Shown: one piece after another, positions 1 to 64,000 of the stretch | Layout of the letters: each line of letters opens with the position of its first letter | Position numbering within the stretch: position 1 is the stretch's first letter | Position numbers and translations under genes: made by a program | Notes under the pieces: generated by a model | What the model was told of the DNA's origin: nothing | The model's input: only the letters and a program-made list of their open reading frames with translations | Databases searched by the model: none | Assembly (NCBI RefSeq): GCF_021531815.1 | Contig: NZ_JADYUM010000002.1 | Span: forward strand, 124,001-188,000 | Origin: Pseudoflavonifractor phocaeensis | GTDB lineage: Bacteria; Bacillota; Clostridia; Oscillospirales; Oscillospiraceae | Direction: 5' to 3' | Length of the DNA: 64,000 bases

Positions 1-920
1 TTAGCCTTGGTGGCATCTGCCCAGAAAGCGGGAAGATCTCCTTCACGCCGAGGCCCAACTACATAAGGCAATTTAATGTCATTTGCAGTTTCAAAGGCAC
101 GGACAAGCTCACGAACAGAGATACCGTTGCCGGTGCCCAGGTTGATGGCCTCAACACCAGTATGGTTCTCCGCATACTCCAGCGCCTTCAGGTGACCCAC
201 AGCCAGATCAACCACGTGGAGGTAGTCACGCTGGCAGGTACCGTCGGGAGTGAGATAATCACCGCCGAAGATGGTTAGTTCGGGAAGAACACCGGCTGCC
301 ACACGGGCAATGTAGGGCATCAGATTGTTGGGGATACCGTTGGGGTCATCGCCCAGCAGGCCGGAATCATGAGCACCGATGGGATTGAAGTAGCGCAGCA
401 GCACCACGGAAAAATCGGGGTGAGCCGTCACATAGTCGGTGAGGATACGCTCGTTCATCACCTTGCTCCAACCATAGGGGCTGCTGGACTGGATGGCAGG
501 CATGTTCTCTTTGTAGGGATGGGGATTTTCGGGACCATAGACAGTAGCGGAAGAGGAGAACACCATTTTCTTGCACCCATACTCCTCCATCAGCTCCAGC
601 AGGGTCATAGTGCTGTCCAGATTGGTGCGGTAATACTCCAGAGGCTTCTTGACGCTCTCGCCCACAGCCTTACGGCCTGCGAAGTGAATCACGGCGTCAA
701 ACGCGTCCTCCTGGAAGACTATGCGCATCTGTTCTTTATCGGCACAGTCCAGCACGCGGAATTTGATCTTCTGGCCAACGATGTTTTCCACGCGGCACAC
801 AACGTCCGGTCTCGCATTGGACAGATCGTCAACGATCACAACGCTGTGGCCTGCCTGGACCAGTTCTACAACGGTATGGCTGCCGATATATCCGGCACCA
901 CCGGTTACCAGTACTTTCAT
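1..920 (-). CDS. galE: UDP-glucose 4-epimerase, 3' end cut by the window
   Basis: Last gene of the gal operon, about 306 of the usual 330-340 residues visible. It interconverts UDP-galactose and UDP-glucose with bound NAD in the cytosol. The N-terminus has the Rossmann glycine motif TGGAGYIGSH (residues 6-15), the Ser-rich SSSATVYG near 122-129 and the catalytic pair Tyr149/Lys153 in SPYGWSK, all as expected of an extended SDR epimerase. Start codon ATG at 918-920, only 3 bases after the galT stop, so probably translationally coupled. The C-terminus lies outside the window. Confidence 0.96.
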   Translation of the reverse strand, partial: MKVLVTGGAGYIGSHTVVELVQAGHSVVIVDDLSNARPDVVCRVENIVGQKIKFRVLDCADKEQMRIVFQEDAFDAVIHFAGRKAVGESVKKPLEYYRTNLDSTMTLLELMEEYGCKKMVFSSSATVYGPENPHPYKENMPAIQSSSPYGWSKVMNERILTDYVTAHPDFSVVLLRYFNPIGAHDSGLLGDDPNGIPNNLMPYIARVAAGVLPELTIFGGDYLTPDGTCQRDYLHVVDLAVGHLKALEYAENHTGVEAINLGTGNGISVRELVRAFETANDIKLPYVVGPRREGDLPAFWADATKA

Positions 921-923
921 GAT

Positions 924-2414
924 TTAGCCCTCCTCGTTTACATACTTTACAAATTTATCAAAAGCCTTCGCGCCCTTCTCATTGCGCTGGTAAACACCTG
1001 CATGTTCCAGCACCTTGGCAAAGACCTTTCCGGTCTCCACCTTCAGAATGGCGGCAGTATTTTCCTTGGTAAAGGTGTGCTGCTTCTTCAGCTCTTCCAC
1101 CCAGTCGGCGTGCTTGGCAAGTTCACCGGTCAGCTCTTCGCCAGTCAGGATAGCCTTCTCTACACCAGCCAGTTCCTGTTTCAGGCGAGCGGGCAGCACG
1201 GCCAGACCCATGACCTCGATGAGGCCGATGTTTTCCTTCTTGATGTGGTGCAGCTCGGCGTGAGGATGATACACGCCCAGAGGATGCTCCTCGGTGGTGA
1301 TGTTGTTGCGCAGAACCAAGTCCAGTTCGTAGTCAGTTCCACGACGGCGCGCGATGGGGGTAATGGTATTGTGAGGTACACCTTCGGTCTCCGCGAAGAT
1401 GAACGCATCCTCGTCGGTGTAACCCCGCCAGCTGAGCAGGATCTTATCAGCCAACTCCACCAGACGGTTCTTTTTTCCGCAGCGCAGACGAATCACACTC
1501 ATGGGCCACTTGACGATGCCAGCCTTCACATCTTCAAATCCGGTAAAGACGATCTCACGCTCCACAGCGGCACGCTCCATGGGGAAACAGTAGTGACCGC
1601 CCTGGAAGTGCTCGTGGCTGAGAATACTGCCGCCTACGATGGGAAGATCCGCATTGCTACCCACAAAGTAGTGGGGGAAAAGAGAGACAAAGTCCAGCAA
1701 CTTGGAGAAGGCAGCCTTGTTGATAACCATGGGAACATGCTCATGATTGAACACGATACAGTGCTCGTTGTAGTAGACATAAGGGCTGTACTGCAGGTGC
1801 CAGCCCTCGCCAGCGATGGTAACTGGAATGGTGCGCAGGTTCTGGCGGGCGGGATGGTTCATACGTCCCGCATAGCCCTCGTTTTCTGCACAGAGCATGC
1901 ACTTGGGGTAACCGGACTGAGGAGCCAGCTTTGCTGCTGCAATGGCCTTGGGGTCTTTTTCGGGCTTACTGAGGTTGATGGTCACATCCAGGTTGCCGTA
2001 CTCGGTGGCCGTCTTCCAGCGTACATCCTTCTGGATGCGGTAGCGGCGGATATAGTCGGTATCCTGAGAGAAGTTATAGTACCAATCGGTAGCAGTCTCA
2101 GGACTCTGGCCGTACAGCTCGGCAAAGGTCTGGTGCACCTCACGGGGCAGAGGGGTCAGAATACCCATCAGCTTGGTGTCAAAGAGATCCCGGCTGGTGA
2201 TGTCGTCGCCGCAGACATCCCGTGCCACGGCATCATCCAGCAAGCCCTGCAGGATGTCCTCCAGGCTCATGGTTTCAGGCTCGGCAGGCTCGTAGCTGTC
2301 CAGCTTAATGGCCTCCAACAGCTGATTGGTCACATAGATGGTATCACAGGGCTCGATCAGCTTCTTATCCAGAGCATACTGGACCAGAGAAGCAATATAC
2401 ACATTCACGTTCAT
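924..2414 (-). CDS. galT: galactose-1-phosphate uridylyltransferase, Firmicute class (GalT type 2)
   Basis: 496 aa, the length of the long Firmicute GalT class rather than the ~350 aa E. coli type. It transfers UMP between UDP-glucose and galactose-1-phosphate in the Leloir pathway. The nucleotidyl-transfer histidines sit in SHEHFQGG (residues 266-273); a Cys pair CMLC (172-175) may be structural. Lies 14 bases downstream of galK and 3 bases upstream of galE on the same strand. Recognition rests on overall family resemblance plus this motif and operon position. Confidence 0.95.
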   Translation of the reverse strand: MNVNVYIASLVQYALDKKLIEPCDTIYVTNQLLEAIKLDSYEPAEPETMSLEDILQGLLDDAVARDVCGDDITSRDLFDTKLMGILTPLPREVHQTFAELYGQSPETATDWYYNFSQDTDYIRRYRIQKDVRWKTATEYGNLDVTINLSKPEKDPKAIAAAKLAPQSGYPKCMLCAENEGYAGRMNHPARQNLRTIPVTIAGEGWHLQYSPYVYYNEHCIVFNHEHVPMVINKAAFSKLLDFVSLFPHYFVGSNADLPIVGGSILSHEHFQGGHYCFPMERAAVEREIVFTGFEDVKAGIVKWPMSVIRLRCGKKNRLVELADKILLSWRGYTDEDAFIFAETEGVPHNTITPIARRRGTDYELDLVLRNNITTEEHPLGVYHPHAELHHIKKENIGLIEVMGLAVLPARLKQELAGVEKAILTGEELTGELAKHADWVEELKKQHTFTKENTAAILKVETGKVFAKVLEHAGVYQRNEKGAKAFDKFVKYVNEEG

Positions 2415-2428
2415 CTTCCGTTCCTCCT

Positions 2429-3565
2429 TCAGCGCAGTCTCACGCCGCCCTCATTGCGGATACGCAGCACATGGCAGCTGCCGTCGCCCAGTACCCGCTC
2501 AATGTTGATTTTAAAATCCTCCAGCATATACAGCGGTACAAAGGCCTGAACCGTTCCTGCAAAACCGCCTCCATGAACGCGGTACGCACCTTTTCCTTGC
2601 AGGATAGTGTCACATAGTGCCAATGCCAGCGCCATTTCCTGATGCTTTATAGCACCGGCAGGCATGATATTCTGCAGGTACATCCAGGAGCTGTATCCAG
2701 ATTGGGTGGTCAGACGGAGGAAAGCATCGAAGTCGTTTTCCTGCAGCGCCTTTTTCTGCTCCTGAACCCGCTTGTTCTCCTGATAGAAGTGGATGGCTCT
2801 CAAAATCGCACGGTCAGAGACCTGCCCGCGCAGGTTCGGCAAAGCCTCCATAAATTCTTCCTCACGAACCTCACGCAGTACGTCTTTTTCAAAGTATCTG
2901 CAAATCTCCTTCAGCTCACGCGGAATGGCCGCGTACTCATCAGTGAGATCGGCGTGGTCAGCGCCGCTATCGATGATGCACAGCGCATGACCAGCCTTTT
3001 CAAAATCGAACTCGATCCGCTCCACCTGGGGATTCTCAGGGTCAGCGAAATCAATGTAAACCATGCCTCCCACGGAGGAAGCCGCCTGATCCATCAGACC
3101 GCTGGGCTTGCCGAAGTACACATTCTCAGCGTACTGGCCGATCTGGGCAATCTCTACTGCGCTGAGTTTTCGGTCAAAGAACAGTTCGTTACAGATGGTG
3201 CCCATCAGCACCTCAAAGGCTGCGGAAGAACTCAAACCGCTACCGGGTAGAACAGTGGAATGTACCTCGGCATCGAATCCTTTCAGCCGGGCGCCCCGCT
3301 GCACAAAAGCAGCGGCGACGCCACGGATCAGGGCCGCGGTGGTGTTCTTTTCCTCCTCGCGGATATTCAAATCATCCAGTTCAACTACGGTGTCGGGGTA
3401 TCCATCGGAGCGAACAAGGATGTTATTGCTACCATTCAGCGTTACATCAGCCACCGTTTCCAGGTTCACTGCCGCTGCCAGAACACAGCCACGCTGGTGA
3501 TCGGTGTGATTACCGCTAATCTCTGTACGGCCGGGAGCGGAGATCAGAAAATGTTCTTTTGTCAT
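2429..3565 (-). CDS. galK: galactokinase
   Basis: 378 aa GHMP kinase that phosphorylates alpha-galactose with ATP at C1. Seen: the N-terminal galactokinase signature PGRTEISGNHTDHQRG (residues 11-26), the ATP-binding loop LPGSGLSSSAAFE near 108-120, and the C-terminal GHMP motif HGGGFAGTVQAF. Full length for the family. Start ATG at 3565 follows the sugar symporter by about 30 bases. It feeds the galT and galE products immediately downstream. Confidence 0.96.
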   Translation of the reverse strand: MTKEHFLISAPGRTEISGNHTDHQRGCVLAAAVNLETVADVTLNGSNNILVRSDGYPDTVVELDDLNIREEEKNTTAALIRGVAAAFVQRGARLKGFDAEVHSTVLPGSGLSSSAAFEVLMGTICNELFFDRKLSAVEIAQIGQYAENVYFGKPSGLMDQAASSVGGMVYIDFADPENPQVERIEFDFEKAGHALCIIDSGADHADLTDEYAAIPRELKEICRYFEKDVLREVREEEFMEALPNLRGQVSDRAILRAIHFYQENKRVQEQKKALQENDFDAFLRLTTQSGYSSWMYLQNIMPAGAIKHQEMALALALCDTILQGKGAYRVHGGGFAGTVQAFVPLYMLEDFKINIERVLGDGSCHVLRIRNEGGVRLR

Positions 3566-3595
3566 ATGAGGTCCCTCACTTTTTGGATAACTTAC

Positions 3596-4975
3596 TCAGT
3601 TCTTAGGCTCCAGCAGCTTAGCGTTGGCCTTCTCCACATTCAGCTTGGTCAGCAGGAAAGTGACCAATCCGCAGAAGATAGCGGGCAGCCACAGATACAT
3701 CACATTCAGCATAGTCAGAACAGAGTCAGGCTGAGTGGCCACGCCGCCCTCGATGAATCCGGCAGCTGCCAGCAACCAACCGGAGATGGCGGTGCCCAGT
3801 CCGCCGCCAATCTTGACGCCAAGAGAGGTGCAGGAGTACATGGTTCCGTCGATACGCTTACCAGTGGTCAGATAGGTGTAGTCGGAAGCAGAAGCGATCA
3901 CAGCGTTCAGGTCGCCCTGCAGGGGGCACATACCAAGAGAAGCGATGGCGGTGAAAGCCAACATCATGGGAACGCTGCCCATGTAAGCAGCCACGATTAC
4001 CAGGATTCTTGCGATGGTGGCCAGAGCATAGCCGGAATAGTTGATCTTATACATACCGCCCAGTTTTGCAACGATGGTGGGCACCAACAACAGACCGATA
4101 ATCATGGGGATGTTGAGCGCGCTTGCGAAATAACCCATCAGCTCCTTGTTGCCTAACACATAAGTCATGTAGTAGGTGCCGACGCCGGTGAAAGCGGTGT
4201 AGAGCTGAGTCAGCAGATAGACACCCAGAATCAACAGGTAGAACTTATTCTTGACCAACAGACCGACAGCTTCGCGCAGGGTGTACTTTTCTTCCGGAGC
4301 GTCAACTGCTTTCTTGGCTTCAATCTCGTCTTCGGGCAATTCCTTCATGGACAGGACGGAGACGGTGTTGGAGATAATGCCGATGATGACATAGATCAGT
4401 GCAACAATTCTCCATGCGGCGGCATCGTTGCCGAAGTGCTCAACAAGGCCAAAAGTAACAGCCTGGATGATGGTGCTGGTGGTGAATGCAAAGACGAAGC
4501 GCAGAGAACCAATCTGAACACGCTCGTTTTCATTCTTAGTGATCAGAGCGGTCAAAGCGGAATAAGCGATGTTATTTGCGGTGTAGAAGCCTGCGTTCAG
4601 CATCACGTAGAAGATGAAGAAGAAAGCGTACTGAGCGGTCTGGCCCCAGGAAGTGGGAATAGAGAAAATCGCGAACAGGCAGACACCACAACCCAGATAG
4701 GGCCACAGCATCCAGGGACGGGCTTTACCCATCTTGGTCTTGGTCTTGTCGATGAGGGAGCCAAAGATGACGTCAGAAACGCCGTCGAAGATCTTGGCTA
4801 CTGCCATCAGGGTGCCAACAATGCCGGTGTTCAAGCCGATGGTATCGGACAGGTAGATCATAACGAAGAAGGTCAGGAACGCATAGACCACGTTGCCGGC
4901 GATATCGCCAGAGCCGTAACCCACCTTGTTGTACCATTTCAAATATCTCTTTTCAGTCATGATAGCATCTCTCAT
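3596..4975 (-). CDS. GPH-family (glycoside-pentoside-hexuronide:cation) sugar symporter
   Basis: 459 aa, about 12 predicted membrane segments, with the family N-terminus KVGYGSGDIAGN and the cytoplasmic loop signature GSLIDKTKTKMGKARPW after TM2-TM3. It should import lactose or galactosides with a cation. A second ATG at 4960 (MTEKRYLKW) matches the usual family start better and is an alternative. Placed between lacZ and galK on the same strand, so lactose or a related beta-galactoside is the most likely substrate; substrate is inferred from context only. Confidence 0.88.
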   Translation of the reverse strand: MRDAIMTEKRYLKWYNKVGYGSGDIAGNVVYAFLTFFVMIYLSDTIGLNTGIVGTLMAVAKIFDGVSDVIFGSLIDKTKTKMGKARPWMLWPYLGCGVCLFAIFSIPTSWGQTAQYAFFFIFYVMLNAGFYTANNIAYSALTALITKNENERVQIGSLRFVFAFTTSTIIQAVTFGLVEHFGNDAAAWRIVALIYVIIGIISNTVSVLSMKELPEDEIEAKKAVDAPEEKYTLREAVGLLVKNKFYLLILGVYLLTQLYTAFTGVGTYYMTYVLGNKELMGYFASALNIPMIIGLLLVPTIVAKLGGMYKINYSGYALATIARILVIVAAYMGSVPMMLAFTAIASLGMCPLQGDLNAVIASASDYTYLTTGKRIDGTMYSCTSLGVKIGGGLGTAISGWLLAAAGFIEGGVATQPDSVLTMLNVMYLWLPAIFCGLVTFLLTKLNVEKANAKLLEPKN

Positions 4976-4988
4976 TCTCTTTATTCAG

Positions 4989-7900
4989 TTATTTCAGTTC
5001 GGGGATGACGCGGATGGCGAAGTCGATGGTTTCGTCAATCAGCTTGTATTTCTTCTGTAAAACGGGGCCACAGCTCGCAGAGCCAATACCGTTCTGCCGG
5101 TAGTCCAGACACAATACGGTGCTGCCGCATTTGTTCAGTTCGTAGTTGTGGGCCTTCTCGGTCAGTTCTTCCTGCGTGTAATGGGATGCATTGAAGCTGA
5201 AGGGTTCGGGGCCAACTGCGATCAAACGCAGTTTGTCGCTTTCCAGAAGCACATAGTCACAACTACCGTGAGCGCCATTCTCCTGGGGACGGATGTAGTC
5301 CTCCTGAAGGCCGTCCACGGTATCGCGGTACAAGCCGTGGCTGGCAGCATTTCGCTTATCAATATAGTTCTCCATGGGACCCAAGCCAAAGTAAGTAACC
5401 TGCTCCATGTTTTCAGGCACGAACAGACGCAGACCGAAGCGAGGCAGCTCGGGGAATTCTATGTTGCGCTTGGTGAGAATGTTGGCACAGACGCCGCCTG
5501 CAACCGTCACGGTCCAGTCGATTTCTACGGTCATGAACCGCTGCACAGCGATGGCACCAATAGACAGGTCACTGTGGATACGAACCTCGCTGTCCATGGC
5601 CACGAAGTGGGTGTTATACGCCCGGGTGATGGCCTTATCGTAGTGGGCAGCAAACCAGTCAGCCTTCAGCTTGCGGTCGTTATCGGTGGGAGCGCGCCAC
5701 ACGTTCAGATTCATGGGACGGTCCAGAAGCTCCATGCCCTGATAAGTCATCCGGGCAAACATACCGGTAAACTTATCGTAACGATATGTGAAGTTTGCAG
5801 CTGTGAGAGTCAGATACCGGTAGTCCTCTGTAACAGAAATGCTGTCCTCCAGGATGGTCTTTCTCTGCCAGTATGCCAGAGCAATCTGATTGCGGTCATC
5901 CTGATTCTCCAGAGTAATCTCATCGAAGCCCAAATCAAAGCCCTCGGAGATCAGTTCGGAGTTGTTTTTGGCGAAGTAGCTGATCTTCAGGAAACAGCGG
6001 CCCTTGGCGGGAACCTGGACGTTCAGGGTCACGGTACCACTCATGTGGGGAGCGATGGCGGGGATTTTATCCAGCTGGCCTTCCTGAACAAGCGCACCAT
6101 CACAAGTGACTTGATAAGAGGCGGTGATGTAGTCCTGCAGGGAGACAAAGTCCATGTAGTTGTGCAGGGTCAGCTGGCCGGTTGCCTGATCATAATCAAC
6201 AACACGAACAGGGCGGTGTACGTTTTTGTATTCCATCAAACCGGTGTGAGGACGACGGTCGGGATAAACCAGACCATCCATGCAGAAATTGCCATCGTGG
6301 GGGTACTCGCCGTGGTCGCCGCCATACCAGTACATATCTTTGCCGTTAGGAGCCTTGCCCTTGTAAATGGCGTGATCGCACCACTCCCAGATAAAGCCGC
6401 CACACATGCACTCATTGGCCTGAATGAACTGCCAGTAGTCCTCCAGATCACCGGGGCCGTTGCCCATGGCATGAGAGTATTCACACATCAGATAGGGCTT
6501 GTCGGACTCAGGATCGTCCACATACTCCTGCAGGGTCTCCAGCGCAGGGTACATATTGCTGTAGAGGTCAATGTTGGAGAAATCGTACTTGCGCTTGCGG
6601 CTGCGATACTGAGCGCTTTCATAGTGGGTCAGACGGGCGGGGTCAAAGTTCTTGGTCCAGGCCAGCGCAGCCTCGAAGCAACAGCCGTAGGCGCTCTCGT
6701 TACCCATGGACCAGCAGATGACGCAGGGGCGGTTCTTGTCCCGCTGGACACAGCGCTGGGTGCGCTCCATAGTAGCCTCCAGGAACTTGGGGTTGTCGGC
6801 GAAGGGCTCGTTCCAGTGCTCGATGTGGTTCTCCCAGACGTCGTTCTCTCCGCAGTACAGTTCGGCGGCACCGTGGCTCTCGTGGTCGGCCTCGTCAATG
6901 ACCAGGAAACCGTACTGGTCGCACAGCTGATAGAACATGGGGGCGTTGGGGTAATGGCTGGTGCGAATGGCGTTGAAGTTGTGCTCCTTGATCATCCGCA
7001 GGTCGCGCTTCATGTGCTCCACGCTGATGACGGGGCCGGTCACGGGGTCGGAATCGTGGCGGTTTACACCGCGGAACTTGATGGGAGTTCCATTCAGGAA
7101 TACCTGCATCCCATCTACTTTGATCTCCCGGATGCCCACTCGGTCGGTGATGATCTCGTTCTCGCACTCGACGAGCATGGTGTAGAGATAGGGCTTCTCG
7201 GGATTCCACAGGGTGGGCTGGGGAATGTTCAGGATAGCTTGATGGGTATAGTTGCCGATATGCTCCTTCTTGGTCACTTCGGCGGCGTCGATCAGACGAT
7301 CCTCAGCGTCCAGCAGCCTAATGACAGTGGGAACACTCTCACCGGCGAAGGCGAAGCGAACGCGGACAGTAGCTTTATCCTCTTCCTGCTGGGTGGTCAC
7401 GAAGTAGTCCCGCACATGGTTCTCAGGACGCTTGATGATGTATACATCCCGGAAGATGCCGCTGGTGCGGAACTTGTCCTGATCCTCCAAGTAGCTGCCA
7501 TCGCACCACTTCAGCACCAGAACGGCCAGAGTATTTTCGCCCTCGCGGATCTTATCAGTCACATCAAACTCGCTGGTGGAGTGGGAGATCTGGTTGTAAC
7601 CCACATACTCGCCGTTGAGCCAGACATACAGGCAGGAATCCACACCCTCAAAGTTCAGGTAAGCCTTGGGTGCCTTTTCGTCCTTAGCATAGGTAAAGGA
7701 AGTCAGGTAAGCGCCGCAGGGATTATCCTGGGGGACAAAAGGAGGGTCTGCCGGGAAGGGGTAGTGAATGTTTGTGTACTGATGCTGGTCGTAACCATGA
7801 TTCTGCCAGACGCTGGGAACAGGGATGGTGTCGTAAGCAGATGCGTCAAATCCGTCCTCGTAGAACAGCTCGGTCAGAGCATGGATGCTGGGATAGTAGC

Positions 7901-8060
7901 GGAATTTCCAGTCGCCATTGAGCAGTTGGAAGCGGTCGGAGCGCTCCCGGTGCTCGGCGCTGTCATCGAAACGGTTGGAGGCAGGAATGAAATAGGCTCG
8001 GTTAGGCAGGGTGTTTTCGGACTGGATCAGCAAATCTTCATAATAAGCAGGAATGATCAT
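4989..8060 (-). CDS. lacZ: beta-galactosidase, GH2 family, LacZ type
   Basis: 1023 aa cytosolic enzyme hydrolysing lactose to galactose and glucose, the size of E. coli LacZ. Visible: the acid/base glutamate in SMGNESAYG, the nucleophile region CEYSHAMGNG, and IDEADHESHG in the barrel, then a Bgal_small_N-type C-terminal domain. An open frame continues upstream to 8201, but the start at 8060 (MIIPAYYEDLL) is chosen because AGGAGG lies 9 bases ahead of it and the upstream residues do not belong to the family. First gene of the lacZ-symporter-galKTE operon. Confidence 0.96.
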   Translation of the reverse strand: MIIPAYYEDLLIQSENTLPNRAYFIPASNRFDDSAEHRERSDRFQLLNGDWKFRYYPSIHALTELFYEDGFDASAYDTIPVPSVWQNHGYDQHQYTNIHYPFPADPPFVPQDNPCGAYLTSFTYAKDEKAPKAYLNFEGVDSCLYVWLNGEYVGYNQISHSTSEFDVTDKIREGENTLAVLVLKWCDGSYLEDQDKFRTSGIFRDVYIIKRPENHVRDYFVTTQQEEDKATVRVRFAFAGESVPTVIRLLDAEDRLIDAAEVTKKEHIGNYTHQAILNIPQPTLWNPEKPYLYTMLVECENEIITDRVGIREIKVDGMQVFLNGTPIKFRGVNRHDSDPVTGPVISVEHMKRDLRMIKEHNFNAIRTSHYPNAPMFYQLCDQYGFLVIDEADHESHGAAELYCGENDVWENHIEHWNEPFADNPKFLEATMERTQRCVQRDKNRPCVICWSMGNESAYGCCFEAALAWTKNFDPARLTHYESAQYRSRKRKYDFSNIDLYSNMYPALETLQEYVDDPESDKPYLMCEYSHAMGNGPGDLEDYWQFIQANECMCGGFIWEWCDHAIYKGKAPNGKDMYWYGGDHGEYPHDGNFCMDGLVYPDRRPHTGLMEYKNVHRPVRVVDYDQATGQLTLHNYMDFVSLQDYITASYQVTCDGALVQEGQLDKIPAIAPHMSGTVTLNVQVPAKGRCFLKISYFAKNNSELISEGFDLGFDEITLENQDDRNQIALAYWQRKTILEDSISVTEDYRYLTLTAANFTYRYDKFTGMFARMTYQGMELLDRPMNLNVWRAPTDNDRKLKADWFAAHYDKAITRAYNTHFVAMDSEVRIHSDLSIGAIAVQRFMTVEIDWTVTVAGGVCANILTKRNIEFPELPRFGLRLFVPENMEQVTYFGLGPMENYIDKRNAASHGLYRDTVDGLQEDYIRPQENGAHGSCDYVLLESDKLRLIAVGPEPFSFNASHYTQEELTEKAHNYELNKCGSTVLCLDYRQNGIGSASCGPVLQKKYKLIDETIDFAIRVIPELK

Positions 8061-8136
8061 ATCGGGATTCCTCCTGAAATTTAATTCTGTCTGTATTATC
8101 CATGAAATGCCAGTACTTTCCCATAAACCGCATTGG

Positions 8137-8171
8137 ACAAAATATGCACAAAATGATACAATGAACAAAAT
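8137..8171. promoter_or_regulatory. three ACAAAAT repeats between lacZ and the AraC-type regulator
   Basis: The heptamer ACAAAAT occurs at 8137-8143, 8148-8154 and 8165-8171 in direct orientation, spaced 11 and 17 bases start to start, in the 178-base divergent intergenic region. A TAATAC-like -10 for lacZ lies nearer lacZ (around 8090-8100 on the minus strand) with no good -35, as at activator-dependent promoters. Inferred to be binding sites for the neighbouring AraC-type protein; not proven. Confidence 0.4.
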
Positions 8172-8238
8172 TGTATTATGTAGAAAAATTAGATGCCCCA
8201 ATGGGTTGATGCCAACGACAACAAAGGAGGGGAGCAGA

Positions 8239-9129
8239 ATGTACGTAAACTCCGGTTATCTGCACAACACCCGCGTACCGATCAAGGACAAGTCTAAACC
8301 GCTTCTGGTAGGTAGCTGCGGAACTTACCGTCTGAGAACGAAAGAAAAACTCCCAACTTGGCGTCCCCGGGGCCGTTTGGACTATCAGCTTCTGTATGTG
8401 GCCTCGGGAAAAACTCACTTCTTTTTCAACGGACAGGAGGAGATCGTACCCGCAGGCTACATGGTCCTTTATCAACCGCGCCAGGAACAGCATTATGAGT
8501 ATTACGGAGAAGAACAACCCGAGGTCTATTGGGTACACTTCACGGGAAAAGATGTAAAGGCAATTTTGAAGCATTTTGATATTCCTACAGATAAAAATGT
8601 TTTCTTCTCCGGGGTTCCCTCTGCTTATCAGCACCTGTTCAAAGAAATGATCCGGGAGCTGCAAACCTGCCGTACTGGATATCAGGAATTACTGGAAATG
8701 TATCTGCGGCAGATTTTTCTGCTGATCCAGCGCACACGCCAAGAGAGCAACCCTACCATCAGCACTTACCTACAAAAGGAAATGGAGTACGCCCAACAGT
8801 ATTTCCAAGAACACTATAATGAAGATATTCAGATCAAGGACTATGCGAAATCTCGTAGCATGAGCGTAAGTTGGTTCTTGCGAAACTTTAAGGAGTTTAT
8901 CGGCCAGCCTCCCGCACAATATCTCCTAACTATCCGTATGAACAATGCCGTCAGTCTCTTAGAAACAACTGACTACAATGTGGCAGAAATATCCGCAATC
9001 ATTGGTTACGACAACGCGCTGTATTTCAGCCGCCTCTTCAAAAAGCACAAGGGCGTGTCGCCCTCGGAGTACAGAAGGCTTTTCCAGAAAAAGAACAGTC
9101 CGGATCGTGACATCCATACATCTCCATGA
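8239..9129 (+). CDS. AraC-family transcriptional regulator (sugar-responsive type)
   Basis: 296 aa. N-terminal cupin-like sensing domain (about residues 35-130, with GRLDYQLLYVASG and PAGYMVLYQPRQEQHYEY) and a C-terminal double helix-turn-helix of about 100 residues ending in the signature VAEISAIIGYDNALYFSRLFKKHKG, here quoted only to its key elements GYDNALYFSRLFK and SPSEYR. Start at 8239 chosen for the GGAGG 8 bases upstream. Divergent from lacZ, so likely the activator of the lactose/galactose operon, with a galactoside as ligand (inferred). Confidence 0.9.
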   Translation: MYVNSGYLHNTRVPIKDKSKPLLVGSCGTYRLRTKEKLPTWRPRGRLDYQLLYVASGKTHFFFNGQEEIVPAGYMVLYQPRQEQHYEYYGEEQPEVYWVHFTGKDVKAILKHFDIPTDKNVFFSGVPSAYQHLFKEMIRELQTCRTGYQELLEMYLRQIFLLIQRTRQESNPTISTYLQKEMEYAQQYFQEHYNEDIQIKDYAKSRSMSVSWFLRNFKEFIGQPPAQYLLTIRMNNAVSLLETTDYNVAEISAIIGYDNALYFSRLFKKHKGVSPSEYRRLFQKKNSPDRDIHTSP

Positions 9130-9183
9130 TCAGATAGGGAAAAGAAAAGACTGCCATAATGACAGCCTTTCCCATTTGATTTC

Positions 9184-10128
9184 TTATTCAAGAACCATCT
9201 TTGCACATCCATAGATTCCCGCGTCATTACCCAGCGTGGCAATTGCTGCTCCGGTTTCTTTCGATACATGGAAGGCGTACTTTCGGTAATATTTCAGTAC
9301 CGCGTCGGTCACGATATTTCCGGCCTTGCTCATGCCCCCACCGATAATGAATACATCCGGATCTACTGTGCAGGAAATGTAGCTCATGGCACGGCCCAAA
9401 TAATCGCCGAACCGGTCGATGATTTTCAGTGCCATATGATCTCCTGCCACAGCCAGTTCGCAGATGTGTTTGGATGTAAAATCCTCAATTCCCCGCAGTT
9501 TGGAGGGAGTGTCACATTGGGAAAGCATGACCTTGGCCATGCGAACGATCCCTCTTGCAGAGGTGTACTGCTCCAGACAGCCGCATTTCCCGCAGCTGCA
9601 GGGCACTATTTCTCCAGGCTCCACCGTCATGTGACCGATCTCACCGGCACCCCCGTTTTTACCTGCGACGATTTTGCCGTCCAACACCACACCTCCGCCA
9701 ACCCCGGTGCCCAGGGTGATCATGACCGCACTCCGGCTGCCTCGGCCTCCGCCCTGCCATAGCTCACCCAGCGCCGCCACATTGGCATCGTTTCCCGCAG
9801 CAATATTGGGGATGTCCGGAAGCAGCTCGTTCATGCGCCCCTTGATGTTAAAGACACCCCAGCCAAGATTGACGCACTTATTGACTGTGAAGCTGTCGTC
9901 CACAGGACCGGGGACACCGATACCGATGCCCACAATCTGAGATGCTGAAATCCCATTCCGCCCCATGCTCTCTGCAATGGCCTGTGCCACGTCAGGCAGA
10001 ACATGGACGCCGCCGTTTGCGGTACGGGTTGGAATTTCCCACTTTTCCAGAAGTTTGCCGTCGGCATAAAACAGACCGAGCTTTACACTTGTTCCACCGA
10101 TGTCTGCACCAAACACATAGTTTTGCAT
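9184..10128 (-). CDS. ROK-family glucokinase
   Basis: 314 aa sugar kinase, probably phosphorylating the glucose released from lactose. N-terminal ATP-site DIGGTSVKLGLF, substrate loop GNDANVAALGE, and the ROK zinc motif CSCGKCGCLE preceded by GHMTVEPGE. No N-terminal DNA-binding domain, so a kinase and not a repressor. Start 10128 (MQNYVFGADIGG) is preferred to 10149 because GGGG precedes it at a workable distance. Convergent with the AraC gene and divergent from galM. Confidence 0.9.
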   Translation of the reverse strand: MQNYVFGADIGGTSVKLGLFYADGKLLEKWEIPTRTANGGVHVLPDVAQAIAESMGRNGISASQIVGIGIGVPGPVDDSFTVNKCVNLGWGVFNIKGRMNELLPDIPNIAAGNDANVAALGELWQGGGRGSRSAVMITLGTGVGGGVVLDGKIVAGKNGGAGEIGHMTVEPGEIVPCSCGKCGCLEQYTSARGIVRMAKVMLSQCDTPSKLRGIEDFTSKHICELAVAGDHMALKIIDRFGDYLGRAMSYISCTVDPDVFIIGGGMSKAGNIVTDAVLKYYRKYAFHVSKETGAAIATLGNDAGIYGCAKMVLE

Positions 10129-10191
10129 GGTATTTCCCCGCTTTCTCATTTCTATTCATTGCTGAGTTTTTCATTATGGAGGGTTTTATTT

Positions 10192-11244
10192 ATGTTAAAT
10201 TCCTCTCGTCAACTCTTTGGCTATACCAAGGACGATCTTGCCGTGGAGACCCTGACTTTGGATAACGGCATTCTCTCCTGTGATATAATTACCTTTGGTG
10301 CCGCACTTCGTTCTCTCCGCGTACCGGATCGTTCTGGCATCAAGCGTGATGTTGTTCTGGGTTATGATACTCTGGAAGAGTATGAGAGCCACCCGGGCTA
10401 TCTTGGTGCTGTCGTAGGCCGTGTGGCCAACCGTATTGCGGGCGGAAGGTTTACGATGAACGGTCAGACTTATGCTCTGGCGGTCAACGACCCGCCCAAC
10501 CATCTTCATGGGGGCAATGTTGGTTTTTCTCACAAAGTCTGGTCTGTTGTAGAGCACACCTCTACTCTTGTGACCCTGGCGTTGACCAGCCCCGATGGCG
10601 AAGAATGCTATCCCGGTACTATGCGGGTTCGGGTAACCTATGCGCTGGAGGGCAACACCCTCTCTATGAGGTATCAGGCCATCACCGACCGGGATACCCC
10701 CTGCAATCTTACGGGACACGCTTACTTTAATCTGAACGGGCACGACTCCGGCCCTGTAACAGATCAATGCCTTCGCATCTACGCGGAGAACTATACGCCA
10801 TCCGACGCGACCAACATCCCCACAGGCGAAATCGCGCCGGTAGCTGGGACTCCGATGGATTTCCGGAAGGCCACGCCCATTGGCGCACGTATCAATGAGC
10901 CTTTCCATCAGTTGATCCAAGCAAATGGTTATGACCACAACTATGTAATTGATGGGGAAATGGGCACGCTGCGAAAAGCGGCGCAGGCATATTCTCCCAC
11001 TTCGGGAATCTCGATGGATGTGGAGACTACCTTGCCGGGTCTGCATTTCTACGCAGCCAACTTTCTGGACGAGGGACTGACGGGCAAGAAGGGCGCTGTT
11101 TATGGTCCGCGCTATGCTTTTTGTCTGGAAACACAGTTCTTCCCGGATGCGGTCAATCAACCGGCTTTCCCGTCTGTGATTCTGAAGCCTGATGGCGTGT
11201 ATGACCACACAACTGTGTTTTCTTTCTGCTGTGTGAAGGGATAA
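10192..11244 (+). CDS. galM: aldose 1-epimerase (galactose mutarotase)
   Basis: 350 aa. Converts beta- to alpha-galactose for GalK. The catalytic acid/base residues are visible: His in NHLHGGNVGF and in GHAYFNLNGHDSG, Glu in LETQFFPDAVNQP, with substrate Arg in VGRVANRI. Start ATG 10192 follows GGAGGG by 9 bases; the frame is open further upstream but that part is unrelated to the family. Functionally belongs with the gal operon although transcribed separately. Confidence 0.94.
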   Translation: MLNSSRQLFGYTKDDLAVETLTLDNGILSCDIITFGAALRSLRVPDRSGIKRDVVLGYDTLEEYESHPGYLGAVVGRVANRIAGGRFTMNGQTYALAVNDPPNHLHGGNVGFSHKVWSVVEHTSTLVTLALTSPDGEECYPGTMRVRVTYALEGNTLSMRYQAITDRDTPCNLTGHAYFNLNGHDSGPVTDQCLRIYAENYTPSDATNIPTGEIAPVAGTPMDFRKATPIGARINEPFHQLIQANGYDHNYVIDGEMGTLRKAAQAYSPTSGISMDVETTLPGLHFYAANFLDEGLTGKKGAVYGPRYAFCLETQFFPDAVNQPAFPSVILKPDGVYDHTTVFSFCCVKG

Positions 11245-11434
11245 TTTCTCCTTTGCTCTGGAACCAAATCCATGATGCCAGTTCCTTTTTTTACAGTCAA
11301 GGGCTTCGGAGCAACCGGGAGATTCTGTTCATGTTTTCTCCTTTTTTGTCCATGCCAATAGGGTTTTGCTTTGCGCTACAATATGTGTGCGATTATTGGA
11401 CAGACACATTAAAAGGCTGAAACCACAGGGGGGC

Positions 11435-11611
11435 ATGAGCATGGAACAGAGAGCACCTCTCCAAAGCGCCGAAATACTTTGGATTAATTGGAGAGAGAAG
11501 ATACTATCGTTCACCAAAGTGGATGGCTTTGAGCCCAAGCACTTCCTCTCACACGAAAGTTGTCTCGAATATGCTTTCGACAAGGCCACAGACGGATTCC
11601 AAGTTCAATAA
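11435..11611 (+). CDS. small hypothetical protein (58 aa)
   Basis: Short ORF starting MSMEQRAPLQSAEIL and ending GFQVQ. It has a strong purine-rich ribosome site (AGGGGGG just ahead of ATG 11435) and is followed 23 bases later by a good terminator, which argues that it is expressed. Composition (Trp, charged residues, no membrane segment) is protein-like. I do not recognise it; the open frame continues upstream to 11366, but without a ribosome site. Confidence 0.4.
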   Translation: MSMEQRAPLQSAEILWINWREKILSFTKVDGFEPKHFLSHESCLEYAFDKATDGFQVQ

Positions 11612-11633
11612 TAATTATCATTATAGATAAAAG

Positions 11634-11665
11634 CGAAGGGAATTTCACGCCCCTTCGTTTTTTTT
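11634..11665 (+). terminator. rho-independent terminator
   Basis: 7-bp stem CGAAGGG/CCCTTCG with a 10-base loop, followed by eight T. Lies just after the 58-aa ORF. Confidence 0.75.
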
Positions 11666-11710
11666 ATCCCTGGTAAGTATTATTCCGCATCAAAAAGATG
11701 CCCTATTACT

Positions 11711-11941
11711 TCAACGGTCGACCAATACCGGCGCATGATACCGTATTCCATTGCCGTCTTCACAAATAGAACAGGTTTCCGGCTCCGGGGTAGTCGCCAT
11801 GGTTTTCCAAAATGCTGCATCCCGTAGCAGAGCGAAATAGGCTAACACAACGACGCTTGCTGCGAGAATTGCAGCAAGGTCTAAAACGATGCCACGGTTA
11901 TTAAATAGCGTTCTCATACATATATTCAATCGAGTTTTCAA
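11711..11941 (-). CDS. small membrane protein with C-terminal CxxC, TTG start
   Basis: 76 aa, unrecognised. One membrane segment (about residues 18-42, DLAAILAASVVVLAYFALL) after a basic N-terminus, then a short tail holding CSIC. The start is TTG at 11941 with AAGGGGG 9-10 bases upstream; no ATG gives the same good ribosome site. Next to, and on the same strand as, the truncated SLOG gene, 27 bases downstream of it. Function unknown. Confidence 0.35.
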   Translation of the reverse strand: MKTRLNICMRTLFNNRGIVLDLAAILAASVVVLAYFALLRDAAFWKTMATTPEPETCSICEDGNGIRYHAPVLVDR

Positions 11942-11968
11942 CGTGGAATCCCCCTTGTTTTACATAGG

Positions 11969-12334
11969 TTATAATTCAGCAAGATTGATAATCCGAACAT
12001 GTTCTTTTCTGGCGTAATCTACGGTATATGCAGTACCGCCTGTATTTTTCGTCATGTAGCTCACACAGACGCTACTGTTATCCACCAAGTGTCGGTTTCG
12101 CTTGTGCATACACCCCCGCGTGTATTCCTCGGAAGTGTATCTGATCTTATCTGCTGCACTCTTAATCGCTTCGTAAATTCTGACATCCTCATCAGGCCAA
12201 CCGCGCGTCTGTGTGCGGCATGGCAACACAAGGATCAACCGGATGTGCGGATATTCCTCACGCAACTTTAGAACTGTTTGCGCCGCCAACGTATCAAACC
12301 CTAACGCTCCTCCAGCTCCAAAATCTGCCAACAT
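11969..12334 (-). pseudogene. SLOG-family (DUF1273/YpsA-like) protein, N-terminus missing
   Basis: 121 aa that match only the later part of SLOG-family nucleotide-binding proteins: GGALGFDTLAAQ, then LRLILVLP-like IRLILVLPCRTQT, a central AADKIRYTSEEYT and the final GGTAYTVDYA. Full-length members are about 190 aa and start with a conserved (C)FTGHRP segment; nothing like it is found upstream of 12334, where a hairpin region begins. I read it as an N-terminally deleted gene. A second SLOG scrap lies at 57477-57626. Confidence 0.55.
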
Positions 12335-12400
12335 TTTTGCATACAGAAGTCAGAATTTATTCTAAACTTACTTCAAAGCGGATAACACTATTTAAAAAGC

Positions 12401-12443
12401 AATCCCCCGGAATCCATTGAAATAACAGGGATTCCGGGGGATT
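12401..12443. terminator. 15-bp inverted repeat, probable terminator
   Basis: Perfect inverted repeat: 12401-12415 against 12429-12443 (arm AATCCCCCGGAATCC, 13-base loop). No strong T run on the plus side; A/T-rich on the minus side. First of three strong hairpins in this 510-base gene-free stretch. Confidence 0.5.
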
Positions 12444-12516
12444 CAGCAAATGTCAGAGAACCACCTAAAAAACGGCACTATGTACTCCTAAGCGGCAGGC
12501 CTATCCACCTTAGCAA

Positions 12517-12561
12517 AATCAACACCACCCACGAACCGAGAGGGTCATGGTGGTGTTGATT
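12517..12561. repeat. 13-bp inverted repeat
   Basis: AATCAACACCACC at 12517-12529 pairs with 12549-12561 across a 19-base loop. Structure is clear; role unknown (terminator-like or a mobile-element trace). Confidence 0.5.
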
Positions 12562-12584
12562 ATTCTATCTGGAGAAAATTCTGT

Positions 12585-12750
12585 TTCCTTCAATCTTTCT
12601 GATAGCAGCCTGAGCGGAAACCAGATAGGGCAATGATCAATGTTGTCCTTACACCATCGCAGCATCTGCGGCCATGTTCTCTGTGAGGTCACAGATGACG
12701 TCTCTCTTTGCGGCCATGGAGGCTGCGGTCTTACTGTATTGGCGTAAATA
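12585..12750 (-). pseudogene. decayed copy of the 3' end of ppdK
   Basis: The stretch around 12597-12630 (gatagcagcctgagcgg and following) closely matches the last codons of ppdK at 12855-12890 (gatagcggcctgagcgg), i.e. the ARLAAAQAAIK segment, but with an extra base that breaks the frame. The rest of the region does not align with ppdK by eye; it has a short open run (AAKRDVICDLTENMAAD). Probably the remnant of a duplication or of an earlier recombination next to the live gene. Confidence 0.45.
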
Positions 12751-12777
12751 AAAAATTTTTATTGCACAACAAGAAGA

Positions 12778-12809
12778 TACACCCCCGATTCATGTGAATC
12801 GGGGGTGTA
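12778..12809. terminator. bidirectional hairpin downstream of ppdK
   Basis: 15-bp perfect stem (arm TACACCCCCGATTCA) with only two unpaired bases, 35 bases beyond the ppdK stop. TTTTAT follows on the plus side. Probable terminator for ppdK. Confidence 0.6.
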
Positions 12810-12844
12810 TTTTATCACTTTATGCCCTCAAAGCAGAGGAATTT

Positions 12845-15478
<2,634 letters not shown>

Positions 15479-15610
15479 TTACGTCATTCCTTTCTTGTGT
15501 GCGGCGGCGGAGCGTCCCAGACAGCCGGCTGCGGGCTGGGAAGGGATGGCGGCCACCGCCAAGTACCAAATTTTCCCACATTTGGCGGGAAATAAAGTAT
15601 CGCGCGAACT

Positions 15611-15638
15611 ATTATACCATCTGCAGGAATTATTGCAA
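15611..15638 (-). promoter_or_regulatory. ppdK promoter
   Basis: On the minus strand TTGCAA (15638-15633), a 16-base spacer, and TATAAT (15616-15611), about 135 bases before the ppdK start. The 351 bases between ppdK and the next gene contain nothing else I can identify. Confidence 0.65.
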
Positions 15639-15829
15639 TATTTTTTTGGCGATTTCCAACACAAATTTTAATAAATTTTCAGTAATTCGACGAAAAAAAG
15701 AACTTTTGTGCCGGGTTGGAAAGAAGATGGAGGAGGGGGTAGCGCAGCGCTAAAGGATGGTTTTCGGGGGAGAAAAAGGAAGAAAAAGGACCTTGAACAG
15801 GCAGAAGATGCCTTAAGAGATCACTTATC

Positions 15830-16339
15830 TCAGAATTCAATGCCAGGACGGGCCTGCTTCCCGGCGTCGTAGGGATGGCGTATTTTTTGAAAGCGGGTAA
15901 TATAATCCGCCCGCTGTTCCAGCGGAGGAAGCAGGGTGTGGCCGGTGAGGACGATCTCACAGGGCGGTGTGTCCAGGGCTTGCAGAAGGTTTTCCAAGGG
16001 GAGCAGGCCGGTCTCCACCGCGTCACACACTTCATCCAGAACCAGCAGAGCGCAGCCGTGCTCACGGGAGGCTTGGGCCGCCTGCTCCAGCAGGGCCAGG
16101 CTGCGGGTCTGCTCGGCCTCCCGGTCCGCGGGAGACAGGGAAACGGTGAATTTCACCCGGTCGGGCACCGGGAGCAGGAAGACCTGGGGGAGCCGCGCCA
16201 GGGCGTACCGCTCGCCGGTGTTTCCGCCCTTCAAAAACTGGGCGATCACTGCGGTCCCGCCGTGGCCCACGGTCCGCAGGACCAGTCCCATGGCCGCCGT
16301 GGTCTTGCCCTTCCCGTCGCCCCAGTAGAGATGGATCAT
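15830..16339 (-). CDS. cobO: cob(I)yrinic acid a,c-diamide adenosyltransferase (CobA/CobO/BtuR type)
   Basis: 169 aa P-loop protein that adenosylates the cobalt of corrinoids to make coenzyme B12. Walker A GDGKGKTTAAMG at residues 7-18, the family region QFLKGGNTGER, and Walker B-like LLVLDEVCDAVETGLL followed by VLTGH. Slightly shorter than the usual 175-200 aa. ATG at 16339 has only a weak ribosome site. No B12 neighbours here. Confidence 0.88.
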   Translation of the reverse strand: MIHLYWGDGKGKTTAAMGLVLRTVGHGGTAVIAQFLKGGNTGERYALARLPQVFLLPVPDRVKFTVSLSPADREAEQTRSLALLEQAAQASREHGCALLVLDEVCDAVETGLLPLENLLQALDTPPCEIVLTGHTLLPPLEQRADYITRFQKIRHPYDAGKQARPGIEF

Positions 16340-16454
16340 GTGGAAACCCCATTTCTGAGAAAGAATGGTATCATTATACCAGTTTTTGCCCGGGAAATAT
16401 ACAGCGCGAGATGAAATAATAGTGGGAAGCCAGCCCGGTTTTGCCTGTATGTTG

Positions 16455-16499
16455 AAAAACGGCAGACAATTCCGAAGGCGGAACCGTCTGCCGTTTTTT
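16455..16499 (-). terminator. terminator of sstT
   Basis: 13-bp stem (AAAAACGGCAGAC and its complement) with a GC-rich loop and T runs on both sides; lies 23 bases after the sstT stop, so it works for sstT and perhaps both strands. Confidence 0.8.
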
Positions 16500-16521
16500 A
16501 GGGCGATTGCGGACGGGGAAC

Positions 16522-17739
16522 TCAGTACCCCATCTCCTTGCCGGCTTTGCGGCGGTTGCGGAACTCCGCGGTGGCGGTGAACAGCACGTCGGAGGAGGAG
16601 TTCAGGGCGGTCTCGCAGGAGTCCTGGATGACGCCGATGATGAAGCCGATGCCCACCACCTGCATGGCCGCGTCGTTGGAGATCCCGAACAGGGAGCAGG
16701 CCAGGGGGATCAGCAGCAGGGAGCCGCCGGCCACGCCGGAGGCGCCGCAGGCAGCCAGGGAGGAGACCACGCTCAGCAGCAGGGCGGTGGCAAAATCCAC
16801 CTGTACGCCCAGGGTGTTGGCGGCGGCCAGGGTCAGCACAGTGATGGTGATGGCGGCGCCTGCCATGTTGATGGTGGCCCCCAGGGGGATGGAGACGGAG
16901 TATTTGTCCTCATCCAGGCCCAATTCCTTGCACAGCCGCATATTCACCGGGATGTTGGCGGCGGAGCTGCGGGTAAAGAAGGCCATCACGCCGCTGTCAC
17001 GCAGGCACTTGAAGACCAGAGGGTAGGGATTCTTCCGCATGCATACAAAAACGATCAGGGGATTGATGATCAGCGCCACAAAGAACATGCAGCCCACCAG
17101 GACCAGGATCAGGTGGATGTAGTCCTTGAAGGCGTCCAGGCCGGTGGTGGATACAGTGTCAAACACCAGGCCCATGATGCCGAAGGGGGCGCAGCTGATG
17201 ACCCAGCGGATGGCCGTGCCCATGGCGTCGGAGATGTCGGCCAGCATCTGCTTGGTGCCCTCCCCGGCGGCGCGGAGGGCCAGGCCGAAGACCACAGCCC
17301 AAAGCAGGATGCCCATGTAGTTGGCACTGGAGATGGCGGAGATGGGGTTGCTGACGGCGTTGGTCAGCAGATTCATAATGACCTCGCCAATGCCGCCGGG
17401 AGCGGCGCTTTCCGCCGCCTGATCCAGCAGGAGGGTGGAGGGGAAGGCGAAGCTGGCCACCACAGCACACAGGGCGGCCAGGAAGGTGCCGGCCAGGTAG
17501 AGGACGATGACGGTCTTCATGTTGCTGCCGGAGCCGCCCTTGTGCCGGGCAAGGGAGTGCATGACCAGGAAGAAGACCAGCAGAGGGGCCAGGGCTTTCA
17601 GCGCGCCCACGAACAGGGTGCCCAGAATACCGATCACAGAGGCGGAGGGGATCAGAATGCCCAGGATAACGCCCAGAATAAGGCCGAGGATGATGCGTTT
17701 GATGAGGCTGATGCGGTTCCACTTTTGGATCAATTCCAT
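16522..17739 (-). CDS. sstT: serine/threonine:Na+ symporter SstT (DAACS family)
   Basis: 405 aa integral membrane protein with 8 helices and two re-entrant loops. Begins with the SstT-typical [16 protein letters not shown], contains the serine-rich loop [10 protein letters not shown] and the substrate/Na+ site [12 protein letters not shown]-like [13 protein letters not shown] with [13 protein letters not shown] and the C-terminal hairpin [14 protein letters not shown]. Full length. Imports serine/threonine with sodium, a plausible supplier for the serine dehydratase encoded a few kb downstream. Confidence 0.93.
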
Positions 17740-17812
17740 GTTCCTAATTCCTTTCCTGTCGCGAAAGTGGTGTAGATGGTCAAATGTTTTTCATATACGC
17801 ACATTTAGCGGC

Positions 17813-17847
17813 AAAAAAATCCCACCCCTCTGGGTGGGATTTTTTTG
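17813..17847 (-). terminator. terminator of tRNA-Gly
   Basis: Stem ATCCCACCC/GGGTGGGAT flanked by seven A and seven T, a strong bidirectional terminator directly after the tRNA 3' end. Confidence 0.85.
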
Positions 17848-17848
17848 T

Positions 17849-17924
17849 TGGAGCGAGTGACGAGGCTCGAACTCGCTACCTCCACCTTGGCAAGGTGGCG
17901 CTCTACCAGATGAGCTACACTCGC
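17849..17924 (-). tRNA. tRNA-Gly (GCC)
   Basis: 76 nt with encoded CCA. Acceptor GCGAGTG/CACTCGC, anticodon loop TTGCCAA on a CCACC/GGTGG stem, and T-loop GTTCGAG. All arms pair. Anticodon GCC. Confidence 0.96.
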
Positions 17925-17995
17925 AGCGACAAATGGTATTATAGCAGATATTGAGCCAATGTCAATAGGAAATTTTAGAAAAAAGAAATTTTTTG

Positions 17996-19105
17996 TCAGG
18001 AGGGGGGAACGGTATCTTCTCCCTCGGAAAGTGCGGTACAGGGCGGAACGGAATCCCGGTCCCATTCATAGCCCGCCTCCTCCATCTGCTGGTCCGTCAG
18101 GAAGGGGCTGTCATTTGCCGAGGTCCCGGACAGGTCCAGATGGCGCCAGCCCGCCTGGGTATTGACCAGATTCCAGGCATGGGGCTCTCCGTTGAGGGAA
18201 CCCTCCACGATCTGGCAGGAAAACTCCAGTTGTCCGCACAGTAGGGACATGGAAAGGGACAGCCCCAGACTGTCAGCCCGGTGCTGGACCAGAGCGTGGT
18301 AGGCGGTGGAGCCACCCGCTGGGTCATAAACGGCGGTATTCAGAATGGCTTGACGGATGTCCAGAAGCCCCTCGTCCTCCACGGCGTCCCACAGCACGGC
18401 GGCCATTTCCTCGAATGCCAAGGTGAGGGCCCGTTTGCGCCGCTCCAATTCATCCGGCTCCAGCTGGTAGGTCAGCAGGACCTCCACGATGCGTTGCCGC
18501 CCGCTCTCCGGGTAGAAGGTGATATCGGCCCGGGGATAGTCCAGGGCGGTCTCCGGCTCGGCCAGGTAGGCCTGCCGGATGAGGGACTGGATACCGTCGT
18601 AGTCCTCGTTAAAATAGCTGATGCGAAGCACCCGTTCCGTGGCGAAGGCGGCCATGGCCTCCTCCAGCTCGCTGCGGATGGCGGTGGTGCCGGTGGCGGA
18701 GATGATGGAGGCCACCTGTTCCCGGCTGCGCCGGTAGGTGATCTGGACCTCGGCCTCGTCGTAGGTGACGATGGAGGTGATGTTGTACTTGATGAAATCC
18801 ACCGCATAGGCCCCCAAGGGGTCCTCCTGTACTACCTCCAGGCAGGCGGCTTCCAAGTCGGCCTCCACGTCCTGAGAATCGCCGTACAGGCGGATGGACC
18901 CAGTTTCCACACCCTGAGAGATAAAATACATCAGGGCGTTGACCAGCTCCTGGTAGCTATCCGCCCGGAGGACGGAGGGATCGCCCTCGGCGGTGGGATT
19001 GGAATTGTGAGGGGTGACGTCCACATAGTCCCGCTCCAGAAGGGAGGAACACCCTGTCATGAAAAAGGAGAACGCCAGTATGCCGGCCAGCAGCTTCCGT
19101 CTCAC
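17996..19105 (-). CDS. lipoprotein with a degenerate transglutaminase-like domain
   Basis: 369 aa. Signal peptide with lipobox FMTGC (Cys19), so anchored outside the membrane. The C-terminal third fits a transglutaminase/protease-like fold: A268YHALVQ, C290, then GEPHAWNLVN (His309) and GWRHLDLSG (Asp324). The segment that normally carries the nucleophile (A-V-C-x-G) reads A-D-S-L-G here, so Ser279 replaces the catalytic Cys. Likely a non-catalytic binding or scaffold protein. The middle part (about 45-250) has no recognisable domain. Minus-strand neighbour of a LUD protein, 31 bases downstream of it. Confidence 0.7.
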   Translation of the reverse strand: MRRKLLAGILAFSFFMTGCSSLLERDYVDVTPHNSNPTAEGDPSVLRADSYQELVNALMYFISQGVETGSIRLYGDSQDVEADLEAACLEVVQEDPLGAYAVDFIKYNITSIVTYDEAEVQITYRRSREQVASIISATGTTAIRSELEEAMAAFATERVLRISYFNEDYDGIQSLIRQAYLAEPETALDYPRADITFYPESGRQRIVEVLLTYQLEPDELERRKRALTLAFEEMAAVLWDAVEDEGLLDIRQAILNTAVYDPAGGSTAYHALVQHRADSLGLSLSMSLLCGQLEFSCQIVEGSLNGEPHAWNLVNTQAGWRHLDLSGTSANDSPFLTDQQMEEAGYEWDRDSVPPCTALSEGEDTVPPS

Positions 19106-19136
19106 AGCGGATGCCTCCCTTCCAGAATTGATGGGA

Positions 19137-19727
19137 TCAATAACCCAGATCCTGGTCCACCAGGATGACCTCCATGTGCGCCATCCAGGAGGGCTTGCCC
19201 CACAGCACGGTGAGGGCTTTGCAGATGCGCTCGGGGCTCTTGCAGTTGTAGCAGCGGTCCCCCTTGACGGCGCAGGGGGTCTTGCGGCCCAGACGCTGGG
19301 CGTTCTTGGGGGCGGCGATGTTGCGGGCCCGCCACAGGGCGGCGTCGTAGTCGGGGGCGATCTTATTCCGGCCTGCCACCAGATAGACGGTGGGATGGCC
19401 GTACATGGTGGAGGCCACCCGGTTGCCGTTGCCGTCGATGTTGATGATCTCCCCGGTCTCAGCCAGGCCGTTGACAGAGCTGATGTACACGTCGGTGGCC
19501 ATGGCGTCGGCCAGAGCGCCGCCCTCCCAATGCCAGACCACCCGGTTGTGGGCGGAGAGGCGGGGATAGAGGCCCATCTCCTTCAGGGTTATGGAGCCGC
19601 CGAAGGCCACGCTCTTGCCGTCAATCTGTTCGTCCAGATAGTCGGCGGCCTGTTCGGCGGTGTCGAAGCAGCGGACGGTGCAGCCCATCTGCTCCAGGTT
19701 CTCGGTGAGTTTCTTGAAATCGGTCAT
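19137..19727 (-). CDS. LUD-domain (DUF162, LutC-like) protein
   Basis: 196 aa. Single LUD domain as in lactate-utilisation LutC and related proteins: VAFGGSITLKEMGL near 38-51, VYISSVNGLAETGEI and IDGNGNRVA in the middle, and a Cys-containing tail KGDRCYNCKSPERICKA that could bind metal. These small stand-alone LUD proteins are common in Clostridia and their role is not settled. No lutA/lutB next to it. Confidence 0.8.
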   Translation of the reverse strand: MTDFKKLTENLEQMGCTVRCFDTAEQAADYLDEQIDGKSVAFGGSITLKEMGLYPRLSAHNRVVWHWEGGALADAMATDVYISSVNGLAETGEIINIDGNGNRVASTMYGHPTVYLVAGRNKIAPDYDAALWRARNIAAPKNAQRLGRKTPCAVKGDRCYNCKSPERICKALTVLWGKPSWMAHMEVILVDQDLGY

Positions 19728-19756
19728 GTGAGGTCTTCCTTTCTGTATTGATTTGT

Positions 19757-20617
19757 TTATATGTCATTTTTTTGATAGCGACGGAATCCAAGCCCCAGGA
19801 CCTCATGGGCGTCACAGACGATGAGAAAGGCGTCGGGATCGAGCTCCTTCACGGCCTGCTTTACCGCTACGATCTGCCGCTGCTTGAAGGCGCACATGAG
19901 CACCTTCTTTTCCTCGCCGCTCCAGGCCCCCTGGCCGTGGAGAATGGTGACGCCCCGTTCCAGCTGGTGGGTCAGGGTATCCACTACCGGTTGGGTCTGG
20001 TCTGTGATGATATAGGCCACCTTGGCGGTATCCAGTCCGTAGAGCACCATGTCCATGACCATGGTGGAGATATACAGGGCCACCAGGCCATACAAGGCGG
20101 TGTTCAGGCTACGGAACACCAGGGCGGAGGCGCAGATCACCCCCAAGTCCAGCCCCAGCAGCAGCTTACCCATGGGCAGCCAGGGGAGAGGCAGCTTAAG
20201 CAGCCGGGCCAGCAAGTCGGTGCCGCCGGTGGAGGCGCCCTGTCCCAGAATAATGCCCAGAGAGACCCCCAAAAGAAGGCCGCCGTAGATACAGGCCAGC
20301 AGCGGATCCATGGGCTGAAAAGCGTACAGCCGGGCCAGCAGGTCGATGAACAGGGAGGATACCGTCATGGCGTACAGGGAGGATACCAGCAGGCTGCCGC
20401 CCAGCAGTTTCCAACCGACTAGGAACAGGGGAACGTTCATGGAGAATACCAGTACGCCGATGGAAGGAAAGCCCAGAAAGGCATGGATCATCTGGGCCAC
20501 GCCTGTGAATCCTCCGTAGGCGATGTTGTTGGGGGCGTAACACCAGTCGAAGGCCACGGCGTAAATGGCGCAGGCCAGGGTGATGAGACAATACCGGCGC
20601 AATGTTTTCGGGGACAA
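19757..20617 (-). CDS. YitT-family membrane protein (YitT + DUF2179)
   Basis: 286 aa from a TTG start at 20617, which has GGAGGG 8 bases upstream; the frame is open to 20770 but that part is Pro/Arg-rich and unlike the family. About five to six membrane helices (CLITLACAIYAVAFDW, YGGFTGVAQMIH with the family GG/TG motifs), then the cytosolic DUF2179 domain (about 220-280: YIITDQ, GVTILHGQGAWSG, ALKQ-like CAFKQRQ). Widespread in Firmicutes; transport role unproven. Confidence 0.85.
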   Translation of the reverse strand: MSPKTLRRYCLITLACAIYAVAFDWCYAPNNIAYGGFTGVAQMIHAFLGFPSIGVLVFSMNVPLFLVGWKLLGGSLLVSSLYAMTVSSLFIDLLARLYAFQPMDPLLACIYGGLLLGVSLGIILGQGASTGGTDLLARLLKLPLPWLPMGKLLLGLDLGVICASALVFRSLNTALYGLVALYISTMVMDMVLYGLDTAKVAYIITDQTQPVVDTLTHQLERGVTILHGQGAWSGEEKKVLMCAFKQRQIVAVKQAVKELDPDAFLIVCDAHEVLGLGFRRYQKNDI

Positions 20618-20802
20618 CGTGACTCCCTCCTGATTGGTTCGTGAGTAAAAGGAACATTCTGGTTGATCGATACGGGCAGGGCGGGCGCTCTGCCGCGCAG
20701 GGCCGCCGCAAGTCGTGGCCCTGGGTGGGTGGGCGTACCAGTCCTTTTTTTCGTCTGCCCAAAGGGGCAAGGGCAGGGCCCTTGCCCTGCTGAACTTGAT
20801 GC

Positions 20803-23046
20803 TTACAGCAGCGTCATCTGTTCCTCGCCCCGGTCAGCCTCCCGGAGGAGGGCGCCGGCGATAGGCAGGGAGCGCGCCCGGTAGCGGGCGGCATTGACGA
20901 TGTGGGTGGAGGACAGGGGCAGGGCCTTTTCCACCCGGTATTTGGGCTTCAGGGTCATAACGTTGACGCCCTGGGTGGTGCGGGTGGTCTTGGGGTTCAG
21001 GCTGGCGGTATGGAAGACCACACACCGGCCCTCGGTGGAGATGACCGCCATCTCCAGGTCCTCCTTCAGCAGAAGGGCGGACACCAGGGGGGCCTTGTCC
21101 GAATAAGCTCCGGTGAGCTTTTTCCGCTTGGTCTGGGTCTGGTAGGCGGACAGCTCTACCCGGGCGGCCTTGCCGTTGTCGAAGAAGAACAGCACATGAC
21201 CGGAGTAGTCCCCGGGGATACAGGCCCAGACCGCTTTTTCCTCCGGGTCCATGGCCAGCTTGGTGGGCAGATAGTCTCCCAGTACGCTGGCCTTGGTGTC
21301 GTCGAAGTCGGACAGCCGGGTTTTGTAGCACTGCTGCCGGTCGGTGAATACCAGCAGCTCATCCCGGTTGCTGGCCTCCCACTGGAGGAAGGGGCCGTCC
21401 CCTTCCTTATATTTCTGGTCGCTGGCCATGCGCAGGGACTGGGGGGTGATCTTTTTCAGATAGCCCTCCCGGGAGAAGAACAGGTGGACGGGGTAGTCGG
21501 GAGTCTCGTCCTCCTCCACCGCCGCGGCCTCCGCCTCGTGGTCGTAGACGATGTCTGTGCGGCGGGGGACGGCGTACTTCTTTTTCACCTCCGCCAGCTC
21601 ATCCATGATGATTTTGCGGATACGCTTGGGGGAGTTGACCGTGTCCTCCAGGTTGGCGATCTCCTCCTCCAGGGCGTCCACCTCCTGGGTGCGCTTGAGG
21701 ATGTACTCCTTGTTGATGTTGCGCAGGCGGATGTCGGCTACATATTCCGCCTGGACCTGGTCAATTCCGAAGCCGATCATCAGGTTGGGGATGACCTCCG
21801 CGTCTTCCTCGGTGTCCCGGATGATCTTGATGGCCCGGTCAATGTCCAGCAGGATGCGCCGCAGGCCCTTCAGCAGGTGCAGCTTCTCCTTTTTCTTCCC
21901 CATGGAGTAATATACCCGCCGGCGCACTGACTCCATCCGCCAGGCGGTCCACTCCTCCAGAATCTCCCGCACTCCCATGACCCTGGGCATTCCGGCGATG
22001 AGAATGTTGAAGTTGCAGGACTGGCTGTCCAGCAGGGGGGTGGAGCGGAACAGCTTGGCCATCAGCTTGTCCGGATCTGTCCCCCGTTTCAGGTCGATGG
22101 TCAGTTTCAGACCGGACAGGTCGGTCTCGTCCCGCATGTCGGCGATCTCTTTGATCTTCCCCGCTTTGACCAGCTCAGTCACCTTGTCCATAATGGCCTC
22201 AGTGGTGGTGGAGTAGGGGATCTCGTAGACCTCGATGAGGTTTTCTTCCTTATTGTATCGCCACTTGGAGCGTACCTTGAAGGAGCCGCGCCCGGTGCGG
22301 TAGATCTCGCTGAGGGCGGCTTCGTCGTAGAGCAGCTCGCCGCCGGTGGGCAGGTCCGGAGCCTTCAGGGTGGACATGATGTCGTGGTCCGGGTCCTTCA
22401 GGAAGGCGATGGTGGTGTCGCACACTTCCCCCAGGTTGAAGCCGCACAGGTTGGAGGCCATGCCAACGGCGATGCCCTGGTTAGCGGACACCAGCACGTT
22501 GGGGAAGGTGGTGGGCAGAAGGGTGGGCTCTTTCAGCTTGCCGTCGTAGTTGTCCACAAAGTCCACCGTGTCCTGGTCGATGTCGCGGAACAGCTCGGCG
22601 CAGATGGGGTCCAGCCGGGCCTCGGTGTACCGGGAGGCGGCCCAGGCCATGTCACGGGAGTAGACCTTGCCGAAGTTGCCCTTGGAGTCCACCAGGGGAT
22701 GGAGCAGGGCGCCGTAGCCCCGGGACAGGCGGACCATGGTGTCGTAGATGGCGGCGTCTCCGTGGGGGTTGAGCTTCATGGTCTGGCCCACCACGTTGGC
22801 GCTCTTGGTCCGGGCCCCTCCCAGCAGCTTCATCTGGTACATGGTGTACAGCAGCTTCCGGTGGGAGGGCTTGAAGCCGTCGATCTCCGGAATGGCCCGG
22901 GAGACGATGACGGACATGGCGTAGGGCATATAGTTGAGCTCCAGCGTCTCGGTGATGGGCTGTTCCAGCACCTCGGCCCGCAGGCCCATGACGTTGGGGT
23001 TGATGACTTTTGGTTTGTTTTCGTTGGGGGCCTTTTTCTTAGCCAT
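20803..23046 (-). CDS. parC: topoisomerase IV-like subunit A (GyrA/ParC family, divergent Clostridial type)
   Basis: 747 aa, breakage-reunion subunit of a type II topoisomerase. Motifs: PEIDGFKPSHRKLLYTMY, the winged-helix region NPHGDAAIYDTMVRL, and the catalytic Tyr in AASRYTEARL; a coiled-coil/tower section (about 340-500) and a short C-terminal beta-propeller. The quinolone-contact position equivalent to GyrA Ser83 is Ala (HGD-A-A). Paired with the ParE-like protein at 24824, from which it is separated by sdaAB and sdaAA. It could be annotated gyrA-like; the paired short subunits favour topo IV. Confidence 0.87.
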   Translation of the reverse strand: MAKKKAPNENKPKVINPNVMGLRAEVLEQPITETLELNYMPYAMSVIVSRAIPEIDGFKPSHRKLLYTMYQMKLLGGARTKSANVVGQTMKLNPHGDAAIYDTMVRLSRGYGALLHPLVDSKGNFGKVYSRDMAWAASRYTEARLDPICAELFRDIDQDTVDFVDNYDGKLKEPTLLPTTFPNVLVSANQGIAVGMASNLCGFNLGEVCDTTIAFLKDPDHDIMSTLKAPDLPTGGELLYDEAALSEIYRTGRGSFKVRSKWRYNKEENLIEVYEIPYSTTTEAIMDKVTELVKAGKIKEIADMRDETDLSGLKLTIDLKRGTDPDKLMAKLFRSTPLLDSQSCNFNILIAGMPRVMGVREILEEWTAWRMESVRRRVYYSMGKKKEKLHLLKGLRRILLDIDRAIKIIRDTEEDAEVIPNLMIGFGIDQVQAEYVADIRLRNINKEYILKRTQEVDALEEEIANLEDTVNSPKRIRKIIMDELAEVKKKYAVPRRTDIVYDHEAEAAAVEEDETPDYPVHLFFSREGYLKKITPQSLRMASDQKYKEGDGPFLQWEASNRDELLVFTDRQQCYKTRLSDFDDTKASVLGDYLPTKLAMDPEEKAVWACIPGDYSGHVLFFFDNGKAARVELSAYQTQTKRKKLTGAYSDKAPLVSALLLKEDLEMAVISTEGRCVVFHTASLNPKTTRTTQGVNVMTLKPKYRVEKALPLSSTHIVNAARYRARSLPIAGALLREADRGEEQMTLL

Positions 23047-23132
23047 TGGGATCAGTCCTTATCTGAAAATACCTTATAAATAAATTTATCCTTGGAAGGC
23101 CTGTGAAATGGACGGTGTGGGATAGGAGCTGT

Positions 23133-24002
23133 TCAAGGCTCCTTGGGGGCGTACTCCATGCCGAAGGGGGTGGCGGCCAGGCCGCCCTTACCCGTCTCCC
23201 GGAGAGTGTGGGGCAGGGAACGGCCCACCTCGGCCATGGCGTCCAGCACCTGGTCGGCAGGGACCCGGCTCTCAATGCCTGCCAGGGCCATCTGGGCGGC
23301 GGACAGGGCGTCCATGGCTCCGATGACGTTGCGCTTGACGCAGGGCACCTCCACCAGACCGCCCACCGGGTCACACACCAGCCCCAGCAGGTTTTTCACC
23401 GCCATGGCGCAGGCGTGGACCATCTGTTCCGGGGAGCCACCCTGAAGGTGGACCAGGGCGGGGGCGGCCATGGCGGCGGCGGAGCCGATCTCCGCCTGAC
23501 AGCCTCCCTCGGCCCCGGAGATGGAGGCCCGCTCGGCGATGACCATACCGAAGCCGGCGGCCACATAGAGAGCCTGGACCAGCTGGTCTTTGCCAGCACC
23601 AAAATGGCGGCGGTAGGGGAGCAGGACCGCCGGCAGCACCCCGCAGGCTCCCGCCGTGGGGGCGGCCACGATGCGCTTCATGCAGGCGTTGCACTCCCCC
23701 ATCCGCAGGGCGCCGGCCATCACGTCGGACAGGAAGGGACCGCACAGGGTGTTGCCGGCCTGGGCGTAAGCGGCCATCCGGCCTCCGTCGCCTCCCACCA
23801 GGCCGCTGGCGGAGCGGTCCCCGGCCCGGTAGCCCTCGTCCGCCTGGACCATGACCTCCAGCATGGTGGCCATCCGGGCCATGGACTCCTCCCGGGGGAT
23901 GTTCTGGCGGGCGCAGTCAGATAATAAAATGTTTTCCCACAGGGGCAGACCGGACTGCTTCGTGTCCCGGAGCATCTGGTCCAGGGAAGTAAATTCGATC
24001 AT
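23133..24002 (-). CDS. sdaAA: L-serine dehydratase, iron-sulfur dependent, alpha subunit
   Basis: 289 aa, deaminates L-serine to pyruvate with a [4Fe-4S] cluster held by Cys residues visible in GACGVLPA, VCDPVGG and PCVKRN. Also APTAGACG and ISGAEGGCQAEIG. Overlaps the beta subunit gene by four bases (ATGA-type overlap at 23999-24002), so the two are translationally coupled. The operon sits inside the parE...parC gene set. Confidence 0.95.
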   Translation of the reverse strand: MIEFTSLDQMLRDTKQSGLPLWENILLSDCARQNIPREESMARMATMLEVMVQADEGYRAGDRSASGLVGGDGGRMAAYAQAGNTLCGPFLSDVMAGALRMGECNACMKRIVAAPTAGACGVLPAVLLPYRRHFGAGKDQLVQALYVAAGFGMVIAERASISGAEGGCQAEIGSAAAMAAPALVHLQGGSPEQMVHACAMAVKNLLGLVCDPVGGLVEVPCVKRNVIGAMDALSAAQMALAGIESRVPADQVLDAMAEVGRSLPHTLRETGKGGLAATPFGMEYAPKEP

Positions 24003-24670
24003 AGGGCTTCCTCCTCCGGCGTGTATCGGGTGACCCGCAGGATGCCGGGCAGAGCCCGGACCTCCTGGGCGGCTTCCTGAGGGATGGGCTGGTCACACTC
24101 AATGACCATGACGGCGCTGCCGCCCCGGCCGCCCCGGTTGAGCTGGAGGGTGGCGACATTCAATCCACGGCCTGCCAGCACCCCGGTGACCTGGCTGACG
24201 CAGCCGGGCTGGTCGGTGTTGTGGACCACCAGAGTGGGCAGCTCCCCGCTGAAGGAGGTGTCCAGGCCGTCCACCCGGAACACCCGGATGCGGCCGCCCC
24301 CCGGGGAGGAGGCCCCCACCTCCAGTCTGCCCCCCTGGGCGCCCTCCAGCCGGATGAGGACGCTGTTGGGATGGACGTCCCGGAGGGTGCAGGAGCCGAA
24401 GGTAAATTCCAATCCCCGCTCCTTGGCCAGGGCGAAGCTGGCGGGCACCCGGCTGTCATCGGGGGCCAGTCCCAGCAGTCCGGCGATGAGGGCCTGGTGG
24501 GTGCCGTGGCCCTCGCCGGTGGAGGCGAAGGAGCCGTGGAGCAGCAGCTCCGCCTGTATCGGTTTCTGGCCCAACAGGGCCCGGGCCATCCGGCCAATGC
24601 GCACCGCTCCCGCTGTGTGGGAGCTGGAAGGACCCACCATCACGGGGCCCAGAATATCAAATAAGTTCAT
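23999..24670 (-). CDS. sdaAB: L-serine dehydratase, iron-sulfur dependent, beta subunit
   Basis: 223 aa. N-terminal SDH beta domain with MVGPSSSHTAGAVRIG (residues 11-26) and HGSFASTGEGHGT, and a C-terminal ACT domain (about 145-220: LVVHNTDQPGCVSQVTG) that is expected to bind an amino acid effector. Partner of sdaAA. Confidence 0.94.
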   Translation of the reverse strand: MNLFDILGPVMVGPSSSHTAGAVRIGRMARALLGQKPIQAELLLHGSFASTGEGHGTHQALIAGLLGLAPDDSRVPASFALAKERGLEFTFGSCTLRDVHPNSVLIRLEGAQGGRLEVGASSPGGGRIRVFRVDGLDTSFSGELPTLVVHNTDQPGCVSQVTGVLAGRGLNVATLQLNRGGRGGSAVMVIECDQPIPQEAAQEVRALPGILRVTRYTPEEEAL

Positions 24671-24823
24671 AGAAAGATCCTCCGAAATGTATCACGCCTC
24701 GCCTGTTCGCGACGCGGTTCTAAGCCGTCCGACTACGCGGAAACCCATCCGGGGCCTGCGGCCCCTCCTTGGGCTTTCCGCTCCGCTCCCGTCTTAGCCC
24801 GCTGCTCACGACGGCTCGGACGC

Positions 24824-26812
24824 TTAAGAAATATCCGCCAGATCCAAATATTTATACCCGTTGTCGGCGATATGGTTTTTCCGCCCGGGCAGGTCGTCAC
24901 CCAGCAGCAGGTCGAAGACCTGGGCGGTACGCTCCACATCCTCGGGCATGACCTTGATGAGACGGCGGGTCTCGGGGGACATGGTGGTCAGGGCCATCAT
25001 CTCGGGGTCGTTCTCGCCCAGGCCCTTGGACCGCTGGACGTCGTACTTCTTGCCCTCCAGAGAGGTCACGATGTCGTTTTTCTCCTTGTCGGAGTAAGCG
25101 AACCAGGTTTTCTCCTTACAGGTGATCTCATAGAGGGGGGACTCAGCGATATAGACATAGCCCTCCTGGATGAGGGTGGGGGTCAGGCGGTAGAGCATGG
25201 TGAGGATCAGGGTCCGGATCTGGAAGCCATCAACGTCGGCGTCGGTACAGATGACCACCTTGTTCCAGCGCAGGTTGTTCAGGTCGAAGGCGGCCATATC
25301 CTTGGCCCGCTTGTCGTGGACCTCCACTCCGCAGCCCAGCACTTTGAGCAGATCGGTGATGATCTCGCTTTTGAAGATCTTGCCGTAGTCCGCCTTGAGG
25401 CAGTTCAGGATCTTGCCCCGGACGGGCATGATGCCCTGGAACTCGGCGTCCCGGCTCATCTTTACGCTGCCCATGGCGGAGTCGCCCTCCACGATGTACA
25501 GCTCCCGCTTGGACACGTCCTTGGTGCGGCAGTCCACGAATTTCTGTACCCGGTTGGACAGGTCCATGTTGCCCGTCAGCTTTTTCTTGATGTTCAGACG
25601 GGTCTTTTCCGCGTTCTCCCGGGCCCGCTTGTTGATGAGGACCTGTTCGCCGATCTTCTGGGCGTCCAGGGGATTTTCGATGAAGTAGACCTCCAGCTGG
25701 GACCGGAGGAAGTCGGTCATGGCCTCCTGGACGAACTTGTTGTTGATGGCCTTCTTGGTCTGGTTTTCATAGGAGGTCTGGGTGGAAAAGTTGTTGCTTA
25801 CCAGCACTAGGGCGTCCTGAATGTCGGGGAAGGTGATCTTGCTCTCGTTTTTGGTGTACTTGTTCTGCTGCTTCAGGTAGGCGTCAATGGCGGAGACAAA
25901 GGCGGACTTCATGGCCTTTTCCGGGGAGCCGCCGTGCTCCAGCCAGGAGGAGTTGTGGTAGTGCTCGATGACCTGGACCTTGTTGGAGAAGCAGAAGGAG
26001 ACGGACAGCTTCACCTTGTATTCGGGCTTGTCCGCCCGGTCCCGGCCCTTCCGTTCCGTCTGCCAGAAGACGGGCAGGGTGAGGGCACCCTCCCCCGCCA
26101 GCTCGGCCACATAGTCCACGATGCCGTTCTCATACTGAAAATCGGTGGTTTCGAACTTGTTGGGGGCGGTCTCGTTCCGGAAGCGGAAGGTGACGCCGGC
26201 GTTGACCACAGCCTGGCGCTTCATCACGTCCAGATAGTAGGACTCGGGGATGTCGATGTCGGTGAAGACCTCCAGATCGGGTTTCCAGCGGAAGGTGGAG
26301 CCCGTCTTCTTGCCCCGGTCGGTGGGCTCCTTGTTCAGCCCGCCGATGTTTTCGCCCTTTTCAAAATGGAGGGTGTATTTGAATCCATCCCGGCGGATGA
26401 CGGCGTCAAAATATTCACTGGCGTACTGAGTGGCGCAGGAACCCAGGCCGTTGAGACCCAGGGAGTATTCATAGTTATCTCCGCTGCCGTTTTCATATTT
26501 GCCGCCGGCGTACAGCTCGCAGAAGACCAGCTCCCAGTTATACTTCTGCTCCTTCTCGTTCCAGTCCACCGGACAGCCGCGGCCCTGGTCCTCCACTTCG
26601 ATGGACTTGTCCAGGTAGCGGGTGACGGTAATGAGCCGGCCGTGGCCCTCCCGGGCCTCGTCGATGGCGTTGGACAGGATCTCAAATACCGCGTGTTCGC
26701 AGCCCTCCAGCCCATCGGAGCCAAAGATGACGCCGGGGCGCATCCGGACCCGGTCGGCCCCCTTCAGAGAGGTGATGGATTCGTTTCCGTAACTGGGTTT
26801 CTTCTGAGCCAT
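24824..26812 (-). CDS. parE: topoisomerase IV-like subunit B (GyrB/ParE family)
   Basis: 662 aa ATPase subunit. GHKL ATP site: EILSNAIDEAREGHG (Asn/Asp for Mg-ATP), GLNGLGSCATQYAS; transducer domain; Toprim motif EGDSAMGSVKMSRD (usual EGDSAGGSA with Met for Gly) and DADVDGFQIRTL; C-terminal PLYEI and KGLGE. Shorter than GyrB in the Toprim insert, fitting ParE. Same strand as sdaAB/sdaAA/parC; a 153-base gap with no clear signal separates it from sdaAB. Confidence 0.88.
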   Translation of the reverse strand: MAQKKPSYGNESITSLKGADRVRMRPGVIFGSDGLEGCEHAVFEILSNAIDEAREGHGRLITVTRYLDKSIEVEDQGRGCPVDWNEKEQKYNWELVFCELYAGGKYENGSGDNYEYSLGLNGLGSCATQYASEYFDAVIRRDGFKYTLHFEKGENIGGLNKEPTDRGKKTGSTFRWKPDLEVFTDIDIPESYYLDVMKRQAVVNAGVTFRFRNETAPNKFETTDFQYENGIVDYVAELAGEGALTLPVFWQTERKGRDRADKPEYKVKLSVSFCFSNKVQVIEHYHNSSWLEHGGSPEKAMKSAFVSAIDAYLKQQNKYTKNESKITFPDIQDALVLVSNNFSTQTSYENQTKKAINNKFVQEAMTDFLRSQLEVYFIENPLDAQKIGEQVLINKRARENAEKTRLNIKKKLTGNMDLSNRVQKFVDCRTKDVSKRELYIVEGDSAMGSVKMSRDAEFQGIMPVRGKILNCLKADYGKIFKSEIITDLLKVLGCGVEVHDKRAKDMAAFDLNNLRWNKVVICTDADVDGFQIRTLILTMLYRLTPTLIQEGYVYIAESPLYEITCKEKTWFAYSDKEKNDIVTSLEGKKYDVQRSKGLGENDPEMMALTTMSPETRRLIKVMPEDVERTAQVFDLLLGDDLPGRKNHIADNGYKYLDLADIS

Positions 26813-27037
26813 GGTAAAAATTCCTCACTATTCCAAAAATGCACCAGAGCGCACATAATAATACAGCTTAATCATACCAAATGATATGGCGGAAAGTCAA
26901 GAAAAGCAGCGGGAAGGTACAGACACCCAAAACCGAAAACGGACGCAGGGTCCGGATGGGCGAAGATAGAAAAATCTGAGCGAGTAAAGGCGCGTTTCTG
27001 AGATATATTAAGAAAAAGTGAACTTCGTTTTTAGGTG

Positions 27038-27066
27038 TTGCAAAAACGGCTGCAATCTGGTACAAT
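27038..27066 (+). promoter_or_regulatory. promoter of the membrane-protein gene
   Basis: TTGCAA (27038-27043), 17-base spacer, TACAAT (27061-27066). The divergent 334-base region up to parE holds nothing else I can name. Confidence 0.65.
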
Positions 27067-27146
27067 GTAATCCTGTCTGGGTCGCAGAATCAGAAGGTAA
27101 TTCTGCCGAAACACCAAAGTAAACGGCAGTGAGGAGAATGACACAC

Positions 27147-27911
27147 ATGGATAAAAACCAGAGAGAAGCACGCCGGCGCCAGGAAGATCGAGCCCTTAAC
27201 CGGGGCTTGATGTGGGTGGGAGGAGCCATTGTCCTGGAGTTCCTGCTGTTGCTTGTCAACCGTTATTATATTCACTTCAAGACTTCGGAAATTGACTTGG
27301 CCATCGCCCTTCGTACCGTGCTGCAGGTCCTGCGGATCGCGGGCGCCGTGGCCGGGATCGCGGCCCTGGTTTGGGCGGTCCTCCGCTTCCGGAAAAGTGA
27401 AAAGACCGGACTGCCCCTGGTGCTGGCCCTGGCCTGCGGAGCGCTGGCCGTCTGTGCCCATATCACGATGGCTTTTCAGGACTCCGGGGTTCGGATGCTG
27501 TTCCTGATGGTACCCGCCTGGGCGGGACTGGCCCTGATTTATTACCTCTATCAGCGGGAATTTTTCCTGGGTGCGGTGGCCAGCGGCCTGTCCATTTTGG
27601 GCCTGTGGTTTGTGCGCTACGGAAGCAGGTTCAGCCTGGAGACGGTACTGACTCTGGTGGGCGTGCTGGTAGTGGCTGCCGCCGCCCTGTGGCTGAAGAA
27701 GAACAACGGCGTGCTGAAACAGGGAGAGAGTGAGATCCGAATCCTGTCCAAAAACACTTCCTATCCCCTGATCCTGGCCAGCTGTCTGGTGGGGCTTCTG
27801 GTCCAACTGGCAGCCATGGCGTTGGGCGCCAACCTGGCCTACTATCTGATGTTCGCCATGGTGGCGTGGCTGTTTGCCCTCTTGGTATATTATACCGTCA
27901 AGCTGATGTGA
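27147..27911 (+). CDS. hypothetical multi-pass membrane protein
   Basis: 254 aa with a charged N-terminal tail (MDKNQREARRRQEDR) and about seven hydrophobic segments, the last ending in a short VKLM tail. ATG 27147 is chosen because GAGGAG lies about 10 bases upstream; GTG 27129 and ATG 27138 are too close to it. No family recognised. Own promoter and terminator, so a single-gene unit. Confidence 0.75.
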   Translation: MDKNQREARRRQEDRALNRGLMWVGGAIVLEFLLLLVNRYYIHFKTSEIDLAIALRTVLQVLRIAGAVAGIAALVWAVLRFRKSEKTGLPLVLALACGALAVCAHITMAFQDSGVRMLFLMVPAWAGLALIYYLYQREFFLGAVASGLSILGLWFVRYGSRFSLETVLTLVGVLVVAAAALWLKKNNGVLKQGESEIRILSKNTSYPLILASCLVGLLVQLAAMALGANLAYYLMFAMVAWLFALLVYYTVKLM

Positions 27912-27922
27912 TTAGTTGTAAA

Positions 27923-27959
27923 AATCAGCGGTCCCGAAAGCGGGACCGCTGATTTTTTA
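27923..27959. terminator. bidirectional terminator
   Basis: 14-bp stem AATCAGCGGTCCCG and complement with an AAAG loop and six T on the plus side; A run on the other side. Serves the membrane protein and the convergent MATE gene. Confidence 0.85.
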
Positions 27960-29306
27960 TGTCAGGGGCAGGATTTTCTCCCGGTAGATCCGGAAATAGA
28001 GCACCAGCGCAGCCGCGCAGGTGAACAGCTCCACCAAGGGGAAACACAGGAAAGTCCAGCGGGGGCGGAAGTGGACCAGAAACAGGGCAGCGGGGAGGAG
28101 CAGGATGATCTGGCGCAGCAGCGTCACCGTCAGGGAGTGGGAACTGCGGCCCAAGGACTGGAAGGCGGCGGAGCAAATGATGCTGACCGCGGCCAGGGGG
28201 AAGGAGAGGGCGGTCATCCGCAGGGCGGGCACACCCAGCTCCACAGCCGCCGGTCCGGCTTGGAAGCAAAGGGTGAGCAGCGGCCGGGCGAACAGCCAGA
28301 GCAGGGCGGTCCCGGTCAGAGCAGTGGTCAAGGCGGTCAGCATGCCGAAGCGGATGGCGCCGGAGATCCGCTTGCCGTCTCTTGCACCGTAGTTGTAGCT
28401 GATAATGGAGATGAGCCCGTTGTTGACGCTGAATACCGGCATGAAGACAAAGGACTGGAGCTTGAAGTAGACCCCCAGGACCCAAACGGCGGTTTCAGAC
28501 CATAGGGTCAGGATGCCGTTGAGTCCCAGAGACATGAGGCTGGTCATGGACTGCATCAAAACGGCGGGCGCTGCGATCCGGCACATCTCCCGGGCCAATG
28601 GGGGCTGGAAGCGGAAGGAACACGGGGAAATGGGGAGCTGCTGCCGAACCCGGCGGATCAGCACCAGGCCGACGAGACCGCCTGTGATCTGGCCGGTCAC
28701 AGTGGCGATGGCGGCGCCCTGTACTCCCATGCCAAAGCCAAAGATAAGGATCGGGTCCAGAATGATGTTGATCAGAGAGCCGACACCCTGGACGATCATG
28801 AAACCGGCGGGATGGCCGGTGGATTGCAGGACCCGCTCACAGGGGAATTGGAGGCACATGCCAATGGACAGGCAGCAGCAGATGCGCAGGTAGGCGACGC
28901 CCTGTTCCATAACTTCCGCCGTGTCCGAGCAGGCGTTCAAATAGGTGCGGCAGGCGAAAAGACCAAAGGACAGAAACAGCAGCCAGCACAAAAAGTAGAG
29001 GAGGAAACCGTGAAGGACCGCGCTGTTGGCTTCGTCCATCCGCTTTTTCCCCAGACGGTGGGCCAGAGTGGCGTTGAAGCCGACCCCTGTGCCCACACAG
29101 AAGGCCACCATCAGCGTCTGAATGGGGTAGGCGTAGGACAGGGCAAGAAAGGCGGTGTCGCTGATCCGGGCCACGTAGATACTGTCCACCAGATTATAGA
29201 CTGCCTGCGTCAGCATAGACAGCATGATGGGCCAGGACATGCTGAGGACCAGCCGTTTCATGGGCATGGTCCCCAAAATATTTTGTTCCGCAGACGTGCT
29301 GATCAC
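27957..29306 (-). CDS. MATE-family multidrug/organic cation exporter
   Basis: 449 aa, 12 helices in two MatE halves. Typical N-terminus ILGTMPMKRLVLSMSWP, then MLTQAVYNLVDSIYVA and the loop GTGVGFNATLAHRLGKKRMDEAN. The start is uncertain: GTG 29306 keeps the ten or so residues that MATE proteins usually have before the GxMP motif; ATG 29267 is the alternative. The frame runs on to 29621 but that part is antisense to the SASP gene and not family-like. Exports cationic compounds by Na+ or H+ antiport (family knowledge). Confidence 0.85.
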   Translation of the reverse strand: MISTSAEQNILGTMPMKRLVLSMSWPIMLSMLTQAVYNLVDSIYVARISDTAFLALSYAYPIQTLMVAFCVGTGVGFNATLAHRLGKKRMDEANSAVLHGFLLYFLCWLLFLSFGLFACRTYLNACSDTAEVMEQGVAYLRICCCLSIGMCLQFPCERVLQSTGHPAGFMIVQGVGSLINIILDPILIFGFGMGVQGAAIATVTGQITGGLVGLVLIRRVRQQLPISPCSFRFQPPLAREMCRIAAPAVLMQSMTSLMSLGLNGILTLWSETAVWVLGVYFKLQSFVFMPVFSVNNGLISIISYNYGARDGKRISGAIRFGMLTALTTALTGTALLWLFARPLLTLCFQAGPAAVELGVPALRMTALSFPLAAVSIICSAAFQSLGRSSHSLTVTLLRQIILLLPAALFLVHFRPRWTFLCFPLVELFTCAAALVLYFRIYREKILPLT

Positions 29307-29523
29307 CGCCTTGTGACAAAAAATGTGGTGCTCTATGGCCGAAAAATGAACAAATTCAGTATAACAGCGGCCAAAAAGGAAGTCAAGAAAAGGGCCGGAG
29401 ACTAGAAAAAACAGGAAGGCGCTCGAAAGGTATAGAAACGGTGGCCGGGGCAATGCTAGGAGTGGATGTTCCATCCAAACAAAAAGAGAAAACAACCGCC
29501 AAGTGTAAAAGGAGAGAAAAATT

Positions 29524-29790
29524 ATGTCTAACGGTAACGGCAGCAATAAGATCATGGTTCCCAATGCCCGCGAGGCGATGAATAAGTTCAAGATGGAGGC
29601 CGCCAACGAGGTGGGCGTCAACCTGAAGCAGGGTTACAACGGCGATCTGACCAGCAAGCAGGCCGGCTCCGTCGGCGGCCAGATGGTCAAGAAAATGACG
29701 ACCGCACGAACCATGAGTTTTCAGCGGGCAGACCGCACCGCTGTGGGGCATGAGGTTGAGGTAAGGTACATAGCGGGAATCACTGTTTAA
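29524..29790 (+). CDS. small acid-soluble spore protein, alpha/beta type, with an unusual C-terminus
   Basis: 88 aa. Residues 10-57 are a standard alpha/beta SASP: VPNAREAMNKFKMEAANEV, GYNGDLTSKQAGSVGGQMVKKM quoted in part (GDLTSKQAGSVGGQMVKKM). Such proteins coat and protect spore DNA and are cut by GPR at the conserved Glu in KMEAANE. Normal members end about 10 residues later; here about 30 extra residues (MTTARTMSFQRADRTAV...) follow that look unrelated, as if the 3' end was replaced. AGGAGAG 8 bases upstream. The gene is a good sign that the organism sporulates. Confidence 0.85.
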   Translation: MSNGNGSNKIMVPNAREAMNKFKMEAANEVGVNLKQGYNGDLTSKQAGSVGGQMVKKMTTARTMSFQRADRTAVGHEVEVRYIAGITV

Positions 29791-29815
29791 ATTGCGGATA
29801 ACAGAATAAACGCTG

Positions 29816-29853
29816 CACAGCCCACCGGTCAGATGATCGGTGGGCTGTGTTTT
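29816..29853 (+). terminator. terminator after the SASP gene
   Basis: 12-bp stem CACAGCCCACCG and complement, 10-base loop, TTTT. Confidence 0.8.
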
Positions 29854-29888
29854 ACGCATAGCGGTTGATAGGAAAAAATGATGCTGAA

Positions 29889-30062
29889 TCAATAATACTG
29901 CTCAACATACTTATAGGCCTTCTCAACCAAATCCTTGTCAAATAGTTTCTTTCGAGCGAAAATGCCGTACAACTCCATGCTTACTTCTCTGCGTCCTGTC
30001 TCAGTATCCTGCCATCCAGGGAAGCGGACAATTCGCACAATGCCATCAATCTCATCGACAAT
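29889..30062 (-). pseudogene. C-terminal remnant of a type I restriction subunit R (hsdR)
   Basis: Overlapping the hsdM stop in another frame is an open run of about 57 codons, VDEIDGIVRIVRFPGWQ...LFDKDLVEKAYKYVEQYY-stop (quoted in part), which matches the extreme C-terminus of HsdR proteins (IVR-PGWQ-T-GRREV, ELF-KAY-YI-YY). No other part of hsdR or any hsdS is left here. Together with the shortened hsdM this marks a deletion joining hsdM to the end of hsdR. Confidence 0.7.
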
Positions 30063-31470
30063 GGGTTACTTCATCAAGTTGCTCCGGAGACACCTTCTCC
30101 GCGCCAGAGCCACGGACATAAAGCGCAATGCTCAATTTCCCGTTGTTGGACATAATCTCATCGGTTGAAGCAATCGCAGAGAAACCTTCGATTGCAGAAA
30201 AATTGCAATATGTGTCAGCAATCTCCTGAATATGAGAGTCCTCCAAATAGCTCTGAGCATTCTTTCTTGTGACAAGATGTCGAGCATTAATAAAAAGGAC
30301 CTTCCCACGATGCTCAATGGGTTTATTTGCTCTGCAAATCACGATGCAGGCTTCCATAGGTGAGTTATAGAAGAGGTTCTTTCCTATACCAATAACGCAT
30401 TCAACCAAATCACTCTGAACCAACTTCTGACGCATTTCTGCCTCTTCACCACGGAACAAGACGCCGTGTGGGAACAGAATTGCGCAACGTCCACTCTGAG
30501 GATTCAAGCTTTTCAAAATGTGCTGAAAGAATGCATAGTCAGCGCGTCCCTGCGGAGGCGTACCCAAAAAGTTTCTGCCATAGGGGTCATGTTCAAAAGC
30601 ATCTCTGTTCCATGTGCTGATCGAGTATGGCGGATTGGCAAGGCAGAGGTCAAACTGCCGGAGCTCACCATGGTCAACGAAAGCAGGTCTCTTAAGCGTA
30701 TCATCATTCACGACTTCGAAATATTCCACTCCATGGAGGAAGAGATTCATCTTGCCGATCGATGAAGAAAGCTCGTTGATCTCCTGACCGTAGCACTTGA
30801 CATTGCGCCACTCAAGTCCCTTTTCCTTCAGGTAAGCAATACAGGAAATCAACATACCTGCGCTTCCGCAAGTCGGATCATAGATTGTCTCGCCTGGCTG
30901 AGGTTTCAGCATTTCCGTCATCAGATGAACAACGGTTCTGTTGGTATAAAACTCCTGGGAAGTATGCCCGCTGTCGTCACCGAATTTCTTGATCAGGTAT
31001 TCATAGGCCTGGCCAAGCTCGTCTTCCGGACAGTTATCCAATGTCAGCGTTTTCGAACTGAAATGCTCGATCAGATTCTTTAGGGTTTCATCGGGCAGAC
31101 GGTTTTTGTTGGTCCATGCTGCATGACCAAACACGCCCTGGAGGACTGATCCGTTGGCATCTTCAATTCCGCGAAACGCATCCACAATCGCTACACCAAT
31201 ATTCTCGGTGGCGTTTCGTACATCTCTCCAGTGGCATCCTTCCGGAATGGAAAATCTGTGAATGGTCTTTTCAGGATAGAAAAAGAATGCGTCACCAAGT
31301 TCTGCTTTTTTCTTTTCCGTTTCTTCATCATACACATCACAGATTCGTTTGAAGAACAGCAGAGGAAATACATACATTTTGTAGTCACTGGCATCTACAT
31401 GCGTGCGCAGAATATCTGCGGAGTGATACAGGTAGGTTTCCAGTTCGGAAAGCTCAATTCTGTCAGCCAT
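30052..31470 (-). pseudogene. hsdM: type I DNA methyltransferase HsdM, 3' end lost
   Basis: 472 aa. N-terminal HsdM_N helical domain (ELETYLYHSADILR), then the N6-adenine methylase domain with SAM motif I DPTCGSAGML and motif IV NPPY. It runs into THCR-stop right after the helical-linker stretch EKVSPEQLDEV, whereas family members continue 30-60 residues; the junction is with an hsdR tail. Start 31470 has AGGAGG upstream and overlaps the preceding ADP-ribosylglycohydrolase gene by 76 bases. Without HsdS or HsdR it should be an orphan; activity doubtful. Confidence 0.75.
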
Positions 31471-32228
31471 CGATGTATCCTCCTTTCTGCAGAAGCGCAT
31501 AGCGCGTGCTTACGGATATCACTCGGAACTCCATAATATGCCTCTGCAAGGCTGCCGGTAATAGCCGCAATTGTGTCACTGTCTCCGCCAATGGAGATGG
31601 CGTTACGAATAGCGTCTTCAAAATTCTTTGACTCAAAGAATGCTGCAAAAGCCTGAGGTACACTGCCTTGACAGGAAACATCAAAAGTATATGCTGCGCG
31701 GATATCATCAAGTTTAAAATCAATCGCGTAGTAATCTTTGTTAATGTGATCCTGAATATCAAGCATACTGCTTCCATGAAGAGCCATAAAAATGGCAACA
31801 GCAACTGATTCAGCACCTTTCATTCCTTCCGGATGATTGTGTGTCACTTCGGTAACAGTTCGTGAGAGCGCAATTGCCTGCTCGATTGAATTCGCCGCAT
31901 ACCCACAAGCACTAACACGCATGGCAGAACCGTTGCCCCAACTGTTATAAGGCTGAGGACTACGACTGTGAATCCACTGTTTGAAGCTCCCGCCATAACC
32001 GGCATGGGGATATTTCTTTCCAAACTCTTGCATACAAGAAACGACTTCCTGTTTTAGGCTTGTGAAATCCGGGGCACAATTCATCAGTGCTTTTGCAATA
32101 GCAAGAGACATCACGCTATCATCAGTGGGTTCACATCTTCTATCATCGAACAGCTCAAAATCTTTTGTCTTTATGTTGTCCCATTCAAAACGAGACCCGG
32201 CAATATCGCCAACTATTGCACCAATCAT
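31395..32228 (-). CDS. ADP-ribosylglycohydrolase (DraG) family protein
   Basis: 277 aa. Removes ADP-ribose from proteins or related adducts with two Mg ions. Metal/substrate motifs: GAIVGDIAGSRFEW at the N-terminus, EPTDDSVMSLAIAKAL (TDDS), and the C-terminal GGDSDTIAAITGSLAEAYYG (DSDT). Start 32228 follows GGAGGG. The last ~35 residues (after SDIRKHAL) do not look like the family's usual end and run into hsdM, suggesting that the 3' end was replaced when hsdM arrived. Confidence 0.85.
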   Translation of the reverse strand: MIGAIVGDIAGSRFEWDNIKTKDFELFDDRRCEPTDDSVMSLAIAKALMNCAPDFTSLKQEVVSCMQEFGKKYPHAGYGGSFKQWIHSRSPQPYNSWGNGSAMRVSACGYAANSIEQAIALSRTVTEVTHNHPEGMKGAESVAVAIFMALHGSSMLDIQDHINKDYYAIDFKLDDIRAAYTFDVSCQGSVPQAFAAFFESKNFEDAIRNAISIGGDSDTIAAITGSLAEAYYGVPSDIRKHALCASAERRIHRWLTELSFPNWKPTCITPQIFCARM

Positions 32229-32531
32229 AGGTTTTCCCTCCAAATGATTTTTTCGTTGACTTTTCGTTTTCTCTGCCGCTGCAGGAGCTGATAATCGGGC
32301 ATTGCCCCATATACAATTTCGGATTGTCAGTTTTTCAGCGTTAAAAAGAGTATTGTTCCCACACGATTTTGCGCTGCAAAGTCTACTATATTATACCTTT
32401 TGCGACCGCTGCCGCTGGAAAGGGGCTACCCCATACCTGACAGGCACTTTACAGCGGCAGCAGAATAAACGAATTTTGCCGCAAAAAATCTGTTCCATGG
32501 CCGTACGCCTGTCTAATGGCATTTTTGTTGC

Positions 32532-34328
32532 TCAAAGAGAGAAATAATAATTGCGGATCTTTTCGGCCATCAGCTTTCTTCGCATTTCAAGGAAATTGTT
32601 ATAGTCCGAAATTTCCATTTCTTCAAATCCAGTGGGAATGCAGTTTTGTTCCAGATTTCTGTGAAGTTCAACTTCATCAATAATACCACCATAGATAGGA
32701 TTTTGGGTCTGGCACTGGTCAAAAACCTTTTTCATATAGTTGCAGGGAGCATCATCGCTGATTTTAATATTAATTTCCTGTTGAAGGAACACATAGTTTG
32801 CAATCTGGTTATACATCGACTGCGGAACGCCGTTTTTCGTAAGATAATTCTTGGGAAAAAGATGGTGAATATCGCCCCTGTTTTCCAACATAGATTCCAC
32901 ATCAACCTGCGTAGACAAAAATCCTCTGTCATGACTCTTTACCTGTGCCACAAGAAACATATTGAAATACGGACTGCTTGCAACAGATGTATTCAAGCGC
33001 TGCACAAGGTTTACATTCCAAAATGCATCTGACAATTCGCCCGATTCTGTAAGTTTGAGATACTCAATGGGGTCATCGTAGGAGAAAAATCGTTTAATGT
33101 CATAGTCGAAAGAGGATTCCGGAGATCCGGAATAACGTCCCGTTAGAATCGTCAATGCCAGCCAGCGACGTACAATTTGTTCAATCTCATTGCTGTCAAT
33201 TTTTCTTTCACGCAATGCGAGATAGAGCGCATACCCGAAGTTCAGTACGTTTTGGGAACGAATTAAGGATTTGCGGACAATACCAGCAGAACGTACAATC
33301 ATCAAGTACCGTTCATAATTGGTTTGATTAACGGCCTGAAGTACCGCCTCATGAAGCTGCTTGAAAGAATCTTCCTCGATTTCAACCTTAAATTCCCTGG
33401 TTTCGAAATCACGACCCGACAGCAAGCTAACAAGGTCTGCCAAACGGCCACGCTTAAACTTGTAGGTAAATGCTACGCGTAGAATGTCGGTATAAGTAGT
33501 TTTGTATATGGGGTTACTCTTGGAAGCCGCCCACTTGATCGCATCAAACTCCGGTAAGTTCGCAAATGTAGTGTCATTGTTTTTGATATCTTTCAGATCT
33601 TCGGGAGATTCAATCAAGTGGCAGAAATAGTCAATTGTCTTTCGGGTGATGTTACCGCCATAAGTATCGTTGGACGAAATCTTAGACATGGCAAAATCTG
33701 CTTGCGAAAGCACAACACCCTTTGAGTTGATGCGAATGAAGATTTCCGTAACACTATCGATATCCAAATCTTCCGCCAAGGTAATAACGCCAAGGCTGTT
33801 ATTTTGAATACCACGAAGACGATTAACGATATTGTTTACCTGCGACATTTGATCCGCAATCTCATTCTTCTGGCAATAATCCATTACGAAGGAGAATGTA
33901 TCAAAAGCCGGTTCCAAAACAGGAGCAATGTCTGGAATCCATTTACTGCTCTTCAAAATAGCATTGTTGGCAACTTCAAATTTTTCTTCGAGAGGATTAA
34001 AGGCAATAGCAATGCGTTTCCACTTGTAGTGATCGTCCAACACCTCTTGTCCAACGATCGCGGCAGCCATTGCCGTAATACGTTGCTGACCGTCAATAAG
34101 AACCTTTTTACCAGAGGACTTTGTTCCGTCCTTCAGCTTAACATCCGGGTTTTGCCATACGATGATATATCCTACCGGAAATCCCTTATACAAAGAGTCA
34201 ACCAAGTCTCTAACTTTGGAACTATCCCAAACAAAAGGACGCTGCATTTCCGGAATTGCAATACTTCCGGATTTAATATTTGAAAGCAATGTTTCGACTG
34301 TATAGTTATTAACGCTGTACCGTGCCAT
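32532..34328 (-). CDS. DUF262 + HNH-type protein (GmrSD-like defence nuclease family)
   Basis: 598 aa. N-terminal DUF262 (ParB/GmrS-like NTPase) with PEMQRPFVWD (27-36) and the signature IDGQQRITA (78-86); C-terminal DUF1524-like HNH motif GDIHHLFPKNYL. Fused GmrS/GmrD-type proteins cut modified phage DNA in characterised cases; that role is inferred here. Follows an AlbA_2-type gene by 10 bases, so likely one operon. A second, truncated DUF262 gene lies at 44765. Confidence 0.8.
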   Translation of the reverse strand: MARYSVNNYTVETLLSNIKSGSIAIPEMQRPFVWDSSKVRDLVDSLYKGFPVGYIIVWQNPDVKLKDGTKSSGKKVLIDGQQRITAMAAAIVGQEVLDDHYKWKRIAIAFNPLEEKFEVANNAILKSSKWIPDIAPVLEPAFDTFSFVMDYCQKNEIADQMSQVNNIVNRLRGIQNNSLGVITLAEDLDIDSVTEIFIRINSKGVVLSQADFAMSKISSNDTYGGNITRKTIDYFCHLIESPEDLKDIKNNDTTFANLPEFDAIKWAASKSNPIYKTTYTDILRVAFTYKFKRGRLADLVSLLSGRDFETREFKVEIEEDSFKQLHEAVLQAVNQTNYERYLMIVRSAGIVRKSLIRSQNVLNFGYALYLALRERKIDSNEIEQIVRRWLALTILTGRYSGSPESSFDYDIKRFFSYDDPIEYLKLTESGELSDAFWNVNLVQRLNTSVASSPYFNMFLVAQVKSHDRGFLSTQVDVESMLENRGDIHHLFPKNYLTKNGVPQSMYNQIANYVFLQQEINIKISDDAPCNYMKKVFDQCQTQNPIYGGIIDEVELHRNLEQNCIPTGFEEMEISDYNNFLEMRRKLMAEKIRNYYFSL

Positions 34329-34338
34329 GCATTATCCC

Positions 34339-35649
34339 TCACTTCAATCTATACTTCTTCGACGCACCTCTGCCGATGATGTCAATCAACCCATTTTCAT
34401 TCATCTGGCGGGCAAGCAGATAGGCTCTCGTCTTTTTAATATTCAGAAGTTCCTGTAGGTCTTCATCTGTCATTTCGCCGTACTCCGCCAGATAATCCAT
34501 CACCGTTTTCATCTGCGGCGTGATGACTGCAGGCTTCTCTTCGGCGGTCTCCGGTACTACTTCGGCAATTGCACCGCTGGCGTTCATATTGGGCAGCACG
34601 ATTTTGAACGCATTGGCAGTCACCTCGATACTGGGCTGAACGGAGCAATTTTCGTACAGCTTGAAAATCCGGCGGATGCCGGTGCCGTAGCTTTCGATCA
34701 GGCGCAGACGATGGAATACCTCTGCCAGCTTTTTGTTCCTCGGCTGAGAAACGCCGATGCGAATATCCTCGGTAGAAAGGCCGGGCAGGAGTCCGCCAAG
34801 GGAAATAAACTCCATTTTGCTGTCGTTTACATTGATGATAATACTGCCGCTGAAGCTGTAGTCCCGATGAACAAGAGCGTTGAGAAGCGCCTCGCGAATG
34901 GCCTCCTCGGGGTAGTCCTGATTATCCGTACGAACAATACCCTTGATTGTGGAAACGGTCTTGTTGCACAAAGCAAGGTAATTGATGGAATCCTCGAACT
35001 GCTTGAAAACGGATCCGCCGAATTCCTTGCTGTCCCGGAACGCGGTGCAGGATTCGTCGTTGAATACGGCGATCTTAGTTGTGTGAAGGCTCTGGTCGGA
35101 AAGCAACAGCGCGAGGTTGGTGTAAAGATCATTTTGTGTGATGCCCAGGGCCCGATACTTTTCGGTAGAAAGCTCAACACCATAACGCTGAAACGCGATT
35201 CTTGCGGCATCAAAGGTCAGATCCTGTTCGAGGCAGCGGGCATCCTCAAAATTATCGCCATCCGACTCCTTAATCATCTGCCGGATTTGCTCCGGCGATG
35301 CTGGAACGCTGGAGGTTCCCTGGCGGACATACACGCAGGTGGGCTTTAACCCTTTCGATTTCAGATAGTACGGCTTGCTGCTGCCCTCGTTGACTTCGAT
35401 GCGGATTACTTTGTTGTCCTGTAAAACATAGCGAACAAACATGGTTACATCCGGATGGATGGCGTCACGGATGCCGTTTGTCAGGCGCGTGTAGGTTTCA
35501 TCCACATTCTCAATGCCAACCAAATTGCCCTTATCATCAATGCCGAGGTAGATAATCCCACCGTCTGTATTGGCAAACGCGATGACTTCCTTGTAGATGT
35601 CATCAATCAGCTGAGATTTATACTCAATGCGCTCGCTTTCAAATTGCAT
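34339..35649 (-). CDS. AlbA_2/Schlafen-type putative DNA-binding ATPase regulator
   Basis: 436 aa. N-terminal AlbA_2 (Schlafen-like) domain: ERIEYKSQ and IAFANTDGGIIYLGIDDKG; middle HATPase_c_4 domain with REALLNALVHRDYS and GTGIRRI; C-terminal winged helix (MTDEDLQELLNIKKTRAYLL). Start 35649 with GGAGGTG 6 bases upstream. Such genes often sit beside defence or mobile genes as regulators; here it heads a two-gene operon with the DUF262/HNH gene. Confidence 0.82.
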   Translation of the reverse strand: MQFESERIEYKSQLIDDIYKEVIAFANTDGGIIYLGIDDKGNLVGIENVDETYTRLTNGIRDAIHPDVTMFVRYVLQDNKVIRIEVNEGSSKPYYLKSKGLKPTCVYVRQGTSSVPASPEQIRQMIKESDGDNFEDARCLEQDLTFDAARIAFQRYGVELSTEKYRALGITQNDLYTNLALLLSDQSLHTTKIAVFNDESCTAFRDSKEFGGSVFKQFEDSINYLALCNKTVSTIKGIVRTDNQDYPEEAIREALLNALVHRDYSFSGSIIINVNDSKMEFISLGGLLPGLSTEDIRIGVSQPRNKKLAEVFHRLRLIESYGTGIRRIFKLYENCSVQPSIEVTANAFKIVLPNMNASGAIAEVVPETAEEKPAVITPQMKTVMDYLAEYGEMTDEDLQELLNIKKTRAYLLARQMNENGLIDIIGRGASKKYRLK

Positions 35650-35678
35650 ATAGAGCACCTCCATCATTGCTTGATCCT

Positions 35679-35706
35679 ATTATACACTCATTTTCATGTT
35701 TTTCAA
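35679..35706 (-). promoter_or_regulatory. promoter of the AlbA_2 - DUF262 operon
   Basis: On the minus strand TTGAAA (35706-35701), 16-base spacer, TATAAT (35684-35679), about 30 bases before the start codon. Confidence 0.75.
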
Positions 35707-35713
35707 TTATTTG

Positions 35714-35745
35714 AAGTGAAAATTCACTTTATTCATAATGAAGTG
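35714..35745. promoter_or_regulatory. overlapping palindromes upstream of the -35, candidate operator
   Basis: AAGTGAAAATTCACTT (35714-35729) is a perfect palindrome, and CACTT...AAGTG (35725-35745) around TTCATAATGAA forms a second overlapping one. Their position next to the -35 suggests control, possibly by the AlbA_2 protein's own winged helix. Confidence 0.45.
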
Positions 35746-35974
35746 TGAAAGTTTTGCTCTGGTCATGGTCAACAAAACAGGCAACAGCAGTTTATCCGTC
35801 TGCCGTTGCCTGCAATTTTATTTCCTGTTCCAACTCGCAAAACTCCGGAGTGGATAAGATTAACTATTAGAAGTCAACCCCCAAAATGAATGATGGTGGT
35901 TAGGCCCAGATGGTTCAAAAAGAGTATAGCAAAGCAGGGGTCTATTAAGACCCCGGTTGGCTATGAGGAGTAAA

Positions 35975-36080
35975 CTACGCAGCCAGATGGTATGGCTGAC
36001 CGGACCTCTCTAAGGCAAAGATGAGCCGCACCAATTTCTTGGCAGCAGAGACCGCAGAAAAATCTGTGTAATCGACAATT
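35975..36080 (-). pseudogene. C-terminal remnant of an IS110-family transposase
   Basis: About 33 codons reading DYTDFSAVSAAKKL, VRLIFALERSGQPY and a stop: the typical end of IS110/IS1111 transposases. The upstream part of the frame is broken. Between here and 36290 other open runs (for example 35961-36230, with HAAEQSITWLMRVAG) are unrecognised. Confidence 0.5.
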
Positions 36081-36290
36081 CAATTCGTCCGTTTTCCGAA
36101 TTGCATTGTATTCAATCCGGTTTTTGCTGAGATTCCCAGCCACACGCATCAGCCATGTAATCGATTGTTCAGCGGCATGTACTCCGTAACTGTTTTCAGA
36201 TAAATTTCGCGGTTCGGAATATCGAAGCATTTGGGTAGGTCGATCCGTACCGTTTGGGTATATAGCCCGGTTCTGCGCTCTCCTTAATGC

Positions 36291-36783
36291 TTAATACTGG
36301 TATTTCTCGCAATAACTGCCGCAAATTAAAACATTCTTTCCATCCATGCGTTTTTCTGTTGTCTTAAGGTGCTTCTGTGCATAGGCTTCCAGATCGGAAC
36401 CCATCAGAGCAAATGTTTTGTCCTCAGATTCCTTTTTCGCGATTGCTGCCTTGGCAACCTCCTCAGCATCCTGGCGGCGAATGACCACAATACCATCCTT
36501 ATCACCTACCAAGATGTCACCGGGGAAAACAACCTGCCCGCCGCAGGCAATCGGTACGTTCACTTCGCCAGGTCCAAACTTGAATGGCCCTTGCGGTGTA
36601 ATACCCTTGGCATAGACCGGCATATCCAGCGTTTCAATGCCGTCCAAGTCGCGCAGGCAACCGTCCACCACAATTCCTGCTATGCCCTTCATGCAAGCAA
36701 AACGCATCATAATCTCGCCAGCAAGCGACCGGTTGCAGCCGCTTGCTCCATCTACCACAATAACATCACCTGGTTGTCTCTAT
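36291..36783 (-). pseudogene. RraA/HMG-aldolase-family protein, N-terminus missing
   Basis: About 160 codons beginning QPGDVIVVDGASG, with MKGIAGIVVDGCLRD, YAKGITPQGP, and GDILVGDKDGIVVI: the later two-thirds of RraA-family (dimethylmenaquinone methyltransferase-like) proteins. The expected first ~60 residues are replaced by a stop codon immediately upstream, exactly where the serine-recombinase remnant ends. Not a functional gene as it stands. Confidence 0.65.
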
Positions 36784-36784
36784 T

Positions 36785-36949
36785 TTAGCATACGGACTGT
36801 TCAATCTCCAAATCGCTGTATCGGAACTTGACCCGGATTGTTTCCGCATCGACTACAGTGACCCGTTCAATCATCTTGCGAACGACCTCGTCATCATAGT
36901 GAGGAAAGCCATTGAGATGTTCCTCCAGATAAGTTGCGTATGACAGTAA
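36785..36949 (-). pseudogene. C-terminal remnant of a large serine recombinase
   Basis: About 54 codons, LSYATYLEEHL...VRKMIERVTVVDAETI, then FRYSDLEIE and a stop, matching the last segment of Tn-type large serine recombinases (the V-K-I-E--TV---D-I-V-F pattern). No catalytic domain. It abuts the truncated RraA gene. Confidence 0.5.
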
Positions 36950-37424
36950 AAGAATGGGTCGCTTTCTGACAAAAAACTATGACGCACCGAGTGTGAGGCA
37001 TACGACCTGCGAAGCGCATCGCTATGTATTGAAAAATCATATTCTGCCTTGGATAGGGGATTGTCCGCTGGAATCCCTGACGACGCAAAAGATAGAGGAG
37101 TTTCTGGAAGAGCATCAACTGCATGGAAACAAACGGAATGGGAAACCACTATCCCAGCAGACTATGCGGCATATTCAAAATCTACTCTCAAAGGTGCTAA
37201 GCCAGGCAGTAAACCGTGGCTTGATTGAAAGAAATCCAGTACAAGGAATCTGTCGCTCGGCTCCAAAGCAAGTAAAGGCTACGATTCTAGCTGACAATGA
37301 AATCCGCGACTACTTATCCGCTGCAAAAGATTTTCATAAGCTGACCGAGCGTGTTCTGATGGAGGACCTGTATGACAGAACGCCCCATATTTTAGACCAT
37401 GCAATCACGATACTGCTGGGGTGA
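36940..37424 (+). pseudogene. tyrosine recombinase (integrase) remnant, no catalytic domain
   Basis: The core-binding (SAM-like) domain is visible from MGRFLTKNYDAPSV through THVLKNHI-like RYVLKNHILPWIG, NLLSKVLSQAVNRGLIERNP to ADNEIRDYLSAAKD. The likely true start is ATG 36940 (MTVKEWVAF), put out of frame by one missing base before the codon at 36968. After YLSAAKDF the catalytic R-H-R-Y domain is absent and an unrelated tail (RVLMEDLYDRTPH) follows. Dead integrase scrap. Confidence 0.6.
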
Positions 37425-37463
37425 GACAGGAAGCGTTTCGGAAATACCGACCTTCTTTCTGGC

Positions 37464-37501
37464 GGGAGCCGGAGGTCCTGATGAGGGAACCTCCGGCTCC
37501 C
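37464..37501 (+). terminator. strong GC-rich hairpin
   Basis: 13-bp stem GGGAGCCGGAGGT and complement, 12-base loop, weak T run. Ends the mobile-element scrap region. Confidence 0.5.
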
Positions 37502-37554
37502 ACCGTTTCTGTATTTGTACCTTAGCTGCTGGCAGAGGGCGGCCGGTTTAGAAA

Positions 37555-37605
37555 AACGGCACCCCGTCGGACCAACCGGTGAGGCTGGACCAACGGGGTG
37601 CCGTT
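37555..37605 (-). terminator. terminator of the lactate operon
   Basis: 13-bp stem AACGGCACCCCGT and complement with a run of T on the minus-strand side, about 80 bases after the etfA stop. Confidence 0.8.
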
Positions 37606-37681
37606 GTGTGTTGTTGTTTTTGTCCAATCATGCCATCGTGCAAAGTGCCGGGGGAAGGGCAGCGAAGCGCTGCCCGCTGGG

Positions 37682-38671
37682 TTACTCCGCCTTGCGCTTG
37701 CGGATTTCTTCGATCATGGCAGGCAGAACCTTCATCACGTCGCCTACGATGCCCACATCGGCCACATCAAAGATGGGGGCGTCCTCGTCCTTGTTGATGG
37801 CCACCACATAGCCGGAACCGGTCATGCCGGACACGTGCTGGGTGGCGCCGGACACGCCGCAGGCGATGTACAGGGCGGGGGAGACAATCTTGCCGGACTG
37901 GCCTACCTGGTGGGCACGGGACACCCAGCCCTCCTCGATGGCAGGACGGGTGGCGCCCACCACGCCGCCCAGCAGCTGGGCCAGCTCCTCCACCAGGGCG
38001 AAGTTCTCCTGGCTGCCCATACCACGGCCGCCGGTGACGATGACCTTGGCCTCCTCCAGGTTCACGGACTCGGAGATCTCCTTCACCGCTTCCACTACCT
38101 TGGTCTTGATGGCGTCGGCGGGCACCTCCACCGCCTCAGCGGTGACAGGGGCGGCTTCGCCGGCCTCAGGCTTGGAGAAGGCGCCGGAGCGGACGGTGGC
38201 CACTACAGGCAGGGTGTCCAACACCACGTCGTTGAGCACCGTGCCACCGTAGAGGGGAACGGTCCATACGGGGGTGCCGTTGTCGATCTTCAGCGCGGTG
38301 GCGTCCTGCACACTGCCCAGGCCCTTCCGGGCGTCCAGCCGGGCGGTGAGCTCCCGGCCCAGGGGGGTGTTGCCGGCCAGCACCGCGGCGGGCGCATACT
38401 TGTTGACCATGGCCTCCAGCGCGCAGACCATGGCGTCGCTGCAGCCGTCGATGAAGGCAGCACCCTCTACCGAGAGTACGCCGTCACACAGCGGAGCAGC
38501 CTTTTCTGCGGCGGCGGCATTGTCCGTGCCCACTGCCAAAGCCAGCACCTTACCGCCGGTGAGACCGGCCAGGGTGCGGGCGGGAGTCAGAGCCTCCAGG
38601 CTCACATTTACCACTTTGCCTTCCTTTTGCTCCAGGAAGACCAGAATATCTTTGCAATTGCCCCAATCCAT
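37682..38671 (-). CDS. etfA: electron transfer flavoprotein alpha subunit
   Basis: 329 aa. C-terminal FAD domain motifs GGRGMGSQENF, ARPAIEEGW-like ATRPAIEEGW, GQSGKIVSPALYIACGVSGATQH (in part: GVSGATQHVSGM) and INKDEDAPIFDVADVGIVGD. It lacks the extra N-terminal ferredoxin domain found in some lactate-dehydrogenase-associated EtfA proteins. Pairs with etfB 13 bases upstream; accepts electrons from the lactate dehydrogenase and/or acyl-CoA dehydrogenase encoded in the same operon. Confidence 0.95.
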   Translation of the reverse strand: MDWGNCKDILVFLEQKEGKVVNVSLEALTPARTLAGLTGGKVLALAVGTDNAAAAEKAAPLCDGVLSVEGAAFIDGCSDAMVCALEAMVNKYAPAAVLAGNTPLGRELTARLDARKGLGSVQDATALKIDNGTPVWTVPLYGGTVLNDVVLDTLPVVATVRSGAFSKPEAGEAAPVTAEAVEVPADAIKTKVVEAVKEISESVNLEEAKVIVTGGRGMGSQENFALVEELAQLLGGVVGATRPAIEEGWVSRAHQVGQSGKIVSPALYIACGVSGATQHVSGMTGSGYVVAINKDEDAPIFDVADVGIVGDVMKVLPAMIEEIRKRKAE

Positions 38672-38684
38672 GTCTGTCTCTCCT

Positions 38685-39476
38685 TTACAGCAGCTTGGCG
38701 GCGGCCATCATGTCAACAGCCTTGATGGCGGATTCCGCAGCAGTTTCCTCGTTGATTTTCACACCGGCCTGGCGCTTGGCGGGCTCAAAGACCTTGACCA
38801 CGTGGGCGGTGGGCTTGCCGGGCTCCACAGAGTCCAGATCGGCGGCGGAGAGCACGGGGATGGCCATCTTCCGGGCGGCCATCTTGCTCTTGATGGTGGG
38901 GTAACGGGGGTCATAGGCGGGCTTGTTCACCGTGACCACGCAGGGGAGCGCGGACTCTACCTTGCGGTAGCCCTCCTCAGTCTCCTGCTTGGCGCAGATG
39001 CCGGCGTCCGTCTGCTCGATGTCCACCAGGTCCACGATCACGCCGGTGCCCAGGGCCTCAGCCAGCTGGGGCCCCAGCTGGCCGCTGGCCCGGTCGGTGG
39101 CCTCGCGGCCGCAGAAAATCAGGTCAAAGGGCTTGCCGGCGTCCGCCTCCAGCTTCCGGATGGCGGCGGCCAGGATCTTGCTGCGGCCCAGGGTGTCCGC
39201 GTCCTCAAAAGTGGGGTCGCTGATGACATAGCCCTGGTTGGCGCCCACGGCCAGGCAGGTCTTCACCGCGTCCCGGGCTTTCTCCGGGCCCACGGTGATG
39301 GCGGTGATGCTGCCACCCACGGCTTCTTTGAGGCGGGTGGCCATCTCCAGCGCATAGGTATCAAAGGCGTTGACCACGGGGGTGACGCCGTCCAGATTCA
39401 CTTCCTCGGTGCCGGGCTTCAGGTGGATTTCCACCGAGTCATCGGGCACCTGCTTCAGGCAGACCAGAATCTCCAT
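38685..39476 (-). CDS. etfB: electron transfer flavoprotein beta subunit
   Basis: 263 aa. Family motifs CLKQVPD (5-11), NAFDTYALEMATRLKE, ITVGPEKARDAVKTCLAVGANQG and GREATDRASGQLGPQLAEAL. Binds AMP or a second FAD (bifurcating type); the sequence alone does not let me decide which. Second to last gene of the operon. Confidence 0.95.
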   Translation of the reverse strand: MEILVCLKQVPDDSVEIHLKPGTEEVNLDGVTPVVNAFDTYALEMATRLKEAVGGSITAITVGPEKARDAVKTCLAVGANQGYVISDPTFEDADTLGRSKILAAAIRKLEADAGKPFDLIFCGREATDRASGQLGPQLAEALGTGVIVDLVDIEQTDAGICAKQETEEGYRKVESALPCVVTVNKPAYDPRYPTIKSKMAARKMAIPVLSAADLDSVEPGKPTAHVVKVFEPAKRQAGVKINEETAAESAIKAVDMMAAAKLL

Positions 39477-39495
39477 ATCACTCGAGCTCCTTCAA

Positions 39496-40635
39496 TTAGA
39501 ATTTTCCAATGGTGTTGTTGGCAACCACAATGCGCTGCACCTCGTTGGTGCCCTCAAAGATCTGGAAGATCTTAGCGTCGCGGAGCAGCTTTTCCACCGG
39601 GTACTCCCGGCTGTAACCGTAACCGCCGAACATCTGGATGGCCTCGGAGGCCACCTCCATGGCGATATCGGAAGCATAGCACTTAGCGATGGCGGACTCC
39701 TTGGAGCAGGGCAGGCCCTGATCCATCAGAGTCAGGACGTGGGCCACCATCTGACGGGCGGTCTCAATCTTGATGGCCATGTCGGCCACCTTGAACTGGA
39801 GGGCCTGGTTCTTCAGAATGGGCTTGCCGAACTGGACACGCTCCTTGCCGTAGGCAATGGCCTCTTCCATGGCCCGCTGGGCGATGCCGGTGGCGATGCA
39901 GCCCATCCAGGCACGGGCCTGGTCCAGAGTCTTCATGGCGATGGTGAAGCCCTGCCCCTCAGCGCCCAGCAGATTGGAGGCAGGAATACGGCAGTCGTCC
40001 AGCACCACGTCGCAGGTGTTGGAGGTGCGGATACCCATCTTGTCCTCCTCGTGGCCGGTGGAGAGACCGGGGGTGCCGGCCTCGATGAAGAACATGGACA
40101 TGCCCTTCACGCCGGCGGACTTGTCGGTCATGGCGGTAACGCAGTAGAAGGAGGCCACGCCGCCGTTGGTAATGAAGCACTTGCGGCCGTTGAGGATGTA
40201 GCTGTCCCCGTCCTTCACAGCGGTGGTCTTGCCGGCGCTGGCGTCAGAGCCAGCCCCGGGCTCGGTGAGGCAGAAGGCGCCGAAGCCGCCGTCCATGATC
40301 AGCTGGCAGGCGCGCTTCTTCTGGGCCTCGTTGCCGGCGATGAGCACCGGCTTCATGCCCAGGCCGCTGGCGGAGATGGTGGTGGCAAAGCCGGCGTCGG
40401 CCTTGGCCATCTCCTCAAACAGGGCGGCCACATCCACCCGGCTCAGACCGGGGCCGCCGTACTCCTCGGGGACCTCCAGGGTCTGCAGCTGCATCTCGAT
40501 GGCCTGGTCGTAGATCTCCTTGGGCCACTCGCCGCTGCGGTCAAACTCCTTGCAGGGCTCCTTGACCTCGTTTTCACAAAAATCCTTCACATCGCCCAGC
40601 AGATCCTGGGCAGCCTCTGAAATCAAATAGGACAT
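39496..40635 (-). CDS. acyl-CoA dehydrogenase, short-chain (butyryl/acryloyl-CoA type)
   Basis: 379 aa. FAD-dependent enoyl-CoA reductase/acyl-CoA dehydrogenase. Seen: CLTEPGAGSDASAG and FITNGG in the substrate/flavin region, MFGGYGYSREYPVEKLLRDAK, and the catalytic Glu in IFEGTNEVQR near the C-terminus. Its place between a lactate dehydrogenase and EtfBA suggests acryloyl-CoA or crotonyl-CoA as electron acceptor, i.e. lactate oxidation coupled to propionate or butyrate formation (inferred). Confidence 0.93.
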   Translation of the reverse strand: MSYLISEAAQDLLGDVKDFCENEVKEPCKEFDRSGEWPKEIYDQAIEMQLQTLEVPEEYGGPGLSRVDVAALFEEMAKADAGFATTISASGLGMKPVLIAGNEAQKKRACQLIMDGGFGAFCLTEPGAGSDASAGKTTAVKDGDSYILNGRKCFITNGGVASFYCVTAMTDKSAGVKGMSMFFIEAGTPGLSTGHEEDKMGIRTSNTCDVVLDDCRIPASNLLGAEGQGFTIAMKTLDQARAWMGCIATGIAQRAMEEAIAYGKERVQFGKPILKNQALQFKVADMAIKIETARQMVAHVLTLMDQGLPCSKESAIAKCYASDIAMEVASEAIQMFGGYGYSREYPVEKLLRDAKIFQIFEGTNEVQRIVVANNTIGKF

Positions 40636-40676
40636 GAGTTTTTCCTCCGCTCGATTTTCTGTCTTTTCCAGTATGT

Positions 40677-42098
40677 TTACAGGGTGTAGCAGACCTTGCC
40701 GGGATTCAGGATCATGTTGGGGTCAAAGGTGTGCTTGATGCCCTCCATCAGGCGCATGTTCACCGGGCCCACCATCTCGGCCAGATACTCCATCTTGCCC
40801 CGGCCGATGCCGTGCTCGCCGGAGATGAGACCGCCCAGCTCAGTGGCCTTGCCGTAGGCCCGCTTCATGAAGGCGGCCACCTGGCGCTTGAACTCCTCCG
40901 GGTCCATATCGTTGGAGCAGTTGTAGATGTGCAGGTTGCCGTCGCCGGCGTGGCCGAAGCTCTTGACCTCGAAGTCGTAGTCTTTGGCGATCTCGTTGAT
41001 GAAGTTCACATAGTGGGCGATCTCGTTGACGGGCACCACCACGTCGCTCTCGTCCAGCAGCTTGGTGTTGGCCTCAATGGCCTCCAGGAAGGTGGAACGG
41101 GCGGCCCAGGCGTCCTTCTTCAGCTGGGGAGTGTCGGCTACCAGGATGTCCAGAGCGCCGGCCTCCAGCAGGACCTCGGAGGCCTGCTCGATCATCTCGT
41201 CCAGCTGCTCCTCGCTGTCCCCGTCGAAGGTGATGAGCAGGTAGGCGTTCACGTCGCTGCCCTCAAAGGTCTGAGGGAAGGTGCTCTTGCCCAGGTAGGA
41301 CTCGCTGAGGCGGACGATCTCCCGCTCCATGAACTCCAGGGCCTGGGGGTGGAGGTTGGCCTTCATCATCTTGGGCACGGTGGCGATGCAGTCCTCCAGG
41401 TTCTCATAGAGGGCCACCAGGCTGATGACAGCCTTGGGGGCGGGGATCAGCTTCAGGGTCAGCTCGGTGATGATGCCCAGAGTGCCCTCAGAGCCGATCA
41501 TCAGGTTGAGCAGGGAGTAGCCGGAGCTGGTCTTGGACACGCTGGCGCCCATGTTTACGATCTCGCCGGTGGGCAGTACCACGGTCATGGCCCGCACGTA
41601 GTCCCGGGTGGTGCCGTACTTGACCGCCCGCATGCCGCCGGCGTTGGTGGACACGTTGCCGCCCAGGGTGGCGAACTTCTCACCGGGATCGGGGGGATAG
41701 AGGAAGCCCTTCTTGGCTGCGTCCTCGGCCAGGTCGTTGAGGAGCACGCCGGCCTGGACCCGGACCACCATGTTATCGGTGTCATAGGAGAGAATCTTGT
41801 TCATCTTGGTGATGGACAGCACCACACCGCCGCAGACGGGGACAGCGCCGCCGGTCAGACCGGTGCCGGCGCCGCGGGGAGTGACGGGGACGTGATGCTC
41901 GTTGCACAGCTTCATCACTGCGGCCACCTCTTCGGTGGAGACAGCCTCCACCACCACCTCGGGCATGGCCTTGCCGTAGATGGGCATCTCGTCGTGGGAG
42001 AAGTCGTCGTTGATGTCCCCGTCCACGCTGACCCGGCCGGGCACCGCAGCCTGCAGCGCCTGGATCAGTTCGGGGGTCACTTTTTCATACTGACTCAT
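40677..42098 (-). CDS. FAD-linked lactate dehydrogenase (GlcD/LctD type)
   Basis: 473 aa. FAD-binding type 4 domain with PRGAGTGLTGGAVPV and GGNVSTNAGGMRAVKYG; C-terminal FAD-oxidase domain with GHAGDGNLHIY and the catalytic-site SGEHGIGRGKMEYL. Matches GlcD-family D-2-hydroxyacid oxidases, which with EtfAB form the electron-confurcating lactate dehydrogenase of acetogens (LctBCD). Operon with larA upstream and etfBA downstream makes lactate the likely substrate; glycolate is the alternative. Confidence 0.9.
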   Translation of the reverse strand: MSQYEKVTPELIQALQAAVPGRVSVDGDINDDFSHDEMPIYGKAMPEVVVEAVSTEEVAAVMKLCNEHHVPVTPRGAGTGLTGGAVPVCGGVVLSITKMNKILSYDTDNMVVRVQAGVLLNDLAEDAAKKGFLYPPDPGEKFATLGGNVSTNAGGMRAVKYGTTRDYVRAMTVVLPTGEIVNMGASVSKTSSGYSLLNLMIGSEGTLGIITELTLKLIPAPKAVISLVALYENLEDCIATVPKMMKANLHPQALEFMEREIVRLSESYLGKSTFPQTFEGSDVNAYLLITFDGDSEEQLDEMIEQASEVLLEAGALDILVADTPQLKKDAWAARSTFLEAIEANTKLLDESDVVVPVNEIAHYVNFINEIAKDYDFEVKSFGHAGDGNLHIYNCSNDMDPEEFKRQVAAFMKRAYGKATELGGLISGEHGIGRGKMEYLAEMVGPVNMRLMEGIKHTFDPNMILNPGKVCYTL

Positions 42099-42135
42099 AG
42101 CGGATTCCTCTTTTCTTTCCTTCTCATTAAGTAAT

Positions 42136-43419
42136 TTATTTCTTTACAATCACCGACACGCCGTCGGGGATTACCGTGATGGGGCTGTCCGCCCGGCCCA
42201 GCAGCCGGTCGGCCAGGTCGATGGCCGCCGAAAGATCGGGGGCCCAGTGCATGTGCATGGCCTCCACCATCTCCCGGGGGGCCTGGGTGACCATGATCAC
42301 CGGTTGCTTTAAGAGAATACGGCAGAGAATCTGAGCTTCCCACTGGTCGGGAATGGTGCGGTCGCTGGGGGTGGCCAGGAAGGAGGCCATGATTTTTTCC
42401 TCGTCGGGTTCCTGAGCGAAGGTGTCGTAGAACGACTGGCCGCCGTGTCCGTCGCTGCAGGCGGAGACCATAATGATCACGCCCCCGGGGGCGCAGGTGG
42501 CCTCGGCAGCGGTCATTCCCTTCACCGATTGGTAGATGTTCTGGTCCAGGGGATAGCCGCCGTTGGTGGAGATGACAATGGGGGCGGGGACAGCTGAGAC
42601 ACCGGAGAGCTGCTCTACAAAAGCGCAGCCAGCCCGGTGGGCCTCATTGAAGTGGCCGGCGAAAGCGGCAATCACTTCTTTTTTCTCGTCAATGACTACA
42701 TTGCAGATGAAAGCCAGCTTGGCCTGCTGGGCGGCGTAGATCATATCCCGGTGAATGGGGTTGCCGTCCAGGATGCCGGTGCGGGCAAAGGGGCTGTCAA
42801 TGAAAGTGGAGCAGTGATTGGCCAGTACGGTGGTCCGGCTGGCGACTCCGGGGAGCACACTCTTGCGCCCGCCGGAGAAACCGGCAAAGAAGTGGGGCTC
42901 AATGAAGCCCTCAGCCACCAGCAGGTCCGCCTGGGCGGCCAGCTTGTTGATGAGCAGCTTGCCTCCGGAGGGCAGGGTGCCCAGAGATACCATGTCCTCA
43001 TCCTTGCCGCTGAGATGGACGGCAAAGTGCAGGCCGGACCGGAGGAAAAGCTCCTGGCCGTATTTGTCCAGCATCTCTTCCCGGGTGGTGGGGCGGTGGA
43101 AGCCGGTGGCCACCAGCACGGTGATCTCTGCAGAAGGGGAACCGGCCCGGATCTCATCTACCAACTGGGGCAAAATAACCTTGCTGGGGACCGGGCGGGT
43201 GTGATCGCTGCTGATAATGACAACCTGATGCTTGCCTTTGGCCAATTCCCGGAGCGGGGGCGTGCCGATGGGGTTCTCCAGAGCCTGCCTCACCAGCTGA
43301 GCCTGGTCGGCCTGAGGCCGATAGCTCTGTGCGCCGGAGCGGAGGACCGCCGCCAGGCGCTGGTCCGGGATCTGAGCCTCAACCCGGTCCCGTCCGTAAG
43401 GAAGGGAAATCGTCTGCAT
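42136..43419 (-). CDS. larA: nickel-pincer lactate racemase (LarA)
   Basis: 427 aa. Interconverts L- and D-lactate (or another 2-hydroxyacid) with a nickel-pincer nucleotide. Visible: SSDHTRPVP, the catalytic-His region ATGFHRPTT, and FAGFSGGRKSVLPG, whose Lys bears the cofactor in characterised LarA, followed by His in LANHCSTF. First gene of the lactate operon: it would let a stereospecific dehydrogenase use both isomers. The maturation genes larBCE are not in the window. Confidence 0.9.
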   Translation of the reverse strand: MQTISLPYGRDRVEAQIPDQRLAAVLRSGAQSYRPQADQAQLVRQALENPIGTPPLRELAKGKHQVVIISSDHTRPVPSKVILPQLVDEIRAGSPSAEITVLVATGFHRPTTREEMLDKYGQELFLRSGLHFAVHLSGKDEDMVSLGTLPSGGKLLINKLAAQADLLVAEGFIEPHFFAGFSGGRKSVLPGVASRTTVLANHCSTFIDSPFARTGILDGNPIHRDMIYAAQQAKLAFICNVVIDEKKEVIAAFAGHFNEAHRAGCAFVEQLSGVSAVPAPIVISTNGGYPLDQNIYQSVKGMTAAEATCAPGGVIIMVSACSDGHGGQSFYDTFAQEPDEEKIMASFLATPSDRTIPDQWEAQILCRILLKQPVIMVTQAPREMVEAMHMHWAPDLSAAIDLADRLLGRADSPITVIPDGVSVIVKK

Positions 43420-43461
43420 AGATGATAACCTCCTGTTTCAGTGGTTGACCTATTTCTTAAA

Positions 43462-43473
43462 TTGGTTCTACCA
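43462..43473. promoter_or_regulatory. LldR/FadR-type operator 1
   Basis: TTGGTTCTACCA, near-palindrome of the TTGGTnnTACCAA type bound by lactate-responsive GntR regulators, 43 bases upstream of larA and over its likely promoter. Confidence 0.65.
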
Positions 43474-43610
43474 TATAAAATAAAAAACGCGCAACAATAC
43501 AAGGAATTTTTAGAACATTTATATATTATTCCTGATACTTCTAGATGTCAAGGCGATAATTGGACAATATTACGAAAAAGTTTGCAATTATCGGCTTTTT
43601 TAAAAACGTG

Positions 43611-43622
43611 TTGGTCCTACCA
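43611..43622. promoter_or_regulatory. LldR/FadR-type operator 2
   Basis: TTGGTCCTACCA, same palindrome as operator 1 with one base changed, 149 bases away and just upstream of the regulator's promoter. A weaker half-match TTGGTCGCACC follows at 43634-43644. Confidence 0.65.
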
Positions 43623-43644
43623 GTTAGAATGAGTTGGTCGCACC

Positions 43645-43674
43645 TTTACAGTGGCCTTCTCCCTGTGCTATACT
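43645..43674 (+). promoter_or_regulatory. promoter of the GntR-type regulator
   Basis: TTTACA (43645-43650), 18-base spacer, TATACT (43669-43674), 37 bases before the start codon. Confidence 0.65.
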
Positions 43675-43710
43675 ATTTGCATGTACATCATGCCAAGGAG
43701 GAAGATTTCC

Positions 43711-44397
43711 ATGGCGGAACAGCCCAAATCCTATGAAAAAGTGCTCACCTATCTGGAGGATTCCTTGCGCAGCGGACAGCTGTCCCTGGGGGATCCCTTG
43801 CCTCCGGAGCGGGAGCTGGCCGAGCAGCTGGGCATCAGCCGCAACTCGGTGCGGGAGGCAGTTCGGCTGCTGGAGCATATGGGATTTATCGTCAGCAACC
43901 AAGGGGCCGGCAATTTTATCTGCTGCAACATCCAGCGCAATCTGCAGGACTCCTTTGACCTGCTGATGCTCCTGCAGCAGATCGACTACCGGAGGCTGGG
44001 GGAGCTGCGGGCGGGCCTGGAGCTGCAGGCCGCCCTGTTGGCCCTGGGGCGCATCACCGACGAGCAGGTCCGGGAGCTGTCCGGAATGGTGGAGGAGATG
44101 GCGTCCTGTTCCTCCAAGCGGGCCGCCCAACTGGATAAGCAGCTCCATGATACCATTGCCGCCATCTCAGGCAACGAGCTGATTATCCAGATTCACCGGG
44201 CCCTCTCCACCACTATCGACCGCTTCATCGCCGATATGCGCCGGCATATCCTGCGCAACTTCCAGACCGGCAACCAGCTGCAGTACGCCCACGAACAGAT
44301 TGTGGACGCTCTGGCCCGCCGGGATAAGGCCCAGCTGATTCTGGCCATCAACCACCACTTCAATGTGATCAGCGCCAATATGGAACAGAACCTGTGA
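43711..44397 (+). CDS. FadR-type GntR regulator of lactate utilisation (LldR/LctR-like)
   Basis: 228 aa. N-terminal winged helix with PPERELAEQLGISRNSVREAVRLLE (key part: LGISRNSVREA), then a FCD ligand domain of seven helices (RRLGELRAGLELQAA, metal-type residues D and H in LHDTIAAISGN and NHHFNVI). Start ATG 43711 has AAGGAGG upstream. Divergent from larA with two TTGG-n-CCA operators between, so probably a lactate-responsive repressor of the operon. Confidence 0.88.
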   Translation: MAEQPKSYEKVLTYLEDSLRSGQLSLGDPLPPERELAEQLGISRNSVREAVRLLEHMGFIVSNQGAGNFICCNIQRNLQDSFDLLMLLQQIDYRRLGELRAGLELQAALLALGRITDEQVRELSGMVEEMASCSSKRAAQLDKQLHDTIAAISGNELIIQIHRALSTTIDRFIADMRRHILRNFQTGNQLQYAHEQIVDALARRDKAQLILAINHHFNVISANMEQNL

Positions 44398-44519
44398 CAA
44401 GATGTTTATCATGCAGAAAAAGACGCTCCCTGACCTTTACCGGCGATTCATTCCGGCGGGAAAGGAAACGCCTTTTTTGTTTCCATAGGGCGTACGGGAG
44501 AAAAGGGCAAGAAAAGTAA

Positions 44520-44547
44520 TTGTTTTATCCCTCATATCCCGTATAAT
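44520..44547 (+). promoter_or_regulatory. promoter of the truncated XRE gene
   Basis: TTGTTT (44520-44525), 16-base spacer, TATAAT (44542-44547). Confidence 0.6.
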
Positions 44548-44600
44548 GGAGAAAACAGAGCCTAGAAGTTTTGGTTCTTGCATGGAGTGAGGAAAGCATC

Positions 44601-44762
44601 ATGGCCAGAGTATCCACCAAAGAAAACAAGACCATTTACCAGCTGACCCGGGAGAGTCTGAAACTGACCCGGGAGGACGCCAGTGAGCTGTTGGTGACCA
44701 TGTTTCCCGAGCGGATTGAGAAGATTGAAAATGAGCGCTCCATGCCCCATACCGTAAAATAG
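44601..44762 (+). pseudogene. XRE-family regulator, truncated after the first helices
   Basis: 53 codons: MARVSTKENKTIYQL, SLKLTREDASELL, PERIEKIENERSMPH. This is the conserved start of a Clostridial XRE-type protein that normally continues with a DEV-MA-KYKAP-LCNYYC segment. Here it breaks off after PHTVK, 3 bases from the end of an oppositely oriented DUF262 fragment. Confidence 0.6.
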
Positions 44763-44764
44763 AT

Positions 44765-44938
44765 TCAACCAAAGGGTTCCACACCCGAGTGACACGATTT
44801 GTCTGAGAGGAGGACCATATCTTCAATCATCCGAGCCCAAAGATCTTCTTTCCAAACATAGGATCGCTGGAAGAAGGGTACCTCTATAAGCGTGGAGTTA
44901 TTAAATATACTTGTGATAATTGCTTTATGTGCATCCAT
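44765..44938 (-). pseudogene. N-terminal remnant of a DUF262 protein
   Basis: 57 codons beginning MDAHKAIITSIFNNS with VPFFQRSYVWKEDLW, the DUF262 N-terminal signature. The DGQQR motif and everything after are missing. Its last codons meet the truncated XRE gene tail to tail, so one rearrangement cut both genes. Confidence 0.6.
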
Positions 44939-45206
44939 AGTGAAACTCCTTATAAAACACTTCTGTATAGACTGTCGGCCTATCAGCATAATACGACAGC
45001 CTTGTCTTTATGCTATCATGTAACTATTATGAAAGGTAACATGATAATCGACTGACATACGCCAAAAAGTGAGATATTTTGTCGTTAGGGATGGGTTAGG
45101 GATTTGGCGGTTTCAGCGGCTATCCTCGCTCATGCTCCCGCCGCTTTTCTGTCCCTGAAATCGCCGCTGAACCGCAATCGTCCAAGAGACAAAAATAGAA
45201 CAAAAA
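44939..45206. other. gene-free stretch before the tRNA cluster
   Basis: No gene supported. It contains an imperfect long-range inverted repeat (GCGGTTTCAGCGG near 45107 against CCGCTGAACCGC near 45165) of unknown role. Confidence 0.4.
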
Positions 45207-45244
45207 ACGCAGAAAAACCGCCATTTCAGGCGGTTTTTCTGCGT
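45207..45244 (-). terminator. terminator of the tRNA cluster
   Basis: 16-bp stem with a 6-base loop (arm ACGCAGAAAAACCGCC), directly beyond the 3' end of the last tRNA. Confidence 0.8.
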
Positions 45245-45248
45245 AAAA

Positions 45249-45323
45249 TGGCTGGGGTGGCTGGATTCGAACCAGCGAATGCCGGTGTCAGAGACCGGTG
45301 CCTTACCACTTGACGACACCCCA
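45249..45323 (-). tRNA. tRNA-Gln (CTG)
   Basis: 75 nt with CCA. Acceptor TGGGGTG/CACCCCA, anticodon loop CTCTGAC on CCGGT/ACCGG, T-loop GTTCGAATC. Confidence 0.95.
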
Positions 45324-45327
45324 ATAT

Positions 45328-45403
45328 TGGCAGGGGCAAAGCGAATCGAACACTTAACCTACGGTTTTGGAGACCGTTGCTCTACCAGTTGAGCTATACC
45401 CCC
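45328..45403 (-). tRNA. tRNA-Trp (CCA)
   Basis: 76 nt with CCA. Anticodon loop CTCCAAA on ACGGT/ACCGT; discriminator G as in bacterial tRNA-Trp. The acceptor has G-T pairs at its ends (GGGGGTA/TGCCCCT). Confidence 0.93.
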
Positions 45404-45406
45404 GTG

Positions 45407-45483
45407 TGGTGATGCCTGCGGGGCTCGAACCCGCAATTTCCAGCTTGAGAGGCTGGCGTCCTAACCAATTAGACGAAGGCACC
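45407..45483 (-). tRNA. tRNA-Glu (CTC)
   Basis: 77 nt with CCA. Acceptor GGTGCCT/AGGCATC, anticodon loop CTCTCAA on CCAGC/GCTGG. Confidence 0.94.
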
Positions 45484-45486
45484 GTT

Positions 45487-45563
45487 TGGAGATACGGGCC
45501 GGATTCGAACCGGCGAATAACAGCTTTGCAGGCTGTCCTCTTAAACCTCTTGAGTACCGTATC
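45487..45563 (-). tRNA. tRNA-Cys (GCA)
   Basis: 77 nt with CCA. Acceptor GATACGG/CCGTATC, anticodon loop CTGCAAA on ACAGC/GCTGT. Confidence 0.93.
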
Positions 45564-45566
45564 GTA

Positions 45567-45641
45567 TGGCTGGGATAGCTGGATTCGAACCAGCGTTGCT
45601 GGCGTCAAAGGCCAGAGCCTTAACCGCTTGGCTATATCCCA
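45567..45641 (-). tRNA. tRNA-Gln (TTG)
   Basis: 75 nt with CCA. Acceptor TGGGATA/TATCCCA, anticodon loop CTTTGAC on CTGGC/GCCAG. Confidence 0.95.
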
Positions 45642-45647
45642 AAATTG

Positions 45648-45715
45648 TGGAGATCCGCGCCGGGCTCGAACCGGTCATTGCAACCGTGAAAGGGTTGTGT
45701 CCTAACCATTTAGAC
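45648..45715 (-). pseudogene. tRNA-Glu (TTC) with its 5' acceptor strand missing
   Basis: The D arm (GTCTAAATGGTTAGGAC), anticodon arm (loop CTTTCAC on CAACC/GGTTG), T arm and 3' strand GCGGATC-T-CCA are intact. The 5' strand should be GATCCGC, but the bases there read ATAATAT and cannot pair. The change falls exactly at the border with the recQ fragment, so the gene has been cut by a rearrangement or insertion. Confidence 0.75.
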
Positions 45716-46246
45716 CATATTATAACCTCATACCACCGCCATACGACCATCGTGTTCTGTAATACCATCGCTGCCACGGAGAATGTTGAGAAAGAACTCA
45801 AGAAACTCTATCGCGGAGAGGTGATGGTCTATCACAGCCGAAACAAGAAGCAGGAACAGGATATGCTGTCCGGGAAAAAGCACATCATTGCCGCCACCAG
45901 TGCGTTGAGCATGGGGGTGGATATCCGGAACGTGGACCTGGTCATCCACTACAATATGCCCATGTCCCTGGCAGACTACTACCAGATGGCGGGACGAGCC
46001 GGTCGGGAAGGACAGCATGCCAGAAGCATTCTGCTTTATACTCCCGATGATTACACAGAAAATCACTGGCTGCTGAAGTGTATTGAAGAGAAAGGGGCAA
46101 GAAACCGTGCGCTGAGGCGGCTGGATGAGATGAAGGAGTTTTGTGAAGATGAGGAGCAGTGTATGGTCATCACGTTGCTCAATGCCCTTGGTGACTCCCA
46201 TGAGAATGCCTGCCGCTACTGCACCAACTGCCAGAAAGGAAGATAA
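45716..46246 (+). pseudogene. RecQ-like helicase, C-terminal half only
   Basis: About 170 codons starting in the helicase C domain: TTIVFCNTIAATENVE, VMVYHSRNK, AATSALSMGVDIRNVDLVIHYN and the RecQ motif VI YYQMAGRAGREG, then a zinc-type end CRYCTNC. Motifs I to III and the N-terminus are absent; the open frame upstream only crosses the tRNA genes in antisense. Ends 3 bases before the next gene. Confidence 0.7.
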
Positions 46247-46249
46247 GTG

Positions 46250-47311
46250 ATGTGTAAGATTGACATGGGGATCGACAGCTTTTCCTGTACATATAGTTTG
46301 ACTCCGAAGCAGAAGGACAGCATTCTGGGTGCGCTCAGGATACGGCCAAGGTTTCAGATCAGATGCAACGATTATTTTGATTGTACTTATGACTATGCCA
46401 GCGATTGCTTTGCCGGGCAGGGGATTAAACTGCGGGTCTCCCGGTACCGAGGTTCCATCTGGAGACTCACCGTCACGGTCCATCCGACGCTCCTGCTGGG
46501 AGACACCGACAGAAGTGCACTGTTCCGCCCTGACAAGGAGAACACCAAGGAAGTGATGAGCGGGGCAGACCTTTTTCTGAAGGAAATTTGCTGTCCCTGT
46601 AAACTGAAAAACATGAAACTATACCGGGTGGACATCACAATCAACCTGATTTTTGATACAGCAGCTGTGGTGGAGAGCTACCTGCGTATCCTGAAAAAGA
46701 GCCTGATCCTGCCTAGGTATTATGTGGAATATTTCAGAAAAGGCGAGGATAAAGCCAAAGACTACAAGGAGGCCAACAAGCATTCCTATAAGCAGGGCTG
46801 CAAGACTGCGTCCTTCTTTGCCTACGATAAGACGGCGCAGTTGGAGATGATCGACGCCTCACCAGCCTCTCTGGTGGGGAAACGGGTGCTGCGGCTGGAA
46901 GTTCAGCTGCGCCGGAAAGGCATGCGGAAATGGGTAAGTAAAGATCACATGGACAACAACGGCAAGGTTTTGAGGATGCTATATGAGAAGGCGGGAGAGA
47001 TCTTCAGCTGGTATCTCAAGCGGCTACAGCTCAAGGGGCAGCGCCATGTCCGCTACAAGGAAGCGAAGGAGATGATCGATGGCCTTCGGAGTAAAAAGAC
47101 ACGGGAACGGATGCTGTATCTGCTGCGCAAGGCAAGTGACCGGAAAAGCCTTTCTGCCGCCATTGAAGATCTGAAAGTGGAATTCGGACTGAAGTCCGGG
47201 CAGATCAACCGAGTCCTGAAAAAGTTTGACAAATTGGGCATCAGCCCCATCACGCTGACCAACGCGGACAGCGAAGAAAAACTTCCGGTGCTGGCAGGAT
47301 TTCTTAAATAA
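46250..47311 (+). CDS. putative replication-initiator-like protein of a mobile element
   Basis: 353 aa, not firmly recognised. The pattern of a compact N-terminal half with a DITINLIF strand, a YYVEYFRKGED segment and KTASFFAYDKTAQLE followed by VLRLEVQLRRKGM recalls gene II/X-type phage and plasmid replication proteins, whose catalytic Tyr would lie in or near YDK. Start ATG 46250 has AAGGAAG upstream and lies 3 bases after the recQ fragment, so the two were probably one transcription unit. Followed by two small HTH genes. Confidence 0.45.
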   Translation: MCKIDMGIDSFSCTYSLTPKQKDSILGALRIRPRFQIRCNDYFDCTYDYASDCFAGQGIKLRVSRYRGSIWRLTVTVHPTLLLGDTDRSALFRPDKENTKEVMSGADLFLKEICCPCKLKNMKLYRVDITINLIFDTAAVVESYLRILKKSLILPRYYVEYFRKGEDKAKDYKEANKHSYKQGCKTASFFAYDKTAQLEMIDASPASLVGKRVLRLEVQLRRKGMRKWVSKDHMDNNGKVLRMLYEKAGEIFSWYLKRLQLKGQRHVRYKEAKEMIDGLRSKKTRERMLYLLRKASDRKSLSAAIEDLKVEFGLKSGQINRVLKKFDKLGISPITLTNADSEEKLPVLAGFLK

Positions 47312-47471
47312 TCTCAATTTTCGTTCCTTTTTGCATCTAAAAAAGCACGGAATTGCTTTGAAATGAGCGTTTTTTAGTGAACGATAGGTAACATGAGTAT
47401 AAGGTGGCATACGCTGCAACCGACTACATACCCCTGCGGCGCATGTTTCCAAAATACGCGAAAGGACGCGA

Positions 47472-47735
47472 TTGAGTATGAAGTATATCGACTACAACAA
47501 CATGAAAGAATTCTACACGATTGAGGAGGTGTGTCGCCTGTTCGAGCTGGACAAGCAAACCCTTCGGCACTACTGCAAAAAGTATGGAATTGAGCCGCAG
47601 GAGGACCAATATGGTAACTGGGGCTTCCGGAAGGTTCTGGTCCGTAGGCTGCACAACCACATCTATCAGGAGCAGAAGGCCACAGGGCAGGGTACAGGAT
47701 ACCGTGATAGGAAGCGGAGTGACCCATGGGGATGA
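47472..47735 (+). CDS. small helix-turn-helix protein
   Basis: 87 aa. FYTIEEVCRLFELDKQTLRHYCKKYGIEP is a MerR/excisionase-type winged-helix start (key part: VCRLFELDKQTLRHYC). TTG 47472 has AAGGA at a good distance; ATG 47478 is the alternative start. The end overlaps the next small gene. Probably a control or excision factor of the element. Confidence 0.6.
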   Translation: MSMKYIDYNNMKEFYTIEEVCRLFELDKQTLRHYCKKYGIEPQEDQYGNWGFRKVLVRRLHNHIYQEQKATGQGTGYRDRKRSDPWG

Positions 47736-47896
47736 CAGAGCTTTTGACGGTCAAAGAGGTGGCGGCATTTCTGAAGGTCAGCCGTACCCAGGTAAGAAGA
47801 CTGATCCGCTCCGGTCAGCTGAAAGGTATGATAATTGGCCGAGAGTATAGGATCTCGCTGGCCAGTCTGGCGGAGTTTACGGAGGAAGCTTTATAA
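47726..47896 (+). CDS. excisionase-type helix-turn-helix protein (56 aa)
   Basis: Short gene: MTELLTVKEVAAFLKVS, RTQVRRLIRSGQLKG, GREYRISLASLAEF. This is the compact HTH_17 (excisionase/DNA-binding) domain in full. It starts inside the end of the preceding gene (10-base overlap), so translation is probably coupled. Confidence 0.7.
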   Translation: MGMTELLTVKEVAAFLKVSRTQVRRLIRSGQLKGMIIGREYRISLASLAEFTEEAL

Positions 47897-48039
47897 AATC
47901 GAGTGTGCTAGTTATTGGAAAATCATGCCAGCGTCCATTATTTTTAGATTATTCCAAAATTAGAGAATGAGGTGCAGTCAGACATCGGATGTATGGCTTC
48001 CCAGATTTCGCAGACAAAGGTGTTATTGATTCCTCACAA

Positions 48040-48086
48040 AATAATGAATGGCCTCAGGAAATGTTCCCCTGAGGCCATTCATTATT
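48040..48086. terminator. 19-bp hairpin downstream of the small genes
   Basis: Arm AATAATGAATGGCCTCAGG (48040-48058) pairs with 48068-48086; short T runs follow on the minus strand. About 47 bases past the stop of the 77-aa gene. The 47897-48039 stretch before it shows nothing else. Confidence 0.7.
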
Positions 48087-48133
48087 TATTATTAAGGTAC
48101 AGGATCAAAAAATGTGCAAATGGAGATATTTTG

Positions 48134-48367
48134 TTATCTTCTGTGCTTTATTGCTTCGGCGACCTCTTCCTTGGAATATCCTCGCTCCTGCAGCAGCAGG
48201 GAGCAGGCAGCCCTCTGCTGATAACTGCCATAGTGAAGGTTCCGGAACAACTGATCATCGCTGTAACAATCCAGTCGATCCTTGAGTTCCTGAATCTCCG
48301 CAGCGTTTTGTTGCAGAGCGTCATAAGCACTGCTTCCTGCTTTTTTTAATGTATCAAAAAATCCCAT
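48134..48367 (-). CDS. hypothetical small protein (77 aa)
   Basis: MGFFDTLKKAGSSAYDAL, helical, then LKDRLDCYSDDQLFRNL and a C-terminal QERGYSKEEVAEAIKHRR. AGGAGAG sits about 9 bases upstream of ATG 48367. Unrecognised; the amphipathic N-terminus and EEV-AI motif are typical of small soluble helical proteins. 14 bases after the zinc-ribbon gene and probably co-transcribed with it. Confidence 0.6.
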   Translation of the reverse strand: MGFFDTLKKAGSSAYDALQQNAAEIQELKDRLDCYSDDQLFRNLHYGSYQQRAACSLLLQERGYSKEEVAEAIKHRR

Positions 48368-48381
48368 CGTCTGCTCTCCTC

Positions 48382-48513
48382 TCAATATTTTCTGGATACC
48401 TTCCAGGTGTGGGGCTTATCTCCTGTTTTACGAGGACACTTTCCCGGTTCAGGGCGTCCCTTCCCATCAATTTTGATTACTCTCTTTCCGCACCAAGTGC
48501 ACTGGAACTCCAT
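48382..48513 (-). CDS. small zinc-ribbon protein, 5' region displaced by a rearrangement
   Basis: 43 aa from ATG 48513: MEFQCTWCGKRV, GRPEPGKCPRKTG, HTWKVSRKY. CxxC plus a further Cys and His look like a small zinc-binding fold. The ATG is the very first codon after the breakpoint that also cuts hsdS, and no ribosome site lies upstream. If the 48513-60180 segment is inverted, the bases before 60180 supply AGGGTG and ATG-GTG-GCG-GTT-GTC-AAG-CAT in frame, giving a 50-aa protein. Confidence 0.6.
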   Translation of the reverse strand: MEFQCTWCGKRVIKIDGKGRPEPGKCPRKTGDKPHTWKVSRKY

Positions 48514-49502
48514 AAATAAGCAACCGTTGAACCCGCCTGCAATCCGTCAATCTGTTTCCTAAACCCCGGCATTGTGAATAGATGGGAAATGTACAGAGCT
48601 GTAACAGAATTAGAGAACTGTGATAGCCAAGTAATCATTCCATCTTGAAAGTAAAACTTATCCTCTGGTTTAATGATATAGCATCGTCCTAATGTACCCC
48701 GTGCTGTAACAAGAATATCTCCACTCTTAGGAACAAGCCCCAGTTCAAGTAATTCTGAAAATCTTGACTCTGGAATATACAAATCACAATCATTTATTCC
48801 TGTATCCATTTTGTTAACCAAGTCAGAAATCCTTAAGAAAGGAACCCCTTCTGTACTCTGTTCGTTTTGATATATTCGTTTGCTTGAACCTACTTCACAA
48901 AGTTCTCCAAGAGATTCAGTTTTCCAACCCTTATTGTTATATTCTGGGTCGCCAAACAGTTCGACAAATCGAGCTTTGACCAACTCGTCCAGCTTGGCAA
49001 GTTGCTGCTTGCGTAGGGAAATCAGATGATAAATATGTCCAAGCTGTTTTGCGGCTTTTTTCTGTTCTTCCAAACTCGGAAGCCTAATCTCAATATTTTC
49101 AACGATGCTTTTAGATATTTCCTTAAATGTTGCTCCTCGTCCAAGCGAATTTAAATAGTCTGTTTTACTCTTGAGGAAAAAATAGAGATACTCATTAAAA
49201 ATTACATCAGAACAAATTAGATTCTTAAATCCCTGATTACAGCACAATTCACATCCCGCGATTGCAGTTTTACCAATAGGCGCACGAGATGACAAAATGA
49301 CTGTACCCGCCGGCATATAGGATAACCCTGTTTTTTCTTTGCCGAGTTCTGAGATATGTCTCTGGGAATCAAAAAGATAACAGCTATCTTCATTCAGTTC
49401 AGCGGGTGTTATCCATTTAACATCTCCATCCCAATACTCCGGGATGTTTGTTTTTGGGGTGGAGCCAGACACGACTGTGCATATATCTCCTAATCTCGCC
49501 AT
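48477..49502 (-). pseudogene. hsdS: type I specificity subunit HsdS, 3' end displaced
   Basis: 341 aa as read. Two target-recognition domains (first MARLGDICTVVSGSTP, second from TESLGELCEVGSS) separated by the conserved helix SLEEQKKAAKQLGHIYHLISLRKQQLAKLDELV (part). The second domain reaches GLQAGSTVAYL (residue 330) and then reads WSSSALGAERE-stop, which is not family sequence. The expected continuation SISxxKK-PPIELQNQF is present at 60181-60348 on the plus strand. ATG 49502 overlaps the hsdM stop by one base. Confidence 0.85.
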
Positions 49503-50998
49503 CACAGCATCTCCTCCAGTTCCATCAGGCCCTGGGTGATCTGCATCTCCAACTCATGCAGATCTGCCATGATCTCCTGGGTGGAGGGGTACTCCACGGG
49601 CTTGTACTCCGTCTTTTTATACTTGTTGATGGACAGGTCGTAGCCGTTTTCCACGATCTCGGCCTTGGGGACAAAGAAGGACTGCTCCGTACGCTGGCGG
49701 TTCTCCTCATTCTGCAAATTGTGAAACCGGGCGACGATGTCGGGGATGTCGTTTTCCTTAACTTCGGTGCGCTTATCGTCCAGGCTGAACCCATCGGCCT
49801 GCATATCATAAAACCACACCTTGTCCGTGCCGCCATGGCCTGTCTTTGTGAACACCAGAATACCGGTGGACACGCCTGCGTAGGGCTTGAACACGCCGGA
49901 TGGCATGGAAATGACCGCTTCCAGCCGGTTGCTGTCTACAAGCTCCTTGCGGATGGCCTTGTGGGCGGTAGAGGAACCAAACAGCACGCCATCGGGCACA
50001 ATGACCGCTCCCCGGCCGCCCACCTTCAGCATCCGCAGGAACAGGGCCAGGAACAACAGCTCCGTCTTTTTCGTCTTGCAGATCTTCAGCAGATCAGCGG
50101 AGACGATGTCCGCGTCCAGGCTGCCCTTGAAAGGCGGGTTGGCCAGAATAAGGGAGTACTTCTCTTTGTCCGTGTTCTGGTCGCTGAGGCTGTCCCGGTA
50201 CTCAATGAAGGGGTTGTCGATGCCGTGAGTCATCATGTTCATGGCGCCGATGCGCAGCATGGTGCGGTCCATGTCGTAGCCATGGAACATGTGGTTCATG
50301 TAGTGGTCCTTCTTCTGCTTGTTGAAGAAGATCTCTTCCTTATAGTTCTCTTTCAGATACTCACCGGCGGACACCAGAAAACCGGAGGTGCCGCAGGCCG
50401 GATCACAGATCACGTCGTCCGGCCGGGGCTGCATCAGCTCCACCATCATGCGGATGATATGGCGGGGAGTGCGGAACTGGCCGTTGACGCCGGCGGTGGC
50501 AATTTTACTGAGGAGGTATTCATAAATGTCGCCGCGGGTGTCGCTGTCCTGCATCTGCGCCATCTGCTCATAAATGCCGTCCAGAGCGGTGACGATCTTA
50601 TCCAGCATCAGCGGCGTGGGGATTTTGAAAATGGCGTCGTCCATATACTTGGCGTAGGCACTGGACTTATCCCCATGAAGCGTTTTGATGAACGGGAACA
50701 CCCACTCCTGCACAGTAGCGTACATTTTTCCCGCAGGGAAATCGTGAAATACCGACCACTTCAACTGATTGCCGGGAATGGTGCGGTCGCCGATCTTTAC
50801 CTCGTCAGCAAAGATACTCTTGTGAGGCAGGCCCAGCATGGCGCTCTCTTTTGCCCGCAGATTGTCGGTATCGTCCAGATCGCGGATAAACATCAGATAG
50901 GTCATCTGCTCCACGACGTCCAGCGGGTTGGTTATGCCGCCGGTCCAGAATACGGTCCACAAACTGTCGATCTTATTTTTCAGTTCACCAGTGATCAT
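49502..50998 (-). CDS. hsdM: type I DNA methyltransferase HsdM
   Basis: 498 aa, full length. N-terminal helical HsdM_N (LKNKIDSLWTVFWTGG), SAM motif I CDPACGTSGFLVSAG, catalytic motif IV ANPPFKGS, and a C-terminal helix contacting HsdS. Methylates adenine in the bipartite site chosen by HsdS. Start ATG 50998 immediately follows the fic stop. Without an intact HsdS in the present orientation the complex is expected to be non-specific or inactive. Confidence 0.93.
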   Translation of the reverse strand: MITGELKNKIDSLWTVFWTGGITNPLDVVEQMTYLMFIRDLDDTDNLRAKESAMLGLPHKSIFADEVKIGDRTIPGNQLKWSVFHDFPAGKMYATVQEWVFPFIKTLHGDKSSAYAKYMDDAIFKIPTPLMLDKIVTALDGIYEQMAQMQDSDTRGDIYEYLLSKIATAGVNGQFRTPRHIIRMMVELMQPRPDDVICDPACGTSGFLVSAGEYLKENYKEEIFFNKQKKDHYMNHMFHGYDMDRTMLRIGAMNMMTHGIDNPFIEYRDSLSDQNTDKEKYSLILANPPFKGSLDADIVSADLLKICKTKKTELLFLALFLRMLKVGGRGAVIVPDGVLFGSSTAHKAIRKELVDSNRLEAVISMPSGVFKPYAGVSTGILVFTKTGHGGTDKVWFYDMQADGFSLDDKRTEVKENDIPDIVARFHNLQNEENRQRTEQSFFVPKAEIVENGYDLSINKYKKTEYKPVEYPSTQEIMADLHELEMQITQGLMELEEML

Positions 50999-51000
50999 AA

Positions 51001-52056
51001 TCAGTCGTTCTCCCTGTTCCAAATGTAGGCGGTATAGCGTCCGCCGCTGAGTTTGATGATCTCGCCGCTTTTCTGTAATTCGCTTAGTGTCCGCTGCACG
51101 GTGGCCTGGCTGATGTCCGGGCATTTCTCCATGATCTCCACCTTGGTGATCTTGCCGAGGGTGTCTTTGATCAGTTCGCGGATCCGGTCTGGCTTGGACA
51201 GGCCCTTTGTTGTCAGAAACTGCACACGGGAAGAAAAATCTCGATAGGCAGCGACAATCACGCCCAGCATGTAGCGCACAAATGGCCCATAGTCGTTGGC
51301 GTTCTCGTGCCACCCGGCGGAGCTTTGCTGCAGGGCTTCGTAATAGGTCTCTTTGCTCTGCTCGATCATTTTTTCTATGCTGATATATTTACCGACAATA
51401 TATCCGGAGCGATAGAGAAGCAATAGCGTCAGCAAGCGGCTCATTCGGCCATTTCCGTCGTTGAACGGGTGGATACAGAGAAAGTCCAGAATGAACATAG
51501 GAATGATCAGAAGGGGATCAGCACCAGACTGCACCGCATCGTCGTAAGCTTTGCAGGCGAGGTCAATGGCTTCCGGCGTTTCCCAGGCGGGGACAGGCTG
51601 GAAGCGGATACGTCTATTGCCCTCACTGTCAGTCTCCGCAATAACATTGTCGGAATTTTTATAGTTGCCGCCAATGGATATGCCGCTGAACTTATACAGG
51701 TCACGATGAAGCTGTAGGATCATGGTCGGGCGCAGGGGGATATATTCATAGTTTTCGTGAATCGTTGTGAGCACATCTCGGTAACCAGCAATCTCCTGCT
51801 CATTTCTGGTACGGGGAGTGGTTTTATCCAGAACGATTTTTTTCAAGCGGTCATCGGATGTATAAATGCCCTCAATTTTATTAGAGGCCTCTGTGCTCTG
51901 AATTTTTGCAATTTCAACCAACTGCGTTAGTGTATCATGCTTGGCCTCGATGAAAAGGTTTTGTTCGCCTTTAAATTCATGTATTTGAGTCAGAAGCGCC
52001 ACAATATCGGCAGTGAGCAGCTTTTGCCACTCAGCGGTGAGCTGGTAGTTGTGCAT
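51001..52056 (-). CDS. Fic-family protein with C-terminal winged helix
   Basis: 351 aa. Fic core with the full catalytic motif HPFNDGNGRM (His196), so predicted AMP- or other nucleotide-transferase. The N-terminal inhibitory motif [S/T]xxxE[G/N] is present as S58NKIEG63 (class II, self-inhibited). C-terminal winged helix SQATVQRTLSELQKSG. Start 52056 has GAGG about 8 bases ahead. The stop touches the hsdM start, so it is the first gene of the hsd operon; such Fic genes recur in type I systems. Confidence 0.9.
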   Translation of the reverse strand: MHNYQLTAEWQKLLTADIVALLTQIHEFKGEQNLFIEAKHDTLTQLVEIAKIQSTEASNKIEGIYTSDDRLKKIVLDKTTPRTRNEQEIAGYRDVLTTIHENYEYIPLRPTMILQLHRDLYKFSGISIGGNYKNSDNVIAETDSEGNRRIRFQPVPAWETPEAIDLACKAYDDAVQSGADPLLIIPMFILDFLCIHPFNDGNGRMSRLLTLLLLYRSGYIVGKYISIEKMIEQSKETYYEALQQSSAGWHENANDYGPFVRYMLGVIVAAYRDFSSRVQFLTTKGLSKPDRIRELIKDTLGKITKVEIMEKCPDISQATVQRTLSELQKSGEIIKLSGGRYTAYIWNREND

Positions 52057-52197
52057 AAAAGATACCTCAACATTGTACATTCAGAATTGTTCTCAATTTA
52101 TTATATGGCTATTATACTCCCAAGTCAATCAATTTACTCATTTTTAGATTAATGATCAAATTGAGGGGCTGAGCTATAAAATAAACCATATTGAACG

Positions 52198-52752
52198 TCA
52201 GGGCACTGTATTCCGAACCTTGCGGTAAAATGTACTGGGCTTCATATTCAGACGCCGCATGGCCTCCGCTGCTGTAATTTCACCGCGCCTCCACATATCG
52301 GTGACCTCTTGGAAATGCGGCGGCGTAATAGGTTTTCGTCCGGTGTATTTCCCAGCCTTCTTCGCAATGGCGATTCCCTCGCGCTGTCGCTGCAAAATAT
52401 ACTCCCGCTCCAGCTCGGCCACGGCACCGAAGATAGTCAGCATAAACTTTCCGGTGGGGGTGGTGGTATCGATGGCCTCCTTGCGGGAGACAAACTCCAC
52501 ATCTTTTTTCGTCAACTGCTCCACCAGCTCCAGCAGATCCCGTGTGTTCCGTGCAAAACGGCTGATGGATTCCACGATCACCGTATCACCCTGGCGCACA
52601 TAGGCCAGCATCTTCTTCAGTTCCGGCCTGTCCGTATTTTTGCCACTGGCCTTGTCAATGTATAGCTGTTCCACGCCAAGCTCCTGCATCAGCACTTCCT
52701 GTCTGGCTGTGTTCTGTTCCTGGGTGCTGACCCGTACATATCCAACTTTCAT
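52198..52752 (-). CDS. small serine recombinase (resolvase/invertase)
   Basis: 184 aa. N-terminal catalytic domain with MKVGYVRVSTQEQNTARQ (catalytic Ser in YVRVST), KNTDRPELKKML, and IVESISRFARNTRDL, the E helix LEREYILQRQREGIAIAK, then a Hin/Pin-type HTH (ITAAEAMRRLNMKPSTFYRKV). Complete, so able to cut and rejoin short sites. It lies inside the 11.7 kb segment whose ends are split genes, and next to a repeat-rich region. Confidence 0.9.
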   Translation of the reverse strand: MKVGYVRVSTQEQNTARQEVLMQELGVEQLYIDKASGKNTDRPELKKMLAYVRQGDTVIVESISRFARNTRDLLELVEQLTKKDVEFVSRKEAIDTTTPTGKFMLTIFGAVAELEREYILQRQREGIAIAKKAGKYTGRKPITPPHFQEVTDMWRRGEITAAEAMRRLNMKPSTFYRKVRNTVP

Positions 52753-52769
52753 AGTTACATCTCCATTTT

Positions 52770-52875
52770 CCCAATAGGGTCAGTTTCCAAATTGGCACAT
52801 GCCAAAATGCCAAAACCAACCCTATTGGGACAGTTTTTTCCTATGCCATTGGGGTAAACCCTATTGGCACATGTT
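52770..52875. repeat. inverted and direct repeats upstream of the recombinase
   Basis: CCCAATAGGGT (52770-52780) is inverted as ACCCTATTGGG at 52819-52829 and partly repeated as ACCCTATTGG at 52858. ATTGGCACATG occurs directly repeated at 52790-52800 and 52863-52873. Arrangement fits res-type recombination sites or an autoregulatory operator of the adjacent recombinase. Confidence 0.55.
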
Positions 52876-52877
52876 TA

Positions 52878-53273
52878 TCAGGGCATGATGATGATTTGAC
52901 TGCCAATGTTCAGAAACAGTTCCGGCTTGGCAAACACCGTCTTATAGTGCTGTACCTGTTCATCGGTCAGAGAAGTAAAGTTTTCCTCATCCGGCGGGGC
53001 GCCGCAGAGGAGGAATGTTCCACAGACAACATCGTAGGCTTTCCCGGTATGAGGTTCCCGCAGCGCCCGGTTCATAGGCAGCCCCATCAGTTTTCCCTCA
53101 TCGTTGCAGATCAGAGCCACTGGTTCCTCAAAGGGATACAGCGCCTGGATCAAACCACCTACGATTTTTTGCATCGCGGCGAGACCGGAAGGGATTTCTT
53201 TTTCATAAGGGGCCTTTCCGGGTTCCACGATCAGAACGCGCAGCACAGCAGTTCTTGCTTCATATGGTTCCAC
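52878..53273 (-). CDS. DUF3846-type small protein
   Basis: 131 aa from GTG 53273, with GAGGAG about 10 bases upstream inside the preceding gene, which it overlaps by 14 bases. Sequence begins EPYEARTAVLRVLIVEPGK, with IPSGLAAMQKIVGGLIQALYPF and the family-like VALICNDEGKLMGLPMNRAL, ending in a FLNIGSQIIIMP tail. DUF3846 proteins are typical of integrative elements. Third gene of an amidoligase - GATase - DUF3846 operon; function unknown. Confidence 0.65.
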   Translation of the reverse strand: MEPYEARTAVLRVLIVEPGKAPYEKEIPSGLAAMQKIVGGLIQALYPFEEPVALICNDEGKLMGLPMNRALREPHTGKAYDVVCGTFLLCGAPPDEENFTSLTDEQVQHYKTVFAKPELFLNIGSQIIIMP

Positions 53274-54201
53274 AGTACAACATCTCCTCAACATCGTCGG
53301 TGGTAAATCCGTCCGCAAGCAGGGCATCCACATACCCGGATGAGAAGCCATAGAAAGACGCCACCGATTTCAATTCCCGGATATACTCCTGCTCAGCTGC
53401 AGTTTGGAGCGGGACATACCGGCTTCTGGCTGGAGGCTCCAGCAGAAAGGAATATGGGGCATACCAGCGGGAATACAGATTCCGGGTGTCAAAGGAACCA
53501 CGGGTCTGAAGTCCGTTTGCGTCGATTTTCAGAATCTCACCGCACTCCAGCTTGACCTGGGACGGCTTATCCAATCGATAGGGCATGTGAACGATAGCAT
53601 TTATGAGAATCTCCTCGGTAGAGGCGTAGAGGTACAGGCCGCTGTCGAGATAGTGGTAGATACACAGGGGATTATCCCCTTTAACGAAGTAGAGATCATC
53701 CCGGTCATCCAATACGGTAAAGGAGAAGGAGCCCTCCACCTGTTCCGCCATGTATTTCAGGCTGGCAAAGGTGAGGGCTCCCTGTTGCTGGAGCAGCTGA
53801 ACGGCTATAAAGCTGTCCGTCTCGATATTTGTCTGGGGCAACTTTTTCTCCTTGCGCAACAGAACATCATTGTACAGAACTCCGTTATGGGCCAGGGCAA
53901 AGGTATTGCTGCCCGCTCTGGCCTGGAAAGGATGATTATTGTTGTTACGCCGCGCGTCCCCCTGAGTAGTCATTCGGGCATGCCCCATGACCACTTTCGT
54001 CCCCGCCGGGATATGGAAACGGAGCTTGTGGCCGGGGACAGGGCGTTTGTACACCCGCAGCTTCCCCCGGGCGTTATAGGCAATCCCGGTGGCATCAGTG
54101 CCTCTGGCTTCGCTGGCTGCGGCCAGGAAATGGAGCATTCGTGACTTTTGCTTCTCGGAAAACTGGTCTCTTGGGTCAAGGATTCCAAACAGACAGCACA
54201 T
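53260..54201 (-). CDS. class II glutamine amidotransferase-domain protein
   Basis: 313 aa. N-terminal Ntn-hydrolase GATase II fold: MCCLFGILD gives the nucleophile Cys2 after Met removal, then RGTDATGIAY, GHARMTTQG, and AHNGVLYND, the usual Arg/Gly/Asn glutaminase-site elements. It would release ammonia from glutamine or cut/transfer gamma-glutamyl groups. The C-terminal ~90 residues have no recognised domain. Its ATG overlaps the amidoligase stop by one base (TGATG), so the pair should be made in equal amounts. Confidence 0.82.
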   Translation of the reverse strand: MCCLFGILDPRDQFSEKQKSRMLHFLAAASEARGTDATGIAYNARGKLRVYKRPVPGHKLRFHIPAGTKVVMGHARMTTQGDARRNNNNHPFQARAGSNTFALAHNGVLYNDVLLRKEKKLPQTNIETDSFIAVQLLQQQGALTFASLKYMAEQVEGSFSFTVLDDRDDLYFVKGDNPLCIYHYLDSGLYLYASTEEILINAIVHMPYRLDKPSQVKLECGEILKIDANGLQTRGSFDTRNLYSRWYAPYSFLLEPPARSRYVPLQTAAEQEYIRELKSVASFYGFSSGYVDALLADGFTTDDVEEMLYCGTI

Positions 54202-55310
54202 CAGATCTCCACCTCGCTCTCTACCGGCTCATTGACGTACAGTCGCCGCTCTTTCAGGTATTGGACCAGCTCCGGCTGGGTACATCCGGCGACGAAGGTG
54301 GTCCAGGACATGTTTTTCACTTCCTCGTCAGACAAGAAAAGGGCCACATCGCAGACCCTGTCAATGAGCTGCAATGTGGCGATCAAAGTATTGAGTTTTA
54401 AGGTCCCACGGAAGATGCGGAACTCAATGGTATCCGTGTTGGTCAGGTTGACGCAGGTGTATCTCCCAGCCCCATACCCTTTCTTGGCGTGGTCCAGGAT
54501 GTCACGGGGCTGCTCCTTGTAGCCGTACCGGGCTGCCCAGCGCTCCAGCTGGCGCTGGGTACGACGGCTGAACTTCAACAACTCGTCCCAGTGCTTCTCA
54601 AAGAAGTAGAGGATTCGAGCGATCACGGCGTCCTGCTCCGCTTCGGTCGGCCCAAAAGCTGCCCGGCTGACGTGGATGTGGAGGCCGCAGGTAGAGGCCT
54701 GATGGGACTGGTAGCCCAGCCGGACCGTTTCCCTCAGGATGTCCACCCAGGGCATCTCTTTCTGGTGAAAGGCCAGGGACATGGGATGGCTCACCAGTTC
54801 AAAGCCATCGTCCAGAGAGCCGTCATGTTTGCAGTACAGCAGCTCCGAACCGCCTCTATTTGCCACGTCCAGAATCTGTGACGCCTTGCTGTCAAGTTCC
54901 CCCGCTCCGTCGATCTCCAGCTCGACGCCCATGTAGCGGGGACCTTCTCCATAGAAAATGGGCTCCGGCTTATAATAGTAGTCGTTAATCCCCTTGGGTG
55001 AGGCGTAGTAGCAGACGTTGCAGTAGGGATACTCCTCATCCTCGTCGGAGTCCTGGTAGAAGGCCTCGGACCGTCTGAGAAGCATACCACAACGGGTGCA
55101 GGTGGTGTAGTGCTCGTCAAAACAGTCTTGGCACAAGGGATGCATTTCGGTCCCTGCATTGTTCTCCCACAGGATTCGTTCCCCGCACACCCGGCAAAGC
55201 GTGGTGTGTTCCGCCAAGCAGCTGGGACACAGCTCCCGTCCATCCACTTGTGTTCTCCGATCTGTCGGGTACTCGGCTCCGCAAATGCTACATACAAAGG
55301 TTTCTTTCAT
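54201..55310 (-). CDS. amidoligase (COOH-NH2 ligase fold) with N-terminal zinc ribbons
   Basis: 369 aa from ATG 55310 (AGGAGG 8 bases upstream). Residues 1-105 carry several CxxC pairs (CSIC, CPSC, CRVC, CQDC, CTRC, CNVC), i.e. multiple zinc knuckles. Residues 120-365 are an amidoligase: MGVELEID (Glu130/132), CKHDGSLDDGFELVSHP, CGLHIHVSR (His211, His213) and EFRIFRGTL (Arg). Family members join a carboxyl to an amine with ATP. Linked one-base-overlapping to a class II glutamine amidotransferase, a known gene partnership for this fold; the substrate is unknown. Confidence 0.85.
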   Translation of the reverse strand: MKETFVCSICGAEYPTDRRTQVDGRELCPSCLAEHTTLCRVCGERILWENNAGTEMHPLCQDCFDEHYTTCTRCGMLLRRSEAFYQDSDEDEEYPYCNVCYYASPKGINDYYYKPEPIFYGEGPRYMGVELEIDGAGELDSKASQILDVANRGGSELLYCKHDGSLDDGFELVSHPMSLAFHQKEMPWVDILRETVRLGYQSHQASTCGLHIHVSRAAFGPTEAEQDAVIARILYFFEKHWDELLKFSRRTQRQLERWAARYGYKEQPRDILDHAKKGYGAGRYTCVNLTNTDTIEFRIFRGTLKLNTLIATLQLIDRVCDVALFLSDEEVKNMSWTTFVAGCTQPELVQYLKERRLYVNEPVESEVEI

Positions 55311-55437
55311 GCTGTTTTCCTCCTGAAATTGATTTGGTCCCCGGGGAATTACCCCGAGGACCTTCATGGTTATAATATATATCTCTGTCTGGAAGGAAAC
55401 CAGAATGGTAATCGTCAATTCGGTACTGTCAAGAGTT

Positions 55438-56859
55438 GGACCTGTTGACAAAGTGGCGTATAAACCCTTTCTATGGTATAATAACCATAGGGAGGGATGT
55501 GGCATGATGGGGCGCCAAAGCAGACAAATGGCAATAATTTTCGTGGATATGGAGTCATTGATTCCAGAGAACCATCTGCTGCGGAAGATTGACCGGACAG
55601 TATCCTTTAATTTTATCTATGATCTTCTGGCACCGTATTATCCGGCGACTGGCCGTCCATCTGTCGACCCTGTCAGTATGTTCAAAATGCTCTTGATTGG
55701 ATATCTGTATGGCATCAAATCAGAGCGGCGGCTGGTAGAGGAAGTTCAGCTCAACATCGCCTACCGATGGTTCTGTGGATTCGAACTGGATGACGCCATC
55801 CCGGATCACTCCACATTCAGCAAAACCAGGACACGCAAATGGCAGCAGAGCAACCTTTTTCAGAAAGCCTTTTATGAAATCGTGAAACAGTGTATAGCTG
55901 GCGGCCTTATAGATGGAAAAGCCATGGCTGCGGACGGAAGCTACATTCCAGCCAACGTATCAAGAGAAAGCTGGATTGATGTAGAAATAGAAGTTGAGCA
56001 AAGTATGCAAAGCTATCTTGACTCCTTGGATGAAGAACTTTCCAACCAGCCGGGGTTCAAAAAGCCGCCAACGAGAATAGCACGGAAACGTCGCACTACC
56101 AGCCATACGGATCCAGACAGCGGCTATATTAATCACGGCAGTAAACGCGGCATTTTAACAGGCGTTGATGTATATCCTGCCAATGAGAAAGAAAGTATCC
56201 TGGTCTTGCGGCATTTGGAACGGCAAATCAATCTTGGTATCCCAATGAAACGACTTGCTCTGGATCGCGGATATGAAACTGGTGCTGTCCACCGGGGACT
56301 GGAACTTCTGGGTATTACCGGATATATCCCTGCAATCCAGTTCTCCAATCCACCCGAGAAATATGGGTTCTCCTACGACCCGCAACAGGACGCGTTCATT
56401 TGTCCGGAAGGAGTTCCTCTTACATACCACAGGCTAAATTGCAACAAATCGACCGGAAAATATCTGCGTTGCTACCAAGTCGAGGGCGACGCTTGTATGC
56501 GCTGTTCAAAACGACAGAGTTGTTTTGACAAGGCTGGAATTCGGCGCAGGGTGCTGGCCAGCAGCTGCTATCCAGCATTTTTCAGAGGACATCAGCGGGT
56601 GGGAACTCCGGATTACCTATCTATGATGCGGCTTCGTAAAATCTGGGCCGAGGGCAGCTTCTCCGTTTTAAAACGGGAACACTGTATTTCAAAGATTCGA
56701 AAAAGGGGCATTCTTGCAGCCACGGAAGAATGCCTCCTTGCTGCCATGGCCCTAAACCTTAAAAGAATGGTAAATGCTATCTTTTTCTATCTCCAATTCC
56801 AATGTTCTGCCGAAAAACCTGTGGGTTTCGGCAGAATTTTTGCTTTTGTCAACAGGTCC
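55438..56859 (+). mobile_element. IS1182-family insertion sequence
   Basis: Bounded by a 15-bp perfect terminal inverted repeat, GGACCTGTTGACAAA at 55438-55452 and its complement at 56845-56859, around one transposase gene. The left end carries the TATGGTATAATAACCATAG palindrome that is also present in the second, decayed copy at 57823. Confidence 0.75.
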
Positions 56860-56910
56860 CTTATCTTACATTATCCTATTCAATTTACCGCAAGTCGCCT
56901 TTTGCTTTGA
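55504..56910 (+). CDS. IS1182-family transposase
   Basis: 468 aa from ATG 55504 (or 55507), GGGAGG upstream. N-terminal DUF772-type domain (NHLLRKIDRTVSF, YGIKSERRLVEEV, DHSTFSKTR), DDE residues in AADGSYIPANVS, LALDRGYETG, and the Glu of WAEGSFSVLKRE, with a C-rich CMRCSKRQSC insert. YINHGSKRGILTGVDVYPAN appears to lack about 14 residues that family members have between KRG and TGVD. The reading frame also runs 51 bases past the right inverted repeat, so its last ~17 residues are host DNA. Activity doubtful. Confidence 0.88.
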   Translation: MMGRQSRQMAIIFVDMESLIPENHLLRKIDRTVSFNFIYDLLAPYYPATGRPSVDPVSMFKMLLIGYLYGIKSERRLVEEVQLNIAYRWFCGFELDDAIPDHSTFSKTRTRKWQQSNLFQKAFYEIVKQCIAGGLIDGKAMAADGSYIPANVSRESWIDVEIEVEQSMQSYLDSLDEELSNQPGFKKPPTRIARKRRTTSHTDPDSGYINHGSKRGILTGVDVYPANEKESILVLRHLERQINLGIPMKRLALDRGYETGAVHRGLELLGITGYIPAIQFSNPPEKYGFSYDPQQDAFICPEGVPLTYHRLNCNKSTGKYLRCYQVEGDACMRCSKRQSCFDKAGIRRRVLASSCYPAFFRGHQRVGTPDYLSMMRLRKIWAEGSFSVLKREHCISKIRKRGILAATEECLLAAMALNLKRMVNAIFFYLQFQCSAEKPVGFGRIFAFVNRSLILHYPIQFTASRLLL

Positions 56911-57008
56911 CGCTTACAAAGGGACTGCCTCAATCTGCACGTGGCATTTTGAGACAGCCCCTTTATTGTTCCTACATAGCAAACTACACCAATGCTTTTC
57001 AACAAGGC

Positions 57009-57335
57009 TCAATAGTTGCAATTACACCATTTCTTTAGTATCCCAACAATCTCCTCGTCTCCGGAATTTAGGAGTGAAAATAGCGTTTTTAGCATGCCTT
57101 TATATATCTGACATTTATAGTCGCTAGGATTCAATGCGAAAAGGTTATTGTTCTCATAATAATTTAGAACGGGGCATGTACCACAAAACGGCGAAAATAC
57201 ACAATCTGAGCAGAGCGGAGAGCTCTCTAAACATGATGCAGTAGCCAGCGCTTTGCAGACAGAATTGTCAAAAAGATCTTGATAATTTGATTCGATGGTT
57301 CCTAATTGAAAAGAATGGTCTAAGACATACATTCA
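57009..57335 (-). pseudogene. C-terminal remnant of a radical-SAM/SPASM peptide maturase (HxsB-like)
   Basis: About 107 codons: SFQLGTIES, then a SPASM cluster SCLESSPLCSDCVFSPFCGTCPV (key: CSDC, FCGTCPVLNY), NPSDYKCQIYKGML and a short tail. This is the auxiliary Fe-S region of radical-SAM maturases, closest in feel to HxsB of His-Xaa-Ser systems. The radical-SAM CxxxCxxC core and any precursor peptide are missing. Confidence 0.5.
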
Positions 57336-57476
57336 GGGTGCTTACCGAAACATAACCTAAGGCCCAAGCCAGTAACGATTTGGTTGATGGCTGCGGTAGG
57401 AATCTTCTCCAATTGCCCAAAAGACCTTTGCGGAAATCTTTTATAAACAGAACTACGCTCTCAACAATCACATACA

Positions 57477-57626
57477 TCAAAGCAAGGCACTTGTAACTAT
57501 GCTGTCAAACCGACCATAATGGCCAACGTAAAAACGAGTAACACCGTAATCGACAATGTGCTGACGGATGGCACTAAGAATACATGGGTATATCTCATCA
57601 GGGGTTGAGGCGTGTCCAATAAAAAG
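57477..57626 (-). pseudogene. N-terminal remnant of a SLOG-family protein
   Basis: About 49 codons: FIGHASTPDEIYPCIL, IRQHIVDYGVTRFYVGHYGRFDSIV, TSALL-stop (the middle one slightly shortened here: YGVTRFYVGHYGRFD). This matches the start of SLOG proteins that read FIGHRDTP-EI... and VGHYGRFD. The rest of the gene is absent. Confidence 0.45.
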
Positions 57627-57822
57627 CAAGATTTACTCATGACTTCGTCGAGTAGACTTTCGGGGTCGTTATCGATTAAGTCTCCATGCTTACTTGGGCC
57701 GGGCGTAAAATTTTGTGTAAGCGTTTTTCGACAAAAGTCAAGAATGGCGCTGGGAAGCAGAGCGGATTTTGGCCTGAATCCCTTGGTAACCGAGAGGCAG
57801 GTACATCCAATGTATCATCGCA

Positions 57823-58254
57823 ATATGGTAAAATAACCATAGGGAGGGATGTGGCATGATGGGACGCCAAAGCAGACAAATGTCAATGATTTTCGTAGAT
57901 ATAGAGTCACTGATTCCAGAAAACCACCTTCTGCGGAAAGTCGACCGGATGGTGTCTTATGACTTCATCTATAATCTTCTGGCACCATATTACGATTCTT
58001 TCTGGCCATTATAAAAACCTCCAATGTGGTGCTCTTATTCTACACCACATCGGAGGTTTACACAAATTTTGGGATGGTCTCCGCGGGTATGAGACTGGTG
58101 CTGTCCACCGGGGACTGGAACTTCTTGGCATTACCGGATATATCCCTGCAATCCAATTCTCCAATCCACCCGAGAAATACGGCTTCTCCTACGACCCGCA
58201 ACAGGACGCGTTCATTTGTCCGGAAAGAGTTCCTCTTACATACCACAGGCTAAC
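57823..58254 (+). pseudogene. second, broken copy of the IS1182 transposase with an IS256-type end inside
   Basis: 57823-58012 repeats the left part of the 55438 element (same palindrome, then MMGRQSRQMSMIFVDIESL up to LLAPYY). 58082-58254 repeats the middle (YETGAVHRGLELLGITGY to PLTYHRL), nearly identical to 56264-56436. The 69 bases between are foreign: a 17-bp hairpin (AAACCTCCAATGTGGTG, 58015-58059) followed by GGTTTACACAAATTTTGGG, which resembles IS256-family ends. Confidence 0.65.
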
Positions 58255-58395
58255 ATAATGCGTACTGGAACAACGCAGCGCTCCAGTGGAAATACGCATT
58301 GTAACAATGGCTGAATTCCATAAAAGCGGCTCCTTTGAGCGACACCTTTCCCAGAAAAAGTGTCTGCTTTTTAAGGGAAAACAGTACTGATTTTA

Positions 58396-59646
58396 TCACT
58401 CCGGCAGATACGGATAGCCGGAGCTCACCCAATAGTCTCCCTTCTCCAGGGCCGCTTTGGTAATTTCTCTGCCCCAGTGAACCTTGCCGCGATAGTTGCC
58501 CTCTACTACAACAATACTGTTCTCGTTCTTTTCCAGTACCACGACAGAGTGAGACTCATTGATTCTGACATAATCCCCCGGTCTGATCCAGTCAAACACG
58601 GCATTCTTGACATCTTCTTCAGAGGTACTATAGGCGTGATAAGAAAGTCTGGAGCTCTGGTCCACGCCAAAGATGTCCTCTACCACATAGCTCCCAAACG
58701 CCGCACAGCCCGAAGCACCCGCAATCCCATATTCGTCATAGTAAAAGTAGTTGTCATCTCCGCTGAGCATACCCTCGGGATATTTGGATTTCAGAGAGTA
58801 CATCACCTCTTGAATATGCTCGGGCGTGATGGTCTTACCGTTCTTCAGTCTCACATCCGGAGTCAACCCTTCCATGGCGTCTTTATCTCCCGCGTTCAGC
58901 CAATAGTCAGGAGTGTGAAATGTCATATACCACCACACATCCGTGTTGTTCACAGGCTTGCCCGCCTCCTGGCTCACCAGCTCCATGGCCTTCCTTAAAA
59001 CCACACAGGCCTGTGCCCGGGTCACTTTTCCTTCTCCATCAAAGGTTCCCGCACTGTCAATGCCGCTCATACAGCCAAGCTTATATACCATGCTTATGGC
59101 GGAATTGTATTGCCAGCCATAGTTGTCAATCACGTCATAATCAGGGATATCATCGATTACCATATGCTCATATACGTCATTCAGATCCAAATGATACATC
59201 AGGTAGTTTGCCAGCATCATCGCCATGTTTTTTCTGGACATACCGTTGTTTACATATTTGGAATCCCACTGCTCCCGGCCATTGACCATTTCATATGTAT
59301 AAATGGCCGGCTGTCTGGTCAAAAGCTCATTTTCCAGCGCGATATGCAGAAATGAGCCATACCAGGTATCGTATTCCTTTGTGTTGGCAGCCAGTTCATC
59401 AGGAAAAAATGCTCTCACCATCATAGTGGCAAACTGTGCCGTGGTCACTTCACCGTTGGGTGCGAACTTCCCCTCGCCCACACCAGACACAATTCCTCTT
59501 GATGCCATCTCCTCAATGGCCGAACAAGCCCAGTGGTCTGTTGGCACGTCGGAAAAGGTCCGAACGTCTGCGGCAAATGCTGAAGAAGCCATGATCCCAA
59601 CCATCATAGCCGCTGTCAGCGCCAGTGAGATGAGTTTTTTCTTCAT
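58396..59646 (-). CDS. secreted SLH-domain protein with a CHAP/NlpC-like C-terminal domain
   Basis: 416 aa. Signal peptide MKKKLISLALTAAMMVG to ASSAFA. SLH repeats at about 30-75 (FSDVPTDHWACSAIEEM, GIVSGVGEGKFAPNGEVT), a second near 110-150, and a third near 170-230 (GTFDGEGKVTRAQACVVLRKA), which should bind cell-wall polymers. The C-terminal ~100 residues hold GASGCAAFGSYV (Cys), SHSVVVLEK (His) and EGNYRGKVHWG, the order of a papain-like cell-wall peptidase. GGGGAGA before ATG 59646. Probably a wall-anchored amidase/peptidase. Confidence 0.75.
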   Translation of the reverse strand: MKKKLISLALTAAMMVGIMASSAFAADVRTFSDVPTDHWACSAIEEMASRGIVSGVGEGKFAPNGEVTTAQFATMMVRAFFPDELAANTKEYDTWYGSFLHIALENELLTRQPAIYTYEMVNGREQWDSKYVNNGMSRKNMAMMLANYLMYHLDLNDVYEHMVIDDIPDYDVIDNYGWQYNSAISMVYKLGCMSGIDSAGTFDGEGKVTRAQACVVLRKAMELVSQEAGKPVNNTDVWWYMTFHTPDYWLNAGDKDAMEGLTPDVRLKNGKTITPEHIQEVMYSLKSKYPEGMLSGDDNYFYYDEYGIAGASGCAAFGSYVVEDIFGVDQSSRLSYHAYSTSEEDVKNAVFDWIRPGDYVRINESHSVVVLEKNENSIVVVEGNYRGKVHWGREITKAALEKGDYWVSSGYPYLPE

Positions 59647-59757
59647 ATCTGCGTCTCCCCTATCTTTTTTCCGATTTTTCTCTCCGGTCTAGCCTTCTGC
59701 ATGGACCCTGGGAGCCCTAAAGCCCCTTACCTTCCGCCTCTATTGTTGGATGGCTTC

Positions 59758-59785
59758 ATTTTACCACAATTCTTCTACAATACAA
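59758..59785 (-). promoter_or_regulatory. promoter of the SLH-domain gene
   Basis: Minus strand TTGTAT (59785-59780), 16-base spacer, TAAAAT (59763-59758). Confidence 0.6.
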
Positions 59786-59811
59786 CATGAATTGAATATC
59801 CCGCCGAAAAA

Positions 59812-59846
59812 ACGGCACTGCCGGGAGCGATCCCATGCAGTACCGT
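59812..59846 (-). terminator. hairpin, terminator-like
   Basis: 10-bp stem ACGGCACTGC with one mismatch, T6 on the minus-strand side. It would end a minus-strand transcript coming from 59913-60180, where the open run (DKEIDHKCRSLQVFW, EEKRAEDARAIRTFG) resembles nothing I recognise. Confidence 0.5.
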
Positions 59847-60179
59847 CTTTTCTCAAGTTTTCATTTTAGTCCCAAAGAGTCCAGAAACGGTAAAAGTGCG
59901 GTACAGTCGCCCTTACACCTGTCTCGGAGTCTCGCCCTCAGAACCGAAGGTTCTTATGGCTCTGGCATCCTCGGCGCGCTTTTCCTCGATGGATTCCTTC
60001 AGGATCATATCCTTCTGTTGATCTACTGGAATTGTCCAAAATACTTGAAGGCTGCGGCACTTGTGATCAATTTCTTTGTCACGGATCCGATTCCTTATAT
60101 CGACGAATTTATTATGGTGGCCGGACTTCTGGCCAGCGATCGATAGAAAGGGTGAACAATGGTGGCGGTTGTCAAGCAT
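59847..60179. other. stretch without a supported gene, ends at the inversion breakpoint
   Basis: Carries only the unrecognised minus-strand run noted above and, at its right end, AGGGTG followed by ATG GTG GCG GTT GTC AAG CAT (from 60160), the presumed displaced start of the zinc-ribbon gene now at 48513. Confidence 0.5.
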
Positions 60180-60180
60180 A

Positions 60181-60348
60181 TCTATATCTATGACTAAGAA
60201 GTTGGTGGTCATGTTACCACCGATTGAATTACAAAATCAATTCGCAGATTTCGTTGAACAGACCGACAAATCAAAATTGGCCGTACAACAAAGCCTTGTT
60301 AAACTGGAACTACTGAAAAAAGCCCTGATGCAGAAATACTTCGGATAA
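60181..60348 (+). pseudogene. hsdS: C-terminal part of HsdS, separated from the rest of the gene
   Basis: 55 codons and a stop: SISMTKKLVVMLPPIELQ, NQFADFVEQTDKSKL, AVQQSLVKLELLKKALMQ, KYFG. This is the conserved C-terminal helical end of HsdS. It lies 11 bases before the small gene that precedes hsdR. Joined to residue 330 of the HsdS at 48477 it gives a 385-aa protein of normal length, in frame. Confidence 0.9.
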
Positions 60349-60359
60349 GGGGTTGCTCA

Positions 60360-60920
60360 ATGAATGCTGAAATTTTGAATAACTCATGGCACTATTATTC
60401 TGTTGTAGAAAAAGATTTAGCAAACACTTCTCAGTATGTTGAACCTCGTGGACAGGAAAATGTGTACTCACTTGAATTTGCAAAAATATTGATTTTAGCT
60501 TGTACTGAAGTGGAATCATTATTTAAAATGTTGTGCAGCGAAATAACAGACAGCTCTGTATCAGCAGATATGGCAAGTTATAAAGGCATTATTTTAGGTA
60601 AATATCCGCGAATTGTGGATGCAACGGTGAGCGTAAGCCGACTAGGCGCAACTATAAGGCCCTTTGGTGCATGGAGTAGCGGAAAACTAGCATGGTGGGA
60701 TGCCTATCAAAAGGTGAAGCACGATAGGGGAAATTGCTTTTCTGAGGCAACCTATATGAATGCAGTTTATGCAGTGGCAGCTATGCACATTTTACTGCTA
60801 TATCTCTCCAAGATGATTGCTGGTTCACAAAGTGGCAGTACAGGGTATCTGCAGACACAATACTCACCGCAGTTTCTTTGCGTTAGACCCCCAAAGGAGC
60901 TTCCAGATTTTGAATCATGA
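60360..60920 (+). CDS. hypothetical protein within the hsd operon (HEPN-like features)
   Basis: 186 aa, ATG 60360. Mostly helical: LEFAKILILACTEVESLFKML, then WWDAYQKVKHDRGNCFSEATY and AAMHILLLYLSKM. The helix with KHDR near the middle resembles the Rx4-6H/KH-R region of HEPN-type RNase or nucleotidyl-transferase partners, but no motif is firm. Located between the hsdS end and hsdR, 48 bases before hsdR, in the same direction, so likely an accessory part of this restriction operon. Confidence 0.6.
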   Translation: MNAEILNNSWHYYSVVEKDLANTSQYVEPRGQENVYSLEFAKILILACTEVESLFKMLCSEITDSSVSADMASYKGIILGKYPRIVDATVSVSRLGATIRPFGAWSSGKLAWWDAYQKVKHDRGNCFSEATYMNAVYAVAAMHILLLYLSKMIAGSQSGSTGYLQTQYSPQFLCVRPPKELPDFES

Positions 60921-60968
60921 AACTATACTGCTCACGTGTAATCAATTAGAGATAGCAGGTGAATCCGT

Positions 60969-63900
60969 ATGACCAACTTCGACTTTCTGATCTCCGACCC
61001 ACAATTCAATACCTTCGCCTCTGTTGCTGTCTCCGCCGAGCGCATCTTACATATCGACCCCGCCGCATGTGTGCTGAACTGCCGGCGGGCCATGGAGTTT
61101 GCCGTCAAGTGGATGTATTCCGTGGACGGCTCCTTGGTGCTTCCCTATGATGACCGGCTGGTTTCTCTGATGGATAACGAGGATTTCCGGGACATCGTTG
61201 GTCAGGACATCTGGCGCAGGATGAAGCTGATCCGCACCCTGGGCAACAACGCCGCCCACACAGGGAAGAAGATCAGCGAGGAGCAGGCGGCGCTGTGTCT
61301 GGAAAACCTCTTTGTCTTTCTGGATTTTGTGGCCTACTGCTACGGCACGGACTACACCGAGCGGACCTTTGACCCTGCGCTCTTAAAGGACGCGCCTGCC
61401 GCTCCGCCGCTCGTTGACACGGAAGCCGAAGTTAAGCTGGAGCAGCTCATGGCGGAGAACGCCGCTCTGCGGGAGGAACTGACCGCCCGCCGGGCTGAGC
61501 AGCAGCAGACCTATGTACCGAAGCCGCTGGATCTCAGCGAGTACAAGACCCGCAAGATCTACATCGACGCCATGCTGCTGGACGCCGGCTGGACAGAGGG
61601 GCGGGACTGGCTCAATGAAGTGGAGCTGCCCGGTATGCCTAACAAGAGCGAGGTGGGCTATGCCGACTATGTGCTCTACGATGACACCCACAAGCCCCTG
61701 GCTGTGATTGAGGCCAAGCGTACCTGCTTGGATGTGTCCAAGGGCCGCCAGCAGGCGAAGCTCTACGCCGACATCCTGGAGCAGAAGCATGGTCGCCGTC
61801 CGGTGATCTTCCTGACCAACGGCTTTGAGACCCGGATTGATGATGGCGCCTACCCGGAGCGCAAGGTAGCGACCATCTACTCCAAGCGGGATCTGGAAAA
61901 GCTGTTCAATCTGCGCACCATGCGGACAAGCCTGAAAAACGTGATGGTGGACAAGCAAATCGCGGGCCGCTATTATCAGGAAAGCGCCATCAAGGCCGTC
62001 TGCGACAGTTTCGACCGGCGCAACCGCCGCAAGGCACTGCTGGTCATGGCCACCGGCTCCGGCAAGACCCGGACGGTCATCGCCCTGTGCTATGTGCTGC
62101 TGAATCACGGCTGGGTAAAGAATATTCTGTTCCTGGCGGACCGCAATTCTCTGGTGACCCAGGCCAAACGCAGCTTTGTGAACCTGCTGCCCGACCTGTC
62201 TGTCACCAACCTGTGCGAGGAAAAAGACAACTACACCGCCCACTGCGTGTTCTCCACCTACCAGACCATGATGAACTGCATTGACGCAGTGAAGGATGAA
62301 CAGGGGAAGCTATTCACCTGCGGCCACTTTGATCTGGTTATCTGCGACGAGGCCCACCGCTCTATCTACAACAAGTACCGGGATATTTTCAACTATTTTG
62401 ACGCCCCGCTGGTGGGTCTGACTGCCACCCCCAAGGACGAGATCGACAAGAACACCTACGAGGTCTTTGAACTGGAGAGCGGCGTACCTACTTATGGCTA
62501 CGAACTGGCCCAGGCCGTCAAGGACGGTTTTCTGGTGGACTTCATGAGCGTGGAGACCAAGCTGAAATTCATCGAGCAGGGCATCACGTATGACGAATTG
62601 TCCGATGAGGATAAAGCCGCCTATGAGGACACTTTTGAAGATGAGAATGGTGAGCTGCCGGAGCGGATTAGTTCCTCCGCCCTGAATGAGTGGGTATTCA
62701 ACGAGGACACCATCAAGGAAGTCCTGCATATTCTCATGACCAACGGTCTTCGAATCGACTACGGCGAGAAGCTGGGAAAGACCATCATTTTTGCGAAAAA
62801 CCACACCCACGCGGAAAAAATCTTTGAGATTTTCAACCGGGAGTATCCCCATCTGAACGGCTACGCAAAGGTTATCGACAACTATATGACCTATGCCCAG
62901 AGCGCCATTGACGAGTTCTCTGACCCGAAGAAGCTGCCTCAGATTGCCATTTCCGTTGATATGCTGGATACCGGCATTGATGTGCCTGAGGTTTTGAATC
63001 TGGTGTTTTTCAAGAAGGTCATGAGCAAGGCGAAGTTCTGGCAGATGATCGGTCGCGGCACCCGCCTGTGCCCCGGATTGATCGACGGAGAAGATAAGAG
63101 CAAGTTCTACATCTTCGATTTCTGCGGCAACTTTGAGTTTTTCCGCATGAATACGGGCAGGCCGACTGCCAACCAGATGGCGCTGCAGGGAGCAATCTTC
63201 AATCTGAAGGCACAGATGGCATATAAGCTGCAGGACCTTCAATTTCAGACGGATGACCTGATTGCATTCCGTAAGGAACTGGTCGCGGACATGGTGCGGA
63301 AGATCCGGGAACTGAACAAGGAGAACTTTGCCGTCCGGCAGCATCTGAAATATGTGGAACTATACGCCAACCCCGACAACTATGCTGCTCTCAGCTACGA
63401 GGATACGCTCATTATCAAAGAGGAATTGGCTCCGCTGATTACGCCTGACGAGGATGACCCCGCCGCCATGCGGTTCGACGCGTTGATGTATGGTATTGAA
63501 CTGGCCTATCTGGTCGGCAAGAAGTACACCCGCGCCAGAAGTGACTTGTTCAAGAAGGTCAAGGGTATTGCCGGAGTCGCCAACATTCCTGAAATCAAGG
63601 CAAAATCTGAATTGATTAATCAAATTCTGCACACGGATTATCTGGACAATGCGGGTATCAATGAGTTTGAACATATTCGTGAAAACCTGAGAGACCTCAT
63701 CAAGTACATCCCCGTTACCAAGATCCGGTATACGACCAACTTCGATGACGAGATCCTGTCGATGGACTGGCACGAATCCGAACTGGAAAACGATGATCTC
63801 AGGAACTACAAGGCGAAGGCTGAGTTCTATGTGCGGCAGCACCAGGACGAGGCTGTTATTGCGAAGCTCAAGAGCAATGTGCCTTTGACGCGCGATGATG

Positions 63901-64000
63901 TCCTCGCACTGGAAAAGGTCCTTTGGAGCGAGGTTGGCACGAAAGAAGATTACGAGGCGGAGATCGGCTCCAAGCCTTTAGGGGAGTTTGTCCGTGAGAT
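60969..64000 (+). CDS. hsdR: type I restriction subunit HsdR, 3' end outside the window
   Basis: At least 1010 aa. Start ATG 60969, AGGTGA upstream. N-terminal DUF4145-type helical domain (about 10-120, RRMKLIRTLGNNAAHTG), a coiled-coil stretch, the Mg-nuclease core YADYVLYDD...VIEAKR (D..ExK), and SF2 translocase motifs: I ATGSGKTRT, II DEAH, III TATPKD, VI QMIGRGTRL. Cleaves unmodified DNA after ATP-driven translocation with HsdM/HsdS. Complete as far as visible. It is orientated away from hsdM/hsdS, which lie 10 kb upstream on the other strand. Confidence 0.95.
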   Translation, partial: MTNFDFLISDPQFNTFASVAVSAERILHIDPAACVLNCRRAMEFAVKWMYSVDGSLVLPYDDRLVSLMDNEDFRDIVGQDIWRRMKLIRTLGNNAAHTGKKISEEQAALCLENLFVFLDFVAYCYGTDYTERTFDPALLKDAPAAPPLVDTEAEVKLEQLMAENAALREELTARRAEQQQTYVPKPLDLSEYKTRKIYIDAMLLDAGWTEGRDWLNEVELPGMPNKSEVGYADYVLYDDTHKPLAVIEAKRTCLDVSKGRQQAKLYADILEQKHGRRPVIFLTNGFETRIDDGAYPERKVATIYSKRDLEKLFNLRTMRTSLKNVMVDKQIAGRYYQESAIKAVCDSFDRRNRRKALLVMATGSGKTRTVIALCYVLLNHGWVKNILFLADRNSLVTQAKRSFVNLLPDLSVTNLCEEKDNYTAHCVFSTYQTMMNCIDAVKDEQGKLFTCGHFDLVICDEAHRSIYNKYRDIFNYFDAPLVGLTATPKDEIDKNTYEVFELESGVPTYGYELAQAVKDGFLVDFMSVETKLKFIEQGITYDELSDEDKAAYEDTFEDENGELPERISSSALNEWVFNEDTIKEVLHILMTNGLRIDYGEKLGKTIIFAKNHTHAEKIFEIFNREYPHLNGYAKVIDNYMTYAQSAIDEFSDPKKLPQIAISVDMLDTGIDVPEVLNLVFFKKVMSKAKFWQMIGRGTRLCPGLIDGEDKSKFYIFDFCGNFEFFRMNTGRPTANQMALQGAIFNLKAQMAYKLQDLQFQTDDLIAFRKELVADMVRKIRELNKENFAVRQHLKYVELYANPDNYAALSYEDTLIIKEELAPLITPDEDDPAAMRFDALMYGIELAYLVGKKYTRARSDLFKKVKGIAGVANIPEIKAKSELINQILHTDYLDNAGINEFEHIRENLRDLIKYIPVTKIRYTTNFDDEILSMDWHESELENDDLRNYKAKAEFYVRQHQDEAVIAKLKSNVPLTRDDVLALEKVLWSEVGTKEDYEAEIGSKPLGEFVRE

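Follow-up and report, generated by a model that had tools for sequence, protein, structure and literature searches.

How did the hsdS gene of a Pseudoflavonifractor phocaeensis restriction locus come to lie in two pieces on opposite strands, and is the rearrangement that parted them a switch or an accident? The locus lies in a 64,000-nucleotide stretch of DNA (hereafter the window) from a 2.67 Mb draft assembly of 45 contigs (G000), and it holds all the components of a type I restriction-modification (R-M) system: hsdM, hsdR, and, in two pieces, an hsdS with two recognition domains and two conserved regions (Table 1). The initial annotation of the window had proposed that turning around a segment of 11.7 kb would repair two genes at once and rebuild the restriction operon, and that the present orientation is probably the OFF state of the system. 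Within the inverted segment there are also a transposase gene and a second, broken copy of it (55366-58258).

Table 1. Features of the split restriction locus, in window coordinates
Feature	Position	Strand	Remarks
Small gene downstream of zinc-ribbon gene	48134..48385	-	83 aa from TTG
Zinc-ribbon gene, larger part	48382..48513	-	43 aa
Present truncated hsdS ORF	48477..49505	-	342 aa from GTG, 341 from ATG; Methylase_S E=2.9e-40
Crossover point A	48512..48514	-	shared TAT
hsdM	49502..50998	-	open frame, 498 aa
fic-domain gene	51001..52056	-	operon's first gene in this lineage
Promoter-like site TTGACT-17-TATAAT upstream of fic	52100..52128	-	within inverted segment; consensus match only
Serine recombinase (resolvase/invertase family)	52198..52752	-	within inverted segment
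res-like motif cluster	52771..52867		three CCAATAGGGTY copies (one plus, two minus)
V-type ATPase subunit D relic	59913..60015	-	last ~34-40 codons
DUF6116-like gene	60012..60146	+	N-terminally truncated; just upstream of zinc-ribbon leader
Missing first 7 codons of zinc-ribbon gene	60159..60179	+	MVAVVKH
Crossover point B	60179..60181	+	shared TAT
3' end of same hsdS	60182..60348	+	last 55 residues; distal conserved region
Gene X	60360..60920	+	186 aa, open frame
hsdR	60969..64000	+	open frame, 1096 aa, running on to 64259 beyond window

Direct reading of the hsdS pieces agrees with what had been reported: the minus-strand protein is true HsdS sequence up to 48513 (GSTVAYL), past which its frame enters the zinc-ribbon gene in a different reading frame and yields 11 foreign residues (WSSSALGAERE) before a stop, and the missing end, SISMTKKL...KYFG, is carried by the plus strand up to 60348. 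Joined in frame at the TAT that both points share, the two pieces give the predicted protein of 385 aa from ATG (386 from a GTG one codon earlier), which aligns with the HsdS proteins of three relatives in the genus, G055 (residues 1-385, 45% identity), G017 (residues 2-386, 38%) and G014 (residues 1-386, 32%; GTG numbering in each case). In these three, and in a fourth relative, L120 (a goat caecum MAG, JAFQCR010000001.1), the plus-strand fragment is collinear with HsdS beyond residue 330. In L120, hsdS is unsplit, shares its second recognition domain with the window's and reads FRKQIDSLQAGSTVAYLSIAMTKKLDVMLPPIE across the joint, against FRKQIDGLQAGSTVAYLSISMTKKLVVMLPPIE in the joined window protein; its DNA also aligns without a gap through the joint, and each present half, by DNA, aligns to the L120 gene solely on its own side. 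Because this unsplit gene runs gaplessly through the joint in both protein and DNA, the hsdS body and the plus-strand end are evidently the halves of one former gene. No base was gained or lost at the joint, whose exact point is ambiguous by the three bases of the shared TAT. It is spanned by 75 alignments from 69 loci, 37 of them gapless over residues 315-347 and 38 with gaps, in a set that is not independent, G055 for example being counted twice (L043, L074).

The reciprocal joint concerns the zinc-ribbon gene. By itself, the piece at 48513 would begin MEFQCTWCGK; the flipped joint sets MVAVVKH before it, in frame as had been claimed, and the joined form reads MVAVVKHMEFQC. A search of 394 genomes of the order (cut-off E<=1e-5, own genome's copy excluded) returned four homologues, all of which, with the start codons that we picked, begin upstream of the motif [EV][YF]xCxxCG with a short lysine-containing leader (MSDIKRIEYIC, MANQKIEYMC from a GTG start, MGIVTTIKWVEYTC and MAPIKKLQSTVYMC). 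Since these leaders differ in length, the joint is fixed only to within a few codons, and its support is good, though less than that for the hsdS joint. A partner gene offers no more than a hint in the same direction. At one of the four loci, that of G317 (L048), a gene that we read from its sequence as J-domain-like and a small, DUF6116-like gene with a DPLPFIDE motif come after the zinc-ribbon gene on one strand, the small gene no more than 1.3 kb away from it. The window fragment at 60012-60143 is identical to the small gene of G317 at 19 of 37 positions (E=1e-10 in a single comparison) and matches DUF6116 weakly, under the curated cut-off. The DUF6116-like gene is absent from the other three zinc-ribbon loci, of which 3 kb each were inspected, and G021, the only other genome of the genus with a homologue of the fragment (1/63), has no adjoining zinc-ribbon gene. 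It is therefore the leaders that carry this joint, the partner being present at just one of four homologous loci and G021 being a counter-case. Elsewhere, the zinc-ribbon protein had one weak match in plasmids and three in phages (E 0.1 or worse) and two within the genus, with an internal stop (E about 0.01); the 83-aa protein had one partial match in viral contigs. Taken together, the L120 joint, the half-by-half alignment and the four leaders place the double in-frame repair beyond chance, as the initial annotation had argued.

The gene order of related loci tells which arrangement came first. One scan with the hsdR alignment gave 522 relatives, the best 80 of which were kept for counting. 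Upstream of hsdR, 69 of these 80 loci show hsdM, the hsdS body or the hsdS end; the body and end of hsdS stand in a single frame in 65, and fic was also seen in 43. Wherever fic, hsdM and hsdS all appear, the order is fic<hsdM<hsdS<hsdR (43/43), and a match to hsdM, hsdS or fic on the strand opposite hsdR was found in none of the 69. The window departs from this pattern, its operon genes not being on one strand in that order, and un-flipping the segment gives the proposed fic-hsdM-hsdS-X-hsdR on one strand. Because the related loci keep the hsd genes upstream of hsdR on its own strand, the window is the derived state, and a single inversion is the shortest account of it. Of the 11 loci without hsd genes before hsdR, nine break off no more than 2.4 kb upstream of it. 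The closest hsdR, that of L065 (96%), belongs here; its contig and that of L068 stop 1.1 and 2.4 kb upstream, before any hsdS, and the hsdM matches of both genomes sit on other contigs, which makes these two uninformative on orientation. In L072 and L076, the 10 kb before hsdR contain neither hsdM nor hsdS, and their genomes have no hsdM at E<=1e-40; in L072, a homologue of gene X (52% identical) also precedes hsdR. The search of genome contigs gave no relatives of gene X.

We consider it very likely that hsdS was split, and restriction inactivated, by a one-time, non-homologous inversion of about 11,667 bp. The exchange between point A in hsdS and point B in the zinc-ribbon gene would have turned the fic-hsdM-hsdS(5') block around, cutting hsdS after its second recognition domain, depriving the zinc-ribbon gene of its first 7 codons, and leaving the hsdS end, X and hsdR on the other strand. 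The ends would have been joined without homology, by end joining or some other form of illegitimate exchange, to which the three matching bases may have contributed, and this probably happened once, inside an island holding other broken genes. The event looks recent, since the frames of hsdM, fic, X and hsdR are all still open. Two points count against this explanation: end joining is usually less tidy than the lossless exchange seen at the hsdS joint, and open frames throughout are equally to be expected of a reversible switch.

The island contains a further junction at about 60015, some 165 bp from crossover B, where a relic of a V-type ATPase subunit D gene ends. Among 42 loci examined, 14 outside the window match the stretch 59881-60200, each match stopping at 60014 or 60015; judged from their sequence, all 14 are the ends of genes for V-type ATPase subunit D. 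On contig 43 the genome itself carries an intact D gene (87% to the G003 protein), in addition to the relic, which is about 40 residues long. The relic meets the DUF6116-like gene at 60015 in head-to-head orientation, and each of the two lacks its 5' end. This junction and the truncated DUF6116-like gene are additions to the initial annotation. With a second junction besides the inversion joint, the region was rearranged at least twice, and an unstable island seems to fit better than a tuned switch. Both the nearness of this junction and the transposase gene with its broken copy would suit an origin in several steps, with the hsdS end or the zinc-ribbon leader moved by separate translocations or by transposition; we hold this to be quite unlikely, as one inversion accounts for both halves of both genes and the transposase genes lie at neither crossover.

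A reversible switch, with restriction turned on and off as a site-specific recombinase inverts the 11.7 kb segment, would agree with the lossless hsdS joint, the open frames of the remaining operon genes and the presence, beside fic and within the segment, of a serine recombinase gene. The crossover sequences argue against it. They share three bases (TAT), and at least three are shared at 5.2% of random point pairs, a weak match that is compatible with microhomology joining. The 30-base arms on either side agree at 6/30 and 7/30 positions, about chance, and the score of a local alignment of 600 bp around both points is reached by 42% of random pairs. The long inverted repeat that first inspection had failed to show is indeed lacking: between 48440-49505 and 18500-64000 there is no exact inverted repeat of at least 13 bp, and there are three of 12 bp. 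The hsdS-to-tail pair among the 25 weak inverted pairs listed, out of 157, is a 20-nt match of 85% that joins the two conserved regions, off the crossover. No unusual dyad was found at the crossover, as 14-99% of 2000 random windows score at least as high as the best 12-bp dyads there; the half-sites are alike at 5-7 of 12 positions at the best offset (a count without control), and the similar dyad half-sites that a Hin-type serine invertase requires at both ends are not there.

Nor does the genome offer a second partner or a second form. HsdS occurs at E<=1e-30 in six of 64 genomes of the genus, this one included, which has solely its own copy; beyond that copy, a Methylase_S search gave no full hsdS and only a weak hit (E=1.3e-5, 231-aa frame) on contig 6. 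The assembly contains one orientation, with one match for the hsdS side and, for the tail side, one match plus the V-ATPase D gene. Viral contigs held no HsdS, and the predicted ancestral and present junction strings had no hits there in all four scans; at the DNA level, plasmids gave three short, uninformative matches and phages none.

The recombinase, which has two paralogues in its own genome (75-76%), appears to have a site of its own. Exact copies of CCAATAGGGTY occur in the window at 11355, 52771, 52818 and 52857, the last three within 97 bp upstream of the recombinase gene, and three copies within 100 bp arose in 0 of 200 base shuffles. When one mismatch is allowed, the window has nine matches against a chance mean of 14.6, and at least nine in 93 of 100 shuffles, so that the motif as such is not enriched and only the triple cluster stands out. 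Judged by eye, the arrangement of the cluster is much like the one found before the paralogue on contig 11. The distance from a crossover to the nearest motif match is 4 kb in one case and 7 kb in the other. As the cluster lies elsewhere and no match is near the crossovers, the serine recombinase was rejected as the author of the inversion; sequence would still allow its acting at unlike sites there.

Pneumococcal hsdS inversions, in the available portions of the reports, use and need inverted repeats of 15 bp and longer (PMC7394358, PMC7096588). With this, and with no flipped relative among the 69 loci, a reversible switch is highly unlikely. Its boldest form, in which the ends share next to nothing beyond a TAT core, the recombinase tolerates unlike sites, and each flip breaks or rebuilds both the restriction system and the zinc-ribbon gene, would be a long shot. 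An error of assembly, with the segment truly in the ancestral orientation, might be suspected in a draft of 45 contigs and is hardly likely, as both junctions are reciprocal and lie in single-copy sequence with three shared bases, and false assembly inversions typically arise at long inverted repeats. Reversibility had initially been left open; the evidence favours an event that happened once.

For the enzyme, the inversion means an HsdS without its last 55 residues, that is, without the distal conserved region. Promoters were sought in two stretches. Between 51900 and 53000, the best site (TTGACT-17-TATAAT, 11/12) lies upstream of fic and faces away from hsdR, and between 59600 and 61000 there are two weak promoter-like sites, both on the minus strand; the scan is no proof, because the counts (3 and 2) are near the shuffle means (1.6 and 2.5). 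As HsdS lacks its distal conserved region and hsdR is cut off from the likely promoter of the operon, the type I system very probably no longer restricts. Of the proposed OFF state, then, restriction being off is likely and stands, and its being one state of a switch does not, given the absence of a repeat, dyad, motif, second hsdS or flipped relative. HsdM with the truncated HsdS might retain some methylation. In NgoAV, as far as the accessible text goes, a naturally truncated HsdS of 208 aa has a specificity unlike that of the full-length form (PMC9577141, PMC7394358), although that truncation sits elsewhere in the protein than the one in the window.

In this locus a non-homologous inversion of bacterial DNA is cleanly recorded, placed to the base at the hsdS joint and to within a few codons at the other. 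It illustrates that what is annotated as a 'truncated hsdS' and an 'orphan hsdR' may be the parts of a single broken operon, and that when a flip restores reading frames, this is a sign of an inversion without being a sign of a switch. Were it true that both forms coexist, the import would be far greater, as the hsdS inversion systems compared here all use repeats, according to the sections of their descriptions at hand.

Because the repeat test and the second-copy test were both negative, we do not file the locus as an inverting (phase-variable) type I system. A literature search for microhomology inversion in hsdS gave nothing relevant, from which we claim no absence from print. In SpnD39III/cod of Streptococcus pneumoniae (with PsrA) and in the REBASE survey of inverting hsdS loci, which required repeats of 20 bp or more (PMC7394358, PMC7096588), a crossover within hsdS likewise alters the specificity gene, and the parts of these sources at our disposal describe at least two hsdS copies with inverted repeats, between which recognition domains are exchanged. 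The window, in contrast, has one full hsdS and no such repeat, and the entire fic-hsdM-hsdS(5') block has moved. In Mycoplasma pulmonis, HvsR inverts between hsdS copies at defined sites. That hsd locus, described in the available excerpt as regulated by the recombinase HvsR (PMC2268961), is the nearest in effect, a rearrangement controlling the enzyme, whereas the window has no such site or second copy. The hsdMS inversion of Staphylococcus aureus, reversible and due to recombination in nearly perfect inverted repeats of 1,748 bp according to the portion of the report consulted (PMC6778178), also has its breakpoints in the hsdM and hsdS genes. The window differs from it in having no homology. 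Loss of an R-M system through chromosomal rearrangement is an ordinary event, and here too one rearrangement broke a defence operon; the window is unusual only in that a relative allows its hsdS joint to be located to the base.

At a further junction, about 165 bp from one crossover of the inversion, a gene for V-type ATPase subunit D survives only as its final ~34-40 codons, lying head to head with the truncated DUF6116-like gene; contig 43 of this genome holds the D gene intact. As a guess, the relic is possibly the trace of an element that formerly used the 3' end of the D gene. Another genome of the genus (G021) shows the DPIPYIDE motif a second time, closing a frame that has no obvious start and no zinc-ribbon gene beside it.

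Within the inverted segment, three copies of CCAATAGGGTY form a res-like cluster upstream of the serine recombinase, and an arrangement that looks similar precedes its paralogue on contig 11. The region of the recombinase, a class II glutamine amidotransferase and an amidoligase, which in the window also has a DUF3846 gene, is perhaps a travelling module; it recurs downstream of hsdR, adjoining a related type I system (locus L115). Also inside the segment, away from both its ends, are a transposase gene (DUF772 and DDE_Tnp_1_6), which we take to be IS1182-like, and a broken second copy.

At two related hsdR loci (L072 and L076), neither hsdM nor hsdS was found within 10 kb upstream of hsdR, and the genomes hold no hsdM at E<=1e-40; these are apparently orphan hsdR genes. 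Elsewhere in the window, a second hsdM-type methylase with GmrSD_N and Schlafen/AlbA_2 genes nearby is a possible further defence cluster. After a cluster of five tRNAs come the C-terminal fragment of a RecQ-like helicase, then a 354-aa gene and an HTH_17 gene; no integrase gene was seen directly after the tRNA cluster, and this stretch perhaps represents the remains of an integrative element. The 354-aa gene, without a Pfam match, reads as replication-initiator-like, and the HTH_17 gene is presumably excisionase-like.

Coordinates of the features in the window and at related loci
Feature	Sequence	Coordinates
Second methylase cluster	window	30052-35667
tRNA cluster to HTH_17 gene	window	45249-48100
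Recombinase-amidotransferase-amidoligase region with DUF3846 gene	window	52198-55505
Res-like cluster	window	52771-52867
Transposase copies	window	55366-58258
Subunit D relic	window	59913-60015
hsdR	L072	9411-13270
hsdR	L076	
Recombinase-amidotransferase-amidoligase region	L115	13570-15801
Similar upstream arrangement	L151	3805-3915
DPIPYIDE frame	L158 (G021:C3)	1261-1575
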